Assembly: GCA_016182605.1 (NCBI GenBank)
Contig: JACPGE010000106.1
Span: 1-64,000, forward strand
Reading direction: 5' to 3'
Length of the DNA stretch: 64,000 nucleotides
Origin: Candidatus Hydrogenedentota bacterium
GTDB lineage: Bacteria; Hydrogenedentota; Hydrogenedentia; Hydrogenedentales; JAEUWI01
Part shown: piece by piece, positions 1 to 64,000 of the stretch
Layout: each line of letters starts with the position of its first letter
Numbering within the stretch: the stretch's first letter is position 1
Notes under the pieces: model-generated
Seen by the model: the letters and a program-made list of their open reading frames with translations, nothing else
Databases searched by the model: none
What the model was told of the DNA's origin: nothing
Made by a program: the position numbers and the translations under genes

Positions 1-334
1 AATCGAACCCAGAGCAAGGAAAAGACGGCCGAAAAACTACCAGCTACTAACCAAACCAAGACGGGAATTCGTCGAAACACCCCACAGAGGAAAGAAAAGG
101 GGCCTTAAGTAAGTGCCATTCGGGACTGTCCCCCGCACCGCAAGCGCGCACGGCCACGCAACCGTCGGACTCTTGTCGGCCTAGTCCTGAATCGGGGAGG
201 GCCAATGTGCACCTGGACGCAGGCTCTGGAACTGCCAAATCCTGATGGGCCAAGGGAGCGCCCGCCTTTCAATGTATTCCGGAAAAAATCCACGCTGTGG
301 TAATCTGGATGTAGATGCTATTGAAAGGTGAGTC
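1..334. other. Left-edge intergenic stretch, no gene recognised
   Basis: I see no convincing coding sequence here; short open frames on both strands lack ribosome-binding sites and have no recognisable motifs. The only structure is a short palindrome, GGGAC-T-GTCCC, near position 125, directly preceded by AAGTGCCATTC. It has the look of a REP-type element, which would fit the tyrosine transposase nearby, but a single copy cannot prove that. Confidence 0.5.
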
Positions 335-616
335 ATGATCCCACTTCACCCGCAATTCCTGCTTAAAGAGGGCAAACCACAGTTTGCGATATTGCCCTAC
401 GAGGAATACCTGCAACTTGCTGAGGCTCTCGCGCGTGCCGCAGAAAATATGCGGGTAGATCCACGTTTTGGCGGGTTTTGGGACAATCTGCCCGCCGAGG
501 AATTGGCACGGCGTCAGGGGGTCCAACCCGTTGCAGACGCCGCTGCACTGTATGGCGGGGGAGACCCTGCCGATTGGGAAGGTTTCGACGAGGCATTGGA
601 AGAGTGGCGGGGTTGA
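335..616 (+). CDS. Antitoxin-like small protein (Phd/YefM-type N-terminus), 93 aa
   Basis: This small acidic protein begins with a stretch (HPQFLLKEGKPQFAILPYEEY, residues 4-24) typical of prevent-host-death-type antitoxins that bind DNA and neutralise a toxin. The ATG at 335 follows a GAAAGGTGAG ribosome-binding site. The rest is acidic and probably disordered. No toxin gene follows: the stop codon is immediately succeeded by the REP hairpin of the neighbouring transposase unit, so any partner may have been separated or lost. Family assignment rests on the N-terminal pattern only and it could be a solitary antitoxin-like protein. Confidence 0.6.
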   Translation: MIPLHPQFLLKEGKPQFAILPYEEYLQLAEALARAAENMRVDPRFGGFWDNLPAEELARRQGVQPVADAAALYGGGDPADWEGFDEALEEWRG

Positions 617-643
617 TCAAAAGGAGTTCGGGCGTCCCGCCCG
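617..643. repeat. REP-like hairpin, left copy
   Basis: A 27-base element whose core CGGGCG-TCC-CGCCCG can fold into a 6-bp stem with a 3-base loop, with a side block AAAAGGAGTT. It is the inverted copy, with a single mismatch, of 1361-1387. The two copies bracket the tyrosine transposase, which is how RAYT genes are usually placed relative to their cognate REP elements. It starts one base after the stop codon of the preceding gene. Confidence 0.8.
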
Positions 644-686
644 CGATTCAAAGCTCCAACCCCCCTGCGCGAGATGCACAAGCTCC

Positions 687-1310
687 ATGAACGGCCCATT
701 CTTCAACCCATTCGAAGAGATCGATCATCATAGGCGAAACCTGCCCCATTGGCAGCAGGGCGAAACGTGGCAGTTCGTCACGTGGCGGCTGGCCGATTCA
801 CTGCCACAAACCAAGCTGGAGGAATGGAGGTCTGAAAAAGAAGCCTGGCTGAAACGTCATCCCCGGCCTTGGGACGACGCAGTGGAGCTGGATTATCATC
901 GAACCTTCAGTGCGCGCGTAGATGAATGGCTTGATGCAGGGCACGGAGCGTGCGTGTTGAAACAACCGGCATGCGCTGAAGTGGTCGCCGGTGCACTACG
1001 GCATTTCGACGGGGTGCGTTATAGCATGGGTGCCTTTGTTGTGATGCCAAATCATGTGCATGTCTTGTTCCGTCCGGGGCCTGACCAGGACCTGGCGGAT
1101 ATCCTGCATAGCTGGAAGAGCTATTCGGCCAAAACGATAAATAAAGCGATCGGTAAAACCGGTACGCTTTGGCAGGAAGAATACTGGGATCGGATGATAC
1201 GAAACGAAGCGCATCTGGCCGCCTGCCTGCAATATATCGAGGACAATCCCCGAAGGGCAGATCTATCCATCGGGGAATTCATACTTGAAAATCGTCTCCA
1301 TGACGAATAG
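687..1310 (+). CDS. REP-associated tyrosine transposase (RAYT, Y1/IS200-like)
   Basis: A single-stranded-DNA HUH nuclease of the TnpA-REP family, which acts on REP hairpins and is usually domesticated rather than part of a full insertion sequence. The 207-residue protein has the HUH motif MPNHVHVLF (His123, His125). The probable nucleophile is Tyr183 in LQYIEDNP, which aligns with Tyr115 of E. coli RayT (DYIYINP). The block LWQEEYWDRMIRNE is also characteristic. The ATG at 687 fits the family start (MNGPFFNPFEEIDHHRRNLP); upstream codons in frame run through the REP element and look non-coding. Length and motifs appear complete, so the enzyme is probably intact. Confidence 0.93.
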   Translation: MNGPFFNPFEEIDHHRRNLPHWQQGETWQFVTWRLADSLPQTKLEEWRSEKEAWLKRHPRPWDDAVELDYHRTFSARVDEWLDAGHGACVLKQPACAEVVAGALRHFDGVRYSMGAFVVMPNHVHVLFRPGPDQDLADILHSWKSYSAKTINKAIGKTGTLWQEEYWDRMIRNEAHLAACLQYIEDNPRRADLSIGEFILENRLHDE

Positions 1311-1360
1311 ACGCAAATCGTGCAGCTCCTCGAAAAGTGGCACTCCAATGGGGTGGCCAA

Positions 1361-1387
1361 CGGGCGGGACGCCCGGACTCCTTTTGA
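1361..1387. repeat. REP-like hairpin, right copy (inverted)
   Basis: The sequence CGGGCGGGACGCCCG followed by GACTCCTTTTGA is the reverse complement of 617-643 apart from one base. The core forms a 6-bp stem with a 3-base loop. It lies 50 bases downstream of the transposase stop and is fused directly to the remains of a DUF2283 gene, so it marks the insertion or rearrangement boundary. Confidence 0.8.
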
Positions 1388-1575
1388 ACGAGGAACCGGG
1401 CGTGGTGCTGGATTACGACGCGCACGACCATGTTGTGGGTGTGGAAATGTTGCAGCTTTCCAGGCGATCGCCGAAGGCAGATTTGCAGCGCCTGCTCTTT
1501 GAGACCTTGTCAACGCCCCCATCTAGCGAAGCCGTCGTGCGTGAAACGCCTCCGCCTTACGGTAGCGCCGGATAA
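1388..1575 (+). pseudogene. DUF2283 gene remnant lacking its 5' end
   Basis: In frame immediately after the right REP copy, the translation NEEPGVVLDYDAHDHVVGVE continues as MLQLSRRSPKADLQRLL. This is the second half of a DUF2283 domain, a short protein usually found beside toxin-antitoxin-like genes. The normal start and the usual first strand (a YDPEADALYIRL-like segment) are absent, replaced by the REP sequence, so no native start codon is available. The stop codon at 1573-1575 overlaps the end of the convergent hydrolase gene. The best reading is a gene truncated by insertion of, or recombination at, the REP element. Confidence 0.7.
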
Positions 1576-3833
1576 CCCAACTGCTTCTGCAGAAACGCGA
1601 AGGTCCCCACGCCATTGATCGTGTGGGGGCCGTTGAAGAACTCGAGTTCGGTCTTATCGGCATGGCCGAGCTTCGTGTAGGTGTAGCGCGTGCGGGCGTA
1701 TTCGTAGGCCACCTGGGTGTCCGGCGCGACGCCGTCGTCGTGGCCGCGCTCGACCATGAAGGGACGGGGGGCCATGAGCCAGCTCATCTCGGCGTAGTTA
1801 AAGGTGTTGCCGAGGTTGAACTCGAACATCTCGTATTCGCCGGTGAAGACGTAGCTGTACGCGCTCTTGGTGGAGCAGTTCTTCCAGATCCATTCGTTGA
1901 AGTCGCCGGAGCAGATGCTCAGGCAGTAGCCGGGAAGGATCGCGGGGACGCGCATCGCCGTCTTGCCGCCGTAGCTGAGTCCATAGAAGGCCATGCGCGC
2001 GGGATCCACGTTGGGCTGGGTCTTGAGCCATTCGAGGATGCGCTCGTGCTGGCGCACGATGAAACTGAACAGCGATAGCTTCAGCGGGTTCGCCTTGCGC
2101 TGGAGCACGCGGAAGTCGTCTTTGCCGATATACGGGTTCTGGGGCGCAAACGTGATGTAGCCCAGCTCGGCGAGCCGGTAGCCGAAGCTGTGGTAGTAGT
2201 GGCTGTCGATGGTGGGGTCGGAGACTTCGGCGGGCCGCCCCTCCAGGCCGTGCTGGCAGACGATCACGGGACGGCGCTCCTCCGGCGCGATGTTCTTTGG
2301 AACGAGCAACAGGCCATAGGCGAAGACCGTGTCGTAAACCGGAAGTTTCACGTGGTAGCCCACGACCGTTTCGGTCTCGAAGGCGGGCGCGGTGAAGGCA
2401 AGCACGGCTTCGGTGGCCGGGGGCAACGCGCCGATGGCCTCTTCATGGAAACGCTGGCGGTACACGGCCTGTGCAGGCGCGAAGGTCTCCAGCGACGTCA
2501 TGTCCGCCTCTTTCCAATAGTCCGCGCGGCGCGTGGCTGCCCCTTCGAGCAAGGCCTGCGTATAGTCCACCGCCTGCTGCACCTGGCGCTGCATGCGCGC
2601 GTTCGGATCCTCCAGCGTTCCGGTGACCTGCAGCACCGTGGCGGGCGCGGTGGGCACGGTGTTGCCCATCGCCGTCAACAGCGCCGTGAGACTCTCCTGG
2701 GCGCCGCGCGCGGCGGGCGCAAAGAATTGGAGCGCGGCAAGGTGGGCCCCGGCGATGGATTGGGCCCGCACAAATTCGGCCTGCACGGCGGGCAGGTCGA
2801 GGGGCGCGATGCGTCCGGGCGCAGCGCCACTGCGGCCTTCGGTCTGGGGCGGTCCGTCGATGCGGGGTGTCTCGACGGCTTCCACGATAAGGGTGCGCGG
2901 GAGAACGAGGCGGGCGATCTCCGCATCGCCGAAAACGCGGAGGAGATCCCACACGTTGCGGTAGATGGGCTCCTGCCAGAGGCCCTCGCGCGGGCCGAAA
3001 TAACCCGAGACCACCGTGGCGGCAACGTTTTCGTTCAGAGCAGCCGTGTAGAAGGCGATCAGGCCACCTTCGCCATAGCCATAGAGGCCCACCGGCCCAA
3101 TGCCCTGCGCGGCAGACCACTCAACGAGCGCTTCGATCTTTTGCACTTCGAGCCCGATGATGTGGTGGCCCAGTTCATAGGCGGGACGGTAAACAAACTC
3201 ACGGTGCGGCTGGTTCGTGTAGCGCACGGCGGGATCGCCAGACCAGGTGTCCGCGCGGTTGAGGAGCACGGGCACCACCACGCGGTAACCCTGTTCCGCA
3301 AGGATGCGCGCGGTCTGCTGCTCCGGCGCAAGCGGACTGTTCACGCCGGCCCAGGCTTCGGGCACCTCGTCGCAATCGGGCAGCACGATGATCGTGCCGC
3401 GCGCCGGTGCGACCGGCTCAAGCAAAAGCCCTTCGCCATAGACATTGCGGAATACGGGCCAGCGCATGGCATAGACCTTCAACGTTTCGGACTGGGCGAT
3501 CAGCGCGGTCCCATTAAAGGGCGCGGGCGCCTCCACCGTGGCAGGCAGGCGCGGGTCATTCGCCCCGATGATGGTGCGCAGGTGGGCGCGCTTCGCCGCG
3601 TGCGCCGCCACGTCGGTCACGTCGAAGGCCCAATGGTTGCCGCGCGCATTGCGGGCCGTCTCCGTCTCGCGGGTGAGCCAGGTGTTGATGCCGGCAACCA
3701 TTTCCACGGCGAAATCGGTGGAGGCGTCGAGGGCCTCGGTGCCGGGCAGGGGCCCCTGGGCGGACGCGGTTGCGGCCAGGACGCAGCACGCCAAAGCCAT
3801 TCGGGCGATCCATACAATCGGCATGCGCACCAT
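1557..3833 (-). CDS. Secreted tandem alpha/beta hydrolase, dienelactone-hydrolase/acetyl-esterase-like
   Basis: This 758-residue protein starts with a signal peptide (ARMALACCVLAATASAQ) and has two alpha/beta-hydrolase halves. The C-terminal half (about 480-758) has a credible triad: Ser620 in GLSYGG, an Asp in GHDDGVAPD (699-700) and His737 in GPHTING. It resembles dienelactone-hydrolase or acetyl-xylan-esterase-type proteins of polysaccharide degraders. The N-terminal half (about 110-330) keeps the fold pattern, but the elbow reads YGYGEGG, with Gly254 where the nucleophile Ser should be, so it is probably catalytically dead. The ATG at 3833 follows GGAGG with 6-base spacing; an internal ATG nine bases later is possible. 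The substrate is unknown. Confidence 0.82.
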   Translation of the reverse strand: MVRMPIVWIARMALACCVLAATASAQGPLPGTEALDASTDFAVEMVAGINTWLTRETETARNARGNHWAFDVTDVAAHAAKRAHLRTIIGANDPRLPATVEAPAPFNGTALIAQSETLKVYAMRWPVFRNVYGEGLLLEPVAPARGTIIVLPDCDEVPEAWAGVNSPLAPEQQTARILAEQGYRVVVPVLLNRADTWSGDPAVRYTNQPHREFVYRPAYELGHHIIGLEVQKIEALVEWSAAQGIGPVGLYGYGEGGLIAFYTAALNENVAATVVSGYFGPREGLWQEPIYRNVWDLLRVFGDAEIARLVLPRTLIVEAVETPRIDGPPQTEGRSGAAPGRIAPLDLPAVQAEFVRAQSIAGAHLAALQFFAPAARGAQESLTALLTAMGNTVPTAPATVLQVTGTLEDPNARMQRQVQQAVDYTQALLEGAATRRADYWKEADMTSLETFAPAQAVYRQRFHEEAIGALPPATEAVLAFTAPAFETETVVGYHVKLPVYDTVFAYGLLLVPKNIAPEERRPVIVCQHGLEGRPAEVSDPTIDSHYYHSFGYRLAELGYITFAPQNPYIGKDDFRVLQRKANPLKLSLFSFIVRQHERILEWLKTQPNVDPARMAFYGLSYGGKTAMRVPAILPGYCLSICSGDFNEWIWKNCSTKSAYSYVFTGEYEMFEFNLGNTFNYAEMSWLMAPRPFMVERGHDDGVAPDTQVAYEYARTRYTYTKLGHADKTELEFFNGPHTINGVGTFAFLQKQLGYPALP

Positions 3834-3867
3834 CCTGATCCTCCTCACCGGTTCGCCGCACAGACAC

Positions 3868-3896
3868 AAAAAAGGCCGGGCCACGGGACCCAGCCT
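3868..3896 (-). terminator. Intrinsic terminator after the DUF1080 lipoprotein gene
   Basis: Read on the minus strand, AGGCTGGG and CCCGGCCT pair over 8 bp (one G-T) around an 8-base loop and are followed directly by TTTTTT. It lies 25 bases beyond the stop codon of the DUF1080 gene and upstream of the hydrolase gene, so the two co-directional genes are probably not one simple operon, or are linked only by read-through. Confidence 0.8.
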
Positions 3897-3921
3897 ATCA
3901 TGCCTTGTATGGGGGTCAAAC

Positions 3922-5220
3922 TCAAAGCGGCTTGAGGCGAATGTTCCGGAAGGAGACCTGGCAGTCGTGATCCTGAAGTCCGATGAAGCCCCGGCGCAGC
4001 CGGTATCGCAACTCCTCGTTCTCATCCAGATTGATGTCCTGGACAACTTGTCCGTTGAGCACGGCCTTCATGTGGGATCCCTGCAGGGCAATCTCCACGG
4101 CGTTCCATTCGCCGGCGGGGCGGCCCGCGTTCACCTTCGGGGCCACCTGCACATAGATCGCGCCGGTCTGGTTGTCCCCGGGAGGCATGCCGTAATCGCC
4201 GCGAATCTGAAACTCCATGCCGATCTTCGACTGGCGCGCCGTGCGCGGGGCGCGCAGATAAATGCCGCTGTTGCCGTCCTGCGCAATCTTGAACTCCAGG
4301 CGCAACACGAAGTCGCTGTAGCGGTCGTGGCTGAGGAGGCCGTCGCCCCCTTCTTCCACCCATTCGATCTCACCGGCCTCAGTTACCCTGAAACCATTCT
4401 TGTTTTCGCCGTAGTAGCGCCAGCCATCCAGGTTCTTGCCGTTGAAGAGCGCGATGAAGCCCTCCGCCTGTTCCTCCGCGCTGAGCACACTGTTGTCCGG
4501 GGTCCACGGCGCCCGCTCTTCGGGCGTCTTCATGGCCTCCTCCAGGGCGAGGTAGTCGCCATCAAAGCCGGGCAAGAGGAAATGGATGTTGTCCTGACGG
4601 AGTTCTGGAATGGCGCCCCACACGAAATCCGAAACGGACGCGCCCGAAGCGCTCTGCACGAGGCGCAAATCGCCCCCCGCAGGGGCCACCACGATCCGTC
4701 CGGGCGCGTGGTGTTTGAAGGTGGCCGCGAGCGCTTCGGCGCCGGTGCCGTCGATGAGGTAAACCGCCTTGCCGATTCCCCGCAGGGCCTTGGCCGCAGT
4801 GACCACGGCCGTCTCGCGGAGCGCCGCATCAGAGAGGCCACCCAGCACATTTACAATGGCGCCCATGCGCTGCCCCTGGGTGCGATCCGCGACAATGCGC
4901 ACGGTTTCCACAGCGGCGGGGTCGAGGGCGGTGCAGTCTGTGTTCCAGCCGGCGAGGTCGAAGGCCACCGTATTGCCGCCACTTTCCGCTATGCGCGCCA
5001 GAGCCGGCACCATGATGGAAAAAGCGCCGCCAGACCTGCCCAAGTCCTGCACATACTGGGCCTGCATGGTCCAGGGGTCGTCATTGCGGTAGAGCAGGCC
5101 CTGCTCCATGCGGAAGAAGTCTTTCTTTTCCTCGTTTCCGGGCAGGGTGGCACAGGCCGGGAGAAGCGCGGTGGCCACGAGGGCACACAGGAACGCGCAG
5201 CGGAGAGGCGTTGGGTTCAT
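3922..5220 (-). CDS. Lipoprotein with C-terminal DUF1080 (3-keto-disaccharide hydrolase-like) domain
   Basis: This 432-residue protein has a lipoprotein signal peptide ending LLPAC (Cys23). Residues about 35-240 form a Rossmann-like or amidohydrolase-like region with no clear catalytic motif. From about 250 comes a DUF1080 jelly-roll: FIALFNGKNLDGWRYYG, GDGLLSHDRYSDFVLRLEFK, GNSGIYLRAP and the terminal VSFRNIRLKPL. DUF1080 proteins are abundant in polysaccharide-degrading planctomycete-type bacteria and some hydrolyse 3-keto-glycosides. The ATG at 5220 is set by the signal peptide, with AGAAGG upstream. It probably acts on carbohydrate at the outer or periplasmic surface; the exact substrate cannot be read from the sequence. 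Confidence 0.85.
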   Translation of the reverse strand: MNPTPLRCAFLCALVATALLPACATLPGNEEKKDFFRMEQGLLYRNDDPWTMQAQYVQDLGRSGGAFSIMVPALARIAESGGNTVAFDLAGWNTDCTALDPAAVETVRIVADRTQGQRMGAIVNVLGGLSDAALRETAVVTAAKALRGIGKAVYLIDGTGAEALAATFKHHAPGRIVVAPAGGDLRLVQSASGASVSDFVWGAIPELRQDNIHFLLPGFDGDYLALEEAMKTPEERAPWTPDNSVLSAEEQAEGFIALFNGKNLDGWRYYGENKNGFRVTEAGEIEWVEEGGDGLLSHDRYSDFVLRLEFKIAQDGNSGIYLRAPRTARQSKIGMEFQIRGDYGMPPGDNQTGAIYVQVAPKVNAGRPAGEWNAVEIALQGSHMKAVLNGQVVQDINLDENEELRYRLRRGFIGLQDHDCQVSFRNIRLKPL

Positions 5221-5457
5221 GGTCGGAATTCCTTCTGTCCGGTGGCGACGCACACGGGCCAAAGCCCGGCGGAATGAAGGTGTTATTATGCGGTCCAATG
5301 CCGCGCGTTTCTAGTTTTTCCCGGGCCGTGGACCCCGCGCGGCTGTCCTTCTCCGGGGCACACACGGTAGAATAACTTCCCCCTCCCGAGAGTATTCTGG
5401 ATGGGGGAGCTTTTGTTTGACGAAGCGCATGCCGGAACGACCCGGCGGAGGGTGTAC

Positions 5458-6783
5458 ATGATTGCCTTTGCCTGGCTGATCCTGGGCCTGGTGGTATTGA
5501 CCGCCGGCGCCGAAGTGACGGTCCGGGGCGCTTCGCGGCTCGCCTTGCTCGCGGGTCTGTCGCCCCTCGTTATCGGCCTGACGGTCGTGGCCTTTGGCAC
5601 CAGCAGCCCCGAGATGGCCGTGGGTGTCCGCTCGGTGCTTGCGGGTCAATCCGACCTCGTCGTCGGCAATGCCGTGGGCAGCAATATCTTCAATACCCTG
5701 TTCATACTGGGCATTTCCGCCCTCATCGCACCGCTCCTCGTCTCCGCGCAGCTCATCCGTCTGGACGTCCCGGCCATGATCGGTGCGGCCTTGCTGGCGC
5801 TGCTCGCCGCGCTCGATGGCACACTTTCGTTCTGGGAAGGGGCACTGGGAATCGCCCTCCTCGCAGGCTACACCGTCTTTACCGTGCGCACGGGCAAGCT
5901 GGAGCAAGCGCCAGAATCCCCAGTGGCCGTGGCGCGCGGCGGCCGGGCCTGGGCGGCCTCGCTGTTGACGCTGTTTGCCGGGCTGGTCCTGCTGACCCTG
6001 GGCTCGGACTGGCTCGTCTACGGTGCCACCGTGCTCGCGCGAATGGCGGGCGTGAGCGAACTCATCATCGGCCTGACGATCGTCGCAATCGGCACCAGCC
6101 TCCCAGAAGTGGCAACCTCCGTAATGGCGACAATCCGGGGGGAGCGGGACATCGCGGTGGGGAATGTGGTGGGGAGCAATACCTTTAACATGCTCGGCGT
6201 CCTGGGTTTCAGCGCCCTCGTTTCGGGGGGAAGCATCGCCGTCCCGCCCGACGCGCTGGCTTTCGATTTCCCCGTCATGTTCACCGTGTCGCTTCTGTGT
6301 CTTCCCATTTTTGTGACGGGCGCCATCATCTCGCGCTTCGAAGGGGGCCTCTTTCTCTGCTACTACCTGATCTACATGGCGGTGCTCTTCATCAACACGA
6401 TGAACCCCACCTGGCTGCCGTCACCCGGACTCATGGCGGGCTATCTCCTGGTCCCCGCCGCCATCATCCTCTTTGTCGATTCCCTCTGGAGTTCAGGGAA
6501 AGGGATACGCGCCATGGAGCAGGTATTGTGGGAAAGCCTCGATCAATCCTTTCGTCAGGTGATCAAGCATACCCGCCGCGTGGTCGTCGTGATTACCGGA
6601 TTCACCGTCCTCTTCGTGGGCATCGCCATGCTCGTGCTGCCGGGCCCCGCCTTCGTCGTCATTCCCTTCGGGCTCTTTCTGCTTGGCACGGAATTCGTCT
6701 GGGCAAAGCGATTGCTCGAACGCGTGCACAACCAATTGAAATCCGCCGCTGCTGCTGCCCGGGATTGGTCCACAAAGGAATAG
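5458..6783 (+). CDS. Sodium/calcium antiporter (CaCA, YrbG-like) fused to a PGPGW membrane domain
   Basis: The first ~325 of 441 residues are a K+-dependent Na+/Ca2+ exchanger-type protein with two internally repeated halves. Each carries an alpha-repeat: VVAFGTSSPEMAV with GNAVGSNIFN, and IVAIGTSLPEVATS with GNVVGSNTFN. The acidic residues in GTSxPE are the ion-binding positions of the family. The C-terminal ~100 residues are a separate unit ending in LVLPGPAFVVIPFGLFLLG, the signature of the PGPGW putative transmembrane family, which is normally encoded alone. The ATG at 5458 follows GGAGG with 6-base spacing. It ends three bases before the convergent serine-hydrolase gene. Confidence 0.88.
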   Translation: MIAFAWLILGLVVLTAGAEVTVRGASRLALLAGLSPLVIGLTVVAFGTSSPEMAVGVRSVLAGQSDLVVGNAVGSNIFNTLFILGISALIAPLLVSAQLIRLDVPAMIGAALLALLAALDGTLSFWEGALGIALLAGYTVFTVRTGKLEQAPESPVAVARGGRAWAASLLTLFAGLVLLTLGSDWLVYGATVLARMAGVSELIIGLTIVAIGTSLPEVATSVMATIRGERDIAVGNVVGSNTFNMLGVLGFSALVSGGSIAVPPDALAFDFPVMFTVSLLCLPIFVTGAIISRFEGGLFLCYYLIYMAVLFINTMNPTWLPSPGLMAGYLLVPAAIILFVDSLWSSGKGIRAMEQVLWESLDQSFRQVIKHTRRVVVVITGFTVLFVGIAMLVLPGPAFVVIPFGLFLLGTEFVWAKRLLERVHNQLKSAAAAARDWSTKE

Positions 6784-6786
6784 GCC

Positions 6787-9330
6787 TTATTCCGCCACGT
6801 TCGCCACGACCGTTTGAATGAACTTCGGATAATACTCGTCGAAAAGCGGTCCCGCAGTGTTCCGCGTCATGACAATAACCAGTTCCCGCTCGGGATCGAT
6901 GCGGAAGGTCGCTGAAGAGGCGGCGCCATGCGCAAAGGTCTTCTCACTCAGGCCGTTGTCGTCCATCCACGTGGTGCCAATGCCCCACTCAATGTCCGTT
7001 TCAAAACCAATCGTTTCCCGCAGAGGTTTGGGCAGCATCTGCTCGAAACTCTCCTCCCGCATGAAACGGTACGCTCCATAGGCGCCCCGGTTGAGCATCA
7101 TCTGTCCCCACGTCGCAATGTCCATGGGCGTGCTGAGCGATTTCGCCGAGGCGTCGCCCACATCCGTGTGTTTCATGCCCAGCGGATCGAGCAGGTGGTT
7201 CTTGAAGAGCACCGGCAGGGCTTCGCCGGTGATGGCCTCCATGATCTTGCCGCCCAGCGCATAGCCGACGCCGTTGTAACCGAGCGCCTGACCGATCTTC
7301 ATGTGGGGATAGTAGCCCGCGATGACCTGCTCCAGATCGTGGAGTTCGTCGCCCCAGTGGTCCGGGTAATACCCCGGAAACGTGTAGTTCAACTGGAGCC
7401 CATTCGTGTGCACGTAAAGATCGCGGACGGTGAGTTCCCGGGGCACCTCCACATAGCGGAACGGTTCCAGGTAGGTGGCCACCTTCTCGTCCAGATCGAC
7501 CAGGTTCTGATCCACCAGTTCCATCATGAGTGTCGCGCTCATGAACTTCGTGATGGAGGCCATCCACATGGGTTCATTGACGGTAATGGGGACGCCGTCG
7601 CGCTCGCCATAGGCGGCGTGCATGTAGACCACACCCTTGCGCGCCAGCGCCACCGCGAAGGGCTCCCCACTCTTTTCCGCCCACTCCGTGAAAATCGCAT
7701 CCAGGGCATCGCGCACCCCCGGCTTCATGCCCGCTTCCGCTTCGGTCCCCTCGCGCAACGTGGGCGCGGGATCGCCCACAAAATGTTGGGGGCATACAAA
7801 GGGCACATCGAGCTTCTTGTCGTTGAAGTAGAGAATGCGCTTGAGCTTGACCCACCATTGGCGATCCTGGCTCCAGGGATCGTCCGCGCGCACGGCCTCG
7901 TGGCCGAGGGACTTCCCCTCGAAAAGGCTGGCCATCATCGCCGCTATCTGGGGGTCCTGGTGCAGGTCTTGCATGAACTGCTGGCCCAGATACGATCCAA
8001 TGGGCCCGGACTGTTCCGTCGCCACCGTCGCGTCCACGCCAAACCGGGCGTTGAACATGGCCTGGATATCCGGGCGCAGGAACCATTCCTGGACACCGCC
8101 CAAGTCAAAGGGCGCGCGAAAGACCGTTTGCATGCGGGTGATCGGCGTGCCCTGAAGCGGCGTTATCTCAATAACCGCGCCATAGCGTCCCGGCTCGGCT
8201 GCGCTGGAGACCGCATTGTACTCGTTGTCGTAGAACGTGGTGCGCACCGTGTAGGGCCCAATGAGACGCTCCGCAAGCAGCGGGTTCTCGAAATCACATT
8301 CAGGGAAGGCGCTCGAATCGAAAACATAACTGTCGAACCGGACCGCCGCACCCATGAGCATGCGCGCGCGTTGTTCGTCCGCACTCGGAAGGGCAATCGA
8401 TTCCAGGGGCGCGCCGTCCAGCGTCAAGATGGCCTGCGTGCCCTCCGCGTCCTCAGCGGGCATGGGATAAAAGAGCTCGGCGCGGGCCCACCCGTTGTCC
8501 GGCCTCAGCGTGGCCGTGTGGGTGCTGCCGGCGTGGTTCGCAGACAGCGTTGCGCCCGCCTTGTCGCCCGTGGAAAAGACCGATAGGGCCGTCCGGGCAA
8601 AGGCGTCGTAGTGGCCCTGCGCCAGGGCAAGCACCGCCGGGCTCGCGGTGCTGTCCAGCGTGAGAACGTGTGTGCGGCGCGTATTCTCAAAGGTGCGCGC
8701 TTCTGGATACCAGAACGACTGGAAGCGCTGGCCCGCCTCGTCGCTGTCATTGACCACAATCTGAAAGGCCGCAGTGGCCCCCGCCTTCGGGTCGAGGCCG
8801 ACCGCGCTCCAAGGCAAGAGGGCTTCGATCGCATAGCCTGTGTCCAACTTCGCCTGCTTCAGCACAAGGCCTTCCGGGGCTTCCCGGCGCGCCGTATTGA
8901 AGCCGTAGTTCAGGCTGCGCAGTTCGGTCTGACTCTCCGAAACGCCGGGACTCAGCACCACCTCAAAGAGTTCCTCCTTGCCTTGTTCCGCCGCCAGATA
9001 CAGTTCGAGCGAGTCCCCGTCCCACAGGCGCATGTTGGGCCCCGCTTCCAGCAGAATGTCGTCCTGTACGGTCACCACGATCAGCAGGCCCGCGTCGTTC
9101 CACCCCAGGCGGAACGCGGGCGCAAAATCGTCCGCCTCCTCCACCTCGCCCTTGAGGCCCGTCATGAGATGGACCGCAAAGCCTTCTTCCTTCCAGTCAT
9201 CCGTGGCTCCGTCGACCGTGATGCTGTCGAGCCGGGGAATGGAAAAGGTCGCGCCATGCGCCATCCCAGGCGTCCATGCGCCGCCAAGAATTGCGGCCAG
9301 AACGAGTATTAGAGAAAATATCCGGGACAT
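6787..9330 (-). CDS. Secreted serine hydrolase (beta-lactamase/PBP-C-like) with N-terminal CBM9-like domain
   Basis: This 847-residue exported protein has a signal peptide (SLILVLAAILGGAWTPGMAHG). Residues about 30-215 resemble a family-9-like carbohydrate-binding or DOMON-type sandwich (SITVDGATDDW, FRLGWNDAGLLIVVTVQDD, GDSLELYL). The C-terminal third is a class-C beta-lactamase-like serine hydrolase with the S-x-x-K motif Ser592-Ile-Thr-Lys595 and HGA near 801. The usual Tyr-x-Asn motif reads Tyr685-Asn-Gly687, so the Asn is displaced. The middle (about 240-480) is beta-rich and unassigned. It probably works on an extracytoplasmic ester, amide or peptidoglycan-like substrate; resistance to beta-lactams is not implied. 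Confidence 0.82.
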   Translation of the reverse strand: MSRIFSLILVLAAILGGAWTPGMAHGATFSIPRLDSITVDGATDDWKEEGFAVHLMTGLKGEVEEADDFAPAFRLGWNDAGLLIVVTVQDDILLEAGPNMRLWDGDSLELYLAAEQGKEELFEVVLSPGVSESQTELRSLNYGFNTARREAPEGLVLKQAKLDTGYAIEALLPWSAVGLDPKAGATAAFQIVVNDSDEAGQRFQSFWYPEARTFENTRRTHVLTLDSTASPAVLALAQGHYDAFARTALSVFSTGDKAGATLSANHAGSTHTATLRPDNGWARAELFYPMPAEDAEGTQAILTLDGAPLESIALPSADEQRARMLMGAAVRFDSYVFDSSAFPECDFENPLLAERLIGPYTVRTTFYDNEYNAVSSAAEPGRYGAVIEITPLQGTPITRMQTVFRAPFDLGGVQEWFLRPDIQAMFNARFGVDATVATEQSGPIGSYLGQQFMQDLHQDPQIAAMMASLFEGKSLGHEAVRADDPWSQDRQWWVKLKRILYFNDKKLDVPFVCPQHFVGDPAPTLREGTEAEAGMKPGVRDALDAIFTEWAEKSGEPFAVALARKGVVYMHAAYGERDGVPITVNEPMWMASITKFMSATLMMELVDQNLVDLDEKVATYLEPFRYVEVPRELTVRDLYVHTNGLQLNYTFPGYYPDHWGDELHDLEQVIAGYYPHMKIGQALGYNGVGYALGGKIMEAITGEALPVLFKNHLLDPLGMKHTDVGDASAKSLSTPMDIATWGQMMLNRGAYGAYRFMREESFEQMLPKPLRETIGFETDIEWGIGTTWMDDNGLSEKTFAHGAASSATFRIDPERELVIVMTRNTAGPLFDEYYPKFIQTVVANVAE

Positions 9331-9516
9331 GGTGGGTTCGCTCCTGGTGGGAAAAAGAAAGTCGTGCACGGTCAATTTGGACAAGAGACGAGGATAATGG
9401 GTTGCAGCCCGTGCGTGCAAGGCGGGAAAGTGGAAAGCCCGGCGGGCTTGGTGTACCCTTTCCCCTGGCGTGTACGGTAGTGTTTCCCATTGCAGGCATC
9501 GGGAGAGGATGGCCCC

Positions 9517-10737
9517 ATGGACTTCGGAATTTCAGAGGCCTTCGAAGCGACCCTGGCGCGGGTCCGCACCTTCGTCAAGACGGAACTCTATCCGCTGGAG
9601 GCGGCCTATCAGGCCAGGGGCTTTCGTGCGCTGGAGCCCGTGCTGGCGGAAAAACGCGCCCAGGTGAAAGCGATGGGCCTGTGGCTCCCGCAAATCGAAA
9701 AGGAGCATGGTGGACTGGGCCTGAGTCTCATGGAGCATGGGCTGGTCTGCGCGGAACTGGCGAAGAGTCCCTTTGGGTTCTACGCCTTCAACTGCCAGGC
9801 GCCCGACTCGGGGAACATGGAGATCCTCATCAAGTACGGCACGAAGGAACAGCAGGAGCGCTGGCTGAAGCCGCTGCTCGCCGGGGAAACCCGGAGTTGC
9901 TTCTCCATGACGGAGCCCGAATTTCCCGGCTCGAACCCCGCCTGGATGGGGACGACCGCGGAAAAAGACGGCAGCGATTACATCATCAACGGCCACAAGT
10001 GGTTCACCACCTCGTATGAAGGCGCAGCCTTTGCCATCGTCATGGCCATCACCGATCCAGGCGCGCCCAAGTACATGCGGGCGAGCCAGATCATCGTGCC
10101 GGTGGGCACGCCGGGCTTCGAACTGGTGGAGAACATCTCGTGCATGGGCCACCGCGGCGACGCGTGGGACAGCCACGCCGAGGTGCGCTACACCAATGTG
10201 CGCGTGCCGCAGGCAAACCTGCTGGGCCCCGAAGGCGCCGGTTTTGTGATCGCCCAGGACCGCCTGGGACCGGGGCGCATCCACCACTGCATGCGGTGGC
10301 TCGGGATCAGCGAGCGCGCCTTCGATCTGATGTGCACCTACGCCCTGGCGCGCGAGGTGGCCCCAGACAGGCCCCTCGCCGGCATGGAATTCGTTCAGGG
10401 CTGGATCGCGGAAAGCCGCGCGGAGATCAATGCCGCGAAACTGGCCGTGCTGCACGCGGCCTGGGTGATCGACACCCAGGGCGCCAAGGCGGCGCGTGAA
10501 GAGATCAGCCTGATCAAATTCTCCGTCGCGAAGATCCTGCACAGCGTGGTAGATCGGGCCATTCAGGCGCACGGCGGACTGGGCATTACCGATCGGACGC
10601 CGCTCGCGTCGTTCTACCGCAACGAGCGGGCCGGCAGAATCTATGACGGGCCGGACGAGGTCCACAAGATCTCCGCGGCAAAACAGATCTTGAAGCGTTA
10701 CCAGGAAGAGGCCGCGGCTGCCATGGTCAACGCATAG
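9517..10737 (+). CDS. Acyl-CoA dehydrogenase, ACAD10/11-like
   Basis: A 406-residue flavin-dependent acyl-CoA dehydrogenase with the usual helical N-terminus, central beta domain (SCFSMTEPEFPGSNP, YIINGHKWFTTS) and C-terminal helices. GRIHHCMRWLG, WIAESRAEI, QAHGGLGITD and YDGPDEVHK are typical of the ACAD11 branch. The gene lies 30 bases upstream of an ACAD11-type kinase domain gene. In animals these two activities are fused and degrade 4-hydroxy fatty acids through a phosphorylated CoA ester. The start at 9517 follows GGGAGAGG and matches the family N-terminus; an in-frame alternative lies 27 bases upstream. Confidence 0.9.
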   Translation: MDFGISEAFEATLARVRTFVKTELYPLEAAYQARGFRALEPVLAEKRAQVKAMGLWLPQIEKEHGGLGLSLMEHGLVCAELAKSPFGFYAFNCQAPDSGNMEILIKYGTKEQQERWLKPLLAGETRSCFSMTEPEFPGSNPAWMGTTAEKDGSDYIINGHKWFTTSYEGAAFAIVMAITDPGAPKYMRASQIIVPVGTPGFELVENISCMGHRGDAWDSHAEVRYTNVRVPQANLLGPEGAGFVIAQDRLGPGRIHHCMRWLGISERAFDLMCTYALAREVAPDRPLAGMEFVQGWIAESRAEINAAKLAVLHAAWVIDTQGAKAAREEISLIKFSVAKILHSVVDRAIQAHGGLGITDRTPLASFYRNERAGRIYDGPDEVHKISAAKQILKRYQEEAAAAMVNA

Positions 10738-10767
10738 CGCTTACACGGGCAGTGAAGGAAGGGATGC

Positions 10768-11832
10768 ATGGACCACATGATGGATGAGCCGAAGCCGATC
10801 CGGGAAGGCGAAGAACTGGATCTGGCCACGCTCGAAACCTATCTGAAGGACACCGTTAAGGAACTCTCCGGCGCGGTCTCGCTAAAGCAGTTTCCCGGCG
10901 GCTTCTCGAATCTGACCTACAGTCTGACCGTGGGCGATCGCGATCTGATTCTCCGGCGGCCGCCCTTTGGCAGCAAGGTGAAATCCGCGCACGACATGGG
11001 GCGCGAATACCGCGTGCTTCACGCGCTCCATCCGGTCTACCCCGCGGCGCCCCGGCCACTGCTCTTGTGCAACGATACGGATGTGATGGGCTGTCCCTTC
11101 TACGTGATGGAGCGGATCAAAGGGGTGATACTCCGCGGCAAGAAGCCCGCGGGCTTCAGCACCAGCCCGGAAGAGACCGGCGTCATCTGCAAGAGCCTCA
11201 TCAAGAACCTCGCGGATCTGCACGCCATCGACTATGAAAAAATCGGCTTGGGCGATCTGCGCAAGGAGGGTTCCTACGTGCAGCGGCAGGTCGAAGGCTG
11301 GATCAAACGTTATGGGGATTCCCAGACGGATGAGATCGCCGCTATCGACGAGGTGGCGAAATGGTGCCACGCCCACATGCCGGCCGACTCCGAGGCCGCG
11401 CTGATTCACAACGACTACAAATTCGACAACGTAGTGCTGGCGGCGGACGATCTCAGCCGGATCATCGGCGTGCTGGACTGGGAGATGTGCACCATCGGCG
11501 ATCCCCTGATGGACTTGGGCACCAGCCTGGGCTACTGGATGGAGCCCAGGGACACGACAATAGGCGTGGTGCAATGCTTCATGACGACCGAACCCGGCGC
11601 GCCGACGCGGGCCGAGGTGGCGGACCACTATGCGGCGCTCACCGGCCGCAACGTGTCGAACATGCAGTTCTACTACGTTTTCGCCCTTTACAAACTCGCG
11701 GTAATTGTCCAGCAGATTTACTTTCGCTACAAGAAGGGCCTCACGAAGGACGAGCGCTTCGCGCCCCTGATCTTCATGGTGGGCGCTCTGGGCGCCACCG
11801 GCCTGAACTGCATTGAGAGCGGAGAGATCTAG
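10768..11832 (+). CDS. Phosphotransferase family protein, ACAD11 N-terminal kinase-like
   Basis: A 354-residue aminoglycoside-phosphotransferase-fold kinase. The nucleotide-binding start FPGGFSNLTY (42-51), the catalytic loop HNDYKFDN (His214, Asp216, Asn221) and the metal-binding segment LDWEMCTIGDP (Asp237) are all present. The best family match from memory is the kinase half of ACAD10/11 and the LvaA-type enzymes that phosphorylate 4-hydroxyacyl-CoA. Co-transcription with the dehydrogenase (30-base gap) supports this role, so a drug-resistance function is unlikely. The ATG at 10768 follows GGAAGGG. Confidence 0.88.
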   Translation: MDHMMDEPKPIREGEELDLATLETYLKDTVKELSGAVSLKQFPGGFSNLTYSLTVGDRDLILRRPPFGSKVKSAHDMGREYRVLHALHPVYPAAPRPLLLCNDTDVMGCPFYVMERIKGVILRGKKPAGFSTSPEETGVICKSLIKNLADLHAIDYEKIGLGDLRKEGSYVQRQVEGWIKRYGDSQTDEIAAIDEVAKWCHAHMPADSEAALIHNDYKFDNVVLAADDLSRIIGVLDWEMCTIGDPLMDLGTSLGYWMEPRDTTIGVVQCFMTTEPGAPTRAEVADHYAALTGRNVSNMQFYYVFALYKLAVIVQQIYFRYKKGLTKDERFAPLIFMVGALGATGLNCIESGEI

Positions 11833-11865
11833 GAAATACCCGCACGCCTGCCGAGGGGATTCTTC

Positions 11866-13968
11866 ATGCCTGCTGCCTGGATAACCGCGTTGCGCTGGCA
11901 CAGCCGCCAGCACCGCTGGGACATCCTTTGCGTGGCGGTGCTCTTCCTGGCCGGTGCCTTGGCCGGCGGCATCTACACGGCCACCTGGGGCGGCCAGGCC
12001 GAGTTCGAGCAACCCTGGTTTGGCCCGGCGGCCATGGAGGCCTGCGGGCGGGGCTTCGTGAATCCGAAGCTGTCCCAGGCGCCGGAATTGCAGGCCTTCC
12101 TCTACGGTGAGCGCGACGCATGTTCCTGCGCATCGCTGGCGGAAGACATCGAAGTCCTCCCCAGGGCACACGCCCATATGGACTACGGCACCGTTCAGAA
12201 ATTCCACCCGCAAGCGCAATTCCCGGGCTGGACGCAATGGCAGGATCACCATCGTTACCTGCTCTTCACCGTGAGTTTCTTCTGGCGCGTCTTTGGGGTT
12301 GCCTGGTCCTCACTGGCGCCCTTGAGCGGTCTGCTCTACGGCATTTCCTGCGTCGCGGTCTACGGCATTTGCCGTCTTGCCATGCGCCCCCCCTTCGCTC
12401 TCGCGGCCGGCATGCTCATGCTCACCTCGCCCCTCCATCTCCAGACGGCCCCGCACCTCCTGGATTACAGCAAAGCGCCGTTCCTCTTGGGCTCCGTATT
12501 CCTGCTGGGACTCGTGCTGCGCTGCGAGGGTTCCGTGCGCCGCTACCTGGCCCTGGGGCTGGCCGCAGGTATCTGGATGGGCGTGGGACTCGGATTCCAT
12601 CCGGCACTCCTCATCGTCATTGCGTTATTCGGGCTGTTCGCCATGGCGCTGGCACCCGGCCAGTTTTACGAGACCGCCTCGCTGAAGCTCCTCCTCACGA
12701 TCTGTTTTGGCGTGGGCGTGGTGGCCACGGGCTGGCCCATCGGGCTCGCGTACTACCGCGCAAACAACGCGCCCCTCGATGCGCTCCTCGGGTTTGCCCA
12801 CACCTTCGATGAACGCCTTGGCGTGGCATCGCCCATCTACGACTTCGGCGGCCCCGGCAAAGACGAATACGTGCGCGCAACATTGGAGGCGTCTGCGTAT
12901 CAAGCGCACAGTGTGAATGCGCCGCTGCGCGACTATTCCCCCGCCTGCAACGACGCGGGCATGGCCTATCTGAAGCGCATGGTGGAGTACTTCCCGGCGG
13001 ACCTGGCCACACGGAGCATCGCTTCGATACTGCGCAGCGCCGATGAACTGCAAGTAAGCACCTCGCCTCCCGCCCCGGAAGGCATCAGCCATGCCATATT
13101 GGTGCGGCTCTTCACGGCACGCAATGCGGCACTGGATGCGCTGCCCGGTTACGGACGCTACTACATCGCAACGGCGATACTGCTGATTGGCGCATACAAC
13201 TTTCAGATGGGGCTGGGCGCCCTCGTGCTCTGGCTCGTCCTGGCGGGACTTCCCGCCTTGCACTTCACTCCCAGAAATGCCTTTCTCTTGGAGTCCATCT
13301 CTATCTTCGCCCTGCTTTTTCTCCTGCATTGGCTCTGGCGTGCCGGTTCCTGGCTGTGGGAGCGCTGGCACTTTCGCAGTCTGCCAACGCCCCTGCCCTG
13401 GAAGGGGCCAGTCCTGCGGGCCGCACTACTGGCGCTGCTGGTGGCGGGCGGCATTTTCCCGGCACTCTATGGACTGCGCCTGGTACAGGCCAGCCGGGTC
13501 TTCGGGCTGCTCACGAAGTACGACACCGCAATGCGCCTGCCTCTGCCCTTTGAAGTCGGCGAGGGAAACTCTGGCAGGAGCAAACTCACATTGCCTCACT
13601 TCGAATCGCCGGCCGCCCACAGGGTTGACCGGCCCATGCAATTGGAGTATCTCGCCTTGGAGTTTGCCCCAATGAATGCGCCGGGTGAACTGGTGCTGCG
13701 TTATGAGTCTGAGCACCCCGGCTATGATTTCTCCCGTCGAATCCGCGTGCCGGCCTCCGCATCCGGCGGAGAGAACACATGGCTCTTTGTCCCGGTCCAC
13801 TTCAATGAGCAGGCGCGCTTCCAGGGTATCGAAATGTCACCCGAAGCGGCTACCGCGCTCCACAGCGTGGCCCGCGTCGATCGGCCCGAAGAGTTTCCGG
13901 TCTGCCTCACGGTGTTCTTGACTCCGGGATGGCAGAATCTGGCGCCATACCAGCGGCTTACACGCTGA
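11866..13968 (+). CDS. Large polytopic membrane protein, possibly GT-C-type glycosyltransferase
   Basis: This 700-residue protein has a membrane segment near 19-38, a ~110-residue extracytoplasmic loop, about eight to ten further hydrophobic segments between 140 and 480, and a soluble beta-rich C-terminal domain of about 200 residues. The layout resembles PMT/ArnT-like GT-C glycosyltransferases, and the first loop contains an acidic EFE near the membrane, but no diagnostic motif is certain. Its start lies 33 bases after the kinase gene, so it may be read on the same transcript without sharing its pathway. Treat the function as unknown. Confidence 0.7.
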   Translation: MPAAWITALRWHSRQHRWDILCVAVLFLAGALAGGIYTATWGGQAEFEQPWFGPAAMEACGRGFVNPKLSQAPELQAFLYGERDACSCASLAEDIEVLPRAHAHMDYGTVQKFHPQAQFPGWTQWQDHHRYLLFTVSFFWRVFGVAWSSLAPLSGLLYGISCVAVYGICRLAMRPPFALAAGMLMLTSPLHLQTAPHLLDYSKAPFLLGSVFLLGLVLRCEGSVRRYLALGLAAGIWMGVGLGFHPALLIVIALFGLFAMALAPGQFYETASLKLLLTICFGVGVVATGWPIGLAYYRANNAPLDALLGFAHTFDERLGVASPIYDFGGPGKDEYVRATLEASAYQAHSVNAPLRDYSPACNDAGMAYLKRMVEYFPADLATRSIASILRSADELQVSTSPPAPEGISHAILVRLFTARNAALDALPGYGRYYIATAILLIGAYNFQMGLGALVLWLVLAGLPALHFTPRNAFLLESISIFALLFLLHWLWRAGSWLWERWHFRSLPTPLPWKGPVLRAALLALLVAGGIFPALYGLRLVQASRVFGLLTKYDTAMRLPLPFEVGEGNSGRSKLTLPHFESPAAHRVDRPMQLEYLALEFAPMNAPGELVLRYESEHPGYDFSRRIRVPASASGGENTWLFVPVHFNEQARFQGIEMSPEAATALHSVARVDRPEEFPVCLTVFLTPGWQNLAPYQRLTR

Positions 13969-14019
13969 CACTGCGGAAGGGCCCCTTCCACGATCACGGC
14001 GCCCGCGCTCCGGGTCTGG

Positions 14020-14850
14020 CTACGGCAACGGGATCACGCGCTCCACGGCCCACTGCACGAGCGGGACATTGAACACCAACTGCACCCCGGAAACCAGCGT
14101 GAGCACCATGATCACCCGGCTGAATCCCCGCTCGGGCACACGATGGTGCATCCAATGCCCCAGCCACGATCCAATCGGAATGAGCGGCACCAGGTAGAGG
14201 TCGAATCCGAGCACGCTGTAGTCGATTAGGTCGACATACACATAAAACGGCAACTTGGTGAGGTTGATCAGCGTAAACGTCCACGCCACCGTCCCCACAA
14301 AAAGCGACTTGCCCATCCCCTGCGAGTACATGTACAAACTCACGATGGGCCCTGCCGCGTGCGCAATGGTCGAAGTGAAGCCCGCGGCCACCCCCGCCAC
14401 AATCGCCGTCTTCCGCCCCGCGTGATGCTGTTGCACCCACGCCATCGAACGATCCTTCGCCAGGATATAGAGCCCGAATAGTATCGCGATCACCCCCGTG
14501 AAGCGTTTGATGTAGCCTCCCCACGCATCGATACCCTCGCGACCCACCCACCACCACACCAGCGCGCCCGCCAGTATCCCCAGAATCGATGGCAGGTAGA
14601 TCGCCCGGAGATGCCCCCAATTACAGTTGCTGCGGTGATGATAAATCGCGTTGAAATCGCACAGGATCAACAGCGGCAATAACGTGGCAGCCACCTTGTC
14701 CACCGGCATGACGAGCATCATCAGCGGCAGGGAAAGAATGCCGGCCCCTCCGGCAAAGCCGGATTTGGAAATGCCCTGGATAATGATGGCCACGCCCACG
14801 AAAAGCCAGAATATGGCCACGGGCACACCGGGCTCGATGAAGGCGTTCAT
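14020..14850 (-). CDS. Sulfite exporter TauE/SafE family membrane protein
   Basis: A 276-residue protein of about eight membrane helices. The family pattern is clear: a glycine-rich first repeat (SKSGFAGGAGILSLPLM), a second repeat (GVAAGFTSTIAHAAGPIVSLYMY) and a final short helix. TauE/SafE proteins export small anions such as sulfite or organosulfonates. The ATG at 14850 gives a normal N-terminus (MNAFIEPGVPVAIFW); a start at 14943 would add 31 unlikely residues. The ribosome-binding site is weak for both. It is convergent with the preceding gene, and a short GC palindrome lies between them. Confidence 0.85.
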   Translation of the reverse strand: MNAFIEPGVPVAIFWLFVGVAIIIQGISKSGFAGGAGILSLPLMMLVMPVDKVAATLLPLLILCDFNAIYHHRSNCNWGHLRAIYLPSILGILAGALVWWWVGREGIDAWGGYIKRFTGVIAILFGLYILAKDRSMAWVQQHHAGRKTAIVAGVAAGFTSTIAHAAGPIVSLYMYSQGMGKSLFVGTVAWTFTLINLTKLPFYVYVDLIDYSVLGFDLYLVPLIPIGSWLGHWMHHRVPERGFSRVIMVLTLVSGVQLVFNVPLVQWAVERVIPLP

Positions 14851-15017
14851 GGAAAATCCCGCAGAGTAGAGCTTAAAAAGGGCGGCGAGGACAGAAGACC
14901 GTATTCTAGGGACTTCGGACACCACGATGCACCCCCGCGACAATCGGGCTGTCCGTTATTTCCGGATCCAAGGTTTGGGCAACGACACGCGTGAGTGAGC
15001 GTTATGGCTCCGCCGGC

Positions 15018-15252
15018 TGGAGCCCGTGATTTATCCGGGTTAGCCCGCATATTTCACCACTTCAAGGCTTTCTTACAACACGCTCCTCGTGAGACATGGT
15101 GAAATATGCTCAGCGTGAAGATGGTGCTGGCGTTCACCGGGCAGGCTAAATCACGGGCTGTTTGGCGATACCGCCGTGCGTGTTGCGGCAATTGCGGGTC
15201 TAAGTTGGAGTTATGGAACGAACGCGTGGAGCCCGTGATTTATCCGGGTTAG
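15018..15252. repeat. Dispersed palindromic element, copy A
   Basis: This intergenic element is bounded by a perfect 26-base direct repeat (15018-15043 and 15227-15252; core AGCCCGTGATTTATCCGGG). An inverted version of the core (CTAAATCACGGGCT) lies at about 15146-15159. Inside, GCATATTTCACCA (15048-15060) can pair with TGGTGAAATATGC (from about 15097). The stretch 15044-15252 is strongly similar to 37681-37890, most closely in the block GGTGAAATATGCTCAGCGTGA and the following ~60 bases. It contains no reading frame and may be a non-autonomous mobile element or a structured RNA. Confidence 0.85.
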
Positions 15253-15323
15253 GCATTCCGTTCTCCGTTGTGATAGTCTATGCACGGGGCGTATCCTGAA
15301 CGAATGCCAGATTGAGGCAACGA

Positions 15324-16271
15324 ATGTACAAACACTTGCTACCCATTGTCTTAGGTTTGGGGCTCTTCCTCGGGGCATGCAGTACGCGCGAGGCCGACGT
15401 GACGCCCCCGCTTCCCGGCGCCTCCTCGCTTCCCGGTACGGAGACGGTACCGGCCATGACCGAGGAATCCTTGCTTCAGGCGTGGGAAGCCATTCCCAAG
15501 GACAGCAAGGACAATTTGGATGTTCCCACGGCGTATGAAATAGCCAGGCAGCTCTCCGAAATGGGGGAAGACAAGCTGGATCTGCTGTTCGCACGCCTGG
15601 GCAACCCAGAGATTTCTCCCATAGAGAAGATGTTGATCGTCATCAGTGTGACGCAGTTCGTGCGCCCGGGCATGGCGGACAAATTGTTGGCCATGACGGC
15701 GCCCGAAAATGAGTTGACAACGCGCGCCGGTTCAACCCACCTTTACGGTCTCATCGATATTCCCGGTGTGGAAGAGAATCTGAAGCGCTTGTCCGAAGAT
15801 CCTGTGCACCAGGTGCGCATGAGCGCGCTCTTCGTGCGCCAGATACGCGGCGACTTGAGCGTGATTCCCGAGTTGAAGACCATTTGTTCCGCCGAGGATG
15901 CGCGTCCCGCGGATCGAGAGCAGTTTATTCTCGGTTTTCCGGAGGCGCTCGCTGCGGAAAACCTGGATGTGTTTGAACGCGCCGTGCAGGATCCGAAACT
16001 AAGTGAATCCTCGCAGCGCCGGGCCCTGGATTTACTGGTGCATCTGGGCAGCAATGGATCGGTCGCGGCCATTGAACAGGGACTTTCCGCGAACGCATTG
16101 AATGAAAGCCTGCGTACAGCGGCGCAAGACACCATAACCGCGATTCAACAACGCCTGGCGGCTTCTGTCACACCGGCGCCGCCGGCGGCCCCTGCCGCCC
16201 CGGCGGATGCCGCAAGCCCGGATGCGCCCGTGGCCGTTGCACCCCCAGTGGACGTTCCCCCGGTCTCTTAA
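15324..16271 (+). CDS. Lipoprotein with HEAT-like helical repeats
   Basis: A 315-residue protein with a lipoprotein signal (LGLFLGAC). The mature region is largely helical with repeat-like segments (about 70-270) resembling HEAT/armadillo-type scaffolds, and it ends in a Pro/Ala-rich tail (PAPPAAPAAPADAASPDAPV) that may span envelope layers. I cannot name a function. The ATG at 15324 is preceded by GAGG with 6-base spacing. A weak promoter-like pair (TTGTGA at 15268, TATCCT at 15292, 18-base gap) sits upstream, next to the dispersed repeat. The next gene starts 26 bases downstream. Confidence 0.75.
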   Translation: MYKHLLPIVLGLGLFLGACSTREADVTPPLPGASSLPGTETVPAMTEESLLQAWEAIPKDSKDNLDVPTAYEIARQLSEMGEDKLDLLFARLGNPEISPIEKMLIVISVTQFVRPGMADKLLAMTAPENELTTRAGSTHLYGLIDIPGVEENLKRLSEDPVHQVRMSALFVRQIRGDLSVIPELKTICSAEDARPADREQFILGFPEALAAENLDVFERAVQDPKLSESSQRRALDLLVHLGSNGSVAAIEQGLSANALNESLRTAAQDTITAIQQRLAASVTPAPPAAPAAPADAASPDAPVAVAPPVDVPPVS

Positions 16272-16297
16272 CGGCCAACCCCAAGGAAACCAGGATT

Positions 16298-16627
16298 TTG
16301 TTTTTCAATCGAAATAAGCGAATCGCGGAACGCGCACGCCAGGCCAGCGCGGACGAAACAGCCGGGAACACGGACGAGTTGTTCATGGTGACGTTCGAGC
16401 AGATGCAGAAGGGGCATATCGTGAAGCGCGGCCGTGAGACGGTGCGGCAGTGCGCGATTATCATCGATGGATACATGCACTTGGTGACCAGCGGCGAACA
16501 CGTAACGCGGGAGGTCTACCTGGCGCTGGTGGAAAAGGGGTATCTGCTCGCTTCGGGCAATCTGCCGCTGGCACGGGGCGTCCGGCGTCCGGTGGTGAAC
16601 GGAAGAGACGAGCTTTTGGATCGCTGA
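16298..16627 (+). CDS. Small hypothetical protein, TTG start, 109 aa
   Basis: A 109-residue soluble protein with a basic N-terminus and an alternating beta-strand-like core (QCAIIIDGYMHLVTSGEHV). No known family is recognised. The TTG at 16298 is the most plausible start, preceded by an AAGGA element; no good ATG exists before residue 30. It follows the lipoprotein gene by 26 bases, suggesting co-transcription, and is followed by a stem-loop. Coding character (codon bias, balanced composition) looks real, but the function is unknown. Confidence 0.6.
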   Translation: MFFNRNKRIAERARQASADETAGNTDELFMVTFEQMQKGHIVKRGRETVRQCAIIIDGYMHLVTSGEHVTREVYLALVEKGYLLASGNLPLARGVRRPVVNGRDELLDR

Positions 16628-16711
16628 CCGGCGTCGAATTGCGCCGGAATGGACCCGGAGGATTGCAGTGTGCTTGAGGCGCACCCCGGCGCCTGCCACG
16701 CAGTTGAGATG

Positions 16712-16742
16712 ACGGGCTATTTTACCGTTTGAAATGGCCCGT
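16712..16742 (+). terminator. Stem-loop, possible terminator
   Basis: ACGGGCTATTT (16712-16722) pairs with AAATGGCCCGT (16732-16742) over 11 bp with one G-T pair, leaving a 9-base loop. It lies 85 bases after the small hypothetical gene and before the glycosyltransferase. Only TTTG follows the stem, so termination would be weak; it could instead be a regulatory hairpin in the next gene's leader. Confidence 0.45.
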
Positions 16743-16798
16743 TTGTGCAGGACGCCGCACGGGGCGTTGTGAAAGGCACCTACAATGGGGAAGCGCCC

Positions 16799-17977
16799 AT
16801 GAGCACACTTTCCATTGCCATGATCGTGAAGGATGAGGCTCTCTTGTTGCCGGAGTGCCTCCAGCTTGCCCGCCAATGGGCCGACGAAATTTGCGTGGTC
16901 GACACAGGGTCCACGGATGGCACCCTGGAGATCCTGGCAGCCCATGGTTGCCGCACGGGCACGATGGCCTGGAACGATGACTTCTCCGCGGCGCGCAATG
17001 CGGCCATCGAACTGTGTGCAGGCGATTGGGTTTTTGCCCTGGACGCTGACGAGCGGCTTCGAGCGGAAGATCATGCGGCCTTGCGTGGACTGTGCGATGC
17101 GGCGCCCGATCATGGGGTGCGTTTCATTACCCGCAATTATACGGACCGGAGCAACCTGGCCGATTTTGTGGCCGAGGCTGGCGCGCCAGAAGCGCTGGGC
17201 TTTCCCGGCTGGTTTCCCAGCGGCAAGGTGCGTCTATTTCCCCGGCGCGCGGATTTGCGCTTTGAGGGCGTGGTGCACGAGATGATCAATCCCTCGCTTG
17301 AGCGCGTGGGCCTGCCCATTCTGGATTCGCCCATTCCCGTGCTTCATTATCCCCTCTTGAAGCCGGAAGCGGCCCACGCCAGCAAGCGGGACCTGTATCT
17401 GAGGCTGGGCGAGGCAAAGTGTGCGGCGGAACCGGACAATCCCAAGGCCTTTAGCGAATTGGGCGATCAACTCATGGACATGGAGGATGCAGGCGGCGCC
17501 ATGAAGGCCTACCGGGAAGCGGTGCGGCTGGACCCGGAGAATCCCCGGCGGCTGGTGAATCTGGGCACGGCATTGTACCTGCTGGGACACAAGGCGCAGG
17601 CGGCAGCTTTCCTGGATGCCGCGCTGCAACGGGATGCCTCACTGGCCGATGGCTGGCGCAACCTGGGGGTATTGCGCGCGGAGGAGGGCGACTGGGCCGG
17701 TGCGCTGCGCTGTTTCGAATCGGCGTTGTGCCATGCGCAGAGCAATGCGGATCTGCAGCGCTATGCAGCGCTCGCGCATCATCAGTTGGGCCAGCACGTG
17801 GAGGCCTGGCAATACATCTGCCGGGTGCTTCTTGCCTGCCCGGAGCATGGGGAGGTTCAGGCCCTGTGGCGCAGCATTGCCAAAGCGGAAGGCATGGCGC
17901 CGTTCGTCGCCCGGTTCCGGCAGTTTCATGAAGCTGCGTTTCCGCCGGGCCTGCTGGATAAATTGATCCAGTCCTGA
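16799..17977 (+). CDS. Glycosyltransferase family 2 with C-terminal TPR repeats
   Basis: Residues 1-230 of this 392-residue protein form a GT-A glycosyltransferase close to the WaaE/SunS-like branch: start TLSIAMIVKDEALLLPECL, nucleotide-binding VDTGSTDGT (35-42), and the metal-binding DAD at Asp82-Asp84. Residues about 230-370 are TPR units (for example AKAFSELGDQLMDMEDAGGA and related segments), a frequent arrangement in proteins that glycosylate peptides or cell-wall polymers. The ATG at 16799 follows GGGGAAG. It is convergent with the cyclase gene three bases away. Confidence 0.88.
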   Translation: MSTLSIAMIVKDEALLLPECLQLARQWADEICVVDTGSTDGTLEILAAHGCRTGTMAWNDDFSAARNAAIELCAGDWVFALDADERLRAEDHAALRGLCDAAPDHGVRFITRNYTDRSNLADFVAEAGAPEALGFPGWFPSGKVRLFPRRADLRFEGVVHEMINPSLERVGLPILDSPIPVLHYPLLKPEAAHASKRDLYLRLGEAKCAAEPDNPKAFSELGDQLMDMEDAGGAMKAYREAVRLDPENPRRLVNLGTALYLLGHKAQAAAFLDAALQRDASLADGWRNLGVLRAEEGDWAGALRCFESALCHAQSNADLQRYAALAHHQLGQHVEAWQYICRVLLACPEHGEVQALWRSIAKAEGMAPFVARFRQFHEAAFPPGLLDKLIQS

Positions 17978-17980
17978 TAC

Positions 17981-18601
17981 TCAGGTGTCCAGTCCGACGA
18001 AAGCGCGGCAGGGCGCGCCGTCGGCCCCGGCCAGCGGCATGGGCAGTACCACAAACTCGTGCGCCCCCGCGGGAATGCCCTGCAACTGAAGGCCCTCCAC
18101 CACGAAGACATTGTGCCGCAGGAGGGTGTGGTGCGTGGGGTCCGAATTGCCGAACGGCGCGATGGAAAGATAGTCAATGCCCACCAGGCGCACGCCTTCA
18201 TCCACAAGCCGTTGCGCTGCGGACTGGTCGAGCGCCACGAAATCTTTTTGAAAGGGCTCGCCCGTGCTGTAGGCGCCATTGCGGGTCTTGAACAAGACGC
18301 GGTCCAAGAGCCGCCCCTGGGGCAGATCTTCCGCACGGATCAGATCCAGGCCCATCAGTTCGATGACTTGCGCGCGGCCGAAAAAAACGGAGAAGTCCAC
18401 TTCATCCAGGCGATTGCCTTCGTCTTCAAAATGCCAGGGCGCGTCGCAGTGAGTCCCCGTGTGGGTGCCGAAGGCCACGCGCGATGTGTTGCAATGGGCC
18501 CCGTGCTGAATGCGGGAATCGGGCTCAAACACAAACGGATCGTCGCCCGGCCACACCGCCATACCCACCCGCATGGGAATGCTCACGTCTACCCAACGCA
18601 T
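17981..18601 (-). CDS. Cyclase family protein (kynurenine-formamidase-like metal hydrolase)
   Basis: A 206-residue protein with the family metal-binding motif HTGTHCDAPWHF (His47, His51, Asp53, His57) and the conserved DYLSIAPFGN and LLRHNVFVVEGL segments. The family includes KynB arylformamidase, isatin hydrolase and related enzymes that open amides or lactones with zinc or manganese. No tryptophan-catabolism genes are nearby; it sits in a three-gene minus-strand set with two Gfo/Idh/MocA oxidoreductases, which points to sugar or polyol metabolism. The ATG at 18601 follows AAGGAG with ideal spacing. Confidence 0.88.
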   Translation of the reverse strand: MRWVDVSIPMRVGMAVWPGDDPFVFEPDSRIQHGAHCNTSRVAFGTHTGTHCDAPWHFEDEGNRLDEVDFSVFFGRAQVIELMGLDLIRAEDLPQGRLLDRVLFKTRNGAYSTGEPFQKDFVALDQSAAQRLVDEGVRLVGIDYLSIAPFGNSDPTHHTLLRHNVFVVEGLQLQGIPAGAHEFVVLPMPLAGADGAPCRAFVGLDT

Positions 18602-18657
18602 ACGCGTCTCCTTGAGGGCCGCCGCGCGCGCGGCGTCTCCACACGTTAACGAAGAAC

Positions 18658-19641
18658 TTAAATGCGAACGGCCTTGCCGGCCTTGATCGATTTGTAGGCC
18701 GCCACGGTGACCGCGGTAGCCGCCACACCGTCTTCGCCGCTGGCACAGGGCGAACGCCGTTCGCGAATGGACTCGATGAAATCATGCACGAGCCCCAAAT
18801 CGGGGTTGTCGCCGTAACTGGCCCATTCGCTGCGGGCCGCGCGATCGCTGTACACATTGACCTTTTGCCCGAAGGCGTCCACATAGAGCACCCCTTTCGA
18901 GCCGATGAACTCCATGGTGACATCGCCCCAGGTGGGGTAGCTCTTCGGGCGGCTCCAGCTTGCGAGGTGGGAGACCTGCATGCCGCCCTCCATCTCCAGG
19001 TTGAGACTGCCGAGATCGTCGGTCTTCAGAGTCTTCTTGTGGAGCTGGTTGCCCGATTCGCAGTGTACCTTGGTGAATTCGCGGTCGAAGATCCACCGCA
19101 TCAGATCCACCACGTGCACGGTGTGATCCATCGTGGCGCCGCCGCCAGCCAGGACGTCGTCTGCGAACCAGCCACCGGGGGACTGGCCGTGGTTGGTGCA
19201 GGAGGCGGCATAAATTTCGCCAAACTCGCCCGCGCGTATGCGATCGCGCACCGCCATGAGGGTGGGCGCAAAGCGGCACGGGAATGCGGCGCCCAAGCCG
19301 ACCTTGGCCTGTTTGCAGGCCTTGACCATGGCCTTGGCGTCTTCCAGCGAAGGCGACAGCGGTTTCTCGCAGAGTATCCACTTGCCCGCGGCCGCGGCCT
19401 CTTCCACCATGCTTCGATGCTTCACGTTCTCCGAGCAGATGCAGACGCCCTCCATCTTCCCCGAAAGAAATTGCGTGAGGTTGCCGGTGTAGGTGGTATT
19501 GAACTGTTTCGCCGCGGCCTGGCCACGCTTCTTGTCATCGTCCCAGATGCCGGCGAGTTTCACGCCCGGCAGGGCATTGAAACACGCCGCATAGCTGTAG
19601 GCATGCATATGCGCGAAACTCATGATCCCGATGTTGACCAT
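18658..19641 (-). CDS. Gfo/Idh/MocA family oxidoreductase (1)
   Basis: A 327-residue NAD(P)-dependent sugar or polyol dehydrogenase-like protein. The catalytic lysine motif CEKPLSPSLEDA and the C-terminal sheet domain (GGATMDHTVHVVDLMRWI) are clear. The N-terminal Rossmann loop reads GIMSFAHMHAYSY rather than the usual GxGxxG, so cofactor binding may be altered, as in several planctomycete-type members. The ATG at 19641 follows GGAGG with 8-base spacing; an in-frame TTG five codons upstream is less likely. It lies between the cyclase gene and a second member of the same family. Confidence 0.88.
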   Translation of the reverse strand: MVNIGIMSFAHMHAYSYAACFNALPGVKLAGIWDDDKKRGQAAAKQFNTTYTGNLTQFLSGKMEGVCICSENVKHRSMVEEAAAAGKWILCEKPLSPSLEDAKAMVKACKQAKVGLGAAFPCRFAPTLMAVRDRIRAGEFGEIYAASCTNHGQSPGGWFADDVLAGGGATMDHTVHVVDLMRWIFDREFTKVHCESGNQLHKKTLKTDDLGSLNLEMEGGMQVSHLASWSRPKSYPTWGDVTMEFIGSKGVLYVDAFGQKVNVYSDRAARSEWASYGDNPDLGLVHDFIESIRERRSPCASGEDGVAATAVTVAAYKSIKAGKAVRI

Positions 19642-19689
19642 CTTATCGTCCTCCAACGTGCGTTGGTTGAGGTGCTGCTCTTAAGGGGA

Positions 19690-20664
19690 CTAAAACGCGA
19701 CTGGCTGGCCCGTGCGCGCCGAAGTGAGCGCGGCTTCCGCCATCGCCACGGCCTTCAGGGCGTCTGCCGGCGAGACCCGCGGGCATTTGCCCGTGTCAAT
19801 CCACTGGACAAAATCCAGCCACTCGCGCAGATAGGGGCTTTCGCTCACGGGGCTGCTGGGCACAATCATGGAGCCGGTGGCGCTTTCGCTGCGCAGCATC
19901 GAGGTCAAGGGCGCTTCCGCACTGTCGTAGGCGATAAGGCCCTCACTGCCGCACAACTCGGCCTTCACCCGGAACCCCGCAGGGTGCGCCCAGGAACCAA
20001 TCACCGTGGCAATAATGCCATTCTTCATCCGCATCGTCACCTGGGAATAATCCATGAATACCGGCTTGGACTTCATCAGGGCCTGGCAGAAGATGCGCTT
20101 GGGCTCGCCAAAGGTATAGCGCAGCCAGTCCAGGTCATGGATCATGCAGTCCATGGTGACGCCGCCACTCTTCTTGTAGTCGGCGAACCAGCTCTTCGGG
20201 CCGTTGGGGAGCAGGCCGCCGCGATAGAGCTTCACAAAGCCCACTTCGCCGATGCGCCCGCTCTTCGCCTGTTCGCGCAGGGTTTCGAACTCGTGAAAGT
20301 AGCGCACGACATGGCCGACGAAGAGTTTTACGCCGGCCTTGTCGACCGCGGCCAGCGCGGCCTCGCATTCCTTCACCGTGCGGCAGAAAGGCTTTTCACA
20401 GAAAATGTGCTTGCCCGCGCGTGCCGCCGCCTTGATAAGGGGAAGGTGCTCCGGTGTGGGCGTGGCGATGGCCACAATATCGATGTTCTTGTTCTCGATG
20501 GCTTTCAAGCCGTCCGTGACGGCCTTGGCGCCATACTTCTGCGCCAGCGCGACGGCGGCAGGGCGCGCTTCGTCGGCACAAACGGCCAGGGTGAGGCCGC
20601 TGCGCGAAATCATTTCCGCATGCATGCGGCCCATGCCGCCGCAACCAATCAACAATACGTTCAT
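19690..20664 (-). CDS. Gfo/Idh/MocA family oxidoreductase (2)
   Basis: A 324-residue protein with a proper Rossmann start (LLIGCGGMGRMHAEM), catalytic CEKPFCRTVKE and the family C-terminal domain (GGVTMDCMIHDLDWLRY). It probably oxidises or reduces a sugar or cyclitol with NAD(P). The ATG at 20664 is preceded by AAGGAG. It is first in the three-gene minus-strand cluster (48 and 56 bases between genes), so it and the next oxidoreductase and cyclase are likely co-transcribed. The substrate cannot be told from the sequence. Confidence 0.9.
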   Translation of the reverse strand: MNVLLIGCGGMGRMHAEMISRSGLTLAVCADEARPAAVALAQKYGAKAVTDGLKAIENKNIDIVAIATPTPEHLPLIKAAARAGKHIFCEKPFCRTVKECEAALAAVDKAGVKLFVGHVVRYFHEFETLREQAKSGRIGEVGFVKLYRGGLLPNGPKSWFADYKKSGGVTMDCMIHDLDWLRYTFGEPKRIFCQALMKSKPVFMDYSQVTMRMKNGIIATVIGSWAHPAGFRVKAELCGSEGLIAYDSAEAPLTSMLRSESATGSMIVPSSPVSESPYLREWLDFVQWIDTGKCPRVSPADALKAVAMAEAALTSARTGQPVAF

Positions 20665-20835
20665 GGATAGTGCTCCTTCCACGGGACGTGGGAATGGCCC
20701 CTACGATAACATGCTGCACCCCCCGAATGCAGGGATTCATCCCCCCGCCGAAGGGGAGCGCAAAAACTTGAGCGGGAGGCGCGACTAGGCGACAATGACG
20801 GCGCCCCCGTGCGGGCTATTTGGGAAGGTAATCAC

Positions 20836-21408
20836 TTGATCAAACACGTTTGTGTTTTCGCCGCGTCCTCCAACAGTTCGCCCGCCTCTTTCGTGCTTGC
20901 CGCGGAAGCCGTGGGCCGTCTCATCGCCGAGCGCGACTACAGGCTGGTCTATGGCGCGGGCGCGGTGGGGCTCATGGGGGTAACGGCGCGCTCGGTGCAC
21001 GCGCACCACGGTCACGTGATAGGGGTCATTCCGGAAAAACTCCGGACCATCGAGCTGGCCTACGAGGCGGCCGACGAGATTATCGTGACGCAGACGATGA
21101 GCGAGCGGAAGTCCATCATGGAGAGCCGATCCGACGCCTTCATTTTTTTGCCGGGCGGTTTCGGCACCATAGAGGAGTTGATGGAGGTCATCGTGCTCAA
21201 GCAACTGGGCTACCACGCAAAGCCGCTTGTATTTCTCAACGTGGATGGTATTTATGATGGACTCATGGCCTTTTTCGCCGATCTCATGAATGCGGGACTG
21301 GTGAAGGACGATCAGTGCAACCTCTTTCACGTCGCGGAGACCCCGGAAGCCATCTTCGACTATTTCGACTCCTATGATCCCGCCACCGTGAGCACGAAGT
21401 GGTTTTAG
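20836..21408 (+). CDS. LOG family protein (cytokinin riboside monophosphate phosphoribohydrolase-like)
   Basis: A 190-residue Rossmann-like nucleotide hydrolase of the LOG/YgdH/TIGR00730 family. It has the signature PGGFGTIEE (106-114) and the upstream Arg-Lys pair (SERKSIMESRSDAF, Arg91-Lys92), with the nucleotide-binding GAGAVGLMG near 40-48. Members release nucleobase from nucleoside 5'-monophosphates; in bacteria the role is usually nucleotide salvage or clean-up. The TTG at 20836 after GGGAAGG gives the normal N-terminus (IKHVCVFAASS); a GTG 27 bases upstream is less likely. It is followed 27 bases later by the fused MFS/spermidine-synthase gene. Confidence 0.88.
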   Translation: MIKHVCVFAASSNSSPASFVLAAEAVGRLIAERDYRLVYGAGAVGLMGVTARSVHAHHGHVIGVIPEKLRTIELAYEAADEIIVTQTMSERKSIMESRSDAFIFLPGGFGTIEELMEVIVLKQLGYHAKPLVFLNVDGIYDGLMAFFADLMNAGLVKDDQCNLFHVAETPEAIFDYFDSYDPATVSTKWF

Positions 21409-21435
21409 GCAGTACAAGGGCCTGATGGCAATACC

Positions 21436-24129
21436 ATGCAGCAAGACACTTCACGACGCAATGCCGCACTTCTCTTCGCAATCATACTGACCTTCTTCTT
21501 TCTGTCCGGTGCGTGCGGGCTGGTCTATCAGGTGGTGTGGACGCGCAAGCTCGTGCTGCTCTTTGGCACCACGTCGTACGCGGTCAGTACGGTGCTCTCC
21601 ATCTTCTTCCTCGGCCTGGGGCTGGGCAGCCTGTGGGGCGGGCGCTGGGCCGACCGCACGCCGAGCCCCCTGGGCCGATATGGTGTGCTCGAGATTATGA
21701 TCGGCCTCTGGGCGGTGGCTTTTCTGCTTATGGTGGGCTACGGCGAAGGCCTGGTGGTGGCCGTGCTGCGCGCTTTCGATTTCAGCCGGGGCGTGGGCAT
21801 CGGGTTGCGCGCACTCATGGCCACGGCGCTGCTCTTTGTGCCGGTGTTTTGCATGGGCGCCACACTGCCGCTGCTGTCGCGCTTCGCCACACGAACCCCC
21901 ACCGTGCGCGCTTTCCCCATCGGCGCGCTCTACACACTGAACACGCTCGGCGCCGTTGCGGGCTGTTTCACCGCGGGCTTCTACCTTATTCCCACGTTTG
22001 GTTACACCCGCGCGACCTTGATCGCGGCGGCGGTGAACGGGGGCATTGGTGTGGCCTCGCTGCTGCTCGCCCGCGGGAGGGAGTCCGCACCCTTTGCCGT
22101 GGATTCCGTCGAATCGGATATCCTGCCTTCCAACACGCGGCAGCTTCACGCACGCGTGGTACTTGCCGCATTCTTCCTGTCTGGATTTTGTTCGCTCGCC
22201 ATGGAAGTGCTGTGGACCCGTCTTCTCACCATCGTGTTTCTTGGCACGACCTACGCCTACACCACCATGCTCACGACGCTGCTCTGCGGCATTGCACTCG
22301 GGAGCGGATTCGCATCGTATCTCAGCGATCGATTCCGGCATACCCTGGCCCTGCTGGGCACGGCACTGGGTCTTACCGGGGTGGGTGCGATTTATCTGTT
22401 GCATACCCTCTCGGAGTTGCCCGGAAAATACCTCGAATTGCAGCGGGACTCGGGCAACGAGTGGTCCGATGTAATGCAGGGCACCGTGTTCTACTGCTTC
22501 GTCACGCTGCTGCCCACGACGTTTTTTCTGGGCATGACGTTCCCACTTGTGGTGCGCGCGATCGCTTCACAGCGCGAGCATGTGGGCAGTGATGTGGGAA
22601 GACTCTATTTCGTGAACACCATGGGAGGCGTTCTGGGGGCGATCGCGGGAGGCTACATACTCATACCGATGTTGGGGACGCAGGATGGCATTGAGGTCTT
22701 GGCGTGGCTGTTGGGTCTTACGGGGCTGGTTCTGCTGAGCCGGCGATTCGGGACACCGCTGTGGCTGGACGGACTTTGTTCGGTGGGCATTCTAGTTGCC
22801 GGAGGTGCTGCCCTTTTGGCAGCTCCAAACGACGTGAACGAGGATCTCACTCTGGGTTACATTCCCGAGGAACATCGCATCCTGCTCTACGAGGAGGAAG
22901 TCGAGGGCACCGTTGCGGTCTCCGCGCCCATAGATGCCGAGCCGGGCCACGACCGGGTGCTCTGGATCAACCGGGTGCAGGCCACGACATCCATTGAACG
23001 CGGGGTGCGCATGAACCGCCTTCAGGGCGCCATGCCATTGCTTTTTGAACACGACATTAACAACGTGCTCTTCATGTGCTTCGGTTCGGGCATTACCTGC
23101 GGCACCTTGGCGCTGTCCGATTTCGATCATATCGACGCTGTGGAGATCTCGCCCGGCGTATTGCGCGCTGCGCCGCTCTTTGAGAAGGATAACCTGGGCG
23201 TTATCGGCAATCCCAAGATGCAGTTTCACATCGACGACGGGCGGAACTATCTGCTCACGACGGAGAACGAATACGATCTCATTACGTTTGAACCCATGCC
23301 GCTTGCGCTCGCGGGGGTGTCTACCTTCTACACGCAAGACTATTACCGGCTCTGCCTGGAGCGGCTCACGCCGGGTGGACTGGTGTCGCAGTGGGTGCCA
23401 TTGCACAGCCTGAACCCCGAGGTGGTGCGCTCGCTGGTTTACACGTTCACCACGGTTTTTCCGCATTACAATGCCTGGTTCATCAATGCCGACCTCTTCC
23501 TCATCGGCTCGAACGAAGCGCTGCGCCTGAACTACGGGAAGGCCGTGCAGCGCATGCAGAATCCCGTGTTGAAACAGGCGCTGAACGACGTGGCCTTTAA
23601 GGACCTCATCGAACTTATATCCTGTTTCATGCTCGATCAGGGCGGGGTGGATGCCTTTGCGCAGGGCGGTGATGTGATGACCGACGACCGGCCCTGGGCG
23701 GAGTTCATCGCTCCGAAGCTGGTCTATGCCCGGACACAACACGAATCCATGGCGGCCTTCGCACATTTGCAGAAGAACCCGCTGGAGGTCTTCGCGACAC
23801 CGCCCCCGGCAGAGATTCAGGCGCAGATAACGCGGCGATTCGAAGCGCGCAAGGAGACCATCGCGGGCGTGCAGGCGTATTATGGCGGCATGGCCATCGA
23901 CCGCAGCGCCTTCGACCGGTTTCTTGCAGCGCTCAAGATCGATCCGAACGACTACACGGCGCGGTACTATCTGGGCGAGATCGCGCGCCTGCAAGGCCAG
24001 GCCCGCATTCAGTGGGAAGAGTTCGACAAGGCGGAAGCGCTCCTCACCGATGCGGTGCAGTACTTGCCCGAAGACGCCACGCTGCTGAAACTGCTTCAAC
24101 AGGCCCGCGAGAAGAAGCCGCCAGAATAG
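21436..24129 (+). CDS. Fused MFS-type transporter / spermidine-synthase-like protein
   Basis: An 897-residue protein. Residues 1-460 hold about 12-14 membrane helices in two related halves, each starting with a motif such as LSGACGLVYQVVWTRKL and LSGFCSLAMEVLWTRLL. A spermidine-synthase-like Rossmann domain follows (about 500-690; FMCFGSGITCGTL, DAVEISPGVL, IDDGRNYLL). The usual DxxDP aminopropyl-transfer motif reads FEPMPLA, so true polyamine synthesis is doubtful. The last ~130 residues look TPR-like. Such fusions are common in this kind of genome, with no established substrate. Confidence 0.88.
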   Translation: MQQDTSRRNAALLFAIILTFFFLSGACGLVYQVVWTRKLVLLFGTTSYAVSTVLSIFFLGLGLGSLWGGRWADRTPSPLGRYGVLEIMIGLWAVAFLLMVGYGEGLVVAVLRAFDFSRGVGIGLRALMATALLFVPVFCMGATLPLLSRFATRTPTVRAFPIGALYTLNTLGAVAGCFTAGFYLIPTFGYTRATLIAAAVNGGIGVASLLLARGRESAPFAVDSVESDILPSNTRQLHARVVLAAFFLSGFCSLAMEVLWTRLLTIVFLGTTYAYTTMLTTLLCGIALGSGFASYLSDRFRHTLALLGTALGLTGVGAIYLLHTLSELPGKYLELQRDSGNEWSDVMQGTVFYCFVTLLPTTFFLGMTFPLVVRAIASQREHVGSDVGRLYFVNTMGGVLGAIAGGYILIPMLGTQDGIEVLAWLLGLTGLVLLSRRFGTPLWLDGLCSVGILVAGGAALLAAPNDVNEDLTLGYIPEEHRILLYEEEVEGTVAVSAPIDAEPGHDRVLWINRVQATTSIERGVRMNRLQGAMPLLFEHDINNVLFMCFGSGITCGTLALSDFDHIDAVEISPGVLRAAPLFEKDNLGVIGNPKMQFHIDDGRNYLLTTENEYDLITFEPMPLALAGVSTFYTQDYYRLCLERLTPGGLVSQWVPLHSLNPEVVRSLVYTFTTVFPHYNAWFINADLFLIGSNEALRLNYGKAVQRMQNPVLKQALNDVAFKDLIELISCFMLDQGGVDAFAQGGDVMTDDRPWAEFIAPKLVYARTQHESMAAFAHLQKNPLEVFATPPPAEIQAQITRRFEARKETIAGVQAYYGGMAIDRSAFDRFLAALKIDPNDYTARYYLGEIARLQGQARIQWEEFDKAEALLTDAVQYLPEDATLLKLLQQAREKKPPE

Positions 24130-24153
24130 GGAGTACCTTCCCCGCCAAAAGAG

Positions 24154-24182
24154 ATCGGACGGATCAATCCGATCCGTCCGAT
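24154..24182. terminator. Perfect 12-bp hairpin between convergent genes, bidirectional terminator
   Basis: ATCGGACGGATC (24154-24165) and GATCCGTCCGAT (24171-24182) pair perfectly around the 5-base loop AATCC. It sits between the convergent spermidine-synthase-like and nucleoside-hydrolase genes. On the minus strand the stem is followed by CTCTTTTGG, a weak T-tract; on the plus strand the T-tract is poor. Serving both genes is the simplest explanation. Confidence 0.7.
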
Positions 24183-24203
24183 GGGCTCTTGCTCTTGTGT
24201 GCG

Positions 24204-25187
24204 CTATTTTTGCGGTGGCTGGCTGGCGAGGGTGGCGAGCGTTTCCCGCACCACGGCGCGCTGCACGGCATCTGCAATCAGGTACTGGTGCCTGCCGTTC
24301 GGGTCTTCGGAGAAGGTGGTCTCGCCGCGATCGTCGACCGTCACCGTGCCTTTGGGCGAGAGCGCGAAGTAGCCGCGATCCGGACGCAGTACCCACAATA
24401 CACTCGTAAGATCCCACGTGGGCCGCTCATGCGGTGTGGGGGTGTACAACTGGTAGGCTTCCTGCAAGGGGTGGTGCTTCACATAGCCGAAGTCGTGGTC
24501 GATGCTTGCCGCGGGATAGGGAATGGCGAGTCCGATCTCGAATCCGCTCCATATAATGGGCGTGGGCCAGTCTTTCGCGAGCTTCTGCGCCGCGGGAATG
24601 TCCAGCACCACGTTGTATTCGAGGTGGGTTTTGCCGTCGATGGGGGCGAAGGCGCCGGCCATCACGGAGAGCATGCGCACCTTTATCGTGGCGAGTTCCA
24701 TGCCGGTGAGGGGGGAAGCGGCGTCGGTGCCGGAATCGAGCAGGCGCGCGAGGTTGGTGGAGAAGCCCACCTGTGCGATGACCACACTGCGATCGGCCTG
24801 CGCCGCGAGGGCCTGGCGCAATACCGCGACGGCATCGGGCGCATCGTTGCCACTCACGAGATCGTGCGGATAGCGCTGGGCATCGCCGTTCTTCTCGTTG
24901 GCGAGCACGGTGAACTTGCTGGGCTCGGGGGTGACGCCGCCCTTCATCACGCCGATGGGCACGCCGCCCCGGCCGTAGAACGTGTTCACGAGATCCACAT
25001 AGGGTGCGGAGAGCGGTTCGTCTTTCGTAATCGTCACCGCGATCAGTTCGCACTCGCCGCGATCCTGCAAGGCGTGGATGACCCCGAGGGCAAGTGCGTC
25101 GTCCACGTCGTTGCCCATGTCGGTGTCGAAGATAATGGGAATGGGGGAAGCGGCGAGGGCCGCGCTCACGATGAGGGAAAGCAGCAT
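24204..25187 (-). CDS. Secreted nucleoside hydrolase (IunH/RihB-like)
   Basis: A 327-residue protein with the hallmark calcium-binding N-terminal cluster FDTDMGNDVDD (Asp21 to Asp30) and the typical VAQxG-type segment (VIAQVGFSTNLARLL), followed by TWDLTSVLWVL. It should hydrolyse the N-glycosidic bond of nucleosides. A short hydrophobic leader (LLSLIVSAALAAS) suggests export; family members without it act in the cytoplasm. The gene starts 24 bases from the stop codon of the upstream dynamin-like GTPase gene on the same strand. Confidence 0.9.
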   Translation of the reverse strand: MLLSLIVSAALAASPIPIIFDTDMGNDVDDALALGVIHALQDRGECELIAVTITKDEPLSAPYVDLVNTFYGRGGVPIGVMKGGVTPEPSKFTVLANEKNGDAQRYPHDLVSGNDAPDAVAVLRQALAAQADRSVVIAQVGFSTNLARLLDSGTDAASPLTGMELATIKVRMLSVMAGAFAPIDGKTHLEYNVVLDIPAAQKLAKDWPTPIIWSGFEIGLAIPYPAASIDHDFGYVKHHPLQEAYQLYTPTPHERPTWDLTSVLWVLRPDRGYFALSPKGTVTVDDRGETTFSEDPNGRHQYLIADAVQRAVVRETLATLASQPPQK

Positions 25188-25211
25188 CTACGGTCTCTCC
25201 TTAAGGGTTCA

Positions 25212-26858
25212 TCAGTCTATCAGCGACTGCAGCGATTCAATCTTTTCACTTACGGCGCGCAAATCCTCCACCATCTTCCGCTCCGCCTTGAAGCTCAACC
25301 CGGGCGCGTAGAGGGCGGCGCGGAGATCCTGCACACTGCGCCGGCGTGCGACCCAGGCGAGGGCCCGCGCGAGAAAGGAGTACAGGAAGAGTTCGGCGCC
25401 AAGAATAATGAAGAACACCGTGGCGGAGTGGATGATGAAGCCCCCGCCGAGGATGATGCCCTTCCAATACTCGAAGAGGATGATGTAGGCCGAATAGAGG
25501 AGAAAAGCGAGCGGCAGCGCGTCGAAGAGGACGGTTACCGGCCAATTCGTGAGATAGCGCGCTGCACGCTGCACGCGTTCGCGCGCGGGACCGGTGATCA
25601 CGCGCACGAGCCGCGCGTTCAGCTCGTCATCGAAGGCGTTGAGCCCGGCGTCCAACTGCGGGGAGTCCAGACCGGCGCGTGCAGCGTGGTAGGCCAATTC
25701 GCTCTGGTGCGACCGGTAGCTCGCAGCGATAAGATCGGAGATGAGGTGCAGATCGCCGTCCACCAGAACATCGGTGCCGAGCAGGTCGGCGGTGCGTTTT
25801 CCACTGCTCTGGTTCAGGCCAAACCAGGGCAGCCATCCAGGCAGGCGCACCGGGAGGCTGCGCACGGCCTCGATGAGACGCCAGGTGGCGCCGATGATGC
25901 CCTTTGCGCGCAGGCTTGTCTCCCGGCCCACGGCAAAGGCCCAGAGGTGGGTCTCGGCGAAGAGGCGCGCGCGCACGTGTTCGAAACATTCGCGCGCTAT
26001 GGCTTTGTCGGCCTGCGCGATCTCTTCGTCCAACGTGTCGAAAGTGGCGCGGGCCGTGGCGTTGATCTCCAGGAGCCGCTCTGCCGCGCGCACCAGGAGC
26101 CCGGCGGCGTTGGATCGCTTGATACGCAGGATGCGCTCCCGGCTCAATTCATGGCGCAGGTAGTGGTCCAGCTTCGGGAAATCATAGGTTTCTTCCACTG
26201 CGGCGGAACGTCCGCCCGGCAAGCGCGCATCGAGCCACTTCAGGGCGTTCACGCGAAAATAGTGGTTGATCTCGAAGCCGTTCGCAGCGAGGCGGCGGAG
26301 CCAGTCTTCCTTGATGCCGTCCTGCGGCGTGGCCTTGGTTTCCACACAGACCATGGCACGCTGACCCTGAAGAGGCCGCAGGAGCGACCACGTGGCCTCG
26401 TCGAGGTATTTCTCCGCCGTGGCACAGATCAGGATGAGATCGCACTCGACGAGAACCTGTTGTGTGCGATCGCGGTGCTCGTGAACGATGGTGTCCGAGT
26501 CGGGCGTGTCGATGAGCACGAGGTTTTCCAGGGCGGAGCGCGACACGCATTTCCAGCCCTCCCATTGCAGGCGGGTGCCCGGCGGGTGATAGACCACCGG
26601 CACCCGGGTGCAGGGGCGCATCTCGGAAGTTTCTGCGATGGTGTCGCCCGCGATGGCATTGAGCAGGGTGGACTTGCCCACGCCAGAACCGCCGACGAGC
26701 GCCACGACCAGCACGCCGTCGAGACGTTTCTCTCGCGCCTTCAATTCCTCCACGCGCGCCTGCAGGAGCGGCAGTTCGTCACGCAGGGCTTTCCAGGGCC
26801 CGGCATAGCCCGCGAGCGCTTCCAGGGTGCGCAATGATCTTACAAATGCTTCTGGCAT
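25212..26858 (-). CDS. Dynamin-like membrane GTPase (partner 2)
   Basis: A 548-residue GTPase. G1 is VALVGGSGVGKST (Lys62), switch I carries RPCTRVPVVYH, G3 is LIDTPDSD, and the G4-equivalent VETKATPQD is degenerate, as in many dynamin-like proteins. A long helical middle region (about 270-440) precedes a two-helix hydrophobic segment (about 445-500; LLYSAYIILFEYWKGIIL and TVFFIILGAELFLYS) that should anchor it in the membrane. Its ATG lies 19 bases inside the end of the upstream GTPase gene, with CAGGAG for a ribosome-binding site, so the two are translationally coupled. Confidence 0.82.
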   Translation of the reverse strand: MPEAFVRSLRTLEALAGYAGPWKALRDELPLLQARVEELKAREKRLDGVLVVALVGGSGVGKSTLLNAIAGDTIAETSEMRPCTRVPVVYHPPGTRLQWEGWKCVSRSALENLVLIDTPDSDTIVHEHRDRTQQVLVECDLILICATAEKYLDEATWSLLRPLQGQRAMVCVETKATPQDGIKEDWLRRLAANGFEINHYFRVNALKWLDARLPGGRSAAVEETYDFPKLDHYLRHELSRERILRIKRSNAAGLLVRAAERLLEINATARATFDTLDEEIAQADKAIARECFEHVRARLFAETHLWAFAVGRETSLRAKGIIGATWRLIEAVRSLPVRLPGWLPWFGLNQSSGKRTADLLGTDVLVDGDLHLISDLIAASYRSHQSELAYHAARAGLDSPQLDAGLNAFDDELNARLVRVITGPARERVQRAARYLTNWPVTVLFDALPLAFLLYSAYIILFEYWKGIILGGGFIIHSATVFFIILGAELFLYSFLARALAWVARRRSVQDLRAALYAPGLSFKAERKMVEDLRAVSEKIESLQSLID

Positions 26859-28612
26859 GCTTCGTGACTCCTGCGCAATGCGGCTGTGGGTTCGCCGTCC
26901 AGCATGCGTTTCACCTCCGCCATGTCGCCCATGAGCGGGATAATCAGATTGTTCTCGAACGAGGTTTGCAGGCGGGCCTGCTGCTCCTTGCGCCAGGGCG
27001 CGAGCAGGTCGAACCATTGGTCCGCAAACTGTTGCTCCATGATGCGCGAGAAGAACTCGCCCGCCAGCGGTCCCCCCAGCGCCATCACTTCAGGCACGCC
27101 CACGCCCCCGGTAAACATGGCCAGGGGCAGGGCGATGGCCGTGGGGGTGAACATGAGCAGGGCGTCTATCTCGATGAGCACTTGACGCCGGACCTTATGA
27201 TCGCTCCACCATTCTTCAAGTTTCGCCTCTGCGTGCGCGCGGAAACTGTCCGAAACGGAATCGCCGCGGAGCGTCTCGTCGATGATGGATTGGGCGGTGC
27301 CGTCAATATCGATGACATCGAGCGCTGGCTCGATGAGCGCCGCCACCGGCTTGGGCAGCGCCCGCACATAGGGAATGAACTCACGCACGAGATCGCGCGT
27401 TTGCATGATGATCTGCTGCTCGTGGTGCGCGCGGATGTCCCGTTCTTCCGCGGGGACGTTGCCGGTCTCCATGAGCAAGCGCCCGCGGATGGCGCGGCTG
27501 GCCATGCGGCCCACGGGTGCGACGACCGCGTTGGTGATCGCGCCGATCTGGCCCAGGGTGCGGCTCAGCGGCCCGCGCTTGGAGCGGATAAAGGTGTGCA
27601 GCAATTTGCCCACGCTGGCATCGGGTTCGGGGTCGTATTTCGCCGCATAGTGGCCCGCGCGCTGGCTCATGTCCCGCAGGAGCCCGTCCAATTCGCCCGA
27701 TTGTTCCGCGAGGCGCGCGATGAAATCGCCCGATTGCGATACGAAGTCCTGGAGGGATTGCTGGAAGACGTGCCGCTTGATGGGCTCCACGTCGAGGCTT
27801 TCCAGGTAGCTCCGCAGATCGGCGGGCGCGTTCAGCGCGGGGATGGGCCGCGCGAAATCATCGGCCAGCGCGAAATCGTGGGCAATGACGAAGGAGGGCG
27901 CATCGATAAGTCCGGTGTCTGTGCAGAAGTCCTGCACCTGGGCGCGCGCCACGGCGAACTCACGGCCGGGATTGGCCTTGTTCATGAGGGGCAGCACCAC
28001 GCGCCCCGAGGCGGCCGCGGCGCGGAAGAAAGAGACCACCTTCTCGTCTTTGTACTTCTCGCCGGTGAGCACGGCAATCAGGACGTCACCCGCGGCCTGA
28101 ATATTGCGGGCCACCTCCCAGTTGTCGAGCACGATGGAATCCACGTCTGGAATGTCGAGCAGGACCAGGCGATCCGGGAGGGAGTTTTTTTCAATGATAT
28201 AGAGCGTGGCTTCGGGCGCCTCCTGCGACAGCACCTCCTCCGCCGATTCGAGGGGCTGGGGCACGAGATTGGCCAGCAACTCGCCGGCGAGCCCCTGTTC
28301 CGCGCGCAGGGCATTGGCCGCCAGCAGGGGCCGGCAGGTGGCGGCCGCGGTGGTGCGGACGGGGCTGACATCCTCCCCGAGGAGCAGATTGAAGACGGTG
28401 GATTTGCCCGTATTGGTGCCGCCGGCGACCGCCGCAATCAGGCAGCCGTTGCCGCCCAGATGGGGCAAGAGCTTGAAGGCGAGTTGCTTGCGCCAGCCGC
28501 CGGTGTGCTCCAGGAGGTGGGCGGCGATCAACGGAAACGGCTCAAAAGACCTCTGAAAGCCTTCGAGGGCACGATGAAATTCGACCAGCGCATTGCCAAG
28601 GGTTTCGTCCAT
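26840..28612 (-). CDS. Dynamin-like GTPase (partner 1)
   Basis: A 590-residue GTPase with G1 VAGGTNTGKST (Lys70), TTAAATCRP as switch I, G3 LLDIPDVDS and G4-like LMNKANPG. A long helical stalk-like region follows, and near 490-540 comes a hydrophobic, glycine-rich stretch (FTPTAIALPLAMFTGGVGVP) that may insert in membrane like a dynamin paddle. It overlaps the second GTPase gene by 19 bases. Such pairs act together in several bacterial dynamin-like systems (membrane remodelling, vesicle release, stress protection). The precise role here is unknown. Confidence 0.82.
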   Translation of the reverse strand: MDETLGNALVEFHRALEGFQRSFEPFPLIAAHLLEHTGGWRKQLAFKLLPHLGGNGCLIAAVAGGTNTGKSTVFNLLLGEDVSPVRTTAAATCRPLLAANALRAEQGLAGELLANLVPQPLESAEEVLSQEAPEATLYIIEKNSLPDRLVLLDIPDVDSIVLDNWEVARNIQAAGDVLIAVLTGEKYKDEKVVSFFRAAAASGRVVLPLMNKANPGREFAVARAQVQDFCTDTGLIDAPSFVIAHDFALADDFARPIPALNAPADLRSYLESLDVEPIKRHVFQQSLQDFVSQSGDFIARLAEQSGELDGLLRDMSQRAGHYAAKYDPEPDASVGKLLHTFIRSKRGPLSRTLGQIGAITNAVVAPVGRMASRAIRGRLLMETGNVPAEERDIRAHHEQQIIMQTRDLVREFIPYVRALPKPVAALIEPALDVIDIDGTAQSIIDETLRGDSVSDSFRAHAEAKLEEWWSDHKVRRQVLIEIDALLMFTPTAIALPLAMFTGGVGVPEVMALGGPLAGEFFSRIMEQQFADQWFDLLAPWRKEQQARLQTSFENNLIIPLMGDMAEVKRMLDGEPTAALRRSHEACQKHL

Positions 28613-28746
28613 GGCGCTAAGCGTACGTGCTTTGTTTCCAGGGTTTCAAGCGGATCCGGCCCGGATTGTAACCTCCCCCCCCGGAACCGGGTAAATCATC
28701 GTGCAAGCAAGGTGATGCCGGCACAACCCGGCGGGGAGCTTTACCC

Positions 28747-29274
28747 ATGATTATGGCCGATGTTTTGAAGTTTCTCTTCCTGATTCTCGGGGCGCTGATT
28801 ATCACGGTGTCTTATTGGCTTCTCTTCGAGGCGATATTTCCCCGCTGGGTCCGCACGGCCTGCCGCATTTATCAGCAACGCCCCATCAAGACCTTTCTCC
28901 TCGGCGCATTGACCGGCGGTCCCGCCATTCTCATTACCGTCGCGCTGCTCAACCAGGGTGGTCCACAGGGTCAGTTCCTGGGCGCGAGCGCGGGCATCTT
29001 CCTGCTTCTTGTGAGTCTGGTAGGATCGGCGGGCCTGGCGCGGCTCGTGGGAGAAGGGCTGCCTAGCGCCATCGACGCGCAGCAATCCTGGCGGCCCGTG
29101 ATGCGCGGTGGCGCGGTGCTCTCCATCTGCTGTGTACTGCCCATTGCCGGCTGGTTTGCCATTTTACCCGTGATCCTGCTCAGTGGATTTGGCGCGGTGG
29201 TCCGCACCGCTTGGCAGATCCATCGCCAACGCCGCGCCGCGATTCATGAGGCCATGAAGGCGGTCGAAGCATGA
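28747..29274 (+). CDS. Hypothetical four-helix membrane protein
   Basis: A 175-residue protein with about four hydrophobic segments (near 8-28, 46-66, 78-98 and 125-150) and a basic tail. It is unassigned. The ATG at 28747 follows GGGGAG with 8-base spacing. Its stop codon overlaps the ATG of the DUF1800 gene (ATGA), so the two are tightly coupled and the membrane protein may anchor or accompany the DUF1800/DUF1501 pair. Confidence 0.75.
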   Translation: MIMADVLKFLFLILGALIITVSYWLLFEAIFPRWVRTACRIYQQRPIKTFLLGALTGGPAILITVALLNQGGPQGQFLGASAGIFLLLVSLVGSAGLARLVGEGLPSAIDAQQSWRPVMRGGAVLSICCVLPIAGWFAILPVILLSGFGAVVRTAWQIHRQRRAAIHEAMKAVEA

Positions 29275-30722
29275 AGTGGCCCCGCCGCAGATTCCTGCAA
29301 TCCGCGGGCAGCGTGGCCCTATTGGCCACCGCGGGGTGCGAGCTGCCCCAGGCACTGGGCGTGGTTGGCCCGGCCAAGGCGGCCCGGGGTCCCCTGACCG
29401 CGCCAGACGGGGATGAGGTGGATGAGATAGCGCATGTCCTGGGCCGCCTGAGCCATGGGCCGCGCCCCGGCGACTATCATCGCGTCCGGGAGATGGGTGT
29501 GGATGCCTATATTGAGGAGCAGCTTCACCCGGAAAGCATCGACGATGCCTGGGGCGACTATCGCGTGCGCCGCTTCGAGTCACTCCGTCAGCCTGTGGGG
29601 GAACTCTTCGAGTATCAAGAGCATCTGCTGCTCAAGGAACTGAGCGAGGCCACCGTCGTGCGGGCGGTGTACAGTGAGCGCCAATTGTATGAAGTGATGG
29701 CGGGTTTCTGGACCGACCATTTCAATATCGACAGTTCCAAGGGCGACTGCCCCTGGCTGAAGACCGCGGACGATCGCGAAGTGATCCGGCGCCATGCTCT
29801 GGGCCGCTTCTCCGATCTGTTGCGCGCCTCCGCGTTGAGCCCCGCCATGCTGTGGTACCTGGACGGACGCTCGAACCGGCGCAGCAGCCCTGACGAGCAG
29901 CCGAACGAAAACTACGCGCGCGAACTGCTGGAGTTGCACACGCTTGGCGTGCACGGCGGCTACACGCAAGCCGACATCATGGAGCTTGCGCGGTGTCTCA
30001 CCGGCTGGCACGTGCGCACGGAAGAGTTGTTCAAGAAGGGCAAGGTGGAGTTCAAGCCAGATGCGCACGATCAAGGCGAGAAGGCCGTGCTTGGGGAAGT
30101 CATACCCGCGGGTTTGGGCGAAGCGGATCTGGATCGTGTGCTCGCCATCGTGACACGCCACCCCGCCACGGCGAATTACGTCGCGGAGAAACTGTGCCGG
30201 AAGTTTATAGCCGATACGCCCCCGCCGGCCGCGGTGCGCGCGGTGGCCGATACCTTTCAGACGACCGAAGGCGGCATCCGCGCGACGTTGAAGACGCTGT
30301 TTGCGCACGAGGAATTCCGCGCGGCGCGGGGCGCCAAGATGAAACGGCCGCTCCACTACCTGGCCTCGGCATTGCGTGTTTCCGATGCCGATTCAAGCGT
30401 CGGCGAGCCTGTGATGGAGTACCTGCTGCGCATGGGCCATGCGCCATTCCAATACCCCACGCCCGACGGTTATCCCGACGAGGCAGGCCCCTGGATGGGC
30501 ACTTTGCTCTGGCGCTGGCACTTTGCGAAGGCGCTGGATGAAAACCGCCTGGGCGGCACGCAGGTGAACTGGGCCGCGTTGCGCGAGGCGGCAGGCGGTG
30601 ACGAAGTGTTCATGCGCCATGTGCTGGGCCGGCGTCCCCGGCCAGACGAAGCGCGCAGCTACCTCGCGTGCAACAACAGTCCCGCGGTGCTACTTGCGTC
30701 GCCGGCCTTCCAGAGGTATTGA
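29271..30722 (+). CDS. DUF1800 domain protein, twin-arginine lipoprotein-like signal
   Basis: A 483-residue member of DUF1800, a family of unknown function common in planctomycete-type genomes and normally followed by a DUF1501 protein. The conserved FWTDHFNI, NENYARELLELHTLGV and the terminal cysteine/asparagine region are present. The N-terminus MKWPRRRFLQSAGSVALL is a twin-arginine signal followed by a possible lipobox (ATAGC), so export of a folded protein is likely. It is preceded by a 4-base overlap and followed by the DUF1501 gene after a three-base gap. Confidence 0.9.
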   Translation: MKWPRRRFLQSAGSVALLATAGCELPQALGVVGPAKAARGPLTAPDGDEVDEIAHVLGRLSHGPRPGDYHRVREMGVDAYIEEQLHPESIDDAWGDYRVRRFESLRQPVGELFEYQEHLLLKELSEATVVRAVYSERQLYEVMAGFWTDHFNIDSSKGDCPWLKTADDREVIRRHALGRFSDLLRASALSPAMLWYLDGRSNRRSSPDEQPNENYARELLELHTLGVHGGYTQADIMELARCLTGWHVRTEELFKKGKVEFKPDAHDQGEKAVLGEVIPAGLGEADLDRVLAIVTRHPATANYVAEKLCRKFIADTPPPAAVRAVADTFQTTEGGIRATLKTLFAHEEFRAARGAKMKRPLHYLASALRVSDADSSVGEPVMEYLLRMGHAPFQYPTPDGYPDEAGPWMGTLLWRWHFAKALDENRLGGTQVNWAALREAAGGDEVFMRHVLGRRPRPDEARSYLACNNSPAVLLASPAFQRY

Positions 30723-30725
30723 GCC

Positions 30726-31847
30726 ATGGCCAGCAACGGATTTGTTCACGGCAACCCCGATCATCCGCACTGCCTCGTGGTGGTGTTTCTCCGGGGCGGT
30801 GCGGATGGTTTGAATATGATTGTGCCCGTGGAGGACGACGGTTACTACCGCCATCGCCCCACGATCAGTATCGGGAAGAAGAGCACCATGGCCCTGGATT
30901 CGCTCTTCGGGCTGAACTCTGAGCTGGGCGCGCTGTACCCCCTGTATCAGGAGGGCGATCTGGCCATCGTGCATGGAGTAGGTTCCGAAGACGAGACCCG
31001 CTCCCATTTCGAGGCCCAGGATCTCATGGAGCATGCGGGGCCGTCTGCCGGTGGTTGGCTTGGCCGTTACCTGCGTACGGCGCCGCGGGTCATCGGCGGG
31101 CCATTGGCCTCCATCTGTATTGGTGCGACCCAGCCAGAATCCCTGCGTGGCGCGCCCGCGTCCGTGGTGATGGAGTCCATCCAGACGCTTTCGCTCGGTG
31201 AAGGCGCCGAGGGATTCATGGACGGGCTCGCGGGCCTCTACCGTGCGGAAGAAGAGGGGATCGGCCGCGCCGGGCATTCCATGCTTACGGCGCTGCGCAA
31301 GATTACGGAATTGCAGCACACTCCCTATGTGCCGGCCGCCGGCGCCATCTATTCCGGCGATGATTTTGGCCACGGCATGCGCGAAGTGGCGCAACTGCTC
31401 AAGGCGCGTGTGGGTGTGGAGGCGGTGGCACTCGATCTGCACGGCTGGGATTCGCACATTGCTTCTTTCGCGTTGATGAATCCGCTCATGCGCAGTCTGG
31501 GCGATTCTCTCCGCGCTTTCCGCACGGATCTTGGCCCGCAGATGGCCCATACCACGGTGGTGGTGATGACCGAATTTGGCCGGCGCGTCTATGAGAACGC
31601 CTCTTTCGGTACCGACCATGGCCGCGGGAGTGCTATGATGGTGATGGGTGGCGGCGTGTGCGGGGGCCGGGTGCACCATGCCTGGAAACCGCTGGAGGAC
31701 GCCTATCTGGAGGGCCCCGGCGATGTGCCGGTGACCACCAACTACCGGGATGTGCTGGCCAGTGTTTTTTCACGGCATGGCGGACTGAGTTCGTTCGAGT
31801 CCGTTTTTCCGGGCTTTGCCGTGGCCCCTGTGGCATTGTATGGATAG
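30726..31847 (+). CDS. DUF1501 domain protein (sulfatase-like fold)
   Basis: A 373-residue protein of DUF1501, related to the alkaline-phosphatase/sulfatase superfamily. Key segments are VVVFLRGGADGLNMIVP, SHFEAQDLMEHAG, ALDLHGWDSH and VVMTEFGRRVYEN...GTDHGRGSAMMVMG. The histidines and aspartates in DLHGWDSH and TDHGRG are the likely metal ligands. There is no signal peptide of its own, so it may be exported with its DUF1800 partner (three-base spacing) or stay inside. Substrate and role are not established. Confidence 0.9.
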   Translation: MASNGFVHGNPDHPHCLVVVFLRGGADGLNMIVPVEDDGYYRHRPTISIGKKSTMALDSLFGLNSELGALYPLYQEGDLAIVHGVGSEDETRSHFEAQDLMEHAGPSAGGWLGRYLRTAPRVIGGPLASICIGATQPESLRGAPASVVMESIQTLSLGEGAEGFMDGLAGLYRAEEEGIGRAGHSMLTALRKITELQHTPYVPAAGAIYSGDDFGHGMREVAQLLKARVGVEAVALDLHGWDSHIASFALMNPLMRSLGDSLRAFRTDLGPQMAHTTVVVMTEFGRRVYENASFGTDHGRGSAMMVMGGGVCGGRVHHAWKPLEDAYLEGPGDVPVTTNYRDVLASVFSRHGGLSSFESVFPGFAVAPVALYG

Positions 31848-32001
31848 CGTTTTCATTGACGATAGCGGCTTCTTTGGGTGGCGCTTCCCGGCAGGTGTTC
31901 CGGGAGGCGCCGCCGCCGTTGTCCGCGTGTTCCGCTGGCAACAGGATGAAGCACCTGCCCTCACCCATGCCGCGCACGGCACAAAAGTGTACGATAGCGC
32001 C

Positions 32002-32556
32002 ATGGAGTTCGATGAGCAGGAGAGCCTGCGGCTTGCGTTGCAGGGTGATGGTGAGGCCTTCGCCTGTCTCGTGGACCATTACATGCCGCGCATATACTCG
32101 CATGTGTACCGCATGCTGCGCCGCCGAGAAGACGCCGAAGACGTAACGCAGGAGGCTTTTGTTCGCGCGTGGCGCTTTCTGCACCGTTACGACGCGGGGC
32201 GGCCCTTTCGAAACTGGCTGTATACGATCGCCTCCAACCTCGCGCTGAACCAGCTTCGCCTGCGGCAGCGGCGCGGCGATACGATCTCGATCGAAGAACC
32301 TGTCGAACTGCCCAGTGTGGAAGAGGCGGCCACGGCCCGGATAGCGCGCGGGGAACACCAGCGGCGGATCGATGCTGCGCTTGCGCAGCTTTCGCCCACG
32401 GCCGCGGCGCTGATACAGTTGCACTATCAAGAAGGACTCGCCATCCGGGAGGCGGCCGAAATATTGGGCATGAACGAAAACGCGGCGAAGGTGGCGTTGC
32501 ACCGGGCGCGAAAGGCGCTCCGGGAAATCCTCGTGGAGGAGGACAACCATGAATGA
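32002..32556 (+). CDS. ECF RNA polymerase sigma factor (RpoE-like)
   Basis: A 184-residue sigma-70-family factor of the extracytoplasmic-function type. Region 2 is clear (AFACLVDHYMPRIYSHVYRM, DVTQEAFVRAWRFLHRYD, RNWLYTIASNLALNQLR), and region 4 contains the helix-turn-helix (LIQLHYQEGLAIREAAEILG) and NAAKVALHRARKAL. It overlaps the next gene, a membrane anti-sigma candidate, by 8 bases, the normal arrangement for a factor released by an envelope signal. The ATG at 32002 was chosen because the upstream in-frame extension has no sigma-factor character; its ribosome-binding site is weak. Confidence 0.92.
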   Translation: MEFDEQESLRLALQGDGEAFACLVDHYMPRIYSHVYRMLRRREDAEDVTQEAFVRAWRFLHRYDAGRPFRNWLYTIASNLALNQLRLRQRRGDTISIEEPVELPSVEEAATARIARGEHQRRIDAALAQLSPTAAALIQLHYQEGLAIREAAEILGMNENAAKVALHRARKALREILVEEDNHE

Positions 32557-33181
32557 GCAAGCGATCATAGATTTGTTGCGGGCACGATTTGATATGGGCC
32601 AGCCCCTGCGCAGCGGCCTGGAGTCCGCGTTGCAGGCGCATCCGGGCTGCGAAGCCTATTGCCGCAGGTTGGAACGGCTCGAATCCCAGATGGGAAGCCT
32701 GCCCTGGATCGCGCCCGATCCGCATTTCACCGCCGCGGTGAAATCCCGCCTGCGCGCGGAGCCGATGCCGGCGGCGCCCCGGCCCGGTATGATGCTGGCC
32801 GCGGTGGCATGTTGCGTGCTGATAAGCGGGGTTGCGGGCTATCTCGCGAAGGATTACCTGCCCTATTCTGAGTTGGAGCGGCAGATCATGGCTTTTCACT
32901 GGAGTGATTTGACGCGCGAAAGCGGCGCGTTTCTGGAACCCACACCGCTCAGTTCGCTGCAAGGCGTGCCCTATGCGGCGGAGGCGGGCGACTGGCTCGA
33001 TCTGGAAGCGCTGCTCCTGCGCACGCGGGAGGCGCTTTCGAGCCTGCTCGGCCACTTCGATCCGGCGCCGCTGTATCTCTGGTCCGGGCTGGCGGCGGCG
33101 TGTGTGGGCATGCTTGGATTCAATGGCGCGCTGCTGCGCAGTGTCAATGGGAAAAACACCTGGGTGCAGTCCCGCCACTGA
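32549..33181 (+). CDS. Putative membrane anti-sigma factor
   Basis: A 210-residue protein overlapping the ECF sigma gene by 8 bases. The N-terminal cytoplasmic part contains a His-Cys-Cys group (HPGCEAYC, His31, Cys34, Cys38) close to the zinc-type anti-sigma pattern. A membrane segment follows (about 81-100, MMLAAVACCVLISGVAGYL), and a second hydrophobic stretch lies near 178-195. Sequestering the sigma factor until an envelope signal arrives is inferred from position and topology. It could alternatively be only a membrane partner. Confidence 0.72.
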   Translation: MNEQAIIDLLRARFDMGQPLRSGLESALQAHPGCEAYCRRLERLESQMGSLPWIAPDPHFTAAVKSRLRAEPMPAAPRPGMMLAAVACCVLISGVAGYLAKDYLPYSELERQIMAFHWSDLTRESGAFLEPTPLSSLQGVPYAAEAGDWLDLEALLLRTREALSSLLGHFDPAPLYLWSGLAAACVGMLGFNGALLRSVNGKNTWVQSRH

Positions 33182-33220
33182 GGGCGCGGACGTCAAGCAC
33201 CCTGGGCCGGGGTAAGAGGC

Positions 33221-33754
33221 ATGGACAAATTTGCGTATCTGGGCATGGGCATTACCGGCATGGCCGTGTTGTTGTTCGCCTACAAGGCGGCCACCATCGC
33301 GCTTGCCATCTGGTATGAACTGGCGTACCCCGGATTCTGTGCGCGCGTGCACGGCCTGTACACCGCGCGCAAACGGCTTTCCCTGGTGGTGGGGCTGGTG
33401 AATTCCATCTTCTTCTTCATCATTGTCGGCGTGCTGTTCAGCGTGGAAGGCGGCGGCCTCGCCATACCGGGATTCACCGTAATCGGGATTTATGCCGCGC
33501 TCTCCGTGGCGGCCTACGGCGCAGCGTACCGCGATCTGGGTCAGCGCCTCGACGCGGGAGAACTGGAGTTCGCCCCCGTACGCGCCCTGATTCGCGGAGG
33601 CATACTTGTGGAAATTGCCTTTCTCGTGCCCTTATACGGCCAGGCCATGTCGCTCTACACCCTCTTCCGCGGCCTCGGCGCGGTGATAATTGCCCTGCTC
33701 ACGCAGCGCCGCCATGCCCGCGCTGCCCGGAGCCTCGGGAGCCCGGAAGATTAG
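33221..33754 (+). CDS. Hypothetical membrane protein, 177 aa
   Basis: The protein has four hydrophobic segments (about 8-30, 57-76, 83-102 and 128-160) and a short basic tail. No family is recognised. The ATG at 33221 follows GGGGTAAGAGG-like sequence. It lies 39 bases after the anti-sigma gene, so it may belong to the same transcript as a target or accessory of the envelope-stress system. Confidence 0.65.
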   Translation: MDKFAYLGMGITGMAVLLFAYKAATIALAIWYELAYPGFCARVHGLYTARKRLSLVVGLVNSIFFFIIVGVLFSVEGGGLAIPGFTVIGIYAALSVAAYGAAYRDLGQRLDAGELEFAPVRALIRGGILVEIAFLVPLYGQAMSLYTLFRGLGAVIIALLTQRRHARAARSLGSPED

Positions 33755-33844
33755 GGTATATCGCGCGAAACGTGTGCCAGGGGCTCGCAGCGTGGGTCTG
33801 GAATGCTATAGAATATCCTTGGCAACTCCAGCAAGGCGCGTTCT

Positions 33845-35155
33845 ATGCTTCATTACCTCGAACTAAAACACACGGGGCCCTCAGAGCACATGCGGCTCGA
33901 CTTTGCCCCCCGGCTCAATATCCTCACCGGTGACAATGGCTTGGGCAAGACTTTCTTGCTTGATGTCGCCTGGTGGGCGTTGACACAGTCTTGGCCCGGC
34001 GAGATGGCTTGGCCTCGGCCTCGCGAGCGAGGGATTGCCGAAATAAACTACAGTTGCAGCACGAGTATTTCCAGTAAAGAGGCCACACTCGTTCGTGCTC
34101 AATTTGGCACAAAACTCGAGAAGTGGCTGAATCCCGCAGGAGCGAGCGTTGACGCTGGGCTACTTTTGTACATGCGGGTCGATGGCAGCTTTTCACTCTG
34201 GGATCCGGTTCGGAACATGCACGAGCCGGCGGATGCATCGAACCTGCCATCACACACGATGCGCCCGCCTGCGTTTCATTTCAGGAACGAAGAAATCTGG
34301 AATGGCCTGCGAAGCAATGGGAATGTGTTCTGCGAAGGACTACTGAGCGATTGGCGAAACTGGAAAATCTCCGATGGGCCCGAATTTCAACTCTTGCGTG
34401 AGGTATTGTTAAAACTCTCGCCCAGCGAGGCTGAAAAATTGGAGCCGGGCGATTTTCAGCGGCTTTCCATCAATGATGTTCGTGATATTCCGACAATCGT
34501 TTTTCCATATGGCCCGGTGCCCGTATCGCTCGCTTCTGCAGGTATGAAACGGATTATTTCCCTTGCTTATCTCATTACATGGATCCATACGGAACATCTC
34601 AATGCCTGCAACGCATTCGGGAAAGATTCAGCCCGGCAATTGACGATACTCATAGACGAAGTGGAAGCGCACCTCCATCCCCAGTGGCAAAGAGTCATTC
34701 TCCCATCGATGCTGAGCGTGGTTGAGGGCTTGGCCAATTCCCTGGCCCCTACCATTGCTACAAGGGCATATCCACAGATTCAGATCATCGCATCCACGCA
34801 CGCTCCCCTCGTGCTTGCGTCCATTGAGCCGGAGTTTGATGAAGCTCGAGACAGGGTTTTTCATTTTGGTGTTGAGCAGGGTGTGGTGCGGGTCGAGGAA
34901 TTGCCTTGGGCCAAGCAGGGCGATGCCGTGAATTGGCTCGTCTCCGAGACCTTCGGGCTGCGGCAAGCGCGGTCAAGAGAGGCGGAAACCGTCATTGAGG
35001 AAGCAGAGGCCTTCATGCGCAACGGGGCGAAGGATGCTACCACTTCACCGGATGTCCGGCGAGAGCGTGATGCCATTCATCAACGGTTAATGCAATACCT
35101 GCCCGATCACGATCCCTTCTGGCCACGATGGGTGGTCCAGACCGGTCAACGCTGA
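33845..35155 (+). CDS. SMC/ABC-type AAA ATPase of an ATPase-HNH module
   Basis: A 436-residue ATPase with an SMC/ABC-like head: Walker A TGDNGLGKT (Lys35), an LSGGQ-equivalent SLASAGMKR (228-236), Walker B LTILIDEVEAHLHP (Asp271, Glu272) and the H-loop ASTHAPLVL (His320). There is no long coiled coil and no TOPRIM domain, so it is closer to PtuA-type or AAA_21 ATPases than to OLD nucleases. It overlaps the next gene by one base (TGATG). Two 60-base lines counted by hand (34441 and 34561) are 47-50% GC against 68% in a nearby housekeeping line, suggesting horizontal acquisition. A weak -10-like TATAGAAT lies at 33807. Confidence 0.85.
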   Translation: MLHYLELKHTGPSEHMRLDFAPRLNILTGDNGLGKTFLLDVAWWALTQSWPGEMAWPRPRERGIAEINYSCSTSISSKEATLVRAQFGTKLEKWLNPAGASVDAGLLLYMRVDGSFSLWDPVRNMHEPADASNLPSHTMRPPAFHFRNEEIWNGLRSNGNVFCEGLLSDWRNWKISDGPEFQLLREVLLKLSPSEAEKLEPGDFQRLSINDVRDIPTIVFPYGPVPVSLASAGMKRIISLAYLITWIHTEHLNACNAFGKDSARQLTILIDEVEAHLHPQWQRVILPSMLSVVEGLANSLAPTIATRAYPQIQIIASTHAPLVLASIEPEFDEARDRVFHFGVEQGVVRVEELPWAKQGDAVNWLVSETFGLRQARSREAETVIEEAEAFMRNGAKDATTSPDVRRERDAIHQRLMQYLPDHDPFWPRWVVQTGQR

Positions 35156-35742
35156 TGATTTGCGTGGAGAAGGTGTCCGAGCCGGAGCAATTCGATGTGG
35201 AGGTGAGGAAGAAAGGCGGTGTTTGGCTGGCGGATCATCCCACGGGCCGGGTTCCACCGTATTGGCGGCCCTTCCTGCCCGCTCTCTCGAAAGGGTTCAA
35301 GCAATTGTGCGGCTATTCGGCGATGTATACGCCCAGCGGCACCGTGGATCATTACGTCGACATCAAGGAGCGCCGGGAGCTTGCCTACGAATGGGACAAC
35401 TATCGTTTCGCTTCTGAACTTCTCAATAGCATGAAGGGCTGCAAAGGCAAGGACGGATCCAAGGTTTTCGATCCGTATGAAGTGAACGACGGGTGGTTTG
35501 AGATCATACTTCCTTCGCTTCAACTGATCGTGACCGATTCGGTGCCCCCGGAATTGCGCGAACAGGCCATGTACACGCTCGAACGCCTTCATCTGCGGGA
35601 CGACGAACGCATCATACGGCAGCGGCGCCATTGGATCGAGGAGTACAAGAATTCGGGCGATATAGGCGTCTTGGAACGCAACGCCCCGCTTCTTGCGCGT
35701 GCTGTCACGAAGCGGCTTCTGGCGGGGCAGCCGATAGTCTGA
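35155..35742 (+). CDS. HNH-like nuclease candidate, partner of the ATPase
   Basis: A 195-residue protein translationally coupled to the ATPase gene (stop and start share one base). A betabeta-alpha/HNH-like pattern is visible: LCGYSAMYTPSGTVDHYV with Asp65-His66, then EWDNYRF (Asn82) and LNSMKG (Asn91, Lys94). The metal-binding and general-base positions of HNH nucleases are thus plausible, but the paired zinc cysteines of most HNH proteins are missing (one Cys at 52). The second half is helical (LREQAMYTLERLHLRDDE) and unassigned. With the ATPase it looks like a defence module; by similarity alone it could also be a non-nuclease partner. Confidence 0.7.
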   Translation: MICVEKVSEPEQFDVEVRKKGGVWLADHPTGRVPPYWRPFLPALSKGFKQLCGYSAMYTPSGTVDHYVDIKERRELAYEWDNYRFASELLNSMKGCKGKDGSKVFDPYEVNDGWFEIILPSLQLIVTDSVPPELREQAMYTLERLHLRDDERIIRQRRHWIEEYKNSGDIGVLERNAPLLARAVTKRLLAGQPIV

Positions 35743-35795
35743 TTCTTACTTGTCGAAACTCGCCGAATCGGCCTGCATTGCTCTTGCCCTGCCGA

Positions 35796-35830
35796 AAATA
35801 AAAAACCCTTCAATCGTGGGGACTGAAGGG
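35796..35830 (-). terminator. Intrinsic terminator of the LysM/M23 peptidase gene
   Basis: On the minus strand CCCTTCA and TGAAGGG form a 7-bp stem around an 11-base loop and are followed by TTTTTTATTTT. It lies about 57 bases beyond the stop codon of the minus-strand peptidase gene and faces the end of the HNH-like gene. Confidence 0.88.
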
Positions 35831-35886
35831 CTGCCCGTCCGTGGGCGTATGGGTATCGCTCCAGGAGAAGTGGAGGATGCTGCCGG

Positions 35887-37002
35887 TTATTGTTCGTGCA
35901 GGTGGGGGTGTGCGCTTTCCTGAGTGAGATGGGTCATGGGATTCACGGCCTGGCCGTGCTGGCGGATCTCCAAGTGGAGGTGGGGGCCGGTGGAGCGCCC
36001 GGAGGAACCCACGTCTCCGAGGATCGTTTCTTTGGTGACCACGTCGCCCGTCTTCACATGATTCACGTCGTTGTGGGCATAGACGGATTCCAGGCCGTTG
36101 CCGTGTTCCACCACCACCACGCGGCCATAGCCGGTTTGCCAACCGCTGAATGTTACGCGGCCCGATTCAATGGGGTAGATGGGAGAACCCGTTTCCGTGG
36201 CGAGATCGATACCATCATGGAAACTCGCATGCCCGGAAAATGGATCCTTGCGCATGCCGAAACCCGAGGTGAGCCGTGCATCGCCACCAACGGCAGACTC
36301 CCAGGGCGCCCGCACCGGATCCGTGGTTGTTATTGCGCGGCCGTCCATCACTTCCCGAATCAGGCCGGTAATCGTCGAGAGGTGCCCTGGCACTTCCCGA
36401 ATCATTTCCAGGGCGCGTTCGGCGGTGAGACTCAGTTCGGGCCCCCCAATCGCGGTGGCGGCGGGCGCCGGCTTTTCCACAGGGGGTTCTGCGTTCTTGA
36501 TGCCCGGCGCGTCCAGTTTCTTAACTTCGACTTGGTCTTCCAGTATGTTGAATACCGGCGAGACCATCTCACTGGGCGGCTCGAAAGCCTTCGACAGGGA
36601 GAGAGGCGGCGCCAGCGGGGTCATGTCGAGAGAAGGCGCCGAGGACGGCAAAGCCAACGGCGCCGATGATGAGGAGAGCACCGAAAGATCGAGTTGCTGT
36701 CCGGGATGAATCATGTCTGGATCGGAAAGCCGGTTTGCGCGTGCCACCCGGTCCACCCCCGCGTAGATTTCCGTCAGGGAAGGATTGTGGCCCCGGCCAA
36801 GCAGGTGTTCGCGTACGATGCGGGAGAGGTTATCTCCCGCTTGTACGGTGTGTGTGGCCGAAGGCGGCGCCGTTTGAGGCGTGGCCAATTGGGAGGAGAG
36901 CACGGCCTGATGAAGATTGCGAAAGTGGGGGGTGACGCTGACTGTGGCCCGGCTCTGTGGCGTTGCGCTTTGGCTGAGGTTCGTGGTGACCTGAATATAC
37001 AT
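35887..37002 (-). CDS. LysM and M23 metallopeptidase domain protein
   Basis: This 371-residue protein has a LysM peptidoglycan-binding domain at about 51-107 (THTVQAGDNLSRIV, IHPGQQL), a proline-rich linker and a C-terminal lysostaphin-like M23 zinc peptidase. The metal ligands are in HDGID (His262, Asp266) and HLH (His341, His343), followed by LEIRQHGQAVNP. It should cleave or remodel peptidoglycan cross-links. No classical signal peptide follows the ATG at 37002, so export may be non-canonical; a longer upstream frame does not help. It is transcribed alone or after the next membrane protein gene and ends at a strong terminator. Confidence 0.88.
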   Translation of the reverse strand: MYIQVTTNLSQSATPQSRATVSVTPHFRNLHQAVLSSQLATPQTAPPSATHTVQAGDNLSRIVREHLLGRGHNPSLTEIYAGVDRVARANRLSDPDMIHPGQQLDLSVLSSSSAPLALPSSAPSLDMTPLAPPLSLSKAFEPPSEMVSPVFNILEDQVEVKKLDAPGIKNAEPPVEKPAPAATAIGGPELSLTAERALEMIREVPGHLSTITGLIREVMDGRAITTTDPVRAPWESAVGGDARLTSGFGMRKDPFSGHASFHDGIDLATETGSPIYPIESGRVTFSGWQTGYGRVVVVEHGNGLESVYAHNDVNHVKTGDVVTKETILGDVGSSGRSTGPHLHLEIRQHGQAVNPMTHLTQESAHPHLHEQ

Positions 37003-37153
37003 CACGCGGATCCCTGCGGGCGCCGTCTGCGGCCCAATTCCTGCCTGTGAAGGCGAATACGTTGCCTGAAGACAGAGCAAGGGATGTGCCACAGTGGTGT
37101 TCTTGTCTAAGCCATTGAAAACAGGGAAGTTAAGAGGCTGGCGCGGGGCGGAT

Positions 37154-37660
37154 CTAGGGGGAGGGCGGCAGAAGCTGCCGATCGGAAGGCGGATTCTGCC
37201 CACCTTGCCGGCGCAGATCGGGCGCGTCTTTCATGGTGAAGGACAGCACGCTCCAGCCCTGCCGGGTCTTTCCACGAAGCGTCGCGAGATAGCTTTGCCG
37301 ATCCATGTGTCCGCCGGGCCGCTCCAGATCCAGCTCGCCCCGGAATTCGATGTACTCCCCCTTCAACGCATGGCTCGAATCCCGGAAATAGACCATCTTG
37401 ATCTCCGGACCGGGCAACGCCTTCGTGACGTGCTCCCGGAGGGCAAGATAGGCATCGGCACGGATGAGCTCTTGCGCGTAAGTGGCGGCGCGGGCCCGGC
37501 CCGCCTGAAGCGGGCTCAGTAGCGATTCGGGCAGTTGGGTATCGCGCATGAAGAGGTACAACACACCGCACGCGGCCAGCACGATGAGTCCGCCGAAGAA
37601 GATCATCTTGCGTTGAAACTCGAGTCGATCGGGGCTCGGCGGGATTCCGTGTCGGGCCAT
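37154..37660 (-). CDS. Hypothetical single-pass membrane protein, 168 aa
   Basis: A membrane anchor lies near residues 19-38 (KMIFFGGLIVLAACGVLYLF), with a basic N-terminus inside and about 130 residues outside that mix helices and strands. It is unassigned. The ATG at 37660 was chosen over one 27 bases upstream, because the upstream one falls inside the dispersed repeat element. Its stop lies 152 bases before the M23 peptidase start. A cell-envelope role is suggested only by the neighbours. Confidence 0.7.
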   Translation of the reverse strand: MARHGIPPSPDRLEFQRKMIFFGGLIVLAACGVLYLFMRDTQLPESLLSPLQAGRARAATYAQELIRADAYLALREHVTKALPGPEIKMVYFRDSSHALKGEYIEFRGELDLERPGGHMDRQSYLATLRGKTRQGWSVLSFTMKDAPDLRRQGGQNPPSDRQLLPPSP

Positions 37661-37680
37661 GGTGTGATTCCAGAGACTAA

Positions 37681-37890
37681 CCCGCATATTTCACCACTTC
37701 AAGCCCACTTGTCAACGAGCACGGATTGGAGGGTGGTGAAATATGCTCAGCGTGACGATGGTGCTGGCGTTCACCGGGCAGGATAAATCACAGGCTGTCT
37801 GGCGATACCGCAGCGCATGCCGTGGCAATTGCGGATCTGAGAGGGTGTTATGAATCGAACGTGCGAAGCCCGTGATTTATCCGAACTAAG
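37681..37890. repeat. Dispersed palindromic element, copy B
   Basis: This element is strongly similar to 15044-15252 along its whole length. It starts CCCGCATATTTCACCACTTC, and the best block runs from GGTGAAATATGCTCAGCGTGA through GGCGATACCGC with few mismatches. GCATATTTCACCAC pairs with GTGGTGAAATATGC over 14 bp. It ends with GCCCGTGATTTATCC like copy A, but the left-hand direct repeat is missing. The MurJ-like gene's stop codon lies within its last bases, so the element was inserted close to two genes without breaking either. Confidence 0.85.
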
Positions 37891-39373
37891 GGCGATTCCC
37901 GGGAGCAATGCGCTCCGTCAACCGGTAGCATAGTATGAGGAGCGCCAGCGATGCGAATGCGTGGATGGGCAGCAGCATTGCCGCCGGCAGTGCGGGCGCG
38001 TGGGGCGCACCCAGTCTCCACAGGAAGTGCGCGCATGCCAATGCAAGTGTTGGCAACGCAATCCGCCAGGACGCGTGCAGCCACCGGGACAGTGCGATGC
38101 GGGACTCCGCGCGCCCATGGATCAGCCAGAAGGCAAAGGCCGCGCCCAGTGTGGTGGATGCCGCAAAGGCCAGACTGATGCCAAGCAAGTCGAAGCCCGG
38201 TATGAGTAGCAGACACAGTAGTGGCAGCGTAATGCAGCGAAGCACCATCACGGCGAGATAGGCGCTGTGGCGCTGCTGGGCAAAGAGGCAGCGGCAGGCG
38301 AGCGCTTCCAGCAGCCAGCCGGGCAGCGCGAGGGCATGCCCCACGATCACGTGGGCGGTGCGCTCCGCCGCCACGCCATCAAACGCGCCATACTGCAGCA
38401 CGGCCCGAATGAGTTCCACGCGCATCAACACCAGCCAGAGCGCGAGCGGTACGGTGGCCCGGAGCAGGATGGCCGCCGTCCGCTCCAGAGAATGCAGGAG
38501 GCGGCTGCGATCGCCGTTGTGCACCATGGCCGCCGCCAGAGGGAACCAGGCGCTCATGAGGATGAGATCCACCACGCCCACGGGAATCTGGATCAGGCTG
38601 TAGCTGAAGTTCATGCAGGAAAGCGCGCCACTTCCCAGGTAGCCCGCAGCCGCCACCATGAAGAGCGCAAGAAACTGTTGCAGCGAGTTGACGCCGAGCA
38701 GGGGCGCTGAAGCACCGAGCAGTTGCCGGCCTCCCGGGATGGAGAGGCTTCCTGGCCACACACGCAGATCGGCCCGCGCGAAAATAGCCTGAACGGCGAG
38801 CAGGAGCCCCCCGCTCACGGGCAGGGCGATCGCGAGCGGCCGGTAATCCGTGCCCTGCGCTGCAAGCAGGAGGGCCGCGGCAAGTGTGGCGCCGATCACG
38901 AGTCCATCGAGCGCGGCGAGTACGTAGCGTTGCTGTGCCGCGTTGACGGCCTTCAGCACCGAAGCGGGGAAGAAGAAGAGCACGGCAATGGCCATCCAGC
39001 GCAGGAGTTCCGCGGCGCCGGCGCGCGATTCCAGGGAGGCGCCCTGGCCCAACAGCGCGACAATCCAGGGCGCCGTGGCAAACAGGGCGCTTCCGGCCAA
39101 TGCGCCTGCCAGGAGCATCCAGCCCGCCACAATCAACACGTTGGTGCGGGCACGGCGCTCATGTTGATAGAAGGGCAGGAACGCGTTGTAGACGAGACTG
39201 TCCACGATGAGATAGAGGCCAATGGGCGCGCTCTTGGCCAGGAGATAGGCGTCGGTCCCGGTATTCGCGCCAAAGCGGTAGGCCAGCAGCAGGCCCGCAA
39301 GCACCTGAATGACCTTGGAAAATATGCCCACCGCACCAAGTATAAGTGCGGGCCGCAGCAGGGCGCTGTTCAC
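37886..39373 (-). CDS. MurJ/Wzx-like lipid flippase (MVF family)
   Basis: A 495-residue protein of about 13-14 membrane helices in the MurJ (MVF) family. The N-terminal pattern ILGAVGIFSKVIQVLAGLLLAYRFGAN and the later FNFSYSLIQIPVGVV-like motif (here MNFSYSLIQIPVGVVDLILM) are typical. By context it flips a lipid-linked sugar precursor of the exopolysaccharide rather than lipid II. The GTG at 39373 overlaps the stop of the O-antigen-ligase gene (GTGA), which fixes the start. Expected partners (ligase, tyrosine kinase) are in the same operon. Confidence 0.85.
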   Translation of the reverse strand: MNSALLRPALILGAVGIFSKVIQVLAGLLLAYRFGANTGTDAYLLAKSAPIGLYLIVDSLVYNAFLPFYQHERRARTNVLIVAGWMLLAGALAGSALFATAPWIVALLGQGASLESRAGAAELLRWMAIAVLFFFPASVLKAVNAAQQRYVLAALDGLVIGATLAAALLLAAQGTDYRPLAIALPVSGGLLLAVQAIFARADLRVWPGSLSIPGGRQLLGASAPLLGVNSLQQFLALFMVAAAGYLGSGALSCMNFSYSLIQIPVGVVDLILMSAWFPLAAAMVHNGDRSRLLHSLERTAAILLRATVPLALWLVLMRVELIRAVLQYGAFDGVAAERTAHVIVGHALALPGWLLEALACRCLFAQQRHSAYLAVMVLRCITLPLLCLLLIPGFDLLGISLAFAASTTLGAAFAFWLIHGRAESRIALSRWLHASWRIALPTLALACAHFLWRLGAPHAPALPAAMLLPIHAFASLALLILCYRLTERIAPGNRP

Positions 39374-40782
39374 GGCGTCCCGCCGCAGGACCGCTGCCCC
39401 TGCCGTGCAAGGATGAGCCCCACAATCCAGGTGAAGGGCACCGCGATAATTGTGATGAAGAAGGCCACCGAAGCAATGCTGTGCACGCCCATGCCCACTG
39501 TGGCCGCGATAGCGCCGTGTTGCAGCAAGCGCGCATCGGGAGCCGCGCCGCTTGCGGGCCGCAATGCGCGCAGCAACGTGGACAAGAGGCAAAGAAATGC
39601 AAGGAGCCCTGCCAGGCCGCACTCGGCCAGCAACTGAAAATACTGGCTGTCATAGTAAGAGCGGTGCCGCGCCGCGAGTCCGAGGCCGAGAAGCGGATAA
39701 TCCCGAAATGCAAGCAGCGCCGTCTTCCATGCAACCATCCGATCGTGAAAGGAGGAGCCTGGCCGGCTCAGGCGGAAGAAGATATCGTCTCCCCAGAGCA
39801 GCAGGAGCAGCGCCGCGCATAACAGCATGGGGGCGCGCAAGCGCGGCAGCCACAGCCACGCGTAGGTTGCGGCCACGGCGAGCAGCGCAGCGAAACCGGT
39901 TTTCGAGCCGGTGCCATCCAAGGCCCATACGGAGGCGATCGCCGTAAGCAGGCCCAGCGCAAACCAGCGTTGCATCCGCATCAGCGCGATGCCGATAGCC
40001 GCGCCGAAGACGAACGAACCGGCGAAGTGGTTCGCGGCGCCGTCGACCCAGCCGCGCTCGAAGGTGCGGTACGCGCCCGCGGGTAGATCCTCGAGGGGAT
40101 AGATCGACTCGGATATGCCACAGCACGCCGCTGCGATGACGGGCAGCAGCCACGCATAGAGCGCGGAATCATCGAGGCTGGGCGCCAGCGTATGGGCGAG
40201 GATGAGCACCAGCGCAACATAATACAGGTTGGCGAGGTAGAGCAGTGGCCCTGCGGCGTGCAGGAGTGTGCCTTGCGCCAAACCGGCCAACGCGGAAAGG
40301 GTGACGGCGCAGAGAAAAAGGAGGAGCGCGCGGTGAAATGGCGCGGGCCGCAATGCGTGGCGGTGGGGCGTGTTTCGATGCGGTTGGCCCCACGTGGCGC
40401 GGAGCACGGCCAATAACATGCCGGCGCACGCGAGATGATCCAGACGGAGGTAGAGCAGTTCATCGCCCAGAGGGCTAAGCGCGATTCGCGGGGTGAAGAT
40501 CGCCATCGCAGGCAGGAACAGCAGCCCGAAGTGGGGCGCGGCGCAGCCGATCGCGTACAACATGAATCCCACAAGAAGCAGCGGATTCTCGGTCCTGTAT
40601 GCCAGTGCCAGCAGGGCAATGGCGCCGGCGCACATCAAAAGGGGCATCAGCGGATCGCGGCACAGGCGCGCGGGCAACAACGCACCTGTAATGGCATCGC
40701 TGCACGCCGCAGGTGCGGACCAGATGCGGGCAATCAGCGATGCGTCCAGCAGCCCTCCCGAGCCTGTGCCGCCGGGGTTCAT
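39370..40782 (-). CDS. O-antigen ligase/polymerase family membrane protein
   Basis: A 470-residue polytopic protein (about 11-13 helices) with the large extracytoplasmic loop of the Wzy_C/O-antigen-ligase family. The segment PGSSFHDRMVAWKTALLAFRD with PLLGLG is characteristic, containing the Arg and the following His-rich loop (GLAARHRSYYDSQYFQLLAECG). It probably joins or polymerises polysaccharide outside the membrane. The ATG overlaps the stop of the upstream gene (ATGA), and its own stop overlaps the flippase start (GTGA), so the operon is tightly coupled. Confidence 0.86.
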   Translation of the reverse strand: MNPGGTGSGGLLDASLIARIWSAPAACSDAITGALLPARLCRDPLMPLLMCAGAIALLALAYRTENPLLLVGFMLYAIGCAAPHFGLLFLPAMAIFTPRIALSPLGDELLYLRLDHLACAGMLLAVLRATWGQPHRNTPHRHALRPAPFHRALLLFLCAVTLSALAGLAQGTLLHAAGPLLYLANLYYVALVLILAHTLAPSLDDSALYAWLLPVIAAACCGISESIYPLEDLPAGAYRTFERGWVDGAANHFAGSFVFGAAIGIALMRMQRWFALGLLTAIASVWALDGTGSKTGFAALLAVAATYAWLWLPRLRAPMLLCAALLLLLWGDDIFFRLSRPGSSFHDRMVAWKTALLAFRDYPLLGLGLAARHRSYYDSQYFQLLAECGLAGLLAFLCLLSTLLRALRPASGAAPDARLLQHGAIAATVGMGVHSIASVAFFITIIAVPFTWIVGLILARQGQRSCGGTP

Positions 40783-41231
40783 ACTGCGGGCGCCGGGAGT
40801 GCCAGCAACGCCACGTCGTGCACGATCCCTTCGAAGACCGCACGTTCCGTTTCAATGCGCATGTTGCGGCCGGGCACGAGCCGTTCATTCTTGAACAACA
40901 GCCGGTCCTGCGCATCGACGAGTGCCCGGACCTGCACTTCGATCTCCTGTGCGCCCGCGGCGCCCACGCACCCCATCACCCGTGCGATGGGCTCGCCATT
41001 GCGCGGGTCCTTTTCTTCGGGTTGCGCCTTCGCCAGCTCACAGAGCCATTGCGTGCCCGGGGGCAGGGTCAGGGTGATGCGCGCCCAGCGCACGGTCAAC
41101 TCACCCGCATAGGGCGGCGCCACGCGGTGTTCGGTCATCACCAGGCGGTACCCCGCGGCCACAAACAGCGCCAGCGCGAGCACCAGCAAGAGGTCGAAGA
41201 GGTTGAAAGAGAGTTTGCGCAACGGTGTCAT
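40779..41231 (-). CDS. DUF4330-like membrane-anchored protein
   Basis: A 150-residue protein with one N-terminal membrane helix (FNLFDLLLVLALALFVAAGY) and a beta-rich extracytoplasmic domain. The start pattern (FNLFDLLLVLAL) and its place between an exopolysaccharide tyrosine kinase gene and the ligase gene match DUF4330, a family usually found in exopolysaccharide operons with unknown function. It has a 4-base overlap with the ligase gene and a 73-base gap from the kinase gene. Confidence 0.7.
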   Translation of the reverse strand: MTPLRKLSFNLFDLLLVLALALFVAAGYRLVMTEHRVAPPYAGELTVRWARITLTLPPGTQWLCELAKAQPEEKDPRNGEPIARVMGCVGAAGAQEIEVQVRALVDAQDRLLFKNERLVPGRNMRIETERAVFEGIVHDVALLALPAPAV

Positions 41232-41304
41232 GAGAGGCCAATCCCCGGTTCGAATTGGAGGGTAGCATAGCCGATTCGCCGCGTAATTGGCACGTGATGC
41301 CGGC

Positions 41305-43518
41305 CTATGCGTGGAACCAGCGCTTCTGCTTCCGGCGGGCCTGGTCGTCGTAGTAATAGTAATAGTAGTAGTGGCGGAGCCGGCTGGGCTTGAGACCGTT
41401 CAGCACGAGCCCGGCGATGGAACAGCGGGACGTTTCCAGCATTTCCAGCGCGCGCAGAATCGTCTGGCGGCGCGCATTGTTGACGGAGACCACCATGAGC
41501 ACTTGATCCACGCAGCGTGCGAGCAGCAGCGCATCGGTTACTACGACGACAGACGGCACGTCGCAGATGATCACGTCAAATTCCTGTCCCAGCCGCGCGA
41601 GCAATTCCTTCAGGCGTTCCGAGCCGAGCAGTTCGGAAGGATTCGGCGGCAGGTGGCCGCTGGGAATCACCATCAGGTTCGGAATGGCGGTGGTCTGGAT
41701 CACTTCGTGCAGATCCATGCCGTGGGCCAGCACATCCGAGAGGCCGGGACTGCGCACGAGTCCCAATACGGAGTGCACGTGCGGCCGGCGCAAGTCCGCG
41801 TCGAGGAGCAGTACCCGTGCGCCGTTTTGCGCGAGCACATTGGCCAGATTGACGGAGGTGGTCGTCTTTCCTTCCGCAGGTACCGCGCTGGTCACCATGA
41901 TGGTCTTGAATGGCGCGTTAAAAGTGGCGAAGAGCAGGTTGGTCCGGACCGCCCGGTAGGCTTCGGAAAAGGGCGATTTCGGTTCGTGGAAGGTGATGAT
42001 GGAAGGGCTCAGCGCGGTATTGGCCGCCATAGGCGCCGTAAGATGCCGCTTGCGGCGCAGTCCCCACCGGTTCCACACGGAGCGCAGTTGCATGTCAGGT
42101 ATGGTGCCGATGATGGGCTGCGAGAAGCGTGCGTGCGCGTCCCGTTCCGAGCGCACCGAGGTATCGGCCGATTCCCGGAGCAGGGAGAGTCCCAGCGAAA
42201 GCATGAGCCCCACGACAGCGCCAGCGATCAGGTCGTCGAAATATTGGGGCACTTCTGGGGGGAGAGGCTCAACGCGAATACTGCCCAGGGCTTCGAGCTT
42301 TCCGGCGCCCGCGCGCATCGCCACCCGCAAATTGAAGTCCAGTTCAAGCGCTTTGTTGTAGCGCTCGCGGAATCCCGCCACGTCAAACGCGATTCGTGTG
42401 TATTCCTGGGTGGTCTCGGCGGCTTCGGGCAATTGCTCGGACAGCCCCGTAGCGCGTTGAGCGACATTGCGCTCATCCTGATCGAGCGATTCCAGTTCCA
42501 ATTGCAGGGCTGCATTGCGTTCGCGCATGGCCTTGAGGCGCTCCCACGCGCGCAACCCGGCATCGTCTCCCGCTTCGTAGCGCTGGACCGCCGCGGAAAT
42601 GGTGTGTTCCTTCTCGACAATCTCTTCGCGGAGTTCCAGCAGGGGAGGATAGGCCGTCTGATACACGGTGCTCAGGCTGAGTTCCTGTTTCAGCAGCGTC
42701 TGCAGCTCGGTAACCAGATTGGTAATAACCGCATCGCTCAGCCGGGAAAAGGCGCCGGGCAGGTTTTCCTGCGCCAGGTCGATCTCGGCTTCGAGGTTTT
42801 CCCATTCGGTCAGGAGCACGGCCCGTTTGCTGTAGATCTCCTCCAGGGCCTTGTTCTGGGCCCGGAGATTGTCGGCAATTTCCTGATAGGTGCTGAACTC
42901 GTGTTCCTGGAGGTAGGCCAGCTCCCGGGCCGTGGCCCCTTGCAGCCCCTCGGCGAGCGCTTTCAACTCCTCCTCCAGATAGGCCTGTTCGTCTGCCTGC
43001 CGCCGCTCCCGAAGTTCCCGTTCGATCTCGATGATGGCCGCCACCGCATGCTCGGCAATGGCAGCGGCATCCGCTCCGCTGGTGGTGCGGGCTCCCACCT
43101 CCAAGATCTCCGGATCGCCGGGCCGGACTTCGACACGCAGGGCACGGGCTACCGTGGCGGGGGCCAGGTTGGGGTGCGTCTCCCGGGCGGACAGCGCGAC
43201 CCGCTCTGCCAGGGCGGGCATTTCCAGATTGCGCCGGAGTTCCCCCAAAGAAATGGCGGAGGAGGCATTGATGTTAGAGTTCGGGCCCTGGGCCGAAAAG
43301 GGAAGACGCTTGTGTGCAAGCTCTAAGGAAGCGGAAAACTGTGGCGCACGGCTGCGGTCACTCCGGTAATGCTGGAGCCCCACGGCCACCAGCGCGGTGA
43401 GGAGGGTGAGCAGTATAATGAGGAGCCAATGTTTCTCCAGGACGTTCAAAATGAAATGGATCTGGTTCTCGTCCCGCCTGAAGGGACTGTCGCCGGCTAT
43501 GGTGGGCTCAAGATCCAC
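41305..43518 (-). CDS. Wzc/ExoP-type polysaccharide co-polymerase and tyrosine autokinase
   Basis: A 737-residue protein. The N-terminal Wzz-like part has two membrane helices (about 31-48 and 425-448) around a long coiled-coil periplasmic domain. The C-terminal cytoplasmic kinase has Walker A PAEGKTTTSVN (Lys551), Walker A' VLLLDADLRRP and Walker B FDVIICDVPS. The tail carries seven consecutive tyrosines (about 717-723), the autophosphorylation cluster. It controls chain length and export of the polysaccharide made by this operon. GTG 43518 is preferred; a TTG 99 bases upstream would add an unlikely leader. Confidence 0.88.
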   Translation of the reverse strand: MDLEPTIAGDSPFRRDENQIHFILNVLEKHWLLIILLTLLTALVAVGLQHYRSDRSRAPQFSASLELAHKRLPFSAQGPNSNINASSAISLGELRRNLEMPALAERVALSARETHPNLAPATVARALRVEVRPGDPEILEVGARTTSGADAAAIAEHAVAAIIEIERELRERRQADEQAYLEEELKALAEGLQGATARELAYLQEHEFSTYQEIADNLRAQNKALEEIYSKRAVLLTEWENLEAEIDLAQENLPGAFSRLSDAVITNLVTELQTLLKQELSLSTVYQTAYPPLLELREEIVEKEHTISAAVQRYEAGDDAGLRAWERLKAMRERNAALQLELESLDQDERNVAQRATGLSEQLPEAAETTQEYTRIAFDVAGFRERYNKALELDFNLRVAMRAGAGKLEALGSIRVEPLPPEVPQYFDDLIAGAVVGLMLSLGLSLLRESADTSVRSERDAHARFSQPIIGTIPDMQLRSVWNRWGLRRKRHLTAPMAANTALSPSIITFHEPKSPFSEAYRAVRTNLLFATFNAPFKTIMVTSAVPAEGKTTTSVNLANVLAQNGARVLLLDADLRRPHVHSVLGLVRSPGLSDVLAHGMDLHEVIQTTAIPNLMVIPSGHLPPNPSELLGSERLKELLARLGQEFDVIICDVPSVVVVTDALLLARCVDQVLMVVSVNNARRQTILRALEMLETSRCSIAGLVLNGLKPSRLRHYYYYYYYDDQARRKQKRWFHA

Positions 43519-43913
43519 GTGCCCATTCGCCTCATAGATTGTGCGGGCCAAGTTCCTGGAAGGTGAACAAAGGTTCCAGGGATGGGAGGAACTGGGCCCG
43601 CGACGAGCGGTAAACAATTGAGTTGGCCAGAAATATTCAAGTCCGGTACATTGAGCAGGTAGCGTACAGCAATGAATTTCGATGATTTAGTAACTTGGCT
43701 ACTATAACCGGTTTGGCTTAGCATGTCAATGGTTTATCAATGCAAAAGCGTTCATTTTTCTGGCTCCAAGTTTAGGGCCATGAGGCGTTGTGGGTGCATT
43801 GCTAAAATTTGCTTTATGTTGCTTTTCATTGTCATGGTCTCGATCTGTGGATTTAAGCGGATGGGGCGACATTTCTTGTTGCAGCTATGTGTTGATTTGT
43901 GTATACTGGCGCC
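43519..43913. other. AT-rich divergent intergenic region
   Basis: This roughly 395-base region separates the minus-strand polysaccharide operon from the plus-strand HTH-PEGA gene. It is clearly richer in A and T than the coding DNA around it (for example 43741-43870), as expected of a promoter or regulatory segment. One good promoter for the HTH gene lies at its right end. I could not fix a promoter for the kinase operon. No gene was recognised. Confidence 0.6.
43879..43907 (+). promoter_or_regulatory. Sigma-70-type promoter giving a leaderless mRNA
   Basis: TTGCAG (43879-43884) and TATACT (43902-43907) are spaced by 17 bases. Transcription should begin about 6-8 bases after the -10 box, at or next to the A of the start codon at 43914. 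There is no ribosome-binding site, so the message is probably leaderless. Confidence 0.7.
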
Positions 43914-44864
43914 ATGGACAAAATCCTCTCCGTAGAGCAAGTCGCTGAAATCCTTGGGTTACGCCCTTTCACCGTCCGAAAGATGTTCCGCGAGGGGCGG
44001 CTCAGTGGTTTCAAGGCAGGCAAAGCCTGGCGGATCACCGAATCCGGGTTGCTGCGGGAGATTGAACGTTGGCAGGAGGAGGCATCATCGCCAGCAGCAC
44101 GTTCATTGTCTGGCGATTCGGCGCGACGCACTCGACAGCCTGCCCCATCAGAGGCTCCGTCCCTTCTTGAGACGGCGTCTCTCCCTCCGGGCCTTATAGT
44201 GGAGCCCGAACCCGAGTTGCCGGTGGAGGCGCCGCCACAGCCCCACGGTGTCGGGCGGATGGTGGTATTCTCCGGTGCATCACCTCTGGATGTGTTCCTG
44301 AATGGATCGCATAAGGGAATTACCACCCTGTCGCTGGTCGATGTGCCCGAGGGCGAACATGAGCTGCGGGTGGGTGCCTTGACCGACGTGATTCAGATCG
44401 AACGGGATGTGGAACTTCGTGTCACGGCGCAAGAGGGGCAATTCAAGTATTCCCGGCGTGAACTCTCGCCCCAGACCGTGGCCGGGGTGTGCCAACTACT
44501 CATTCGAATGGAGAACGGCACGACGTTCTCAGGGCCCATGACCATCTACTTGTATGGAAAAGACGCCGAGGATACTGCGGAGATGTTCCGGGATTATGGC
44601 GAGCACCGTACGGACGAGGGACTGCGGCTGGTTCGGCAGGTCAGCGCCGAGGGGGAGTTGGTGCTCTTCGACGGGCCGGTGCACTACCTGCCCGATACGC
44701 GGCTCTATGTTTGGGTACCGCGGCAGCCCGGTTTGGAAAAGGAAAGCCGTCATGCTTTCTCTCTCGGGAGCAGTTTGATGGTGACCATTACCCTGGGAGG
44801 CGGGGGCTTGCTTCGATTCCGGCCCATCATCCGCATCCGGAAGGATTCCGGACCCGCAGTTTGA
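43914..44864 (+). CDS. Helix-turn-helix (excisionase-type) protein with PEGA-like domain
   Basis: Residues 1-55 of this 316-residue protein are a MerR/excisionase-type HTH (ILSVEQVAEILGLRPFTVRK, then FKAGKAWRITESGL). A proline-rich linker follows, then at about 116-170 a PEGA-like beta domain (VFLNGSHKGITTLSLVDVPE, GEHELRVG). The rest is beta-rich and unassigned. No membrane helix is visible, although PEGA domains are usually found in envelope proteins. It lies beside the polysaccharide operon and may regulate it, which is inference. Its stop codon abuts the stop of the convergent gene (TGATCA) with no spacer. Confidence 0.82.
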   Translation: MDKILSVEQVAEILGLRPFTVRKMFREGRLSGFKAGKAWRITESGLLREIERWQEEASSPAARSLSGDSARRTRQPAPSEAPSLLETASLPPGLIVEPEPELPVEAPPQPHGVGRMVVFSGASPLDVFLNGSHKGITTLSLVDVPEGEHELRVGALTDVIQIERDVELRVTAQEGQFKYSRRELSPQTVAGVCQLLIRMENGTTFSGPMTIYLYGKDAEDTAEMFRDYGEHRTDEGLRLVRQVSAEGELVLFDGPVHYLPDTRLYVWVPRQPGLEKESRHAFSLGSSLMVTITLGGGGLLRFRPIIRIRKDSGPAV

Positions 44865-46226
44865 TCATCCGGCAGGCGCGTTTGCCGCGGCGTATTCCAC
44901 CCGCACGGGCCAGTCTCCCTCACGGAAATCCAAAACGCCCATCCGATTCAGGGTGCCTTGGGTGTCTTTTTCATCCCCCCCCAGGCTGTACACCGCCATC
45001 CGCTTGTCGTCATGCACATAACGCATTGGCATGCCGTCTATGGGGTCGATAGGCACCGAGGACAGATAGCCGGGCACGAGCATCTCCAATCGATCCGGAA
45101 GGGAACCCTGTTCCTGCCGGTAACGTTCCGCGGCGATGACTGCGGAAAGCCCCCGCAGTAAGACGGCTATTTGCAGTTCCCCGTACAAGCGCCAGTGCTG
45201 TTCGCTCCACAGATTGTACGTGAGCACATCCAGCATTCTCGACGTATCCCGCCGTTCCTGGGCGGCGAAATGGGGAGAGAGGCGCTTCCACCATTGGTCC
45301 AGATCGTTTTGTTTTACGGCAAAAATCCCGGTGGCAAAGTCCAGGCCGCGCGCTTTTTGGAGATGGTAAAGGCCGGACACATTCCAGACTTCGCCGATAA
45401 CTGGGGGCAGGTACCGGAAGTTCAATGCGTTGTTGACCGCAACGACGAGCCCGTTGCGGAAGTAGGGAACGGGGTCCACGCGGTCCAGACGCGTCTGGAA
45501 CGGCGACCATTCCGCGGCGCTGAGGAACTGGGTGGCCAGCACGTGTTCCAGCAGGGGCACCGTGTGTTCGGACAACGGGCCAAGGGGGGCGTGCCAGGAG
45601 TAGCTGGAACTGGTGGCCAGGAGCTGGAGGTTGAAGGAGAGCAACCAGTCCAGATCCCGGCAGAGTCCTTCCCGATCCCGCTCCTGCAACGCGATGACGG
45701 CCCGCATTTCGATCAGTTCAAACATTCGTTGGGCCCGGCCCAGTGCGCCATGGTCATTCCAGGGAGATTGGGGGTCGTATTGCCCGAGTAAGAAGGATCG
45801 CTTTCCGCCTTCTTCGGCCAGCGTAAGCGCCTCGTGATTTTCTTCGAGGATTTGCTTTGCCTTTTCAAGGGCTTTCGCATCGAAAACAGGCAGCTCTTTC
45901 AGGTTGTTCACCTTCAGGCCCAGAAAAGGAACTCCGAATACATCGATGGGCTGCAACGGCTGAAGTTTCCCGTGCGCCTCCTCGTAGATTGGCATTGCGT
46001 TGTCTTCCGGTGCGGCGCCTTGCGCGAGTGCCGACAGCGCATTGGCGTCTTCCGTATAGCCAAAGGGCGCAAGCCGGGCGGCTGCGGCGCGCTCCTGGTT
46101 GGCCGCGTAACTCTTGAAGATCAGCCAGGAGAGCAGGGGCAGGCCCGCGAGGAGCAGCAAGACCCACACCCAGCGGCGTGTGCGCCGCTGCCAGGGCATT
46201 ACCTTTTTCTTTTGATTTCTGGACAT
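44865..46226 (-). CDS. Paralogous membrane protein A (GspG-like C-terminus)
   Basis: A 453-residue protein with a basic cytoplasmic start (KKKVMPWQRRTRRW), one membrane helix (WVLLLLAGLPLLSWLIF), a long mainly helical extracytoplasmic region and a C-terminal segment resembling the tail of type II pseudopilin GspG (LPDRLEMLVPGYLSSVPIDP, then MAVYSLGGDEKD). It has the same length and layout as the protein at 46362-47723 and is related to the one at 49090-50523. Function is unknown; a surface-polymer or secretion-assembly role is possible. The ATG at 46226 follows GGGGAGAA. Confidence 0.78.
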   Translation of the reverse strand: MSRNQKKKVMPWQRRTRRWVWVLLLLAGLPLLSWLIFKSYAANQERAAAARLAPFGYTEDANALSALAQGAAPEDNAMPIYEEAHGKLQPLQPIDVFGVPFLGLKVNNLKELPVFDAKALEKAKQILEENHEALTLAEEGGKRSFLLGQYDPQSPWNDHGALGRAQRMFELIEMRAVIALQERDREGLCRDLDWLLSFNLQLLATSSSYSWHAPLGPLSEHTVPLLEHVLATQFLSAAEWSPFQTRLDRVDPVPYFRNGLVVAVNNALNFRYLPPVIGEVWNVSGLYHLQKARGLDFATGIFAVKQNDLDQWWKRLSPHFAAQERRDTSRMLDVLTYNLWSEQHWRLYGELQIAVLLRGLSAVIAAERYRQEQGSLPDRLEMLVPGYLSSVPIDPIDGMPMRYVHDDKRMAVYSLGGDEKDTQGTLNRMGVLDFREGDWPVRVEYAAANAPAG

Positions 46227-46361
46227 GGTTCTCCCCAACTTGCGCATGGCGTCACACGGCATCAAGTTGATATGACAGTTTTGTTGGAATCGGATCAAGG
46301 ACTGGAGCGCCCTTGTCCGGCAAAGCGCTTGGCTGCGCAGTTGCAGCCGGGCGCCGCGGAA

Positions 46362-47723
46362 TTATGGGATAGCGCCCGTCTGGCGCGCCCAGGTTACGCG
46401 CACGGGCCAGTCGCCGGAATCGTATTTGAAGGTCTTCTCCTCAAGCAGGCTGCCTTGTCCGTCCTTGCCATCGCACCCAATGCCGTAGACGACAAAACCC
46501 TCTGGACTGGCCAGATAGCGCAGGGGTTCCCGATCGATGGGATCGATGGGGATATTTGGGCAATACTCGGGAACGAGCGCATGGAGATCCGTGGGCAGGG
46601 TTCCCCGATCGAGCCGGTAGCGCTCCACGGCCATGGTGGCGCCCAGGGCGCGCAACATGACTTCGATCAACATCTCGGCCTTCAACTGTTCCTTTTGGTC
46701 CTGGCCAAGATCGTTCCTTAAAGCGTTTGCCAGGGAAAACTCTTGTCTGTCCAGATGCAGGGCATTGGTAGAGCCCAGTTCCGCCCACCAGAATTGGATG
46801 TCCTTCTGCTTAATTTGAAACAGGGGCGCCGCGAAATCCATGGCGCGCGCACGTTGAATATCCCGGATGCCGGAGCCCTCCCACAACTGAAGAAACACGC
46901 GTGGAACGAAGCTCTCGCCCAACCTGTACGCCGTCTGGAGCACCAGGTATTTGCGGCATGCCGAGGCAAAATCCGCCTCATTAAGAAGCATTTCCATGCG
47001 GAGCAACCGATCGGCAGGCATGCACTGCCGGGCCAGCGCGTGCTGCACCAGGGGGCGCGCATGATCGGAGAACTGACTTCCTACCATATGCGCGGAGCGA
47101 AAGAGCGGGAGCCGCGTCAGGTGGACGTAGTAGCGCAGCAGGAGTTCCAGATCATGATTGAAGGCGGGATAATCCTGTTGTTGCAGCGCAACGACCGCGC
47201 GCAGTTCCAGCAAGGCGATCAGTTGCTTCATACGATCGAGAACTTCGTAAAGCGCCCAGGGCGCCTGCATATCCACGGCAGCGGGCATGCGGGCCTGCAT
47301 CAGGGCTTCTTCCACGAGGCCGAGGGCATCGGCATTTCTGGCGAGCACCGAATTAGCTTTCTCCAGGGATCGCTCGTCCAACGCGGGCAGCACGCTCAGA
47401 TTTTTTACTTCAACCCCGAGAAAAGGGATGATGCCGGCCTCTTTGGGCGTCGCCGGCTGCAACTTCTGGAAGGCAGCGGCAAACAGCGCCATGCCGTTCT
47501 CCTGTGGCGTGGGCGGCGGGTAAAGTTCACGCACGACGTCCATGCTGCCGCGGTAGCCGTAGGGCGCGAGCTTGGCCAGGGCCTCGCGCTCCTGGCCTGC
47601 GGCGTAGCTCCGGAAGATCAGCCACGCCAATAGAGGGGTTCCCGTAAACACCAGCACGATCCACATCCAGCGGCGTGTGCGCCGTTGCCAGGGCATGACA
47701 CGTTTCTTCCGGTTATGGGTCAT
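46362..47723 (-). CDS. Paralogous membrane protein B (GspG-like C-terminus)
   Basis: A 453-residue paralogue of the neighbouring protein: MPWQRRTRRWMW, membrane helix, helical ectodomain and C-terminal LPTDLHALVPEYCPNIPIDP followed by FVVYGIGCDGKDG. Its ATG overlaps the stop of the GT87-type glycosyltransferase gene (ATGA), so the two are translated together. It is likely attached to the inner membrane with most of the protein outside. I see no enzyme motif. Confidence 0.78.
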   Translation of the reverse strand: MTHNRKKRVMPWQRRTRRWMWIVLVFTGTPLLAWLIFRSYAAGQEREALAKLAPYGYRGSMDVVRELYPPPTPQENGMALFAAAFQKLQPATPKEAGIIPFLGVEVKNLSVLPALDERSLEKANSVLARNADALGLVEEALMQARMPAAVDMQAPWALYEVLDRMKQLIALLELRAVVALQQQDYPAFNHDLELLLRYYVHLTRLPLFRSAHMVGSQFSDHARPLVQHALARQCMPADRLLRMEMLLNEADFASACRKYLVLQTAYRLGESFVPRVFLQLWEGSGIRDIQRARAMDFAAPLFQIKQKDIQFWWAELGSTNALHLDRQEFSLANALRNDLGQDQKEQLKAEMLIEVMLRALGATMAVERYRLDRGTLPTDLHALVPEYCPNIPIDPIDREPLRYLASPEGFVVYGIGCDGKDGQGSLLEEKTFKYDSGDWPVRVTWARQTGAIP

Positions 47724-49081
47724 TGCGGTTCACCGATGGTTATGGATTGATGCAGTAGTTGCCGCTCCCGATGCAGGTTCCAGGCGAGTGCGGCGCCCAT
47801 TGTAAGCGCACCGAGCAAGGGGAAGGCATAGGCCTGCGCGATAGCGAGGCCGCCCAATGTAGAGAGCAGAAAAGAAACGGCAAAGGCGTTGCGCGTATAG
47901 CGGTGCGCCGTGGCGCCAGGCGCATTTCGATGGAGGCACGCGGCGGCGGCAAAATAGGCCACGATCATATGCACGAAATAGTTGACCCAGGTGACCTTGC
48001 TGAGCAGGAGCATGAGCAGCACCACGAGACCATATTCGAGGGCGTGGGCGGGCAGGGTATGGCCGGGCGCGCCGGGAATGCGCACGAGCCAGGCCGCCGT
48101 GGCCAGCAAACCTGCCACCAACGCAATATACACGGCATTCACCACACCGCGTGGCAGGTCAGCCACATTCACGGTGCCCATGGGCTGCTGGCCGCGTATG
48201 GAGGGCACCGGGCGCAAGAAGCGGTTCACCACCGCAACCAGGGATTGATTGGTGCCCCGGTAGATGCTGTCCTTCTCGTACCACAGTTCCTTGGCGCCGG
48301 ATTTTTCTTGCAGCATGGGCAGCATTTGCCGGGTCCACTGGGAGACCAGGTGGAAACCCCGGGCGGGTCCCATGAACAGCATGGGCAGTACAAGGAAACA
48401 GAGCATGCAGCCGAGGAGCGCGTGGGCCACGACGCGGTACTGGCGTTTGTAGAGGAAGTAGACCAGGAAAATGCCGGGCAGAATCTTGAAGGCGGCCCCT
48501 GCTGCGAGGGCCAGACCGGCCACACCCGCGCGCCCGCGCTGCACGGCATAGAGCATGGAGACGATCAAGAAAAGCACGACCAGATTGGCGTTGCCCATGA
48601 TCAGGTCATTTGCGATCACACCCAGAGCCATGAAGACGGCCAGGGCCGTGTAGCGCGCAGGAAGGGGGGATTCATCCGTGCCGGCGATGCGCCGCAGCAT
48701 CCAAATGGCGCTGACAGCGCAGCCCGAACAGAAGAGGAACCAGAGGGAGGCGCCCAGGGCCAAGGGCATCCACGAGAATGCCGCGAGCAGCAGGTGGAAG
48801 AGCGGAGGATAGGTAAAGGGCACCACGTAATCCGTGCGCTCATCGGCGTATTGGTGCACGGTGTGGCGGGTGACCTCCCAGAATTCACGGAAGTCGGCGG
48901 ACCCATTGGTGAGCTGACGGTTGACGGCGATGGCGCCGACGATCAGCCAGAGCAGCAGCGCCGCCAAGGTCAGTGCTTTCGATGAGGGCAAACGCCATGC
49001 CGGGCGGGTGTCTGTGTGGTGGGTCTTCACGGCGGAGAGGATAGCATTGTCGTCGAAGCGGGGCCAAGGCGAAAGGCCCAC
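47720..49081 (-). CDS. DUF2029/GT87-type mannosyltransferase-like membrane protein
   Basis: A 453-residue polytopic protein of about 10 helices. GSADFREFWEVTRHTV in the first outer loop (acidic residue near the membrane), PFTYPPLFHLLLAAFSWMPL and GNANLVVLFLIVSMLYAVQRGR are typical of DUF2029/GT87 family lipid-sugar mannosyltransferases. It probably transfers a hexose from a polyprenyl-phosphate donor outside the membrane. The start is uncertain: GTG 49081 has little ribosome-binding sequence and a GTG 51 bases downstream is possible. It is located between two of the paralogous membrane proteins. Confidence 0.8.
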   Translation of the reverse strand: MGLSPWPRFDDNAILSAVKTHHTDTRPAWRLPSSKALTLAALLLWLIVGAIAVNRQLTNGSADFREFWEVTRHTVHQYADERTDYVVPFTYPPLFHLLLAAFSWMPLALGASLWFLFCSGCAVSAIWMLRRIAGTDESPLPARYTALAVFMALGVIANDLIMGNANLVVLFLIVSMLYAVQRGRAGVAGLALAAGAAFKILPGIFLVYFLYKRQYRVVAHALLGCMLCFLVLPMLFMGPARGFHLVSQWTRQMLPMLQEKSGAKELWYEKDSIYRGTNQSLVAVVNRFLRPVPSIRGQQPMGTVNVADLPRGVVNAVYIALVAGLLATAAWLVRIPGAPGHTLPAHALEYGLVVLLMLLLSKVTWVNYFVHMIVAYFAAAACLHRNAPGATAHRYTRNAFAVSFLLSTLGGLAIAQAYAFPLLGALTMGAALAWNLHRERQLLHQSITIGEPQ

Positions 49082-49089
49082 TGCGGCCG

Positions 49090-50523
49090 CTACAGCGGGT
49101 TTGAAGCCGCAGCGCCTCTGTCTTCTCTGCGCCGCTGGAGTTCCCGCGCCAGGGACCGGCCTGCACGCTCCCGCCCGCCGGCAGGTTTGACGACTTGCCC
49201 CTCACGTTTTCTCAACTCCGGATCGAAGGCGGATTTGGAGACTTCGTAGATCCATTGGTTACGGCCATATCGCGCGGGAAACGGAAGTTTCGTGCTGGCC
49301 AGGGTAAAGGCCTCGCCCGCGGTGCTGTACTCCAGGGGCTGCCCGCCCACAGGATTCAGGGGCACGTGATCGAGCAGACCGGGCGCAAGGACATCGAGCG
49401 AGGGAGGCAGCGTGCCGTGTGCCAGGCGGTGGCGCTCGATGGCGATGGCGCACCGCATGACTTCGATCCACCAACGTATGTTCAAGGTTCGCTGCAATTG
49501 ATTTCGCAGGGTCCCTGCCGTGGTGTGGGTGAGATAGTTGGTGAGGCGATCATTGCCGCGGTTGAGGTGGGCGTCCAGGGCGGGGCCCAATTGGGGATAC
49601 CACTGGAGGGGCGCATGATCCCGCACGCATTCCGCGGTCACGCAGAGGAGATCCAGCGAGGCGGCACGCTGGTGGTCCATCATGCCCGTCAACTCCATCA
49701 CGGAACCGCGCAATCCGATGAACGGCGAATCCAGGCGCTGGCCCCGTGCAATGGCGGCGTCCATCGACGCGCGCATGGAAGCGTCGAGGTTGATTTCTGC
49801 CAGGATCGCGTCGAGTTGTGCGAGTTGGGCCTCGGACAGCGTCCGCGCGGCCAGCGAAATACCCAGCAACGGCGCGGCGAGATTGGCGATCTCTCCCTCC
49901 ATCCAGTCCAAACGATTCTGGGCGTTCTCGAAGCGCAGTAAATACAGGGCCGTTTCCAGGCCCGCATACAGCCGCTCCGTATTGCCATCCTGAAGGGCCA
50001 GGCACAGGTCCAGCCGCAGGTGGTTGACCAGCTCGTGCATGACGGCACGGTAGAAGTCTCGTGCCGTGTAGATGCTGAGCGCAGGCAGGCCGTCCGTCGA
50101 TCGGGCGGCGGCATCCAACAGGGCCATGGCGCTGGTATTGTCTGTCACCACCTGGCGGGCCAATTGGATCTCTTCGCCGGTCATACCCGCCGGACGCGCG
50201 ATATGCGGGGATTCGTAACCGATGAAGGGCAGAATGGAGCGCCGATCGTGTGGCAGGACCTTCAGGGCCTCACTCGCCGTCACGAACGGCGACGACAGGG
50301 CGGCGTCTTCCTGCACGGATTCCGGAAGCGCCTCTTGTGTGGCATAGCCCAGTGCTTGGAGCCGGGCCTGCCGATCGCGCACGCGGTCTGCCAGTACGGC
50401 CCGCACAATGAGCAAGGCCAGCAATGGGGCACAGACGAGCAAGGCAAAGGCCCAGACCCAGCGGCGGATACGCCGTTGCCAGGGCAGGGTGCGTTTGGGG
50501 CGGTTCGGGCGACGGGTGGACAC
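49090..50523 (-). CDS. Paralogous membrane protein C (GspG-like C-terminus)
   Basis: This 477-residue protein begins STRRPNRPKRTLPWQRRIRR and continues with a membrane helix, a helical ectodomain, and a shorter, less obvious version of the C-terminal motif (LPPSLDVLAPGLLDHVPLNP). It is related to A and B in layout and in the RR-rich start, but more diverged. The GTG at 50523 has no ribosome-binding site, yet a TATAAC box ends five bases upstream of it, so the message may be leaderless. Function unknown. Confidence 0.72.
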   Translation of the reverse strand: MSTRRPNRPKRTLPWQRRIRRWVWAFALLVCAPLLALLIVRAVLADRVRDRQARLQALGYATQEALPESVQEDAALSSPFVTASEALKVLPHDRRSILPFIGYESPHIARPAGMTGEEIQLARQVVTDNTSAMALLDAAARSTDGLPALSIYTARDFYRAVMHELVNHLRLDLCLALQDGNTERLYAGLETALYLLRFENAQNRLDWMEGEIANLAAPLLGISLAARTLSEAQLAQLDAILAEINLDASMRASMDAAIARGQRLDSPFIGLRGSVMELTGMMDHQRAASLDLLCVTAECVRDHAPLQWYPQLGPALDAHLNRGNDRLTNYLTHTTAGTLRNQLQRTLNIRWWIEVMRCAIAIERHRLAHGTLPPSLDVLAPGLLDHVPLNPVGGQPLEYSTAGEAFTLASTKLPFPARYGRNQWIYEVSKSAFDPELRKREGQVVKPAGGRERAGRSLARELQRRREDRGAAASNPL

Positions 50524-50820
50524 GGTCAGTTATACTCTCCAATCGCAATATGTTTCTTGCATATGCCACGTCATAGATGAGCAAAACCGCTTCAAGCGAT
50601 CAACGGAAACGCCAATCCTGGTCGGGCGGCTGGCCGCCATTCCGGCTGTGCGCGTGGATGTCATCCTAACCGCAGAAGCAGGCGTTGCACCAGTTTTCCG
50701 GTGCGCGTTCGACATAAGTGCCACGAATCCAGTAGGGTGTGGGTGCGTGCAAGTGGCCGGGCCCGCGCGGTAACGCGGCATACGGCCCGTTGCGACAACC
50801 AGGGAGGTACGCTTTCCGTG

Positions 50821-52275
50821 ATGTATCGATATTCGATGTTGGCATTGCTCGCGGTGTTCACGTTTTCCATCGCTGGCTGCGACTCAACGGATCCCGGCCC
50901 CCGTGCCGCCTTTGCCGCGCAAGGCCGCTTTGGCCCCGCGCCGCGTGTGGTTCAGTTCAGCGACACCTCGAATCCCGGCGAACAGACGATCATGGCCTGG
51001 GCCTGGGCTTTTGGGGATGACAGCACGAGCACGGAGCGGCATCCCGAACATACCTATGCCGCGGAGGGTAAATACAACGTCTCGCTGACGATTACCCTCG
51101 ACAACGGCGAGACGCGTTCCCGTACCGAGGTGGCGTTCGTGGTGGTGGACGATACCTTCGCGCGCACCTTTGGCGGCGCGGGCATCGACGATGGCCTCGA
51201 TATACTGCAATCGACGGACAAGAATGTGGTCATCGTCGGCGCGTCCACGCCAGACGGGGAAGACACGACGGATCTTTATCTGGCCAAAGCCGATATCAAG
51301 GGGGAACTGCTTTGGGAGATGCGTTTTGGCGACACCGCAATGGACATTGGCCGGGCCGTGGTAGAAGGGACCGCAGAGGACTTGATCGTGGCGGGCACCC
51401 TGCAAAGCCCCGGCATCAACCGGAACCGGCTCTTTGTGTTGCGCACCAATGAAGATGGCGAAGAGGTGTGGTCCCGCCAATTTGGCGATACGGATTCCCA
51501 GGAAGGCTATGCGCTGTTGCGTGTGCTGGAGGGCACTCCGAGCATGGAAACCTTTACGGTGGCCGGCACCTTTCGGCCTCTCGGGAGTTTTGAGCGAGAC
51601 TTTTTCGTGACGCACCTCGATAAAGATGGCGAGATCCTCTGGACGAGCCGGATCGAGACCCCCGGAGACGAAGAAGTGCGGGCCATTGCGGCCGTGGAAG
51701 CGGGCGGCTACGTGGTCTTGGGTACCCTGACGCCCACGGGCAGCACCACATCGGACATCTACGCCGTGCGTATCGATGCTGCGGGCGAGACGGTCTGGGC
51801 GGAGCAATACGGCGATTTGGGGAATGATCAAGGCTTCGATGCGATCGCCAACGGGGCCGGCTTTCTCCTTACCGGTTCTTCAAACACGCTGGGTACCCGG
51901 CGCGTCGATCTTGTCGTCACGCAAATAGACGGCGATGGGCTGGAGGTGTGGTCCACGTTATTGGGGGGAACCGGGACCGAGCAAGGCTGGGGTCTTCTGG
52001 AAGCGGCCAACGGGAATTTTCTGGCGAGTGGCTTTACCACTTCTTCCACGGCAGGCGCGGAAGATGCCATTCTGGCACGGCTCGACACGGCGGGGAACGA
52101 ATTGTGGCGGCGTACGCTGGGAGGAAGCGGGCTGGACATCTTGCGAAAGGGGCTTCGACTAACAGATGGCTTTTTGTGGGTGGGTTCCACGGCCTCGTTT
52201 GGGGCAGGAGAGCGCGACATCTATCTGGTGAAGACCGATGCGGAGGGCTTTGGCCCGTCCGATCCGGATGTCTGA
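50821..52275 (+). CDS. Lipoprotein with PKD domain and beta-propeller repeats
   Basis: A 484-residue lipoprotein (lipobox SIAGCDS, Cys20) with a PKD-type immunoglobulin-like domain near 30-115 (VVQFSDTSNPGEQTIMAWAW, FGDDSTSTERHPEHTY). A propeller follows of about six or seven blades built on a DGD/GEE...W...G repeat (for example FVLRTNEDGEEVWSRQFGD and DLVVTQIDGDGLEVWSTLLG). Such proteins act as surface scaffolds or binders. The ATG at 50821 is second choice only to a GTG one codon earlier. Divergent from paralogue C across 297 bases. Confidence 0.84.
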   Translation: MYRYSMLALLAVFTFSIAGCDSTDPGPRAAFAAQGRFGPAPRVVQFSDTSNPGEQTIMAWAWAFGDDSTSTERHPEHTYAAEGKYNVSLTITLDNGETRSRTEVAFVVVDDTFARTFGGAGIDDGLDILQSTDKNVVIVGASTPDGEDTTDLYLAKADIKGELLWEMRFGDTAMDIGRAVVEGTAEDLIVAGTLQSPGINRNRLFVLRTNEDGEEVWSRQFGDTDSQEGYALLRVLEGTPSMETFTVAGTFRPLGSFERDFFVTHLDKDGEILWTSRIETPGDEEVRAIAAVEAGGYVVLGTLTPTGSTTSDIYAVRIDAAGETVWAEQYGDLGNDQGFDAIANGAGFLLTGSSNTLGTRRVDLVVTQIDGDGLEVWSTLLGGTGTEQGWGLLEAANGNFLASGFTTSSTAGAEDAILARLDTAGNELWRRTLGGSGLDILRKGLRLTDGFLWVGSTASFGAGERDIYLVKTDAEGFGPSDPDV

Positions 52276-52352
52276 GGCATCGAGGGAGAGGCAATGCACA
52301 GCAAGGCCATGCTGTCGAATACCTTTCATCGCCGGTGCCCAAGCGCGTATCG

Positions 52353-52535
52353 TCATGCCCGTACGCCCAGAGACTGCGTTTTGTTGCGTTCCGCCTCGGC
52401 TTGCTTGAACGCCAGGTTTGCGCATGCGGGGCAGTAGCCGTGGCTGACTTGATGCCGGTCTTCCACCGGAATCTCGATGCGGCCCCATTTCGAGCCTCTG
52501 CGAACTTTCTTACATACACAACATTGAACCCACAT
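52353..52535 (-). CDS. Small zinc-knuckle protein, 60 aa
   Basis: A complete short gene with a good ribosome-binding site (AAGGAG, 8 bases before the ATG at 52535). The protein reads VQCCVCKKVRRGSKW, then VSHGYCPACANLA, giving two Cys-x2-Cys pairs (about Cys5/6-Cys8 and Cys35-Cys38) around a basic core. This pattern is familiar as a C-terminal tail in some signalling proteins (CxxCKKIRD...SHGICPxC), here standing alone. It could bind zinc and act as a small regulator or adaptor. It is convergent with the propeller lipoprotein gene. Confidence 0.72.
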   Translation of the reverse strand: MWVQCCVCKKVRRGSKWGRIEIPVEDRHQVSHGYCPACANLAFKQAEAERNKTQSLGVRA

Positions 52536-52839
52536 AGGCAAGCTCCTTTCGGTCGAATCTTTCAGCGGGGGAGCATCTTCCATGCCAACGCCATGTACCG
52601 GATCGCAGGCTTGACTTAAGTTCAAGGAACCCAATACACTTACGCGCAAAAAAGCCCCTAAAAGCGGCTGAAAAACCGGCTGGCAACCGCGCAACACCGG
52701 CAGATTCTGCCGGATCCCCGGTAGAAAGTCCCGGGCATTCCTAGGAGCAATCCCCAGAAAGCAGGCATTTTGGCAGTTTTCGCAGATTAATTTGCGGAAT
52801 AGTTGACAATTTTTGGACATCCCGACGGAGTTTCCGCCA
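52536..52839. other. Intergenic region with a GC-rich palindrome
   Basis: This 304-base region lies between the small zinc protein gene and the ABC operon. It contains a perfect palindrome CCGGCAG-ATT-CTGCCGG at 52697-52713 (7-bp stem, 3-base loop), which could be an operator or a short hairpin. TTGACA at 52803-52808 has no matching -10 box at normal spacing. No gene was recognised. Confidence 0.6.
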
Positions 52840-53760
52840 GTGATTGAAGCCCTTAAGCTCACCAAGTTCTACGGCGCTGTGGCCGCCATCCAGGATGTCT
52901 CATTCACGGTCGGGGCTGGCGAGATCATTGGCTTTCTCGGGCCGAACGGGGCAGGCAAAAGCACGACCATGCGCATTCTCACGGGCTTTTCGCCGGCAAC
53001 GCGGGGCACGGCACGGGTGGCGGGCTTCGACGTGCACGAAGACCCGATCGAGGTGAAGCGCCGGGTCGGGTATCTGCCCGAACGGGTGCCGCTCTATGAA
53101 GAGATGAGCGTGGACGCCTTTTTGCGGTATGTGGCGGAGATCAAAGGGGTCTCCCGGAGCATGCGGCGCGCGGCGGTGGGCGAGGCGATGGAGCGTTGCG
53201 GCGTGTCGCAGATGGGCGGCCGCCTGATAGGCCACCTCTCGAAGGGCTACCGCCAACGCGTGGGACTCGCGCAGGCCTTGCTGGGGAAGCCCGAAGTGCT
53301 CGTGCTGGATGAGCCCACCGTGGGCCTCGATCCGCGGCAGATCGTGGACATCCGCCATATGATCAAGAATCTGGCGGGGGATCACACGGTATTGATCAGC
53401 ACCCACATCCTGCCGGAGGTGGCCATGCTGTGCCGCCGCGCGGTGATTATCAATCAGGGGCGTGTGGCGGTGGAGGCCGATTTGGCGACGCTGACGGAGG
53501 GCGCCAGGGAATTTCACGTGACCGTGCGGGGCGACGCGGGGAAGGCGGAGCAAGTATTGCTCGGTGTTGCCGGTGTGAAATCGGCAACACTGGACGCCAC
53601 GGGCCAATGGCTGGTGCAGGGTACGAACGTGGACGGGGAAGCGGTCAACGCGGCGCTCGTGAACGCGGGTCTGGGGGTGAGCGCATTGGAGCACCGGCGC
53701 AAATCGCTGGAGGAAGTCTTCATGGAAGTGGTGTCACGCGAGCGGGAGGCCGTCGTATGA
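52840..53760 (+). CDS. ABC transporter ATP-binding protein (GldA-like)
   Basis: A 306-residue ATPase of the GldA/NosF type: VIEALKLTKFYGAVAAIQDV, Walker A GPNGAGKST (Lys40), signature LSKGYRQRVGLAQALLG, Walker B VLVLDEPTVGLDP (Asp157, Glu158) and the H-loop STHILPE. It powers the transporter encoded by the next genes. The GTG at 52840 follows CGGAG; a TTG 27 bases upstream is less likely. Its stop overlaps the permease ATG (ATGA). In gliding bacteria the equivalent set is GldA-GldF-GldG; here a motility role is only a possibility. Confidence 0.9.
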   Translation: MIEALKLTKFYGAVAAIQDVSFTVGAGEIIGFLGPNGAGKSTTMRILTGFSPATRGTARVAGFDVHEDPIEVKRRVGYLPERVPLYEEMSVDAFLRYVAEIKGVSRSMRRAAVGEAMERCGVSQMGGRLIGHLSKGYRQRVGLAQALLGKPEVLVLDEPTVGLDPRQIVDIRHMIKNLAGDHTVLISTHILPEVAMLCRRAVIINQGRVAVEADLATLTEGAREFHVTVRGDAGKAEQVLLGVAGVKSATLDATGQWLVQGTNVDGEAVNAALVNAGLGVSALEHRRKSLEEVFMEVVSREREAVV

Positions 53761-54587
53761 ACAACACCTGGGCCGTTTGCAAGCGCGAATTTGCGAGTTA
53801 TTTTCTCACGCCGGTGGGCTATGTGGTCGTGGGCATGGTGGCGCTGATCTCTGGCCTGTCGTTTGCCATGTCGTTCCTGACCCATGTGGACATCACGCAA
53901 TCGCCGACCACGTTTGCCTATTCGACGGTGCCCGATTTCGAGGAAAGCCTCCTCAGCCCCTTTCTGGTTTTCTGCGGCATGCTGATCATGTTTCTGTCGC
54001 CGCTGATTACCATGCGCCTGCTGGCGGAAGAACGGCACCGCGGCACCATCGAGTTATTGCTCACTCATCCCCTGCGCGATCGCGAGATTGTGTTCGGCAA
54101 GTACTTTGCCGCGCTGGGCATGCTGCTGGTCATGATGCTCATCGTCAGTGTGCATCTGATGGTGGTGGGGTATTTCGTGGATGTGGAACCGGCGGTGCTC
54201 GTCTTCGGGGTGCTCACGGTGTTTCTCATGGGGGCGGCCTTTATCAGTCTTGGCCTGTTTATCTCCTCCATATCCCGCAACCAGATCACCGCGGGCACGC
54301 TCACGTTCGGTCTGCTATTGCTGTTGTTCATCGTGGGGAATGCCGGCGAGAAACTGCCGGAGATTAGCCCGATGCCGGAGACCTATCCGGCGATGCTGAG
54401 GGCGCCCTTCGGCTTCGTCTATGCCACCTTCCGCACCTTTGTTATGGAACTGCTGGTGGATGCCCACGCCAAAGACATGGCCCAAGGCATTTTCCAGCCC
54501 CACGACGTGCTCTACTACGTGCTGTTCAGCGCGTTCTTTCTGTTCTTAACCTTTCGCGCGCTCGAGAGCCGGAATTGGCGGGGATAA
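53757..54587 (+). CDS. ABC transporter permease (GldF-like)
   Basis: A 276-residue ABC-2-type permease with about six membrane segments, starting WAVCKREFASYFLTPVGYVVV and containing the family stretch MRLLAEERHRGTIELLLTHPL, then REIVFGKYFAALG. It overlaps the ATPase gene by 4 bases and is followed after three bases by the Gldg-family gene. It probably forms the membrane pore of an exporter or a mechanical complex. The exported molecule is unknown. Confidence 0.9.
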   Translation: MNNTWAVCKREFASYFLTPVGYVVVGMVALISGLSFAMSFLTHVDITQSPTTFAYSTVPDFEESLLSPFLVFCGMLIMFLSPLITMRLLAEERHRGTIELLLTHPLRDREIVFGKYFAALGMLLVMMLIVSVHLMVVGYFVDVEPAVLVFGVLTVFLMGAAFISLGLFISSISRNQITAGTLTFGLLLLLFIVGNAGEKLPEISPMPETYPAMLRAPFGFVYATFRTFVMELLVDAHAKDMAQGIFQPHDVLYYVLFSAFFLFLTFRALESRNWRG

Positions 54588-54590
54588 TCG

Positions 54591-56255
54591 ATGCAGTATC
54601 GCCATTGGACAGGATTCGCGGCGCTGGGCTGTTTTACCGGCGCCATGAATCTGCTCGTGTGGAAACAGGATCTCTTCGCCCTGCCCGTGTTGGCGCTCCT
54701 GGCGCCGGCGCTGCTTGGCGGCATCCTGTGGATGGCGCTCGTCGTCTATGATCGCACGGTGCGGCACGGCGCGGACGGCCGCGCCTCCGGCAGTCTGGGC
54801 GCGGTGCTTTCCTCGGCGCTGTTTCTCGCCATCTGCATGGTGGTTTACGGCATCGTGAAATCGTGGGGGCTCTCCTGGGACCTGACGGAGGAGGGGCGCC
54901 GCGATCTCGCGGAGCAGACGGTGCAGGTGCTGCAATCGATGACGCAAGAGGTGACGGTGTACGGCGTGTTCTTGCAGATCGACGATGAACTGGTGGCCAT
55001 CGCGAAAGAGAAGACGGAGCGCTTCCTGGAGCAGTGCCAGGACTACACGGATCTGCTCAAGGTGGAGTGGATCGATCCGCAGACGGGAGTGGAGCGGCTG
55101 AACGCCATGGGCGTAACGCATGCCTCTACCCAGGGCACCATCGTCGTAAAGGCGGGCAGCAATCAGCGCATCATCACCCTGGGTGGCGGGAGCCCGCGCA
55201 TGGAAGAGCGCGATTTCACCAACTGCCTCATCAATGTGCTGCGCAATGTGAAGCCCAAGGTCTGTTTTCTTACCGGCCACAAAGAACGCGACATCACCGA
55301 TGACGATGAACAGAACGGCGGATCGATGCTGGGCAACATGCTGGTGGGCGAGTCCTATGCGGTGGAGCGTTTCGGCATCAAGATCAGCGCGCCGGAGGTG
55401 CCCGCCGATTGCAGTGTGCTCGTCATCAACAATCCCGAGTCCGACTTGCACAGCCAGGAGATCAAGGCTATAGACGAATACCTCGAACGGGGCGGACGCT
55501 TGCTGCTGTTGCTGGATCCCTGGCGCAAGGTGGATCCGGGCTTTGGCCAGGGGGAGCAAATGCGCCCCTGGCTCCGGGAGCGCTTCGGTATCGAGATTGG
55601 AAGCGACATCCTCATCAGCGATGCGCGCGAGCCGGTGTGGCAGGTGGAAATGCGCATCGACGATCCGGCATTTGACGCCGTGGAAGACGCGGAGCTCTTC
55701 CGCGGCCCCTTCAGCAGCAGCCACCCGATTGCCCGGAGCTTCGATCAGACCCTGATGTTCCAGGCGGTGCGCTCCGTGGAACGCGCCGAAAAGACGCCCG
55801 ACAATGTGGTGACGGACGTGCTGCTGCGCACCCCGCCCGATTTCTGGCAGGAGCAGGACGTGGTGCGGCTGGCGGAGACCGGCAAAGCCACGAAAGATGT
55901 GGCGGAAGAGACCGGCCCCCACATGATCGCGATGGCGGCGGTGCGGCGGACGGCAACGGTGGACAACGGACGGCCCGTGGACGCCCGGATCGTCGTGGTG
56001 GGCGATTCCGATTTTGCGAAGAACGGACAAATTGCCACCATTCGCGGGCATTTCAATCTGCTGCTCAACACCTTTGCGTGGTTGAGCGAGCGCGAAGATC
56101 TGATCGGCATCCGCGCCAACAGCAAGGAAGACGCGCCGATCATCCTCTCCGCCGGAGAAGAAAAGGCCGTGGCGTGGGTGAGTGCGCTGTTCACAGTCCA
56201 GGTGGTGGTACTTGCCGGTCTGGCCGCCTACCTCTGGCGGAGGAAGAATGCATGA
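54591..56255 (+). CDS. Gldg family protein (ABC transporter accessory, GldG-like)
   Basis: A 554-residue protein with N-terminal membrane helices (about 10-30, 35-52 and 72-92), a soluble extracytoplasmic domain with an ABC-type uncharacterised-transport (DUF4350/IFT52-like) fold (VCFLTGHKERDITDDDEQNG, VLVINNPESDLHSQEIKAID, YLERGGRLLLLLDPW) and a C-terminal membrane helix. GldG-like proteins pair with the GldA/GldF ATPase and permease. The stop codon overlaps the start of the DUF4340 gene (ATGA). The substrate remains unknown. Confidence 0.88.
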   Translation: MQYRHWTGFAALGCFTGAMNLLVWKQDLFALPVLALLAPALLGGILWMALVVYDRTVRHGADGRASGSLGAVLSSALFLAICMVVYGIVKSWGLSWDLTEEGRRDLAEQTVQVLQSMTQEVTVYGVFLQIDDELVAIAKEKTERFLEQCQDYTDLLKVEWIDPQTGVERLNAMGVTHASTQGTIVVKAGSNQRIITLGGGSPRMEERDFTNCLINVLRNVKPKVCFLTGHKERDITDDDEQNGGSMLGNMLVGESYAVERFGIKISAPEVPADCSVLVINNPESDLHSQEIKAIDEYLERGGRLLLLLDPWRKVDPGFGQGEQMRPWLRERFGIEIGSDILISDAREPVWQVEMRIDDPAFDAVEDAELFRGPFSSSHPIARSFDQTLMFQAVRSVERAEKTPDNVVTDVLLRTPPDFWQEQDVVRLAETGKATKDVAEETGPHMIAMAAVRRTATVDNGRPVDARIVVVGDSDFAKNGQIATIRGHFNLLLNTFAWLSEREDLIGIRANSKEDAPIILSAGEEKAVAWVSALFTVQVVVLAGLAAYLWRRKNA

Positions 56256-58105
56256 AAGCCCGTTCTCTGATTTTTATGTTGGCGGTGCTCGTGTTGTTGT
56301 GCAGCTACTACGCCGGGCAAGAGGCCTGGAAACGCACCCAGCGTACGCAGGCGGTGGAAGCGCGCAAGCTGTTTGACTTCGAGGCCAAGGCCCTTCAGAA
56401 GCTGAGTATCACGCGCATTGGCGAGCCTGCCAGCACTGCCGAGCGTGGCGAGGGCGGCGCGTGGAAAATTACCGCTCCCAATGCCTCCATCGACCCGCTG
56501 GACATGCTGTGGGATCGCCTGTGCGATCGGGTCGCCCAGTTGCAGAATTTCCGCACCATAGAGGAGCACCCGGTGGAACTCGCGCGCTACGGTCTGGAAG
56601 AGCCGGTGCTCGTGGTGGAGGGGGCCACGGCGACGGAGAGTTTCACCCTGCGCTTTGGGCTGGAAGAGCCCACGCGCACGTACCGCTATGTGCAATTCAA
56701 TGCGGGCCCCATTTACCTGGTTCCGTCCCGGCCCGATTTTTTCGAGTTGAACCGTTCGCTGCTCGATCTGCGCCACGCGTTCCTCGTGAAAGACCGGGAA
56801 GACCCTATCTTGCGCCTCGAGTATGCGCGCATTCTCACCGAGGAGGATGCCGCCAAAATGCAGAATCCACCGCCCGTGGGCGAGGAATCCGAGACGGTGA
56901 TTTTTGCCCGGGATGACGCCCAGAGCCCATGGCGCATGCTCGCGCCGGTGGAAGGCGCGGCAGACCAGGATAAGGTCAACGCTTTCGTGTCCGAGGTGCA
57001 GTTTGGACTTGGGGAGAACTACATAGACACCCCGGAAGATCTGAGCGTGTATAAACTTGAGCCTGCCCGGGCGCGCATCACGGTGTCGGCCGCCGGCGAT
57101 CCCGCGCCGCAGACGCTGTTCGTAGGCGATGTGGACCTGAGTGAGGGCCAGGGCAAGCTCTTTGCGCGAAAGGCGGGACAGGACGCGGTCTTCCAGATTT
57201 CGACCAATCTCCTGGCCGTTGTACCGAAATCGCCCGCGGATTTCCGCGAGGCGCGCCTGTTTACCGGCGAGGCCGCCAATGTGGTGGAGATCGAGTATAC
57301 CTCTGCCGCCGGCAGCTTCCTGATGAACCGCGTGGACGACAACTGGGTCATGGTCAATCCCGCCCATGACGACATCGATACGATGGCAGTCTCCATCTAC
57401 ATCAGCAACTTCAAACAGACCCGAGTGCGGGATTTCCTTCCGGGCACCCCGGAGGAGCACGGATTGGACGCGCCGGAGGCCACGGTAAGCCTGAGATTTG
57501 GCGATGGCGCTCCACCGGCGGTTCTCAAGTTCACGCCCGATCCCTCGAATCCGGATTATTACCTGGTCACGCAGGACACCGGCGCCGTGGCCCAGATTTA
57601 CCTGGCCCAGGCGAATCAGCTTATGACGAGCGTGAATCGATTCCGCTCCAAGAATCTCTTCCAATTCCCGGTGGCCTTGGCCGAAAAGCTGGAATTCGAT
57701 TACGAAGGCACTTCGTATCTCATGGAGAAAATCCATGAAAAGTGGATTCTCCGCCTGCCTGCGGGAAAGCGGCTGACGAACCAAAGTGACGTGGAAAACA
57801 TCCTGAGCGCGTTGAGTCCGCTCCGGGCCTCCGCCTCGGAAACGGTCTCCACGAGTGACCTGAGCCAGTACGGGCTCGATAAACCCGTCTTCCGCGCTAC
57901 GGTGACTTGCGGCGGCTTCAGCGAGAACGATCCCCCCCAAAGCTTTGGCCCCGTGGCGCTTGGTGCTATCCCGGCGGATGCCCCCGATCAGCGCTATGTG
58001 CAGATCTCCGGGCGGGATGGGGTGTTTCGGGTGAGCCGGAGTGTGTTGGAGGCGGTGGGGGCCGGACTGGAAGGCTTGGAGCCGATAGTGCCGGGGAATC
58101 AGTAG
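56252..58105 (+). CDS. DUF4340 domain protein
   Basis: A 617-residue protein with one N-terminal membrane anchor (LIFMLAVLVLLCSYYAGQEA) and repeated DUF4340-type beta units (for example FDFEAKALQKLSITR, WKITAPNASIDPLDMLWDRL and RYGLEEPVLVVEG, with later equivalents near 290-300 and 400-520). DUF4340 genes regularly end ABC-Gldg operons, and the protein probably sits outside the membrane next to the GldG-like subunit. It shares a 4-base overlap with that gene. No catalytic motif is visible. Confidence 0.87.
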   Translation: MKARSLIFMLAVLVLLCSYYAGQEAWKRTQRTQAVEARKLFDFEAKALQKLSITRIGEPASTAERGEGGAWKITAPNASIDPLDMLWDRLCDRVAQLQNFRTIEEHPVELARYGLEEPVLVVEGATATESFTLRFGLEEPTRTYRYVQFNAGPIYLVPSRPDFFELNRSLLDLRHAFLVKDREDPILRLEYARILTEEDAAKMQNPPPVGEESETVIFARDDAQSPWRMLAPVEGAADQDKVNAFVSEVQFGLGENYIDTPEDLSVYKLEPARARITVSAAGDPAPQTLFVGDVDLSEGQGKLFARKAGQDAVFQISTNLLAVVPKSPADFREARLFTGEAANVVEIEYTSAAGSFLMNRVDDNWVMVNPAHDDIDTMAVSIYISNFKQTRVRDFLPGTPEEHGLDAPEATVSLRFGDGAPPAVLKFTPDPSNPDYYLVTQDTGAVAQIYLAQANQLMTSVNRFRSKNLFQFPVALAEKLEFDYEGTSYLMEKIHEKWILRLPAGKRLTNQSDVENILSALSPLRASASETVSTSDLSQYGLDKPVFRATVTCGGFSENDPPQSFGPVALGAIPADAPDQRYVQISGRDGVFRVSRSVLEAVGAGLEGLEPIVPGNQ

Positions 58106-58199
58106 ATTATTGACAAAAATCACGAAAAATACCTTGCGCACAGCGGGTACTATTCGGCTTAACCTTAATATTGATTGGGGATTGCAGAAGGTTTCTCTA

Positions 58200-58228
58200 T
58201 TGACACGCCCCGGCGGCTATGCTATAAC
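58200..58228 (+). promoter_or_regulatory. Consensus-like sigma-70 promoter for the giant secreted protein
   Basis: TTGACA (58200-58205) and TATAAC (58223-58228) are separated by exactly 17 bases. Transcription would start near 58235, leaving an untranslated leader of about 240 bases before GTG 58474. It is the closest match to the housekeeping consensus that I found in the window. Confidence 0.8.
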
Positions 58229-58473
58229 CAACGAACAAATTTAATGGGGAATTGTTGCAGGTTGTATCCTCTCGCGTAGGCTATTGTGTACATGCCGCCG
58301 GCTTGGTGTATGCTGTCACGCATATCCATGCGCCGTTGGGCTGTGTGTGTGCCCGTTCCAGCGTGCGCGGGAATCAGGATGACCTTTCGCCGTTCCTTAG
58401 AGCACAGATGTAACCGCGGCCCGGATCGAAGCCGATCTCCGGGGCGTGGCTTGCGGTTTGGTTGGAGGAGATC
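58229..58473 (+). other. Long 5' leader with hairpin
   Basis: The leader between the promoter and the giant-protein start holds no convincing gene. Near its end CCGGATCG (58421-58428) can pair with CGATCTCCGG (to 58442) with one bulged T, about 30 bases before the start codon. This hairpin could influence translation or processing. No known riboswitch pattern was recognised. Confidence 0.5.
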
Positions 58474-61400
58474 GTGAACGTGAGCAAATTGCGCAGCGCC
58501 GTCGTAGGGTTGGGCTTGGCGGGTCTTGCGGTGAGTGGCGTTTGGCTGGGCTGGACCCATGCCGCCACGGCAACCGCGTCTGCCGCTGCCATACCTGTGG
58601 AGCCGGTGAGCACCACGCCCCAGCCCGCCGCGAATCCCGCGATCTCCCTTGCCGAAGCGGCCCTGGCACAAGAACTCCCGCCCGCGCAGGAAGAGGCGCG
58701 TTCGGTTCAGGTGGCAAGCGCCGCCACCACGGCGCTGGCAGTGAAAGAATTCACCACTTCGCAGACCGCCAAGCAACTCAATGTGGATTGCGGCGACATC
58801 ATCTTCAGCGCAATCCCGGACACGACGTTTGGCAATGCGGTTCTCCCGGTGGAACTGCGCAATACCTCCACGCTGGCCGATGGCGTCACCACGGAATTCG
58901 GGATTTATCAGATCATCTGGCACATCACCTCGCCCGATCCCGACGACGCCACGCAAACGATTACATTCCAGATCGTCCAAAATTACACCTCCACGGCTTC
59001 GGGATTGCTCCAGCCTCTCACTCTGAACCTGGATGTGGGCACGCATAGCATTGGAATGCAGCTCGTCATTACCAATACCGGAGACGCTCGGGACGGTTTC
59101 GTGTGCCCGGGCCCAGACGCGGTCTTCGACACGGGAATTGAAATCACCGTGCTCGAAGCGCCCGAGGATCCTCCCGCGGCGAACTTCACGGCCGCCATGT
59201 CGATTACCGATCAGCAGGGCCTGATTCCGTTGAACGATTGGGAACCGCTCTTTGCCTTTACCATGACGTACTCGATCGACGATCCGGCGCCTCGTGTGCT
59301 GAGCCACTTGCGGTATTTCATCACGGACGATCCCATTCCCGGAGATCGCCCCTATGTCACTGCGGGCGGTGGCCCCGCCGAGTTGGACATTCTTGAGTTC
59401 GGGCTCTTTCAGGACCGTGGACCCGACGCCGGACGTCCCCCAAACGGGCTCCTTGAACTCGCAGACCACGACGGCCACTTCGCAGTTCCATTGGGCAACG
59501 CAGACGATTTTTTCATTGAAGGCGCGCCGATCATCCGGTGGGATGGCCACGGATTCCCCTACGATATTCCGAACGAGCTGGGTGTCTTCCAGACCAACGA
59601 TCTCGAATACAATCTCAACTTGCTTTACGATGTTCATGATCCGGCCTACAATCCGTTGAACAGCTTCAGCCTGGCCAATCCCAAATACCCCTTCTTCCGG
59701 TTTGAAACGGTGGATGGCATCCCCTTCCGGGTGCGCCAGTGGATTACGGCGTCGGTGGACGAATTCTCCGACAGTGGGTACATCCTGGCGGTGCGCTTGT
59801 CATCGTCCTGGCAATCGGGCCAGACCATGAGTGTTGCCCTGACGGACGCGCGCATGGAACAGTGGGCGGGCAATCCCTTCGGCGGCTCGGAACCCACCGT
59901 ATTTGGATTTCCCCTGGGGCAGAATGGCCCGGTCGACAGCTACAGTCCCGACTTCTACATGGGGGATATCCTGGCGGAAAACATCGCCTATTCCGCCAGT
60001 TTCGATGTCTTCGATTTGCAGGGCGACATCACGCAGGAGACCGGCGGCGCCTACACCCCCGGCAGATACCGGAATACCTGGAATCACCCGGCTTTCATGT
60101 ACACGCCGCTGTCGGAACATGCGCGGCCCCGGTGGGACATTGGCGACACCTTCATCGATTCCGTTACCGGGGAGTGGCTGGACCTGCGGCGGGTCTTTGC
60201 CCTGGAAGAGTGGATCCCGCTCATCGGGATCAACATCCACGGCAATTGCACGGCCCAGCCCACGGAAGTGAACCTGATCATGACCGATATTGGCGGCGAT
60301 CCCTTCGGGGCGCCGGGCAATGGCGGCTTTGATCCGACCGAAGCGCTGGATACCCTGTCGACGGGCTTCTCTGGTAGCACCGACTTCGCAGTGGACACCG
60401 ATTTTGCGTTTAACGGCGTGTGGATGTGGTACGACACGGGCGGCGGGGATACGTGCAGCAGCGGGAACTGCGGTGGCGACGGGATCTTCACGCCGCCCAC
60501 ACCGTCCGGCAATACCGGTGTCAGCCTTTCCGATCACCCGATGTTTCCGGGCACGGATGGCATCGATGGTTTTGTGGATCCCGGCATTCTCGAATGGGAA
60601 TACGTGCCGTTTCCGCCCATGGGCGGCGACCCCTGGTGGAAGATCCGGATGCGTTTTGATGGCGGCCGCCGCTTCTCGGGCGCCGTGCCGCCCTGCACGG
60701 GCGCGCTCGAGCCCCTCCCAGACTACTTCACCGGCGGGATCGCCGGCGGCGATACCATGCCCGACTACTTCATCGTGATGCGCGCGGACAGCGGTTTCAC
60801 GGATATCTCCGGGGTTGAGGGCGATGGCACCGGCCTGAATCTCGGCGCCGATTTCCGTTCCTTCATCGAGCCGCGCCGCTGGAATCCGAATGGCGGCCCC
60901 GCCGGCAATGCCGGCCATTGGGATGGCGGGTTGCTGATGAGCAACCAAGTGCAGGATTCCCCCACGGGATTCTGGCAGGATGGCGACGCGCTCGACGACC
61001 TGAGCCGGGACACGGACTGTTCCAATGGGGTGGACTGCATTCCGATCCCCGAGCCGGCCCAGCCCTGGTTCCATGAGCGCACCCACTCCATAGACAACGT
61101 GAAGCCGATGCGCGGCGGCATCGAAGTGCACGATCTTACGCTCACGTACAGCACCAACAACCGCTACGCGAAAGAGACCTTGATCAATATTGGTCAGGGC
61201 GCCGACCTTACCAACGCCTTTGACGAACTGCTCTTCAACAACTCCTTTGACAACGCCACGGTCTTCCCCACTTCCTTCAGCCTGTGGACCGACCCGCGCG
61301 TGCTCGACCTGAGCATCATCGTCAACGGCGCCGTCGTCTCGGGCACCGTTCCTGGAAGACCGGATCTCTTCGGCATCCTGAGCACACGCTTCCTGGCCTT

Positions 61401-64000
61401 CAACAGCGTGGGCGTGATGGAAGACAAGACCGACAATTTCAGTTTCGGCGAGGACAATTTCACCGGCATCCAGTATGCCTTTGAGACCGTGCCCTTCGAT
61501 CTTACGGACGACCTCATCGACAGTGGCTTGCTCAATTCGCCGCGCTCCTTCTTTTTTCCGGATCCGGCGCTGCAACCCACCCTGCCGCGCTATCCCTTCT
61601 GGCCTGAACAAGAGCCCGCCATTGCCAATGGCGAAACGAGCTATTGCTACTTGGCCGACGAGGGCGTGACCAACGAGCCTTATCAGAATCCAACGACGCC
61701 GAACAGCGAAGCCACCTACGAAGACGACGTCTATGTGTTTATGCTTGAAGATGGTCCATTCACCAACCGGAATCTTGCCGGTCACTACCTGATTGATGCC
61801 CGGGGCGCGCGCTATAGAATTGCCAGCAACAGCGGCAACCGGCTGACGCTCGTCGATGGCCATGGCGCCTACCCGGATCGATCCCTGCGTTTCTTCACGG
61901 GCAACAACGGGGCGCCCCCTTCCGATCGTTTCCCCACGGGGCAACTCGATCTGGGCAGGTGGCCCTTCGGTGTCCCCGAAGGCGAGGCGTACGCCACCAT
62001 TCGCGGCCGCTGGGCGGTGGTGGAAAATACGCTGCTCCGCAACGAGTATCCGCGCGTGGACAACTGGCCACTCGGTCTGGATGACGGTTTGCTTCCTGTT
62101 GACCGCCAGAACCTGGCCGGCAGCCGTGCTGCGCGCATTCTGAAACAGCACGTCGAATCCGGCTCCGATCCAACGGCCATGCTCGGCTTCAACCTTGCGG
62201 GCAGCGATGACCCGCGCGTGAACAACACCGGTGAAGTGGGCATCAACCGCATTACCGTCGCCTTCTGGGGCCCGGAACTGAGCACCAAGGATTTTGCCAA
62301 GCTCGACGAAAACGGGGAGAACGTAACCTCGGGCGTGCTGCTTTATGAAGACACCAACCAGAACGGCGTGTTTGACGGACCCCTGCAATCCGACGTTTCC
62401 GCCAACATCCAGTTCCGGGACGCCATCGTGCCGCTCACACCGCGCACCCTGGCCTGGCCCGTGAATGGCGCAGAGCCCATCGACTTGGACGGAGACTTCG
62501 TTCCCGACGATATGAGCGGCGATGACGTGGTGGTCTCCCTCGATGTGGAGCCCTTCATGACCGCCGCCGAGCGGACCGAGTTCTTTAACGCCAACGTGGG
62601 CCCGGACATCGCAGAGCGCACCGGCCTCACGGGCGCCGCGCTTACCGCGGAGATTGCCGCGCAGCTTGCCCGCTGGGACGGCCTGAGCGACAACGCTTTC
62701 GTGCTGCGTCTCCAGCCTAATGGCCGCTGGACCCTGCCCCATGCGGACAACCGTTCGGGCGTGGCCGTGGCCAAGAACAGCCTCCTGGATGAGGGCGCCG
62801 AAGAAAAGCCACGCGGTGTGAACTGGCCGAGTTTCTTTACGGAAACCCCGACCCTGCTCGATCTCCAACCCGTTCTTGACAACACCCAGGCCGTAACCAA
62901 GGCCCTCGCAACCGACGCAAACCAGGGGGACGATCTGTTCCTGGCCGTGCGCACTTCGGAAACCGTCAGCGCATTCGAGAATTTCCGCGTGGTCGTGCCC
63001 GCCCGTCTGCCGGGCCGCGCAACGCCCCCCGGGCCCATTCAGGCGGCCCTTGCGGGCATCGAGATGTCCCCCTTCTCTTACAGCGTGGTGCAGTCCTTCG
63101 AAAAATCCAGTCCGGATGAAGGCGCGGTGCAAGACTTCTTCGGTCACGACATGCTTGAAGCCAACGTTGCCGTCCGCCTGACGGATCTCTCCGAGGACTT
63201 CATCGCCGAAGGCAATACCGCGCCGACCCTGGAACCGGGCAGCCCGGCCGCGGCCGTGATCGGTATCGACGCATCGCAGAACCGGCCAGAAAACCTGATC
63301 GCCACGGGCGCCTCGGGCACACTGGGCACGGGGGGCAATTTCTTTACCGTAACCGGCGTCACCCTCAATCCGCTGGCGGATCCGCAATTCGCCGATCCGG
63401 CGAACTGGACCGGTCTGTGGCTCGTGGGCCTGAACCAGATCGGCGCGACACCCTCCAACGGCGCGGGCTTCGATCCTGGGCTTGCCGACGGCTTCGAAGC
63501 GTGGGAAATTCTCGGCACGAACCAAACGACACTTACCCTTCGTGGCGGCGCGCCGCGCAACGGCAGCCGCTGGATGGTGATGAAAGACCCAACCTTCCTG
63601 GAGCAGGTGGTCGTCGAACTTTATGACGAGGGCAAGGACGACGGCTTCAATCTCGAAGACGACTTGCTCGAGATGAACTACGAAGATCCCAAGAACGGTT
63701 TCATCAGCGGCCTGGCCCTCTACCGCGACAACGATTGGCACCCGATGAACCGCAATGGCGTGTTTGACGCGCCCATTCGCGACGCCGATGGTGACATCAT
63801 CGAGTATATCGACTTCCCCGTGCGTCTCGACGATCCGCCCATTCACATTGGCCGTCCGGGCGAGCCGGAGATGCAGGTGAAGTTTGTCTTCAGTTCCCCG
63901 GGCACCGACGGCCTCGTGGGCCGTTTTGCGCAATCCTACGAAGCTCAGCCCGATCTCCGGCAGATCATTCCGAGCAAATTCGGCCAGTCGGTAAACGTGG
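58474..64000 (+). CDS. Giant secreted Asp-rich surface protein, 3' end outside the window
   Basis: One uninterrupted frame runs from GTG 58474 (after GGAGGAG) to the window edge, at least 1842 codons. A signal peptide (VVGLGLAGLAVSGVWLGWTHA) is followed by beta-sandwich-like regions rich in Asp, Gly, Asn and Pro. Calcium-loop-like motifs recur (TNQNGVFDG near residue 1297 and RNGVFDAP near 1761), as do strand-rich pairs (ASNSGNRLTLVDG near 1117 and LGTNQTTLTLRGG near 1680), suggesting repeated modules of about 460-560 residues. It is probably an adhesin or matrix protein. GTG 58480 is an alternative start. No enzyme motif was recognised. Confidence 0.8.
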   Translation, partial: MNVSKLRSAVVGLGLAGLAVSGVWLGWTHAATATASAAAIPVEPVSTTPQPAANPAISLAEAALAQELPPAQEEARSVQVASAATTALAVKEFTTSQTAKQLNVDCGDIIFSAIPDTTFGNAVLPVELRNTSTLADGVTTEFGIYQIIWHITSPDPDDATQTITFQIVQNYTSTASGLLQPLTLNLDVGTHSIGMQLVITNTGDARDGFVCPGPDAVFDTGIEITVLEAPEDPPAANFTAAMSITDQQGLIPLNDWEPLFAFTMTYSIDDPAPRVLSHLRYFITDDPIPGDRPYVTAGGGPAELDILEFGLFQDRGPDAGRPPNGLLELADHDGHFAVPLGNADDFFIEGAPIIRWDGHGFPYDIPNELGVFQTNDLEYNLNLLYDVHDPAYNPLNSFSLANPKYPFFRFETVDGIPFRVRQWITASVDEFSDSGYILAVRLSSSWQSGQTMSVALTDARMEQWAGNPFGGSEPTVFGFPLGQNGPVDSYSPDFYMGDILAENIAYSASFDVFDLQGDITQETGGAYTPGRYRNTWNHPAFMYTPLSEHARPRWDIGDTFIDSVTGEWLDLRRVFALEEWIPLIGINIHGNCTAQPTEVNLIMTDIGGDPFGAPGNGGFDPTEALDTLSTGFSGSTDFAVDTDFAFNGVWMWYDTGGGDTCSSGNCGGDGIFTPPTPSGNTGVSLSDHPMFPGTDGIDGFVDPGILEWEYVPFPPMGGDPWWKIRMRFDGGRRFSGAVPPCTGALEPLPDYFTGGIAGGDTMPDYFIVMRADSGFTDISGVEGDGTGLNLGADFRSFIEPRRWNPNGGPAGNAGHWDGGLLMSNQVQDSPTGFWQDGDALDDLSRDTDCSNGVDCIPIPEPAQPWFHERTHSIDNVKPMRGGIEVHDLTLTYSTNNRYAKETLINIGQGADLTNAFDELLFNNSFDNATVFPTSFSLWTDPRVLDLSIIVNGAVVSGTVPGRPDLFGILSTRFLAFNSVGVMEDKTDNFSFGEDNFTGIQYAFETVPFDLTDDLIDSGLLNSPRSFFFPDPALQPTLPRYPFWPEQEPAIANGETSYCYLADEGVTNEPYQNPTTPNSEATYEDDVYVFMLEDGPFTNRNLAGHYLIDARGARYRIASNSGNRLTLVDGHGAYPDRSLRFFTGNNGAPPSDRFPTGQLDLGRWPFGVPEGEAYATIRGRWAVVENTLLRNEYPRVDNWPLGLDDGLLPVDRQNLAGSRAARILKQHVESGSDPTAMLGFNLAGSDDPRVNNTGEVGINRITVAFWGPELSTKDFAKLDENGENVTSGVLLYEDTNQNGVFDGPLQSDVSANIQFRDAIVPLTPRTLAWPVNGAEPIDLDGDFVPDDMSGDDVVVSLDVEPFMTAAERTEFFNANVGPDIAERTGLTGAALTAEIAAQLARWDGLSDNAFVLRLQPNGRWTLPHADNRSGVAVAKNSLLDEGAEEKPRGVNWPSFFTETPTLLDLQPVLDNTQAVTKALATDANQGDDLFLAVRTSETVSAFENFRVVVPARLPGRATPPGPIQAALAGIEMSPFSYSVVQSFEKSSPDEGAVQDFFGHDMLEANVAVRLTDLSEDFIAEGNTAPTLEPGSPAAAVIGIDASQNRPENLIATGASGTLGTGGNFFTVTGVTLNPLADPQFADPANWTGLWLVGLNQIGATPSNGAGFDPGLADGFEAWEILGTNQTTLTLRGGAPRNGSRWMVMKDPTFLEQVVVELYDEGKDDGFNLEDDLLEMNYEDPKNGFISGLALYRDNDWHPMNRNGVFDAPIRDADGDIIEYIDFPVRLDDPPIHIGRPGEPEMQVKFVFSSPGTDGLVGRFAQSYEAQPDLRQIIPSKFGQSVNV

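What the first reader, a model, noticed from the sequence alone, without database searches (positions are those of the whole stretch)
33845..35742. ATPase-HNH two-gene module with low GC, Septu-like but distinct
An SMC/ABC-type ATPase (Walker A at 29-36, Walker B at 266-272, H-loop His320) is coupled by a one-base stop/start overlap to a 195-residue protein with an HNH-like DH...N...N pattern. The unit is about 47-50% GC in two hand-counted lines, lies between ordinary genes and ends opposite a strong minus-strand terminator. ATPase+HNH pairs are a known antiphage design (Septu PtuA/PtuB, retron-linked versions), but the second protein lacks the usual zinc cysteine pairs and has an unassigned helical half, so it may be a new variant. 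The defence role is inference.
Basis: partly seen in the sequence, partly recalled or inferred. Interest (0 to 1): 0.72.

Follow-up and report, generated by a model that had tools for sequence, protein, structure and literature searches.

The report
Septu antiphage pair, zinc-less PtuB branch
The two genes are a stand-alone Septu (PtuA ATPase plus PtuB nuclease) antiphage system from a widespread branch already covered by defence-gene databases, whose nuclease lost most of the cysteines usual in this family; the module is ordinary, although relatives in Microcoleus look fused to a restriction-modification system.

Summary
In detail: ptuA (33845-35155) and ptuB (35155-35742) overlap by one base (stop/start), with an ABC/SMC-type ATPase and an HNH nuclease. 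It is not a new kind of system. PADLOC's Septu models match both proteins full length (PtuA E=1.9e-159, PtuB E=8e-62). AlphaFold models match solved PtuA and PtuB above everything else in the PDB. No retron RNA or RT lies beside it, so it is Septu type I. The 'unassigned helical half' is part of the PtuB fold. Relatives lie in many phyla, next to BREX and Dnd-type genes, on plasmids and on viral contigs. Most likely the ATPase gates the HNH nuclease, which destroys nucleic acid on infection; target and trigger are untested. The most interesting thing lies outside the window: in five Microcoleus-group loci this branch's PtuA is fused to a restriction-enzyme DNA-recognition domain and follows a C5-DNA methyltransferase, hinting that this branch cuts DNA. 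New member of a known kind.

The parts
33845..35155 (+). ptuA: 436-aa ABC/SMC-type ATPase (AAA_21/AAA_15), Septu PtuA
   Evidence: PADLOC PDLC00307 E=1.9e-159 over 1-435; Pfam AAA_21 E=3e-14; model pLDDT 87.7, best PDB fold matches E. coli Septu PtuA 8eea
33929..33952 (+). Walker A GDNGLGKT, residues 29-36 of PtuA
   Evidence: G29, N31, G34, K35 invariant in 46 aligned relatives
34529..34543 (+). ABC signature-like LASAG, residues 229-233
   Evidence: S231 invariant in 82 of 82
34640..34660 (+). Walker B LTILIDE, residues 266-272, followed by HLHPQWQR
   Evidence: D271, E272, H276, H278, P279, W281, Q282, R283 invariant
34799..34801 (+). H-loop/switch His319
   Evidence: invariant in 82 of 82
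35155..35742 (+). ptuB: 195-aa HNH nuclease, Septu PtuB, zinc-less branch; start overlaps ptuA stop by one base
   Evidence: PADLOC PDLC00348 E=8e-62 over 1-188; model pLDDT 95.6, the ten best PDB matches are all PtuB
35308..35310 (+). Cys52, the only invariant cysteine
   Evidence: 63 of 63 relatives
35347..35352 (+). Asp65-His66, presumed metal ligand and general base of the HNH site
   Evidence: H66 63/63; D65 is D in 56 and E in 7; on beta strand 62-66 of the model
35398..35400 (+). Asn82 of YEWDNYR, the N of HNH
   Evidence: 63 of 63
35425..35427 (+). Asn91 (third HNH position), on helix 88-95
   Evidence: 63 of 63
35804..35832 (-). terminator-like hairpin of the convergent M23 peptidase gene (35887-37203, -), just outside the module
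   Evidence: 12 pairs then T tract; -17.1 kcal/mol, z=-2.75

Best explanation
A stand-alone Septu (type I) antiphage system. PtuA, an SMC/ABC-type ATPase, assembles with PtuB, an HNH nuclease, and holds it in check while ATP is plentiful. An infection cue changes the nucleotide state or assembly of PtuA, and PtuB then cuts nucleic acid through Asp65/His66/Asn82/Asn91, stopping phage growth. In this branch the HNH core is held together without the usual zinc cysteine pairs. I think phage DNA is the likelier substrate for this branch (about 60:40 over host tRNA). Shown here: sequence family, fold, conserved catalytic residues, conserved pairing, defence-gene and mobile neighbourhoods of relatives. 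Inferred from characterised relatives: ATP gating, oligomer, abortive or restrictive outcome. Not known: trigger and target.
For: Both proteins match PADLOC Septu type I models at full length. The PtuB model's ten best PDB matches are PtuB chains of retron Ec78/Eco7, retron Ec83, another retron I-A complex and E. coli Septu. The PtuA model's best matches are E. coli Septu PtuA. ATPase motifs and H66/N82/N91/K94 are invariant. ptuA-ptuB adjacency, often a 1- or 4-base overlap, is kept in about 80 loci of many phyla. Among genes within two positions of relatives are BrxL in three separate loci, PglX, PglZ, C5 methylases and a DndD/PbeC-like gene. Relatives sit on plasmids and on IMG/VR contigs. 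No retron RNA, and none of the flanking genes checked with Pfam (29271-39622) is a reverse transcriptase. DNA target: in Microcoleus-group relatives PtuA carries a restriction-enzyme DNA-recognition domain and follows a C5 DNA methyltransferase. Mutating Walker or HNH residues of a related Septu abolishes defence (PMC13096335).
Against: No experiment on this pair. Identity to solved PtuB is only about 14-15%. Related PtuAB complexes cut either DNA (E. coli Septu, as cited in PMC11555353 and PMC12198126) or tRNA-Tyr (retron-Eco7, PMC11555353; Septu EcB88, PMC13096335), so the target cannot be read off the family. In the window itself no other defence gene was found within 64 kb.
Confidence: 0.85

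Rival explanations
1. Same Septu architecture, but PtuB is a tRNA-cutting (abortive) nuclease, as in retron-Eco7 and Septu EcB88, and phage DNA is not touched.
For: PtuAB of retron-Eco7 depletes tRNA-Tyr (PMC11555353); a retron-free Septu from E. [quoted passage not shown] The same fold family is used here.
Against: In relatives of this branch PtuA is fused to a sequence-specific DNA-binding domain and coupled to a DNA methyltransferase, which makes most sense if DNA is cut.
Confidence: 0.35
2. The pair is the effector part of a type I-A retron whose RT and msr-msd were missed.
For: The same PtuA/PtuB effectors are used by retrons; solved retron PtuAB are among the best structural matches.
Against: No Rfam match in 24000-46000. 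The checked flanking genes are DUF1800, DUF1501, sigma factor, three without a Pfam match, M23 peptidase and MurJ; none is an RT. NCBIfam retron-Ec78 PtuA/PtuB models score far below their cut-offs (53 against 500 bits, 14 against 150).
Confidence: 0.03
3. A housekeeping ATPase-nuclease pair for DNA repair, not defence.
For: PtuA resembles Rad50/SMC/RecF-like ATPases; some relatives lie between ordinary genes, as here.
Against: Patchy: full-length matches in about 4 of some 67 genomes of the order; low GC for the region; on plasmids and viral contigs; next to BREX and methylases.
Confidence: 0.05

Closest known systems
Septu type I (PtuA1/PtuB1; PADLOC PDLC00307 and PDLC00348)
   Same: Both proteins, order, overlap, no RT; full-length profile matches; same fold
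   Different: Belongs to a sub-branch whose PtuB has no zinc cysteine pairs; Pfam has no model for this PtuB and NCBIfam's PtuB model does not reach its cut-off; public plasmid records call the PtuB relatives 'hypothetical protein'
E. coli Septu PtuAB (PDB 8ee4, 8ee7, 8eea)
   Same: Fold of both proteins; its PtuB also reads CCYS, not CxxC, at the first cysteine pair in the part aligned
   Different: 14-17% identity by structure; longer PtuA (465 aa)
Retron I-A PtuAB (Ec78/Eco7, Ec83)
   Same: PtuA/PtuB fold and HNH position
   Different: Those need RT and msDNA; PtuA 540-550 aa; the retron-type PtuBs aligned through this part (9n69, 22bv) read CAYC at the first cysteine pair; no RT or msr RNA found here
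AriA/AriB (PARIS)
   Same: ABC ATPase of the AAA_21/AAA_15 kind
   Different: Partner is not an HNH protein (general knowledge); much weaker match

Membership tests
Septu type I | PtuA: ABC/SMC-type ATPase matching PtuA models | tested here: met
   PDLC00307 E=1.9e-159, 1-435 of 436 aa; fold matches 8eea
Septu type I | PtuB: HNH nuclease matching PtuB models | tested here: met
   PDLC00348 E=8e-62, 1-188 of 195 aa; ten best PDB fold matches are PtuB; H66/N82/N91 invariant
Septu type I | Adjacent genes in one operon | tested here: met
   one-base overlap here; adjacency in about 80 relatives
Septu type I | No reverse transcriptase (else type II, a retron) | tested here: met
Septu type I | Confers phage defence that depends on both catalytic sites | not testable with these tools
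   needs a bench test
Septu type I | PtuA-PtuB complex | not tested
   no complex prediction was available
Type I-A retron | RT gene and msr-msd RNA beside ptuAB | tested here: not met
   no Rfam match; no RT among the flanking genes checked
TIGR02646-type zinc HNH | Two cysteine pairs around the HNH core | tested here: not met
   only Cys52 is kept across 63 relatives; other PtuBs keep CxxC...CxxC

The most novel reading that the evidence does not exclude
This zinc-less branch of PtuAB is a DNA-cutting module that can be given sequence specificity. In Microcoleus it serves as the nuclease arm of a restriction-modification system (C5 methyltransferase, NgoAVII-type B3 recognition domain fused to PtuA, then PtuB), and the copy in the window is the stand-alone form that senses something other than methylation.
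Probability: 0.35. Interest if true: 0.6.

Novelty: new member of a known kind. Interest (0 to 1): 0.3.

Why it matters
It settles an unannotated pair as Septu and shows that a widespread branch of PtuB keeps the catalytic residues without the cysteine scaffold. The branch also bears on an open question: whether Septu nucleases cut DNA or tRNA. Relatives fused to a DNA-recognition domain and paired with a DNA methyltransferase give a direct, testable prediction that this branch cuts DNA.

Tried and rejected
Retron origin: no RT or msr nearby. Insertion-site comparison with relatives: the M23 peptidase neighbour has homologues, but the flanks are not syntenic, so no empty site could be shown. 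A first scan of viral contigs with PtuB alone found nothing; an alignment of PtuA did. A 45-residue piece of E. coli PtuB found nothing in plasmids, and it could not be searched from an Aeromonas centre. The paper on the E. coli PtuAB structure is not held. A weak mad3/AriA hit at 52813-53757 is an ordinary ABC transporter ATPase. No matched control set was run for the neighbourhood scan. L005 (E=4e-4) looks like a chance overlap with a different ATPase gene.

Full report
What is there. The window holds two genes in one operon: 33845-35155 (436 aa) and 35155-35742 (195 aa), sharing one base. The family's conserved start Met coincides with ATG 35155. A minus-strand terminator-like hairpin follows and belongs to the convergent M23 peptidase gene. 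No sigma-70-like promoter was found in front of ptuA, which says little for this organism.

Identity. Pfam gives only a general ATPase for the first protein and nothing for the second. PADLOC gives PtuA (E=1.9e-159) and PtuB (E=8e-62), both full length. NCBIfam's retron-Ec78 PtuA and PtuB models match far below their cut-offs. A profile of 46 PtuB relatives finds only solved PtuB chains up to E=0.1, then weak chance hits. A PtuA profile finds solved PtuA chains first. AlphaFold models (pLDDT 95.6 and 87.7) compared with the PDB give PtuB chains as the ten best for the nuclease and E. coli Septu PtuA as the best for the ATPase.

Active sites. In 63 PtuB relatives His66, Asn82, Asn91 and Lys94 do not vary and residue 65 is Asp or Glu. 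The model places His66 at the end of one strand, Asn82 before a second strand and Asn91 on the following helix (strand 62-66, strand 83-87, helix 88-95), the order expected of a beta-beta-alpha metal site. The His-to-Asn and Asn-to-Asn spacings of 16 and 9 resemble those of the HNH domain of Cas9, which also lacks zinc cysteines (from general knowledge).

Missing cysteines. Other PtuB proteins from the searched genomes read CxxC ... EHFxPK ... WxNLxxxCxxCN, with some variation. This branch reads CxYS ... VDHY ... YEWxNYRxAxxxxNSxK, with only Cys52 invariant. E. coli Septu PtuB also reads CCYS at the first pair in the aligned part, so a partial loss is not unique to this branch.

Distribution. 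ptuA and ptuB are adjacent in nearly all loci, in Chlorobiota, Cyanobacteriota, Planctomycetota, Pseudomonadota, Myxococcota, Acidobacteriota and others. Within the window's order full-length matches occur in about 4 of some 67 genomes, and the window's PtuA clusters with the two from its own order that were in the tree, so transfer within the order and old inheritance with loss are both possible. Plasmid copies and viral-contig copies show mobility. BrxL lies within two genes of the pair in three unrelated loci, and PglX, PglZ, C5 methylases and DndD/PbeC occur too. Many other neighbours are ordinary genes, and no matched control was run. The window itself holds no other defence gene that these libraries detect.

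How it works. Septu in E. coli is reported as a PtuA hexamer with two PtuB that degrades phage DNA (Li et al. 2024, as cited in PMC12198126 and PMC12948488). Retron-Eco7 PtuAB depletes tRNA-Tyr (PMC11555353), and a retron-free Septu cuts the tRNA-Tyr variable loop, with Walker and HNH mutants inactive (PMC13096335). The gate-and-nuclease plan therefore carries over with good confidence; the target does not.

A lead from relatives. In five Oscillatoriales/Microcoleus loci (L012, L014, L025, L034, L035) PtuA of this branch carries an extra N-terminal domain matching the C-terminal B3-like DNA-binding domain of NgoFVII/NgoAVII-type restriction enzymes (Pfam E=1.6e-29; PDB 4rd5 E=1.6e-34; PADLOC REase_II E=1.5e-38 to the recognition part only). 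A C5-cytosine DNA methyltransferase lies just upstream (about 20 bases in L012). Two further loci (L017, L020) have the methyltransferase without the domain. PtuB follows at once, with the catalytic residues intact in the members that could be read in full. This looks like a restriction-modification system whose nuclease has been replaced by PtuAB. No paper in the library holds both 'Septu' and 'NgoFVII'. It is the best hint here that this branch cuts DNA. It does not show that the stand-alone copy in the window does so.

Verdict. Observation confirmed; interpretation partly supported; a new member of a known kind, Septu type I, in a zinc-less sub-branch. Interest is low to moderate for the window pair itself and higher for the Microcoleus fusion.

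Noticed in passing
L012:8031-11481, L014:3669-7095, L025, L034, L035 (Oscillatoriales/Microcoleus): C5-DNA methyltransferase, then PtuA fused N-terminally to an NgoFVII/NgoAVII-type B3 DNA-recognition domain, then PtuB: a possible restriction-modification system with a Septu nuclease. L017 and L020 have the methyltransferase but no B3 domain.
   Followed up: partly
L044:2805-3258, L048:7716-8169, L055:11246-11699, L077:11246-11861 (Nostocales): A 454-616 bp insert between ptuA and ptuB; in L048 its ORF matches the 23S rRNA intervening-sequence protein family (PF05635). L044 and L055 hold near-identical ORFs, L077 only a shortened one.
   Followed up: partly
L124-L131 (IMG/VR contigs): Eight viral or proviral contigs carry a PtuA of this branch, five of them with a recognisable PtuB as well.
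   Followed up: partly
window 52813-56255: ABC transporter ATPase, permease and auxiliary protein in a row (ABC_transp_aux type); the ATPase gives weak hits to defence ATPase models but is ordinary.
   Followed up: yes
window 468-1307: Y1_Tnp (IS200-like) transposase-domain gene near the left edge of the window.
   Followed up: no
PtuA C-terminus, window 35111-35131: The PtuA tail DPFWPRW (D423, F425, R428, W429 invariant in the branch) is strongly conserved with no known role; it may be a contact to PtuB or to another PtuA.
   Followed up: no
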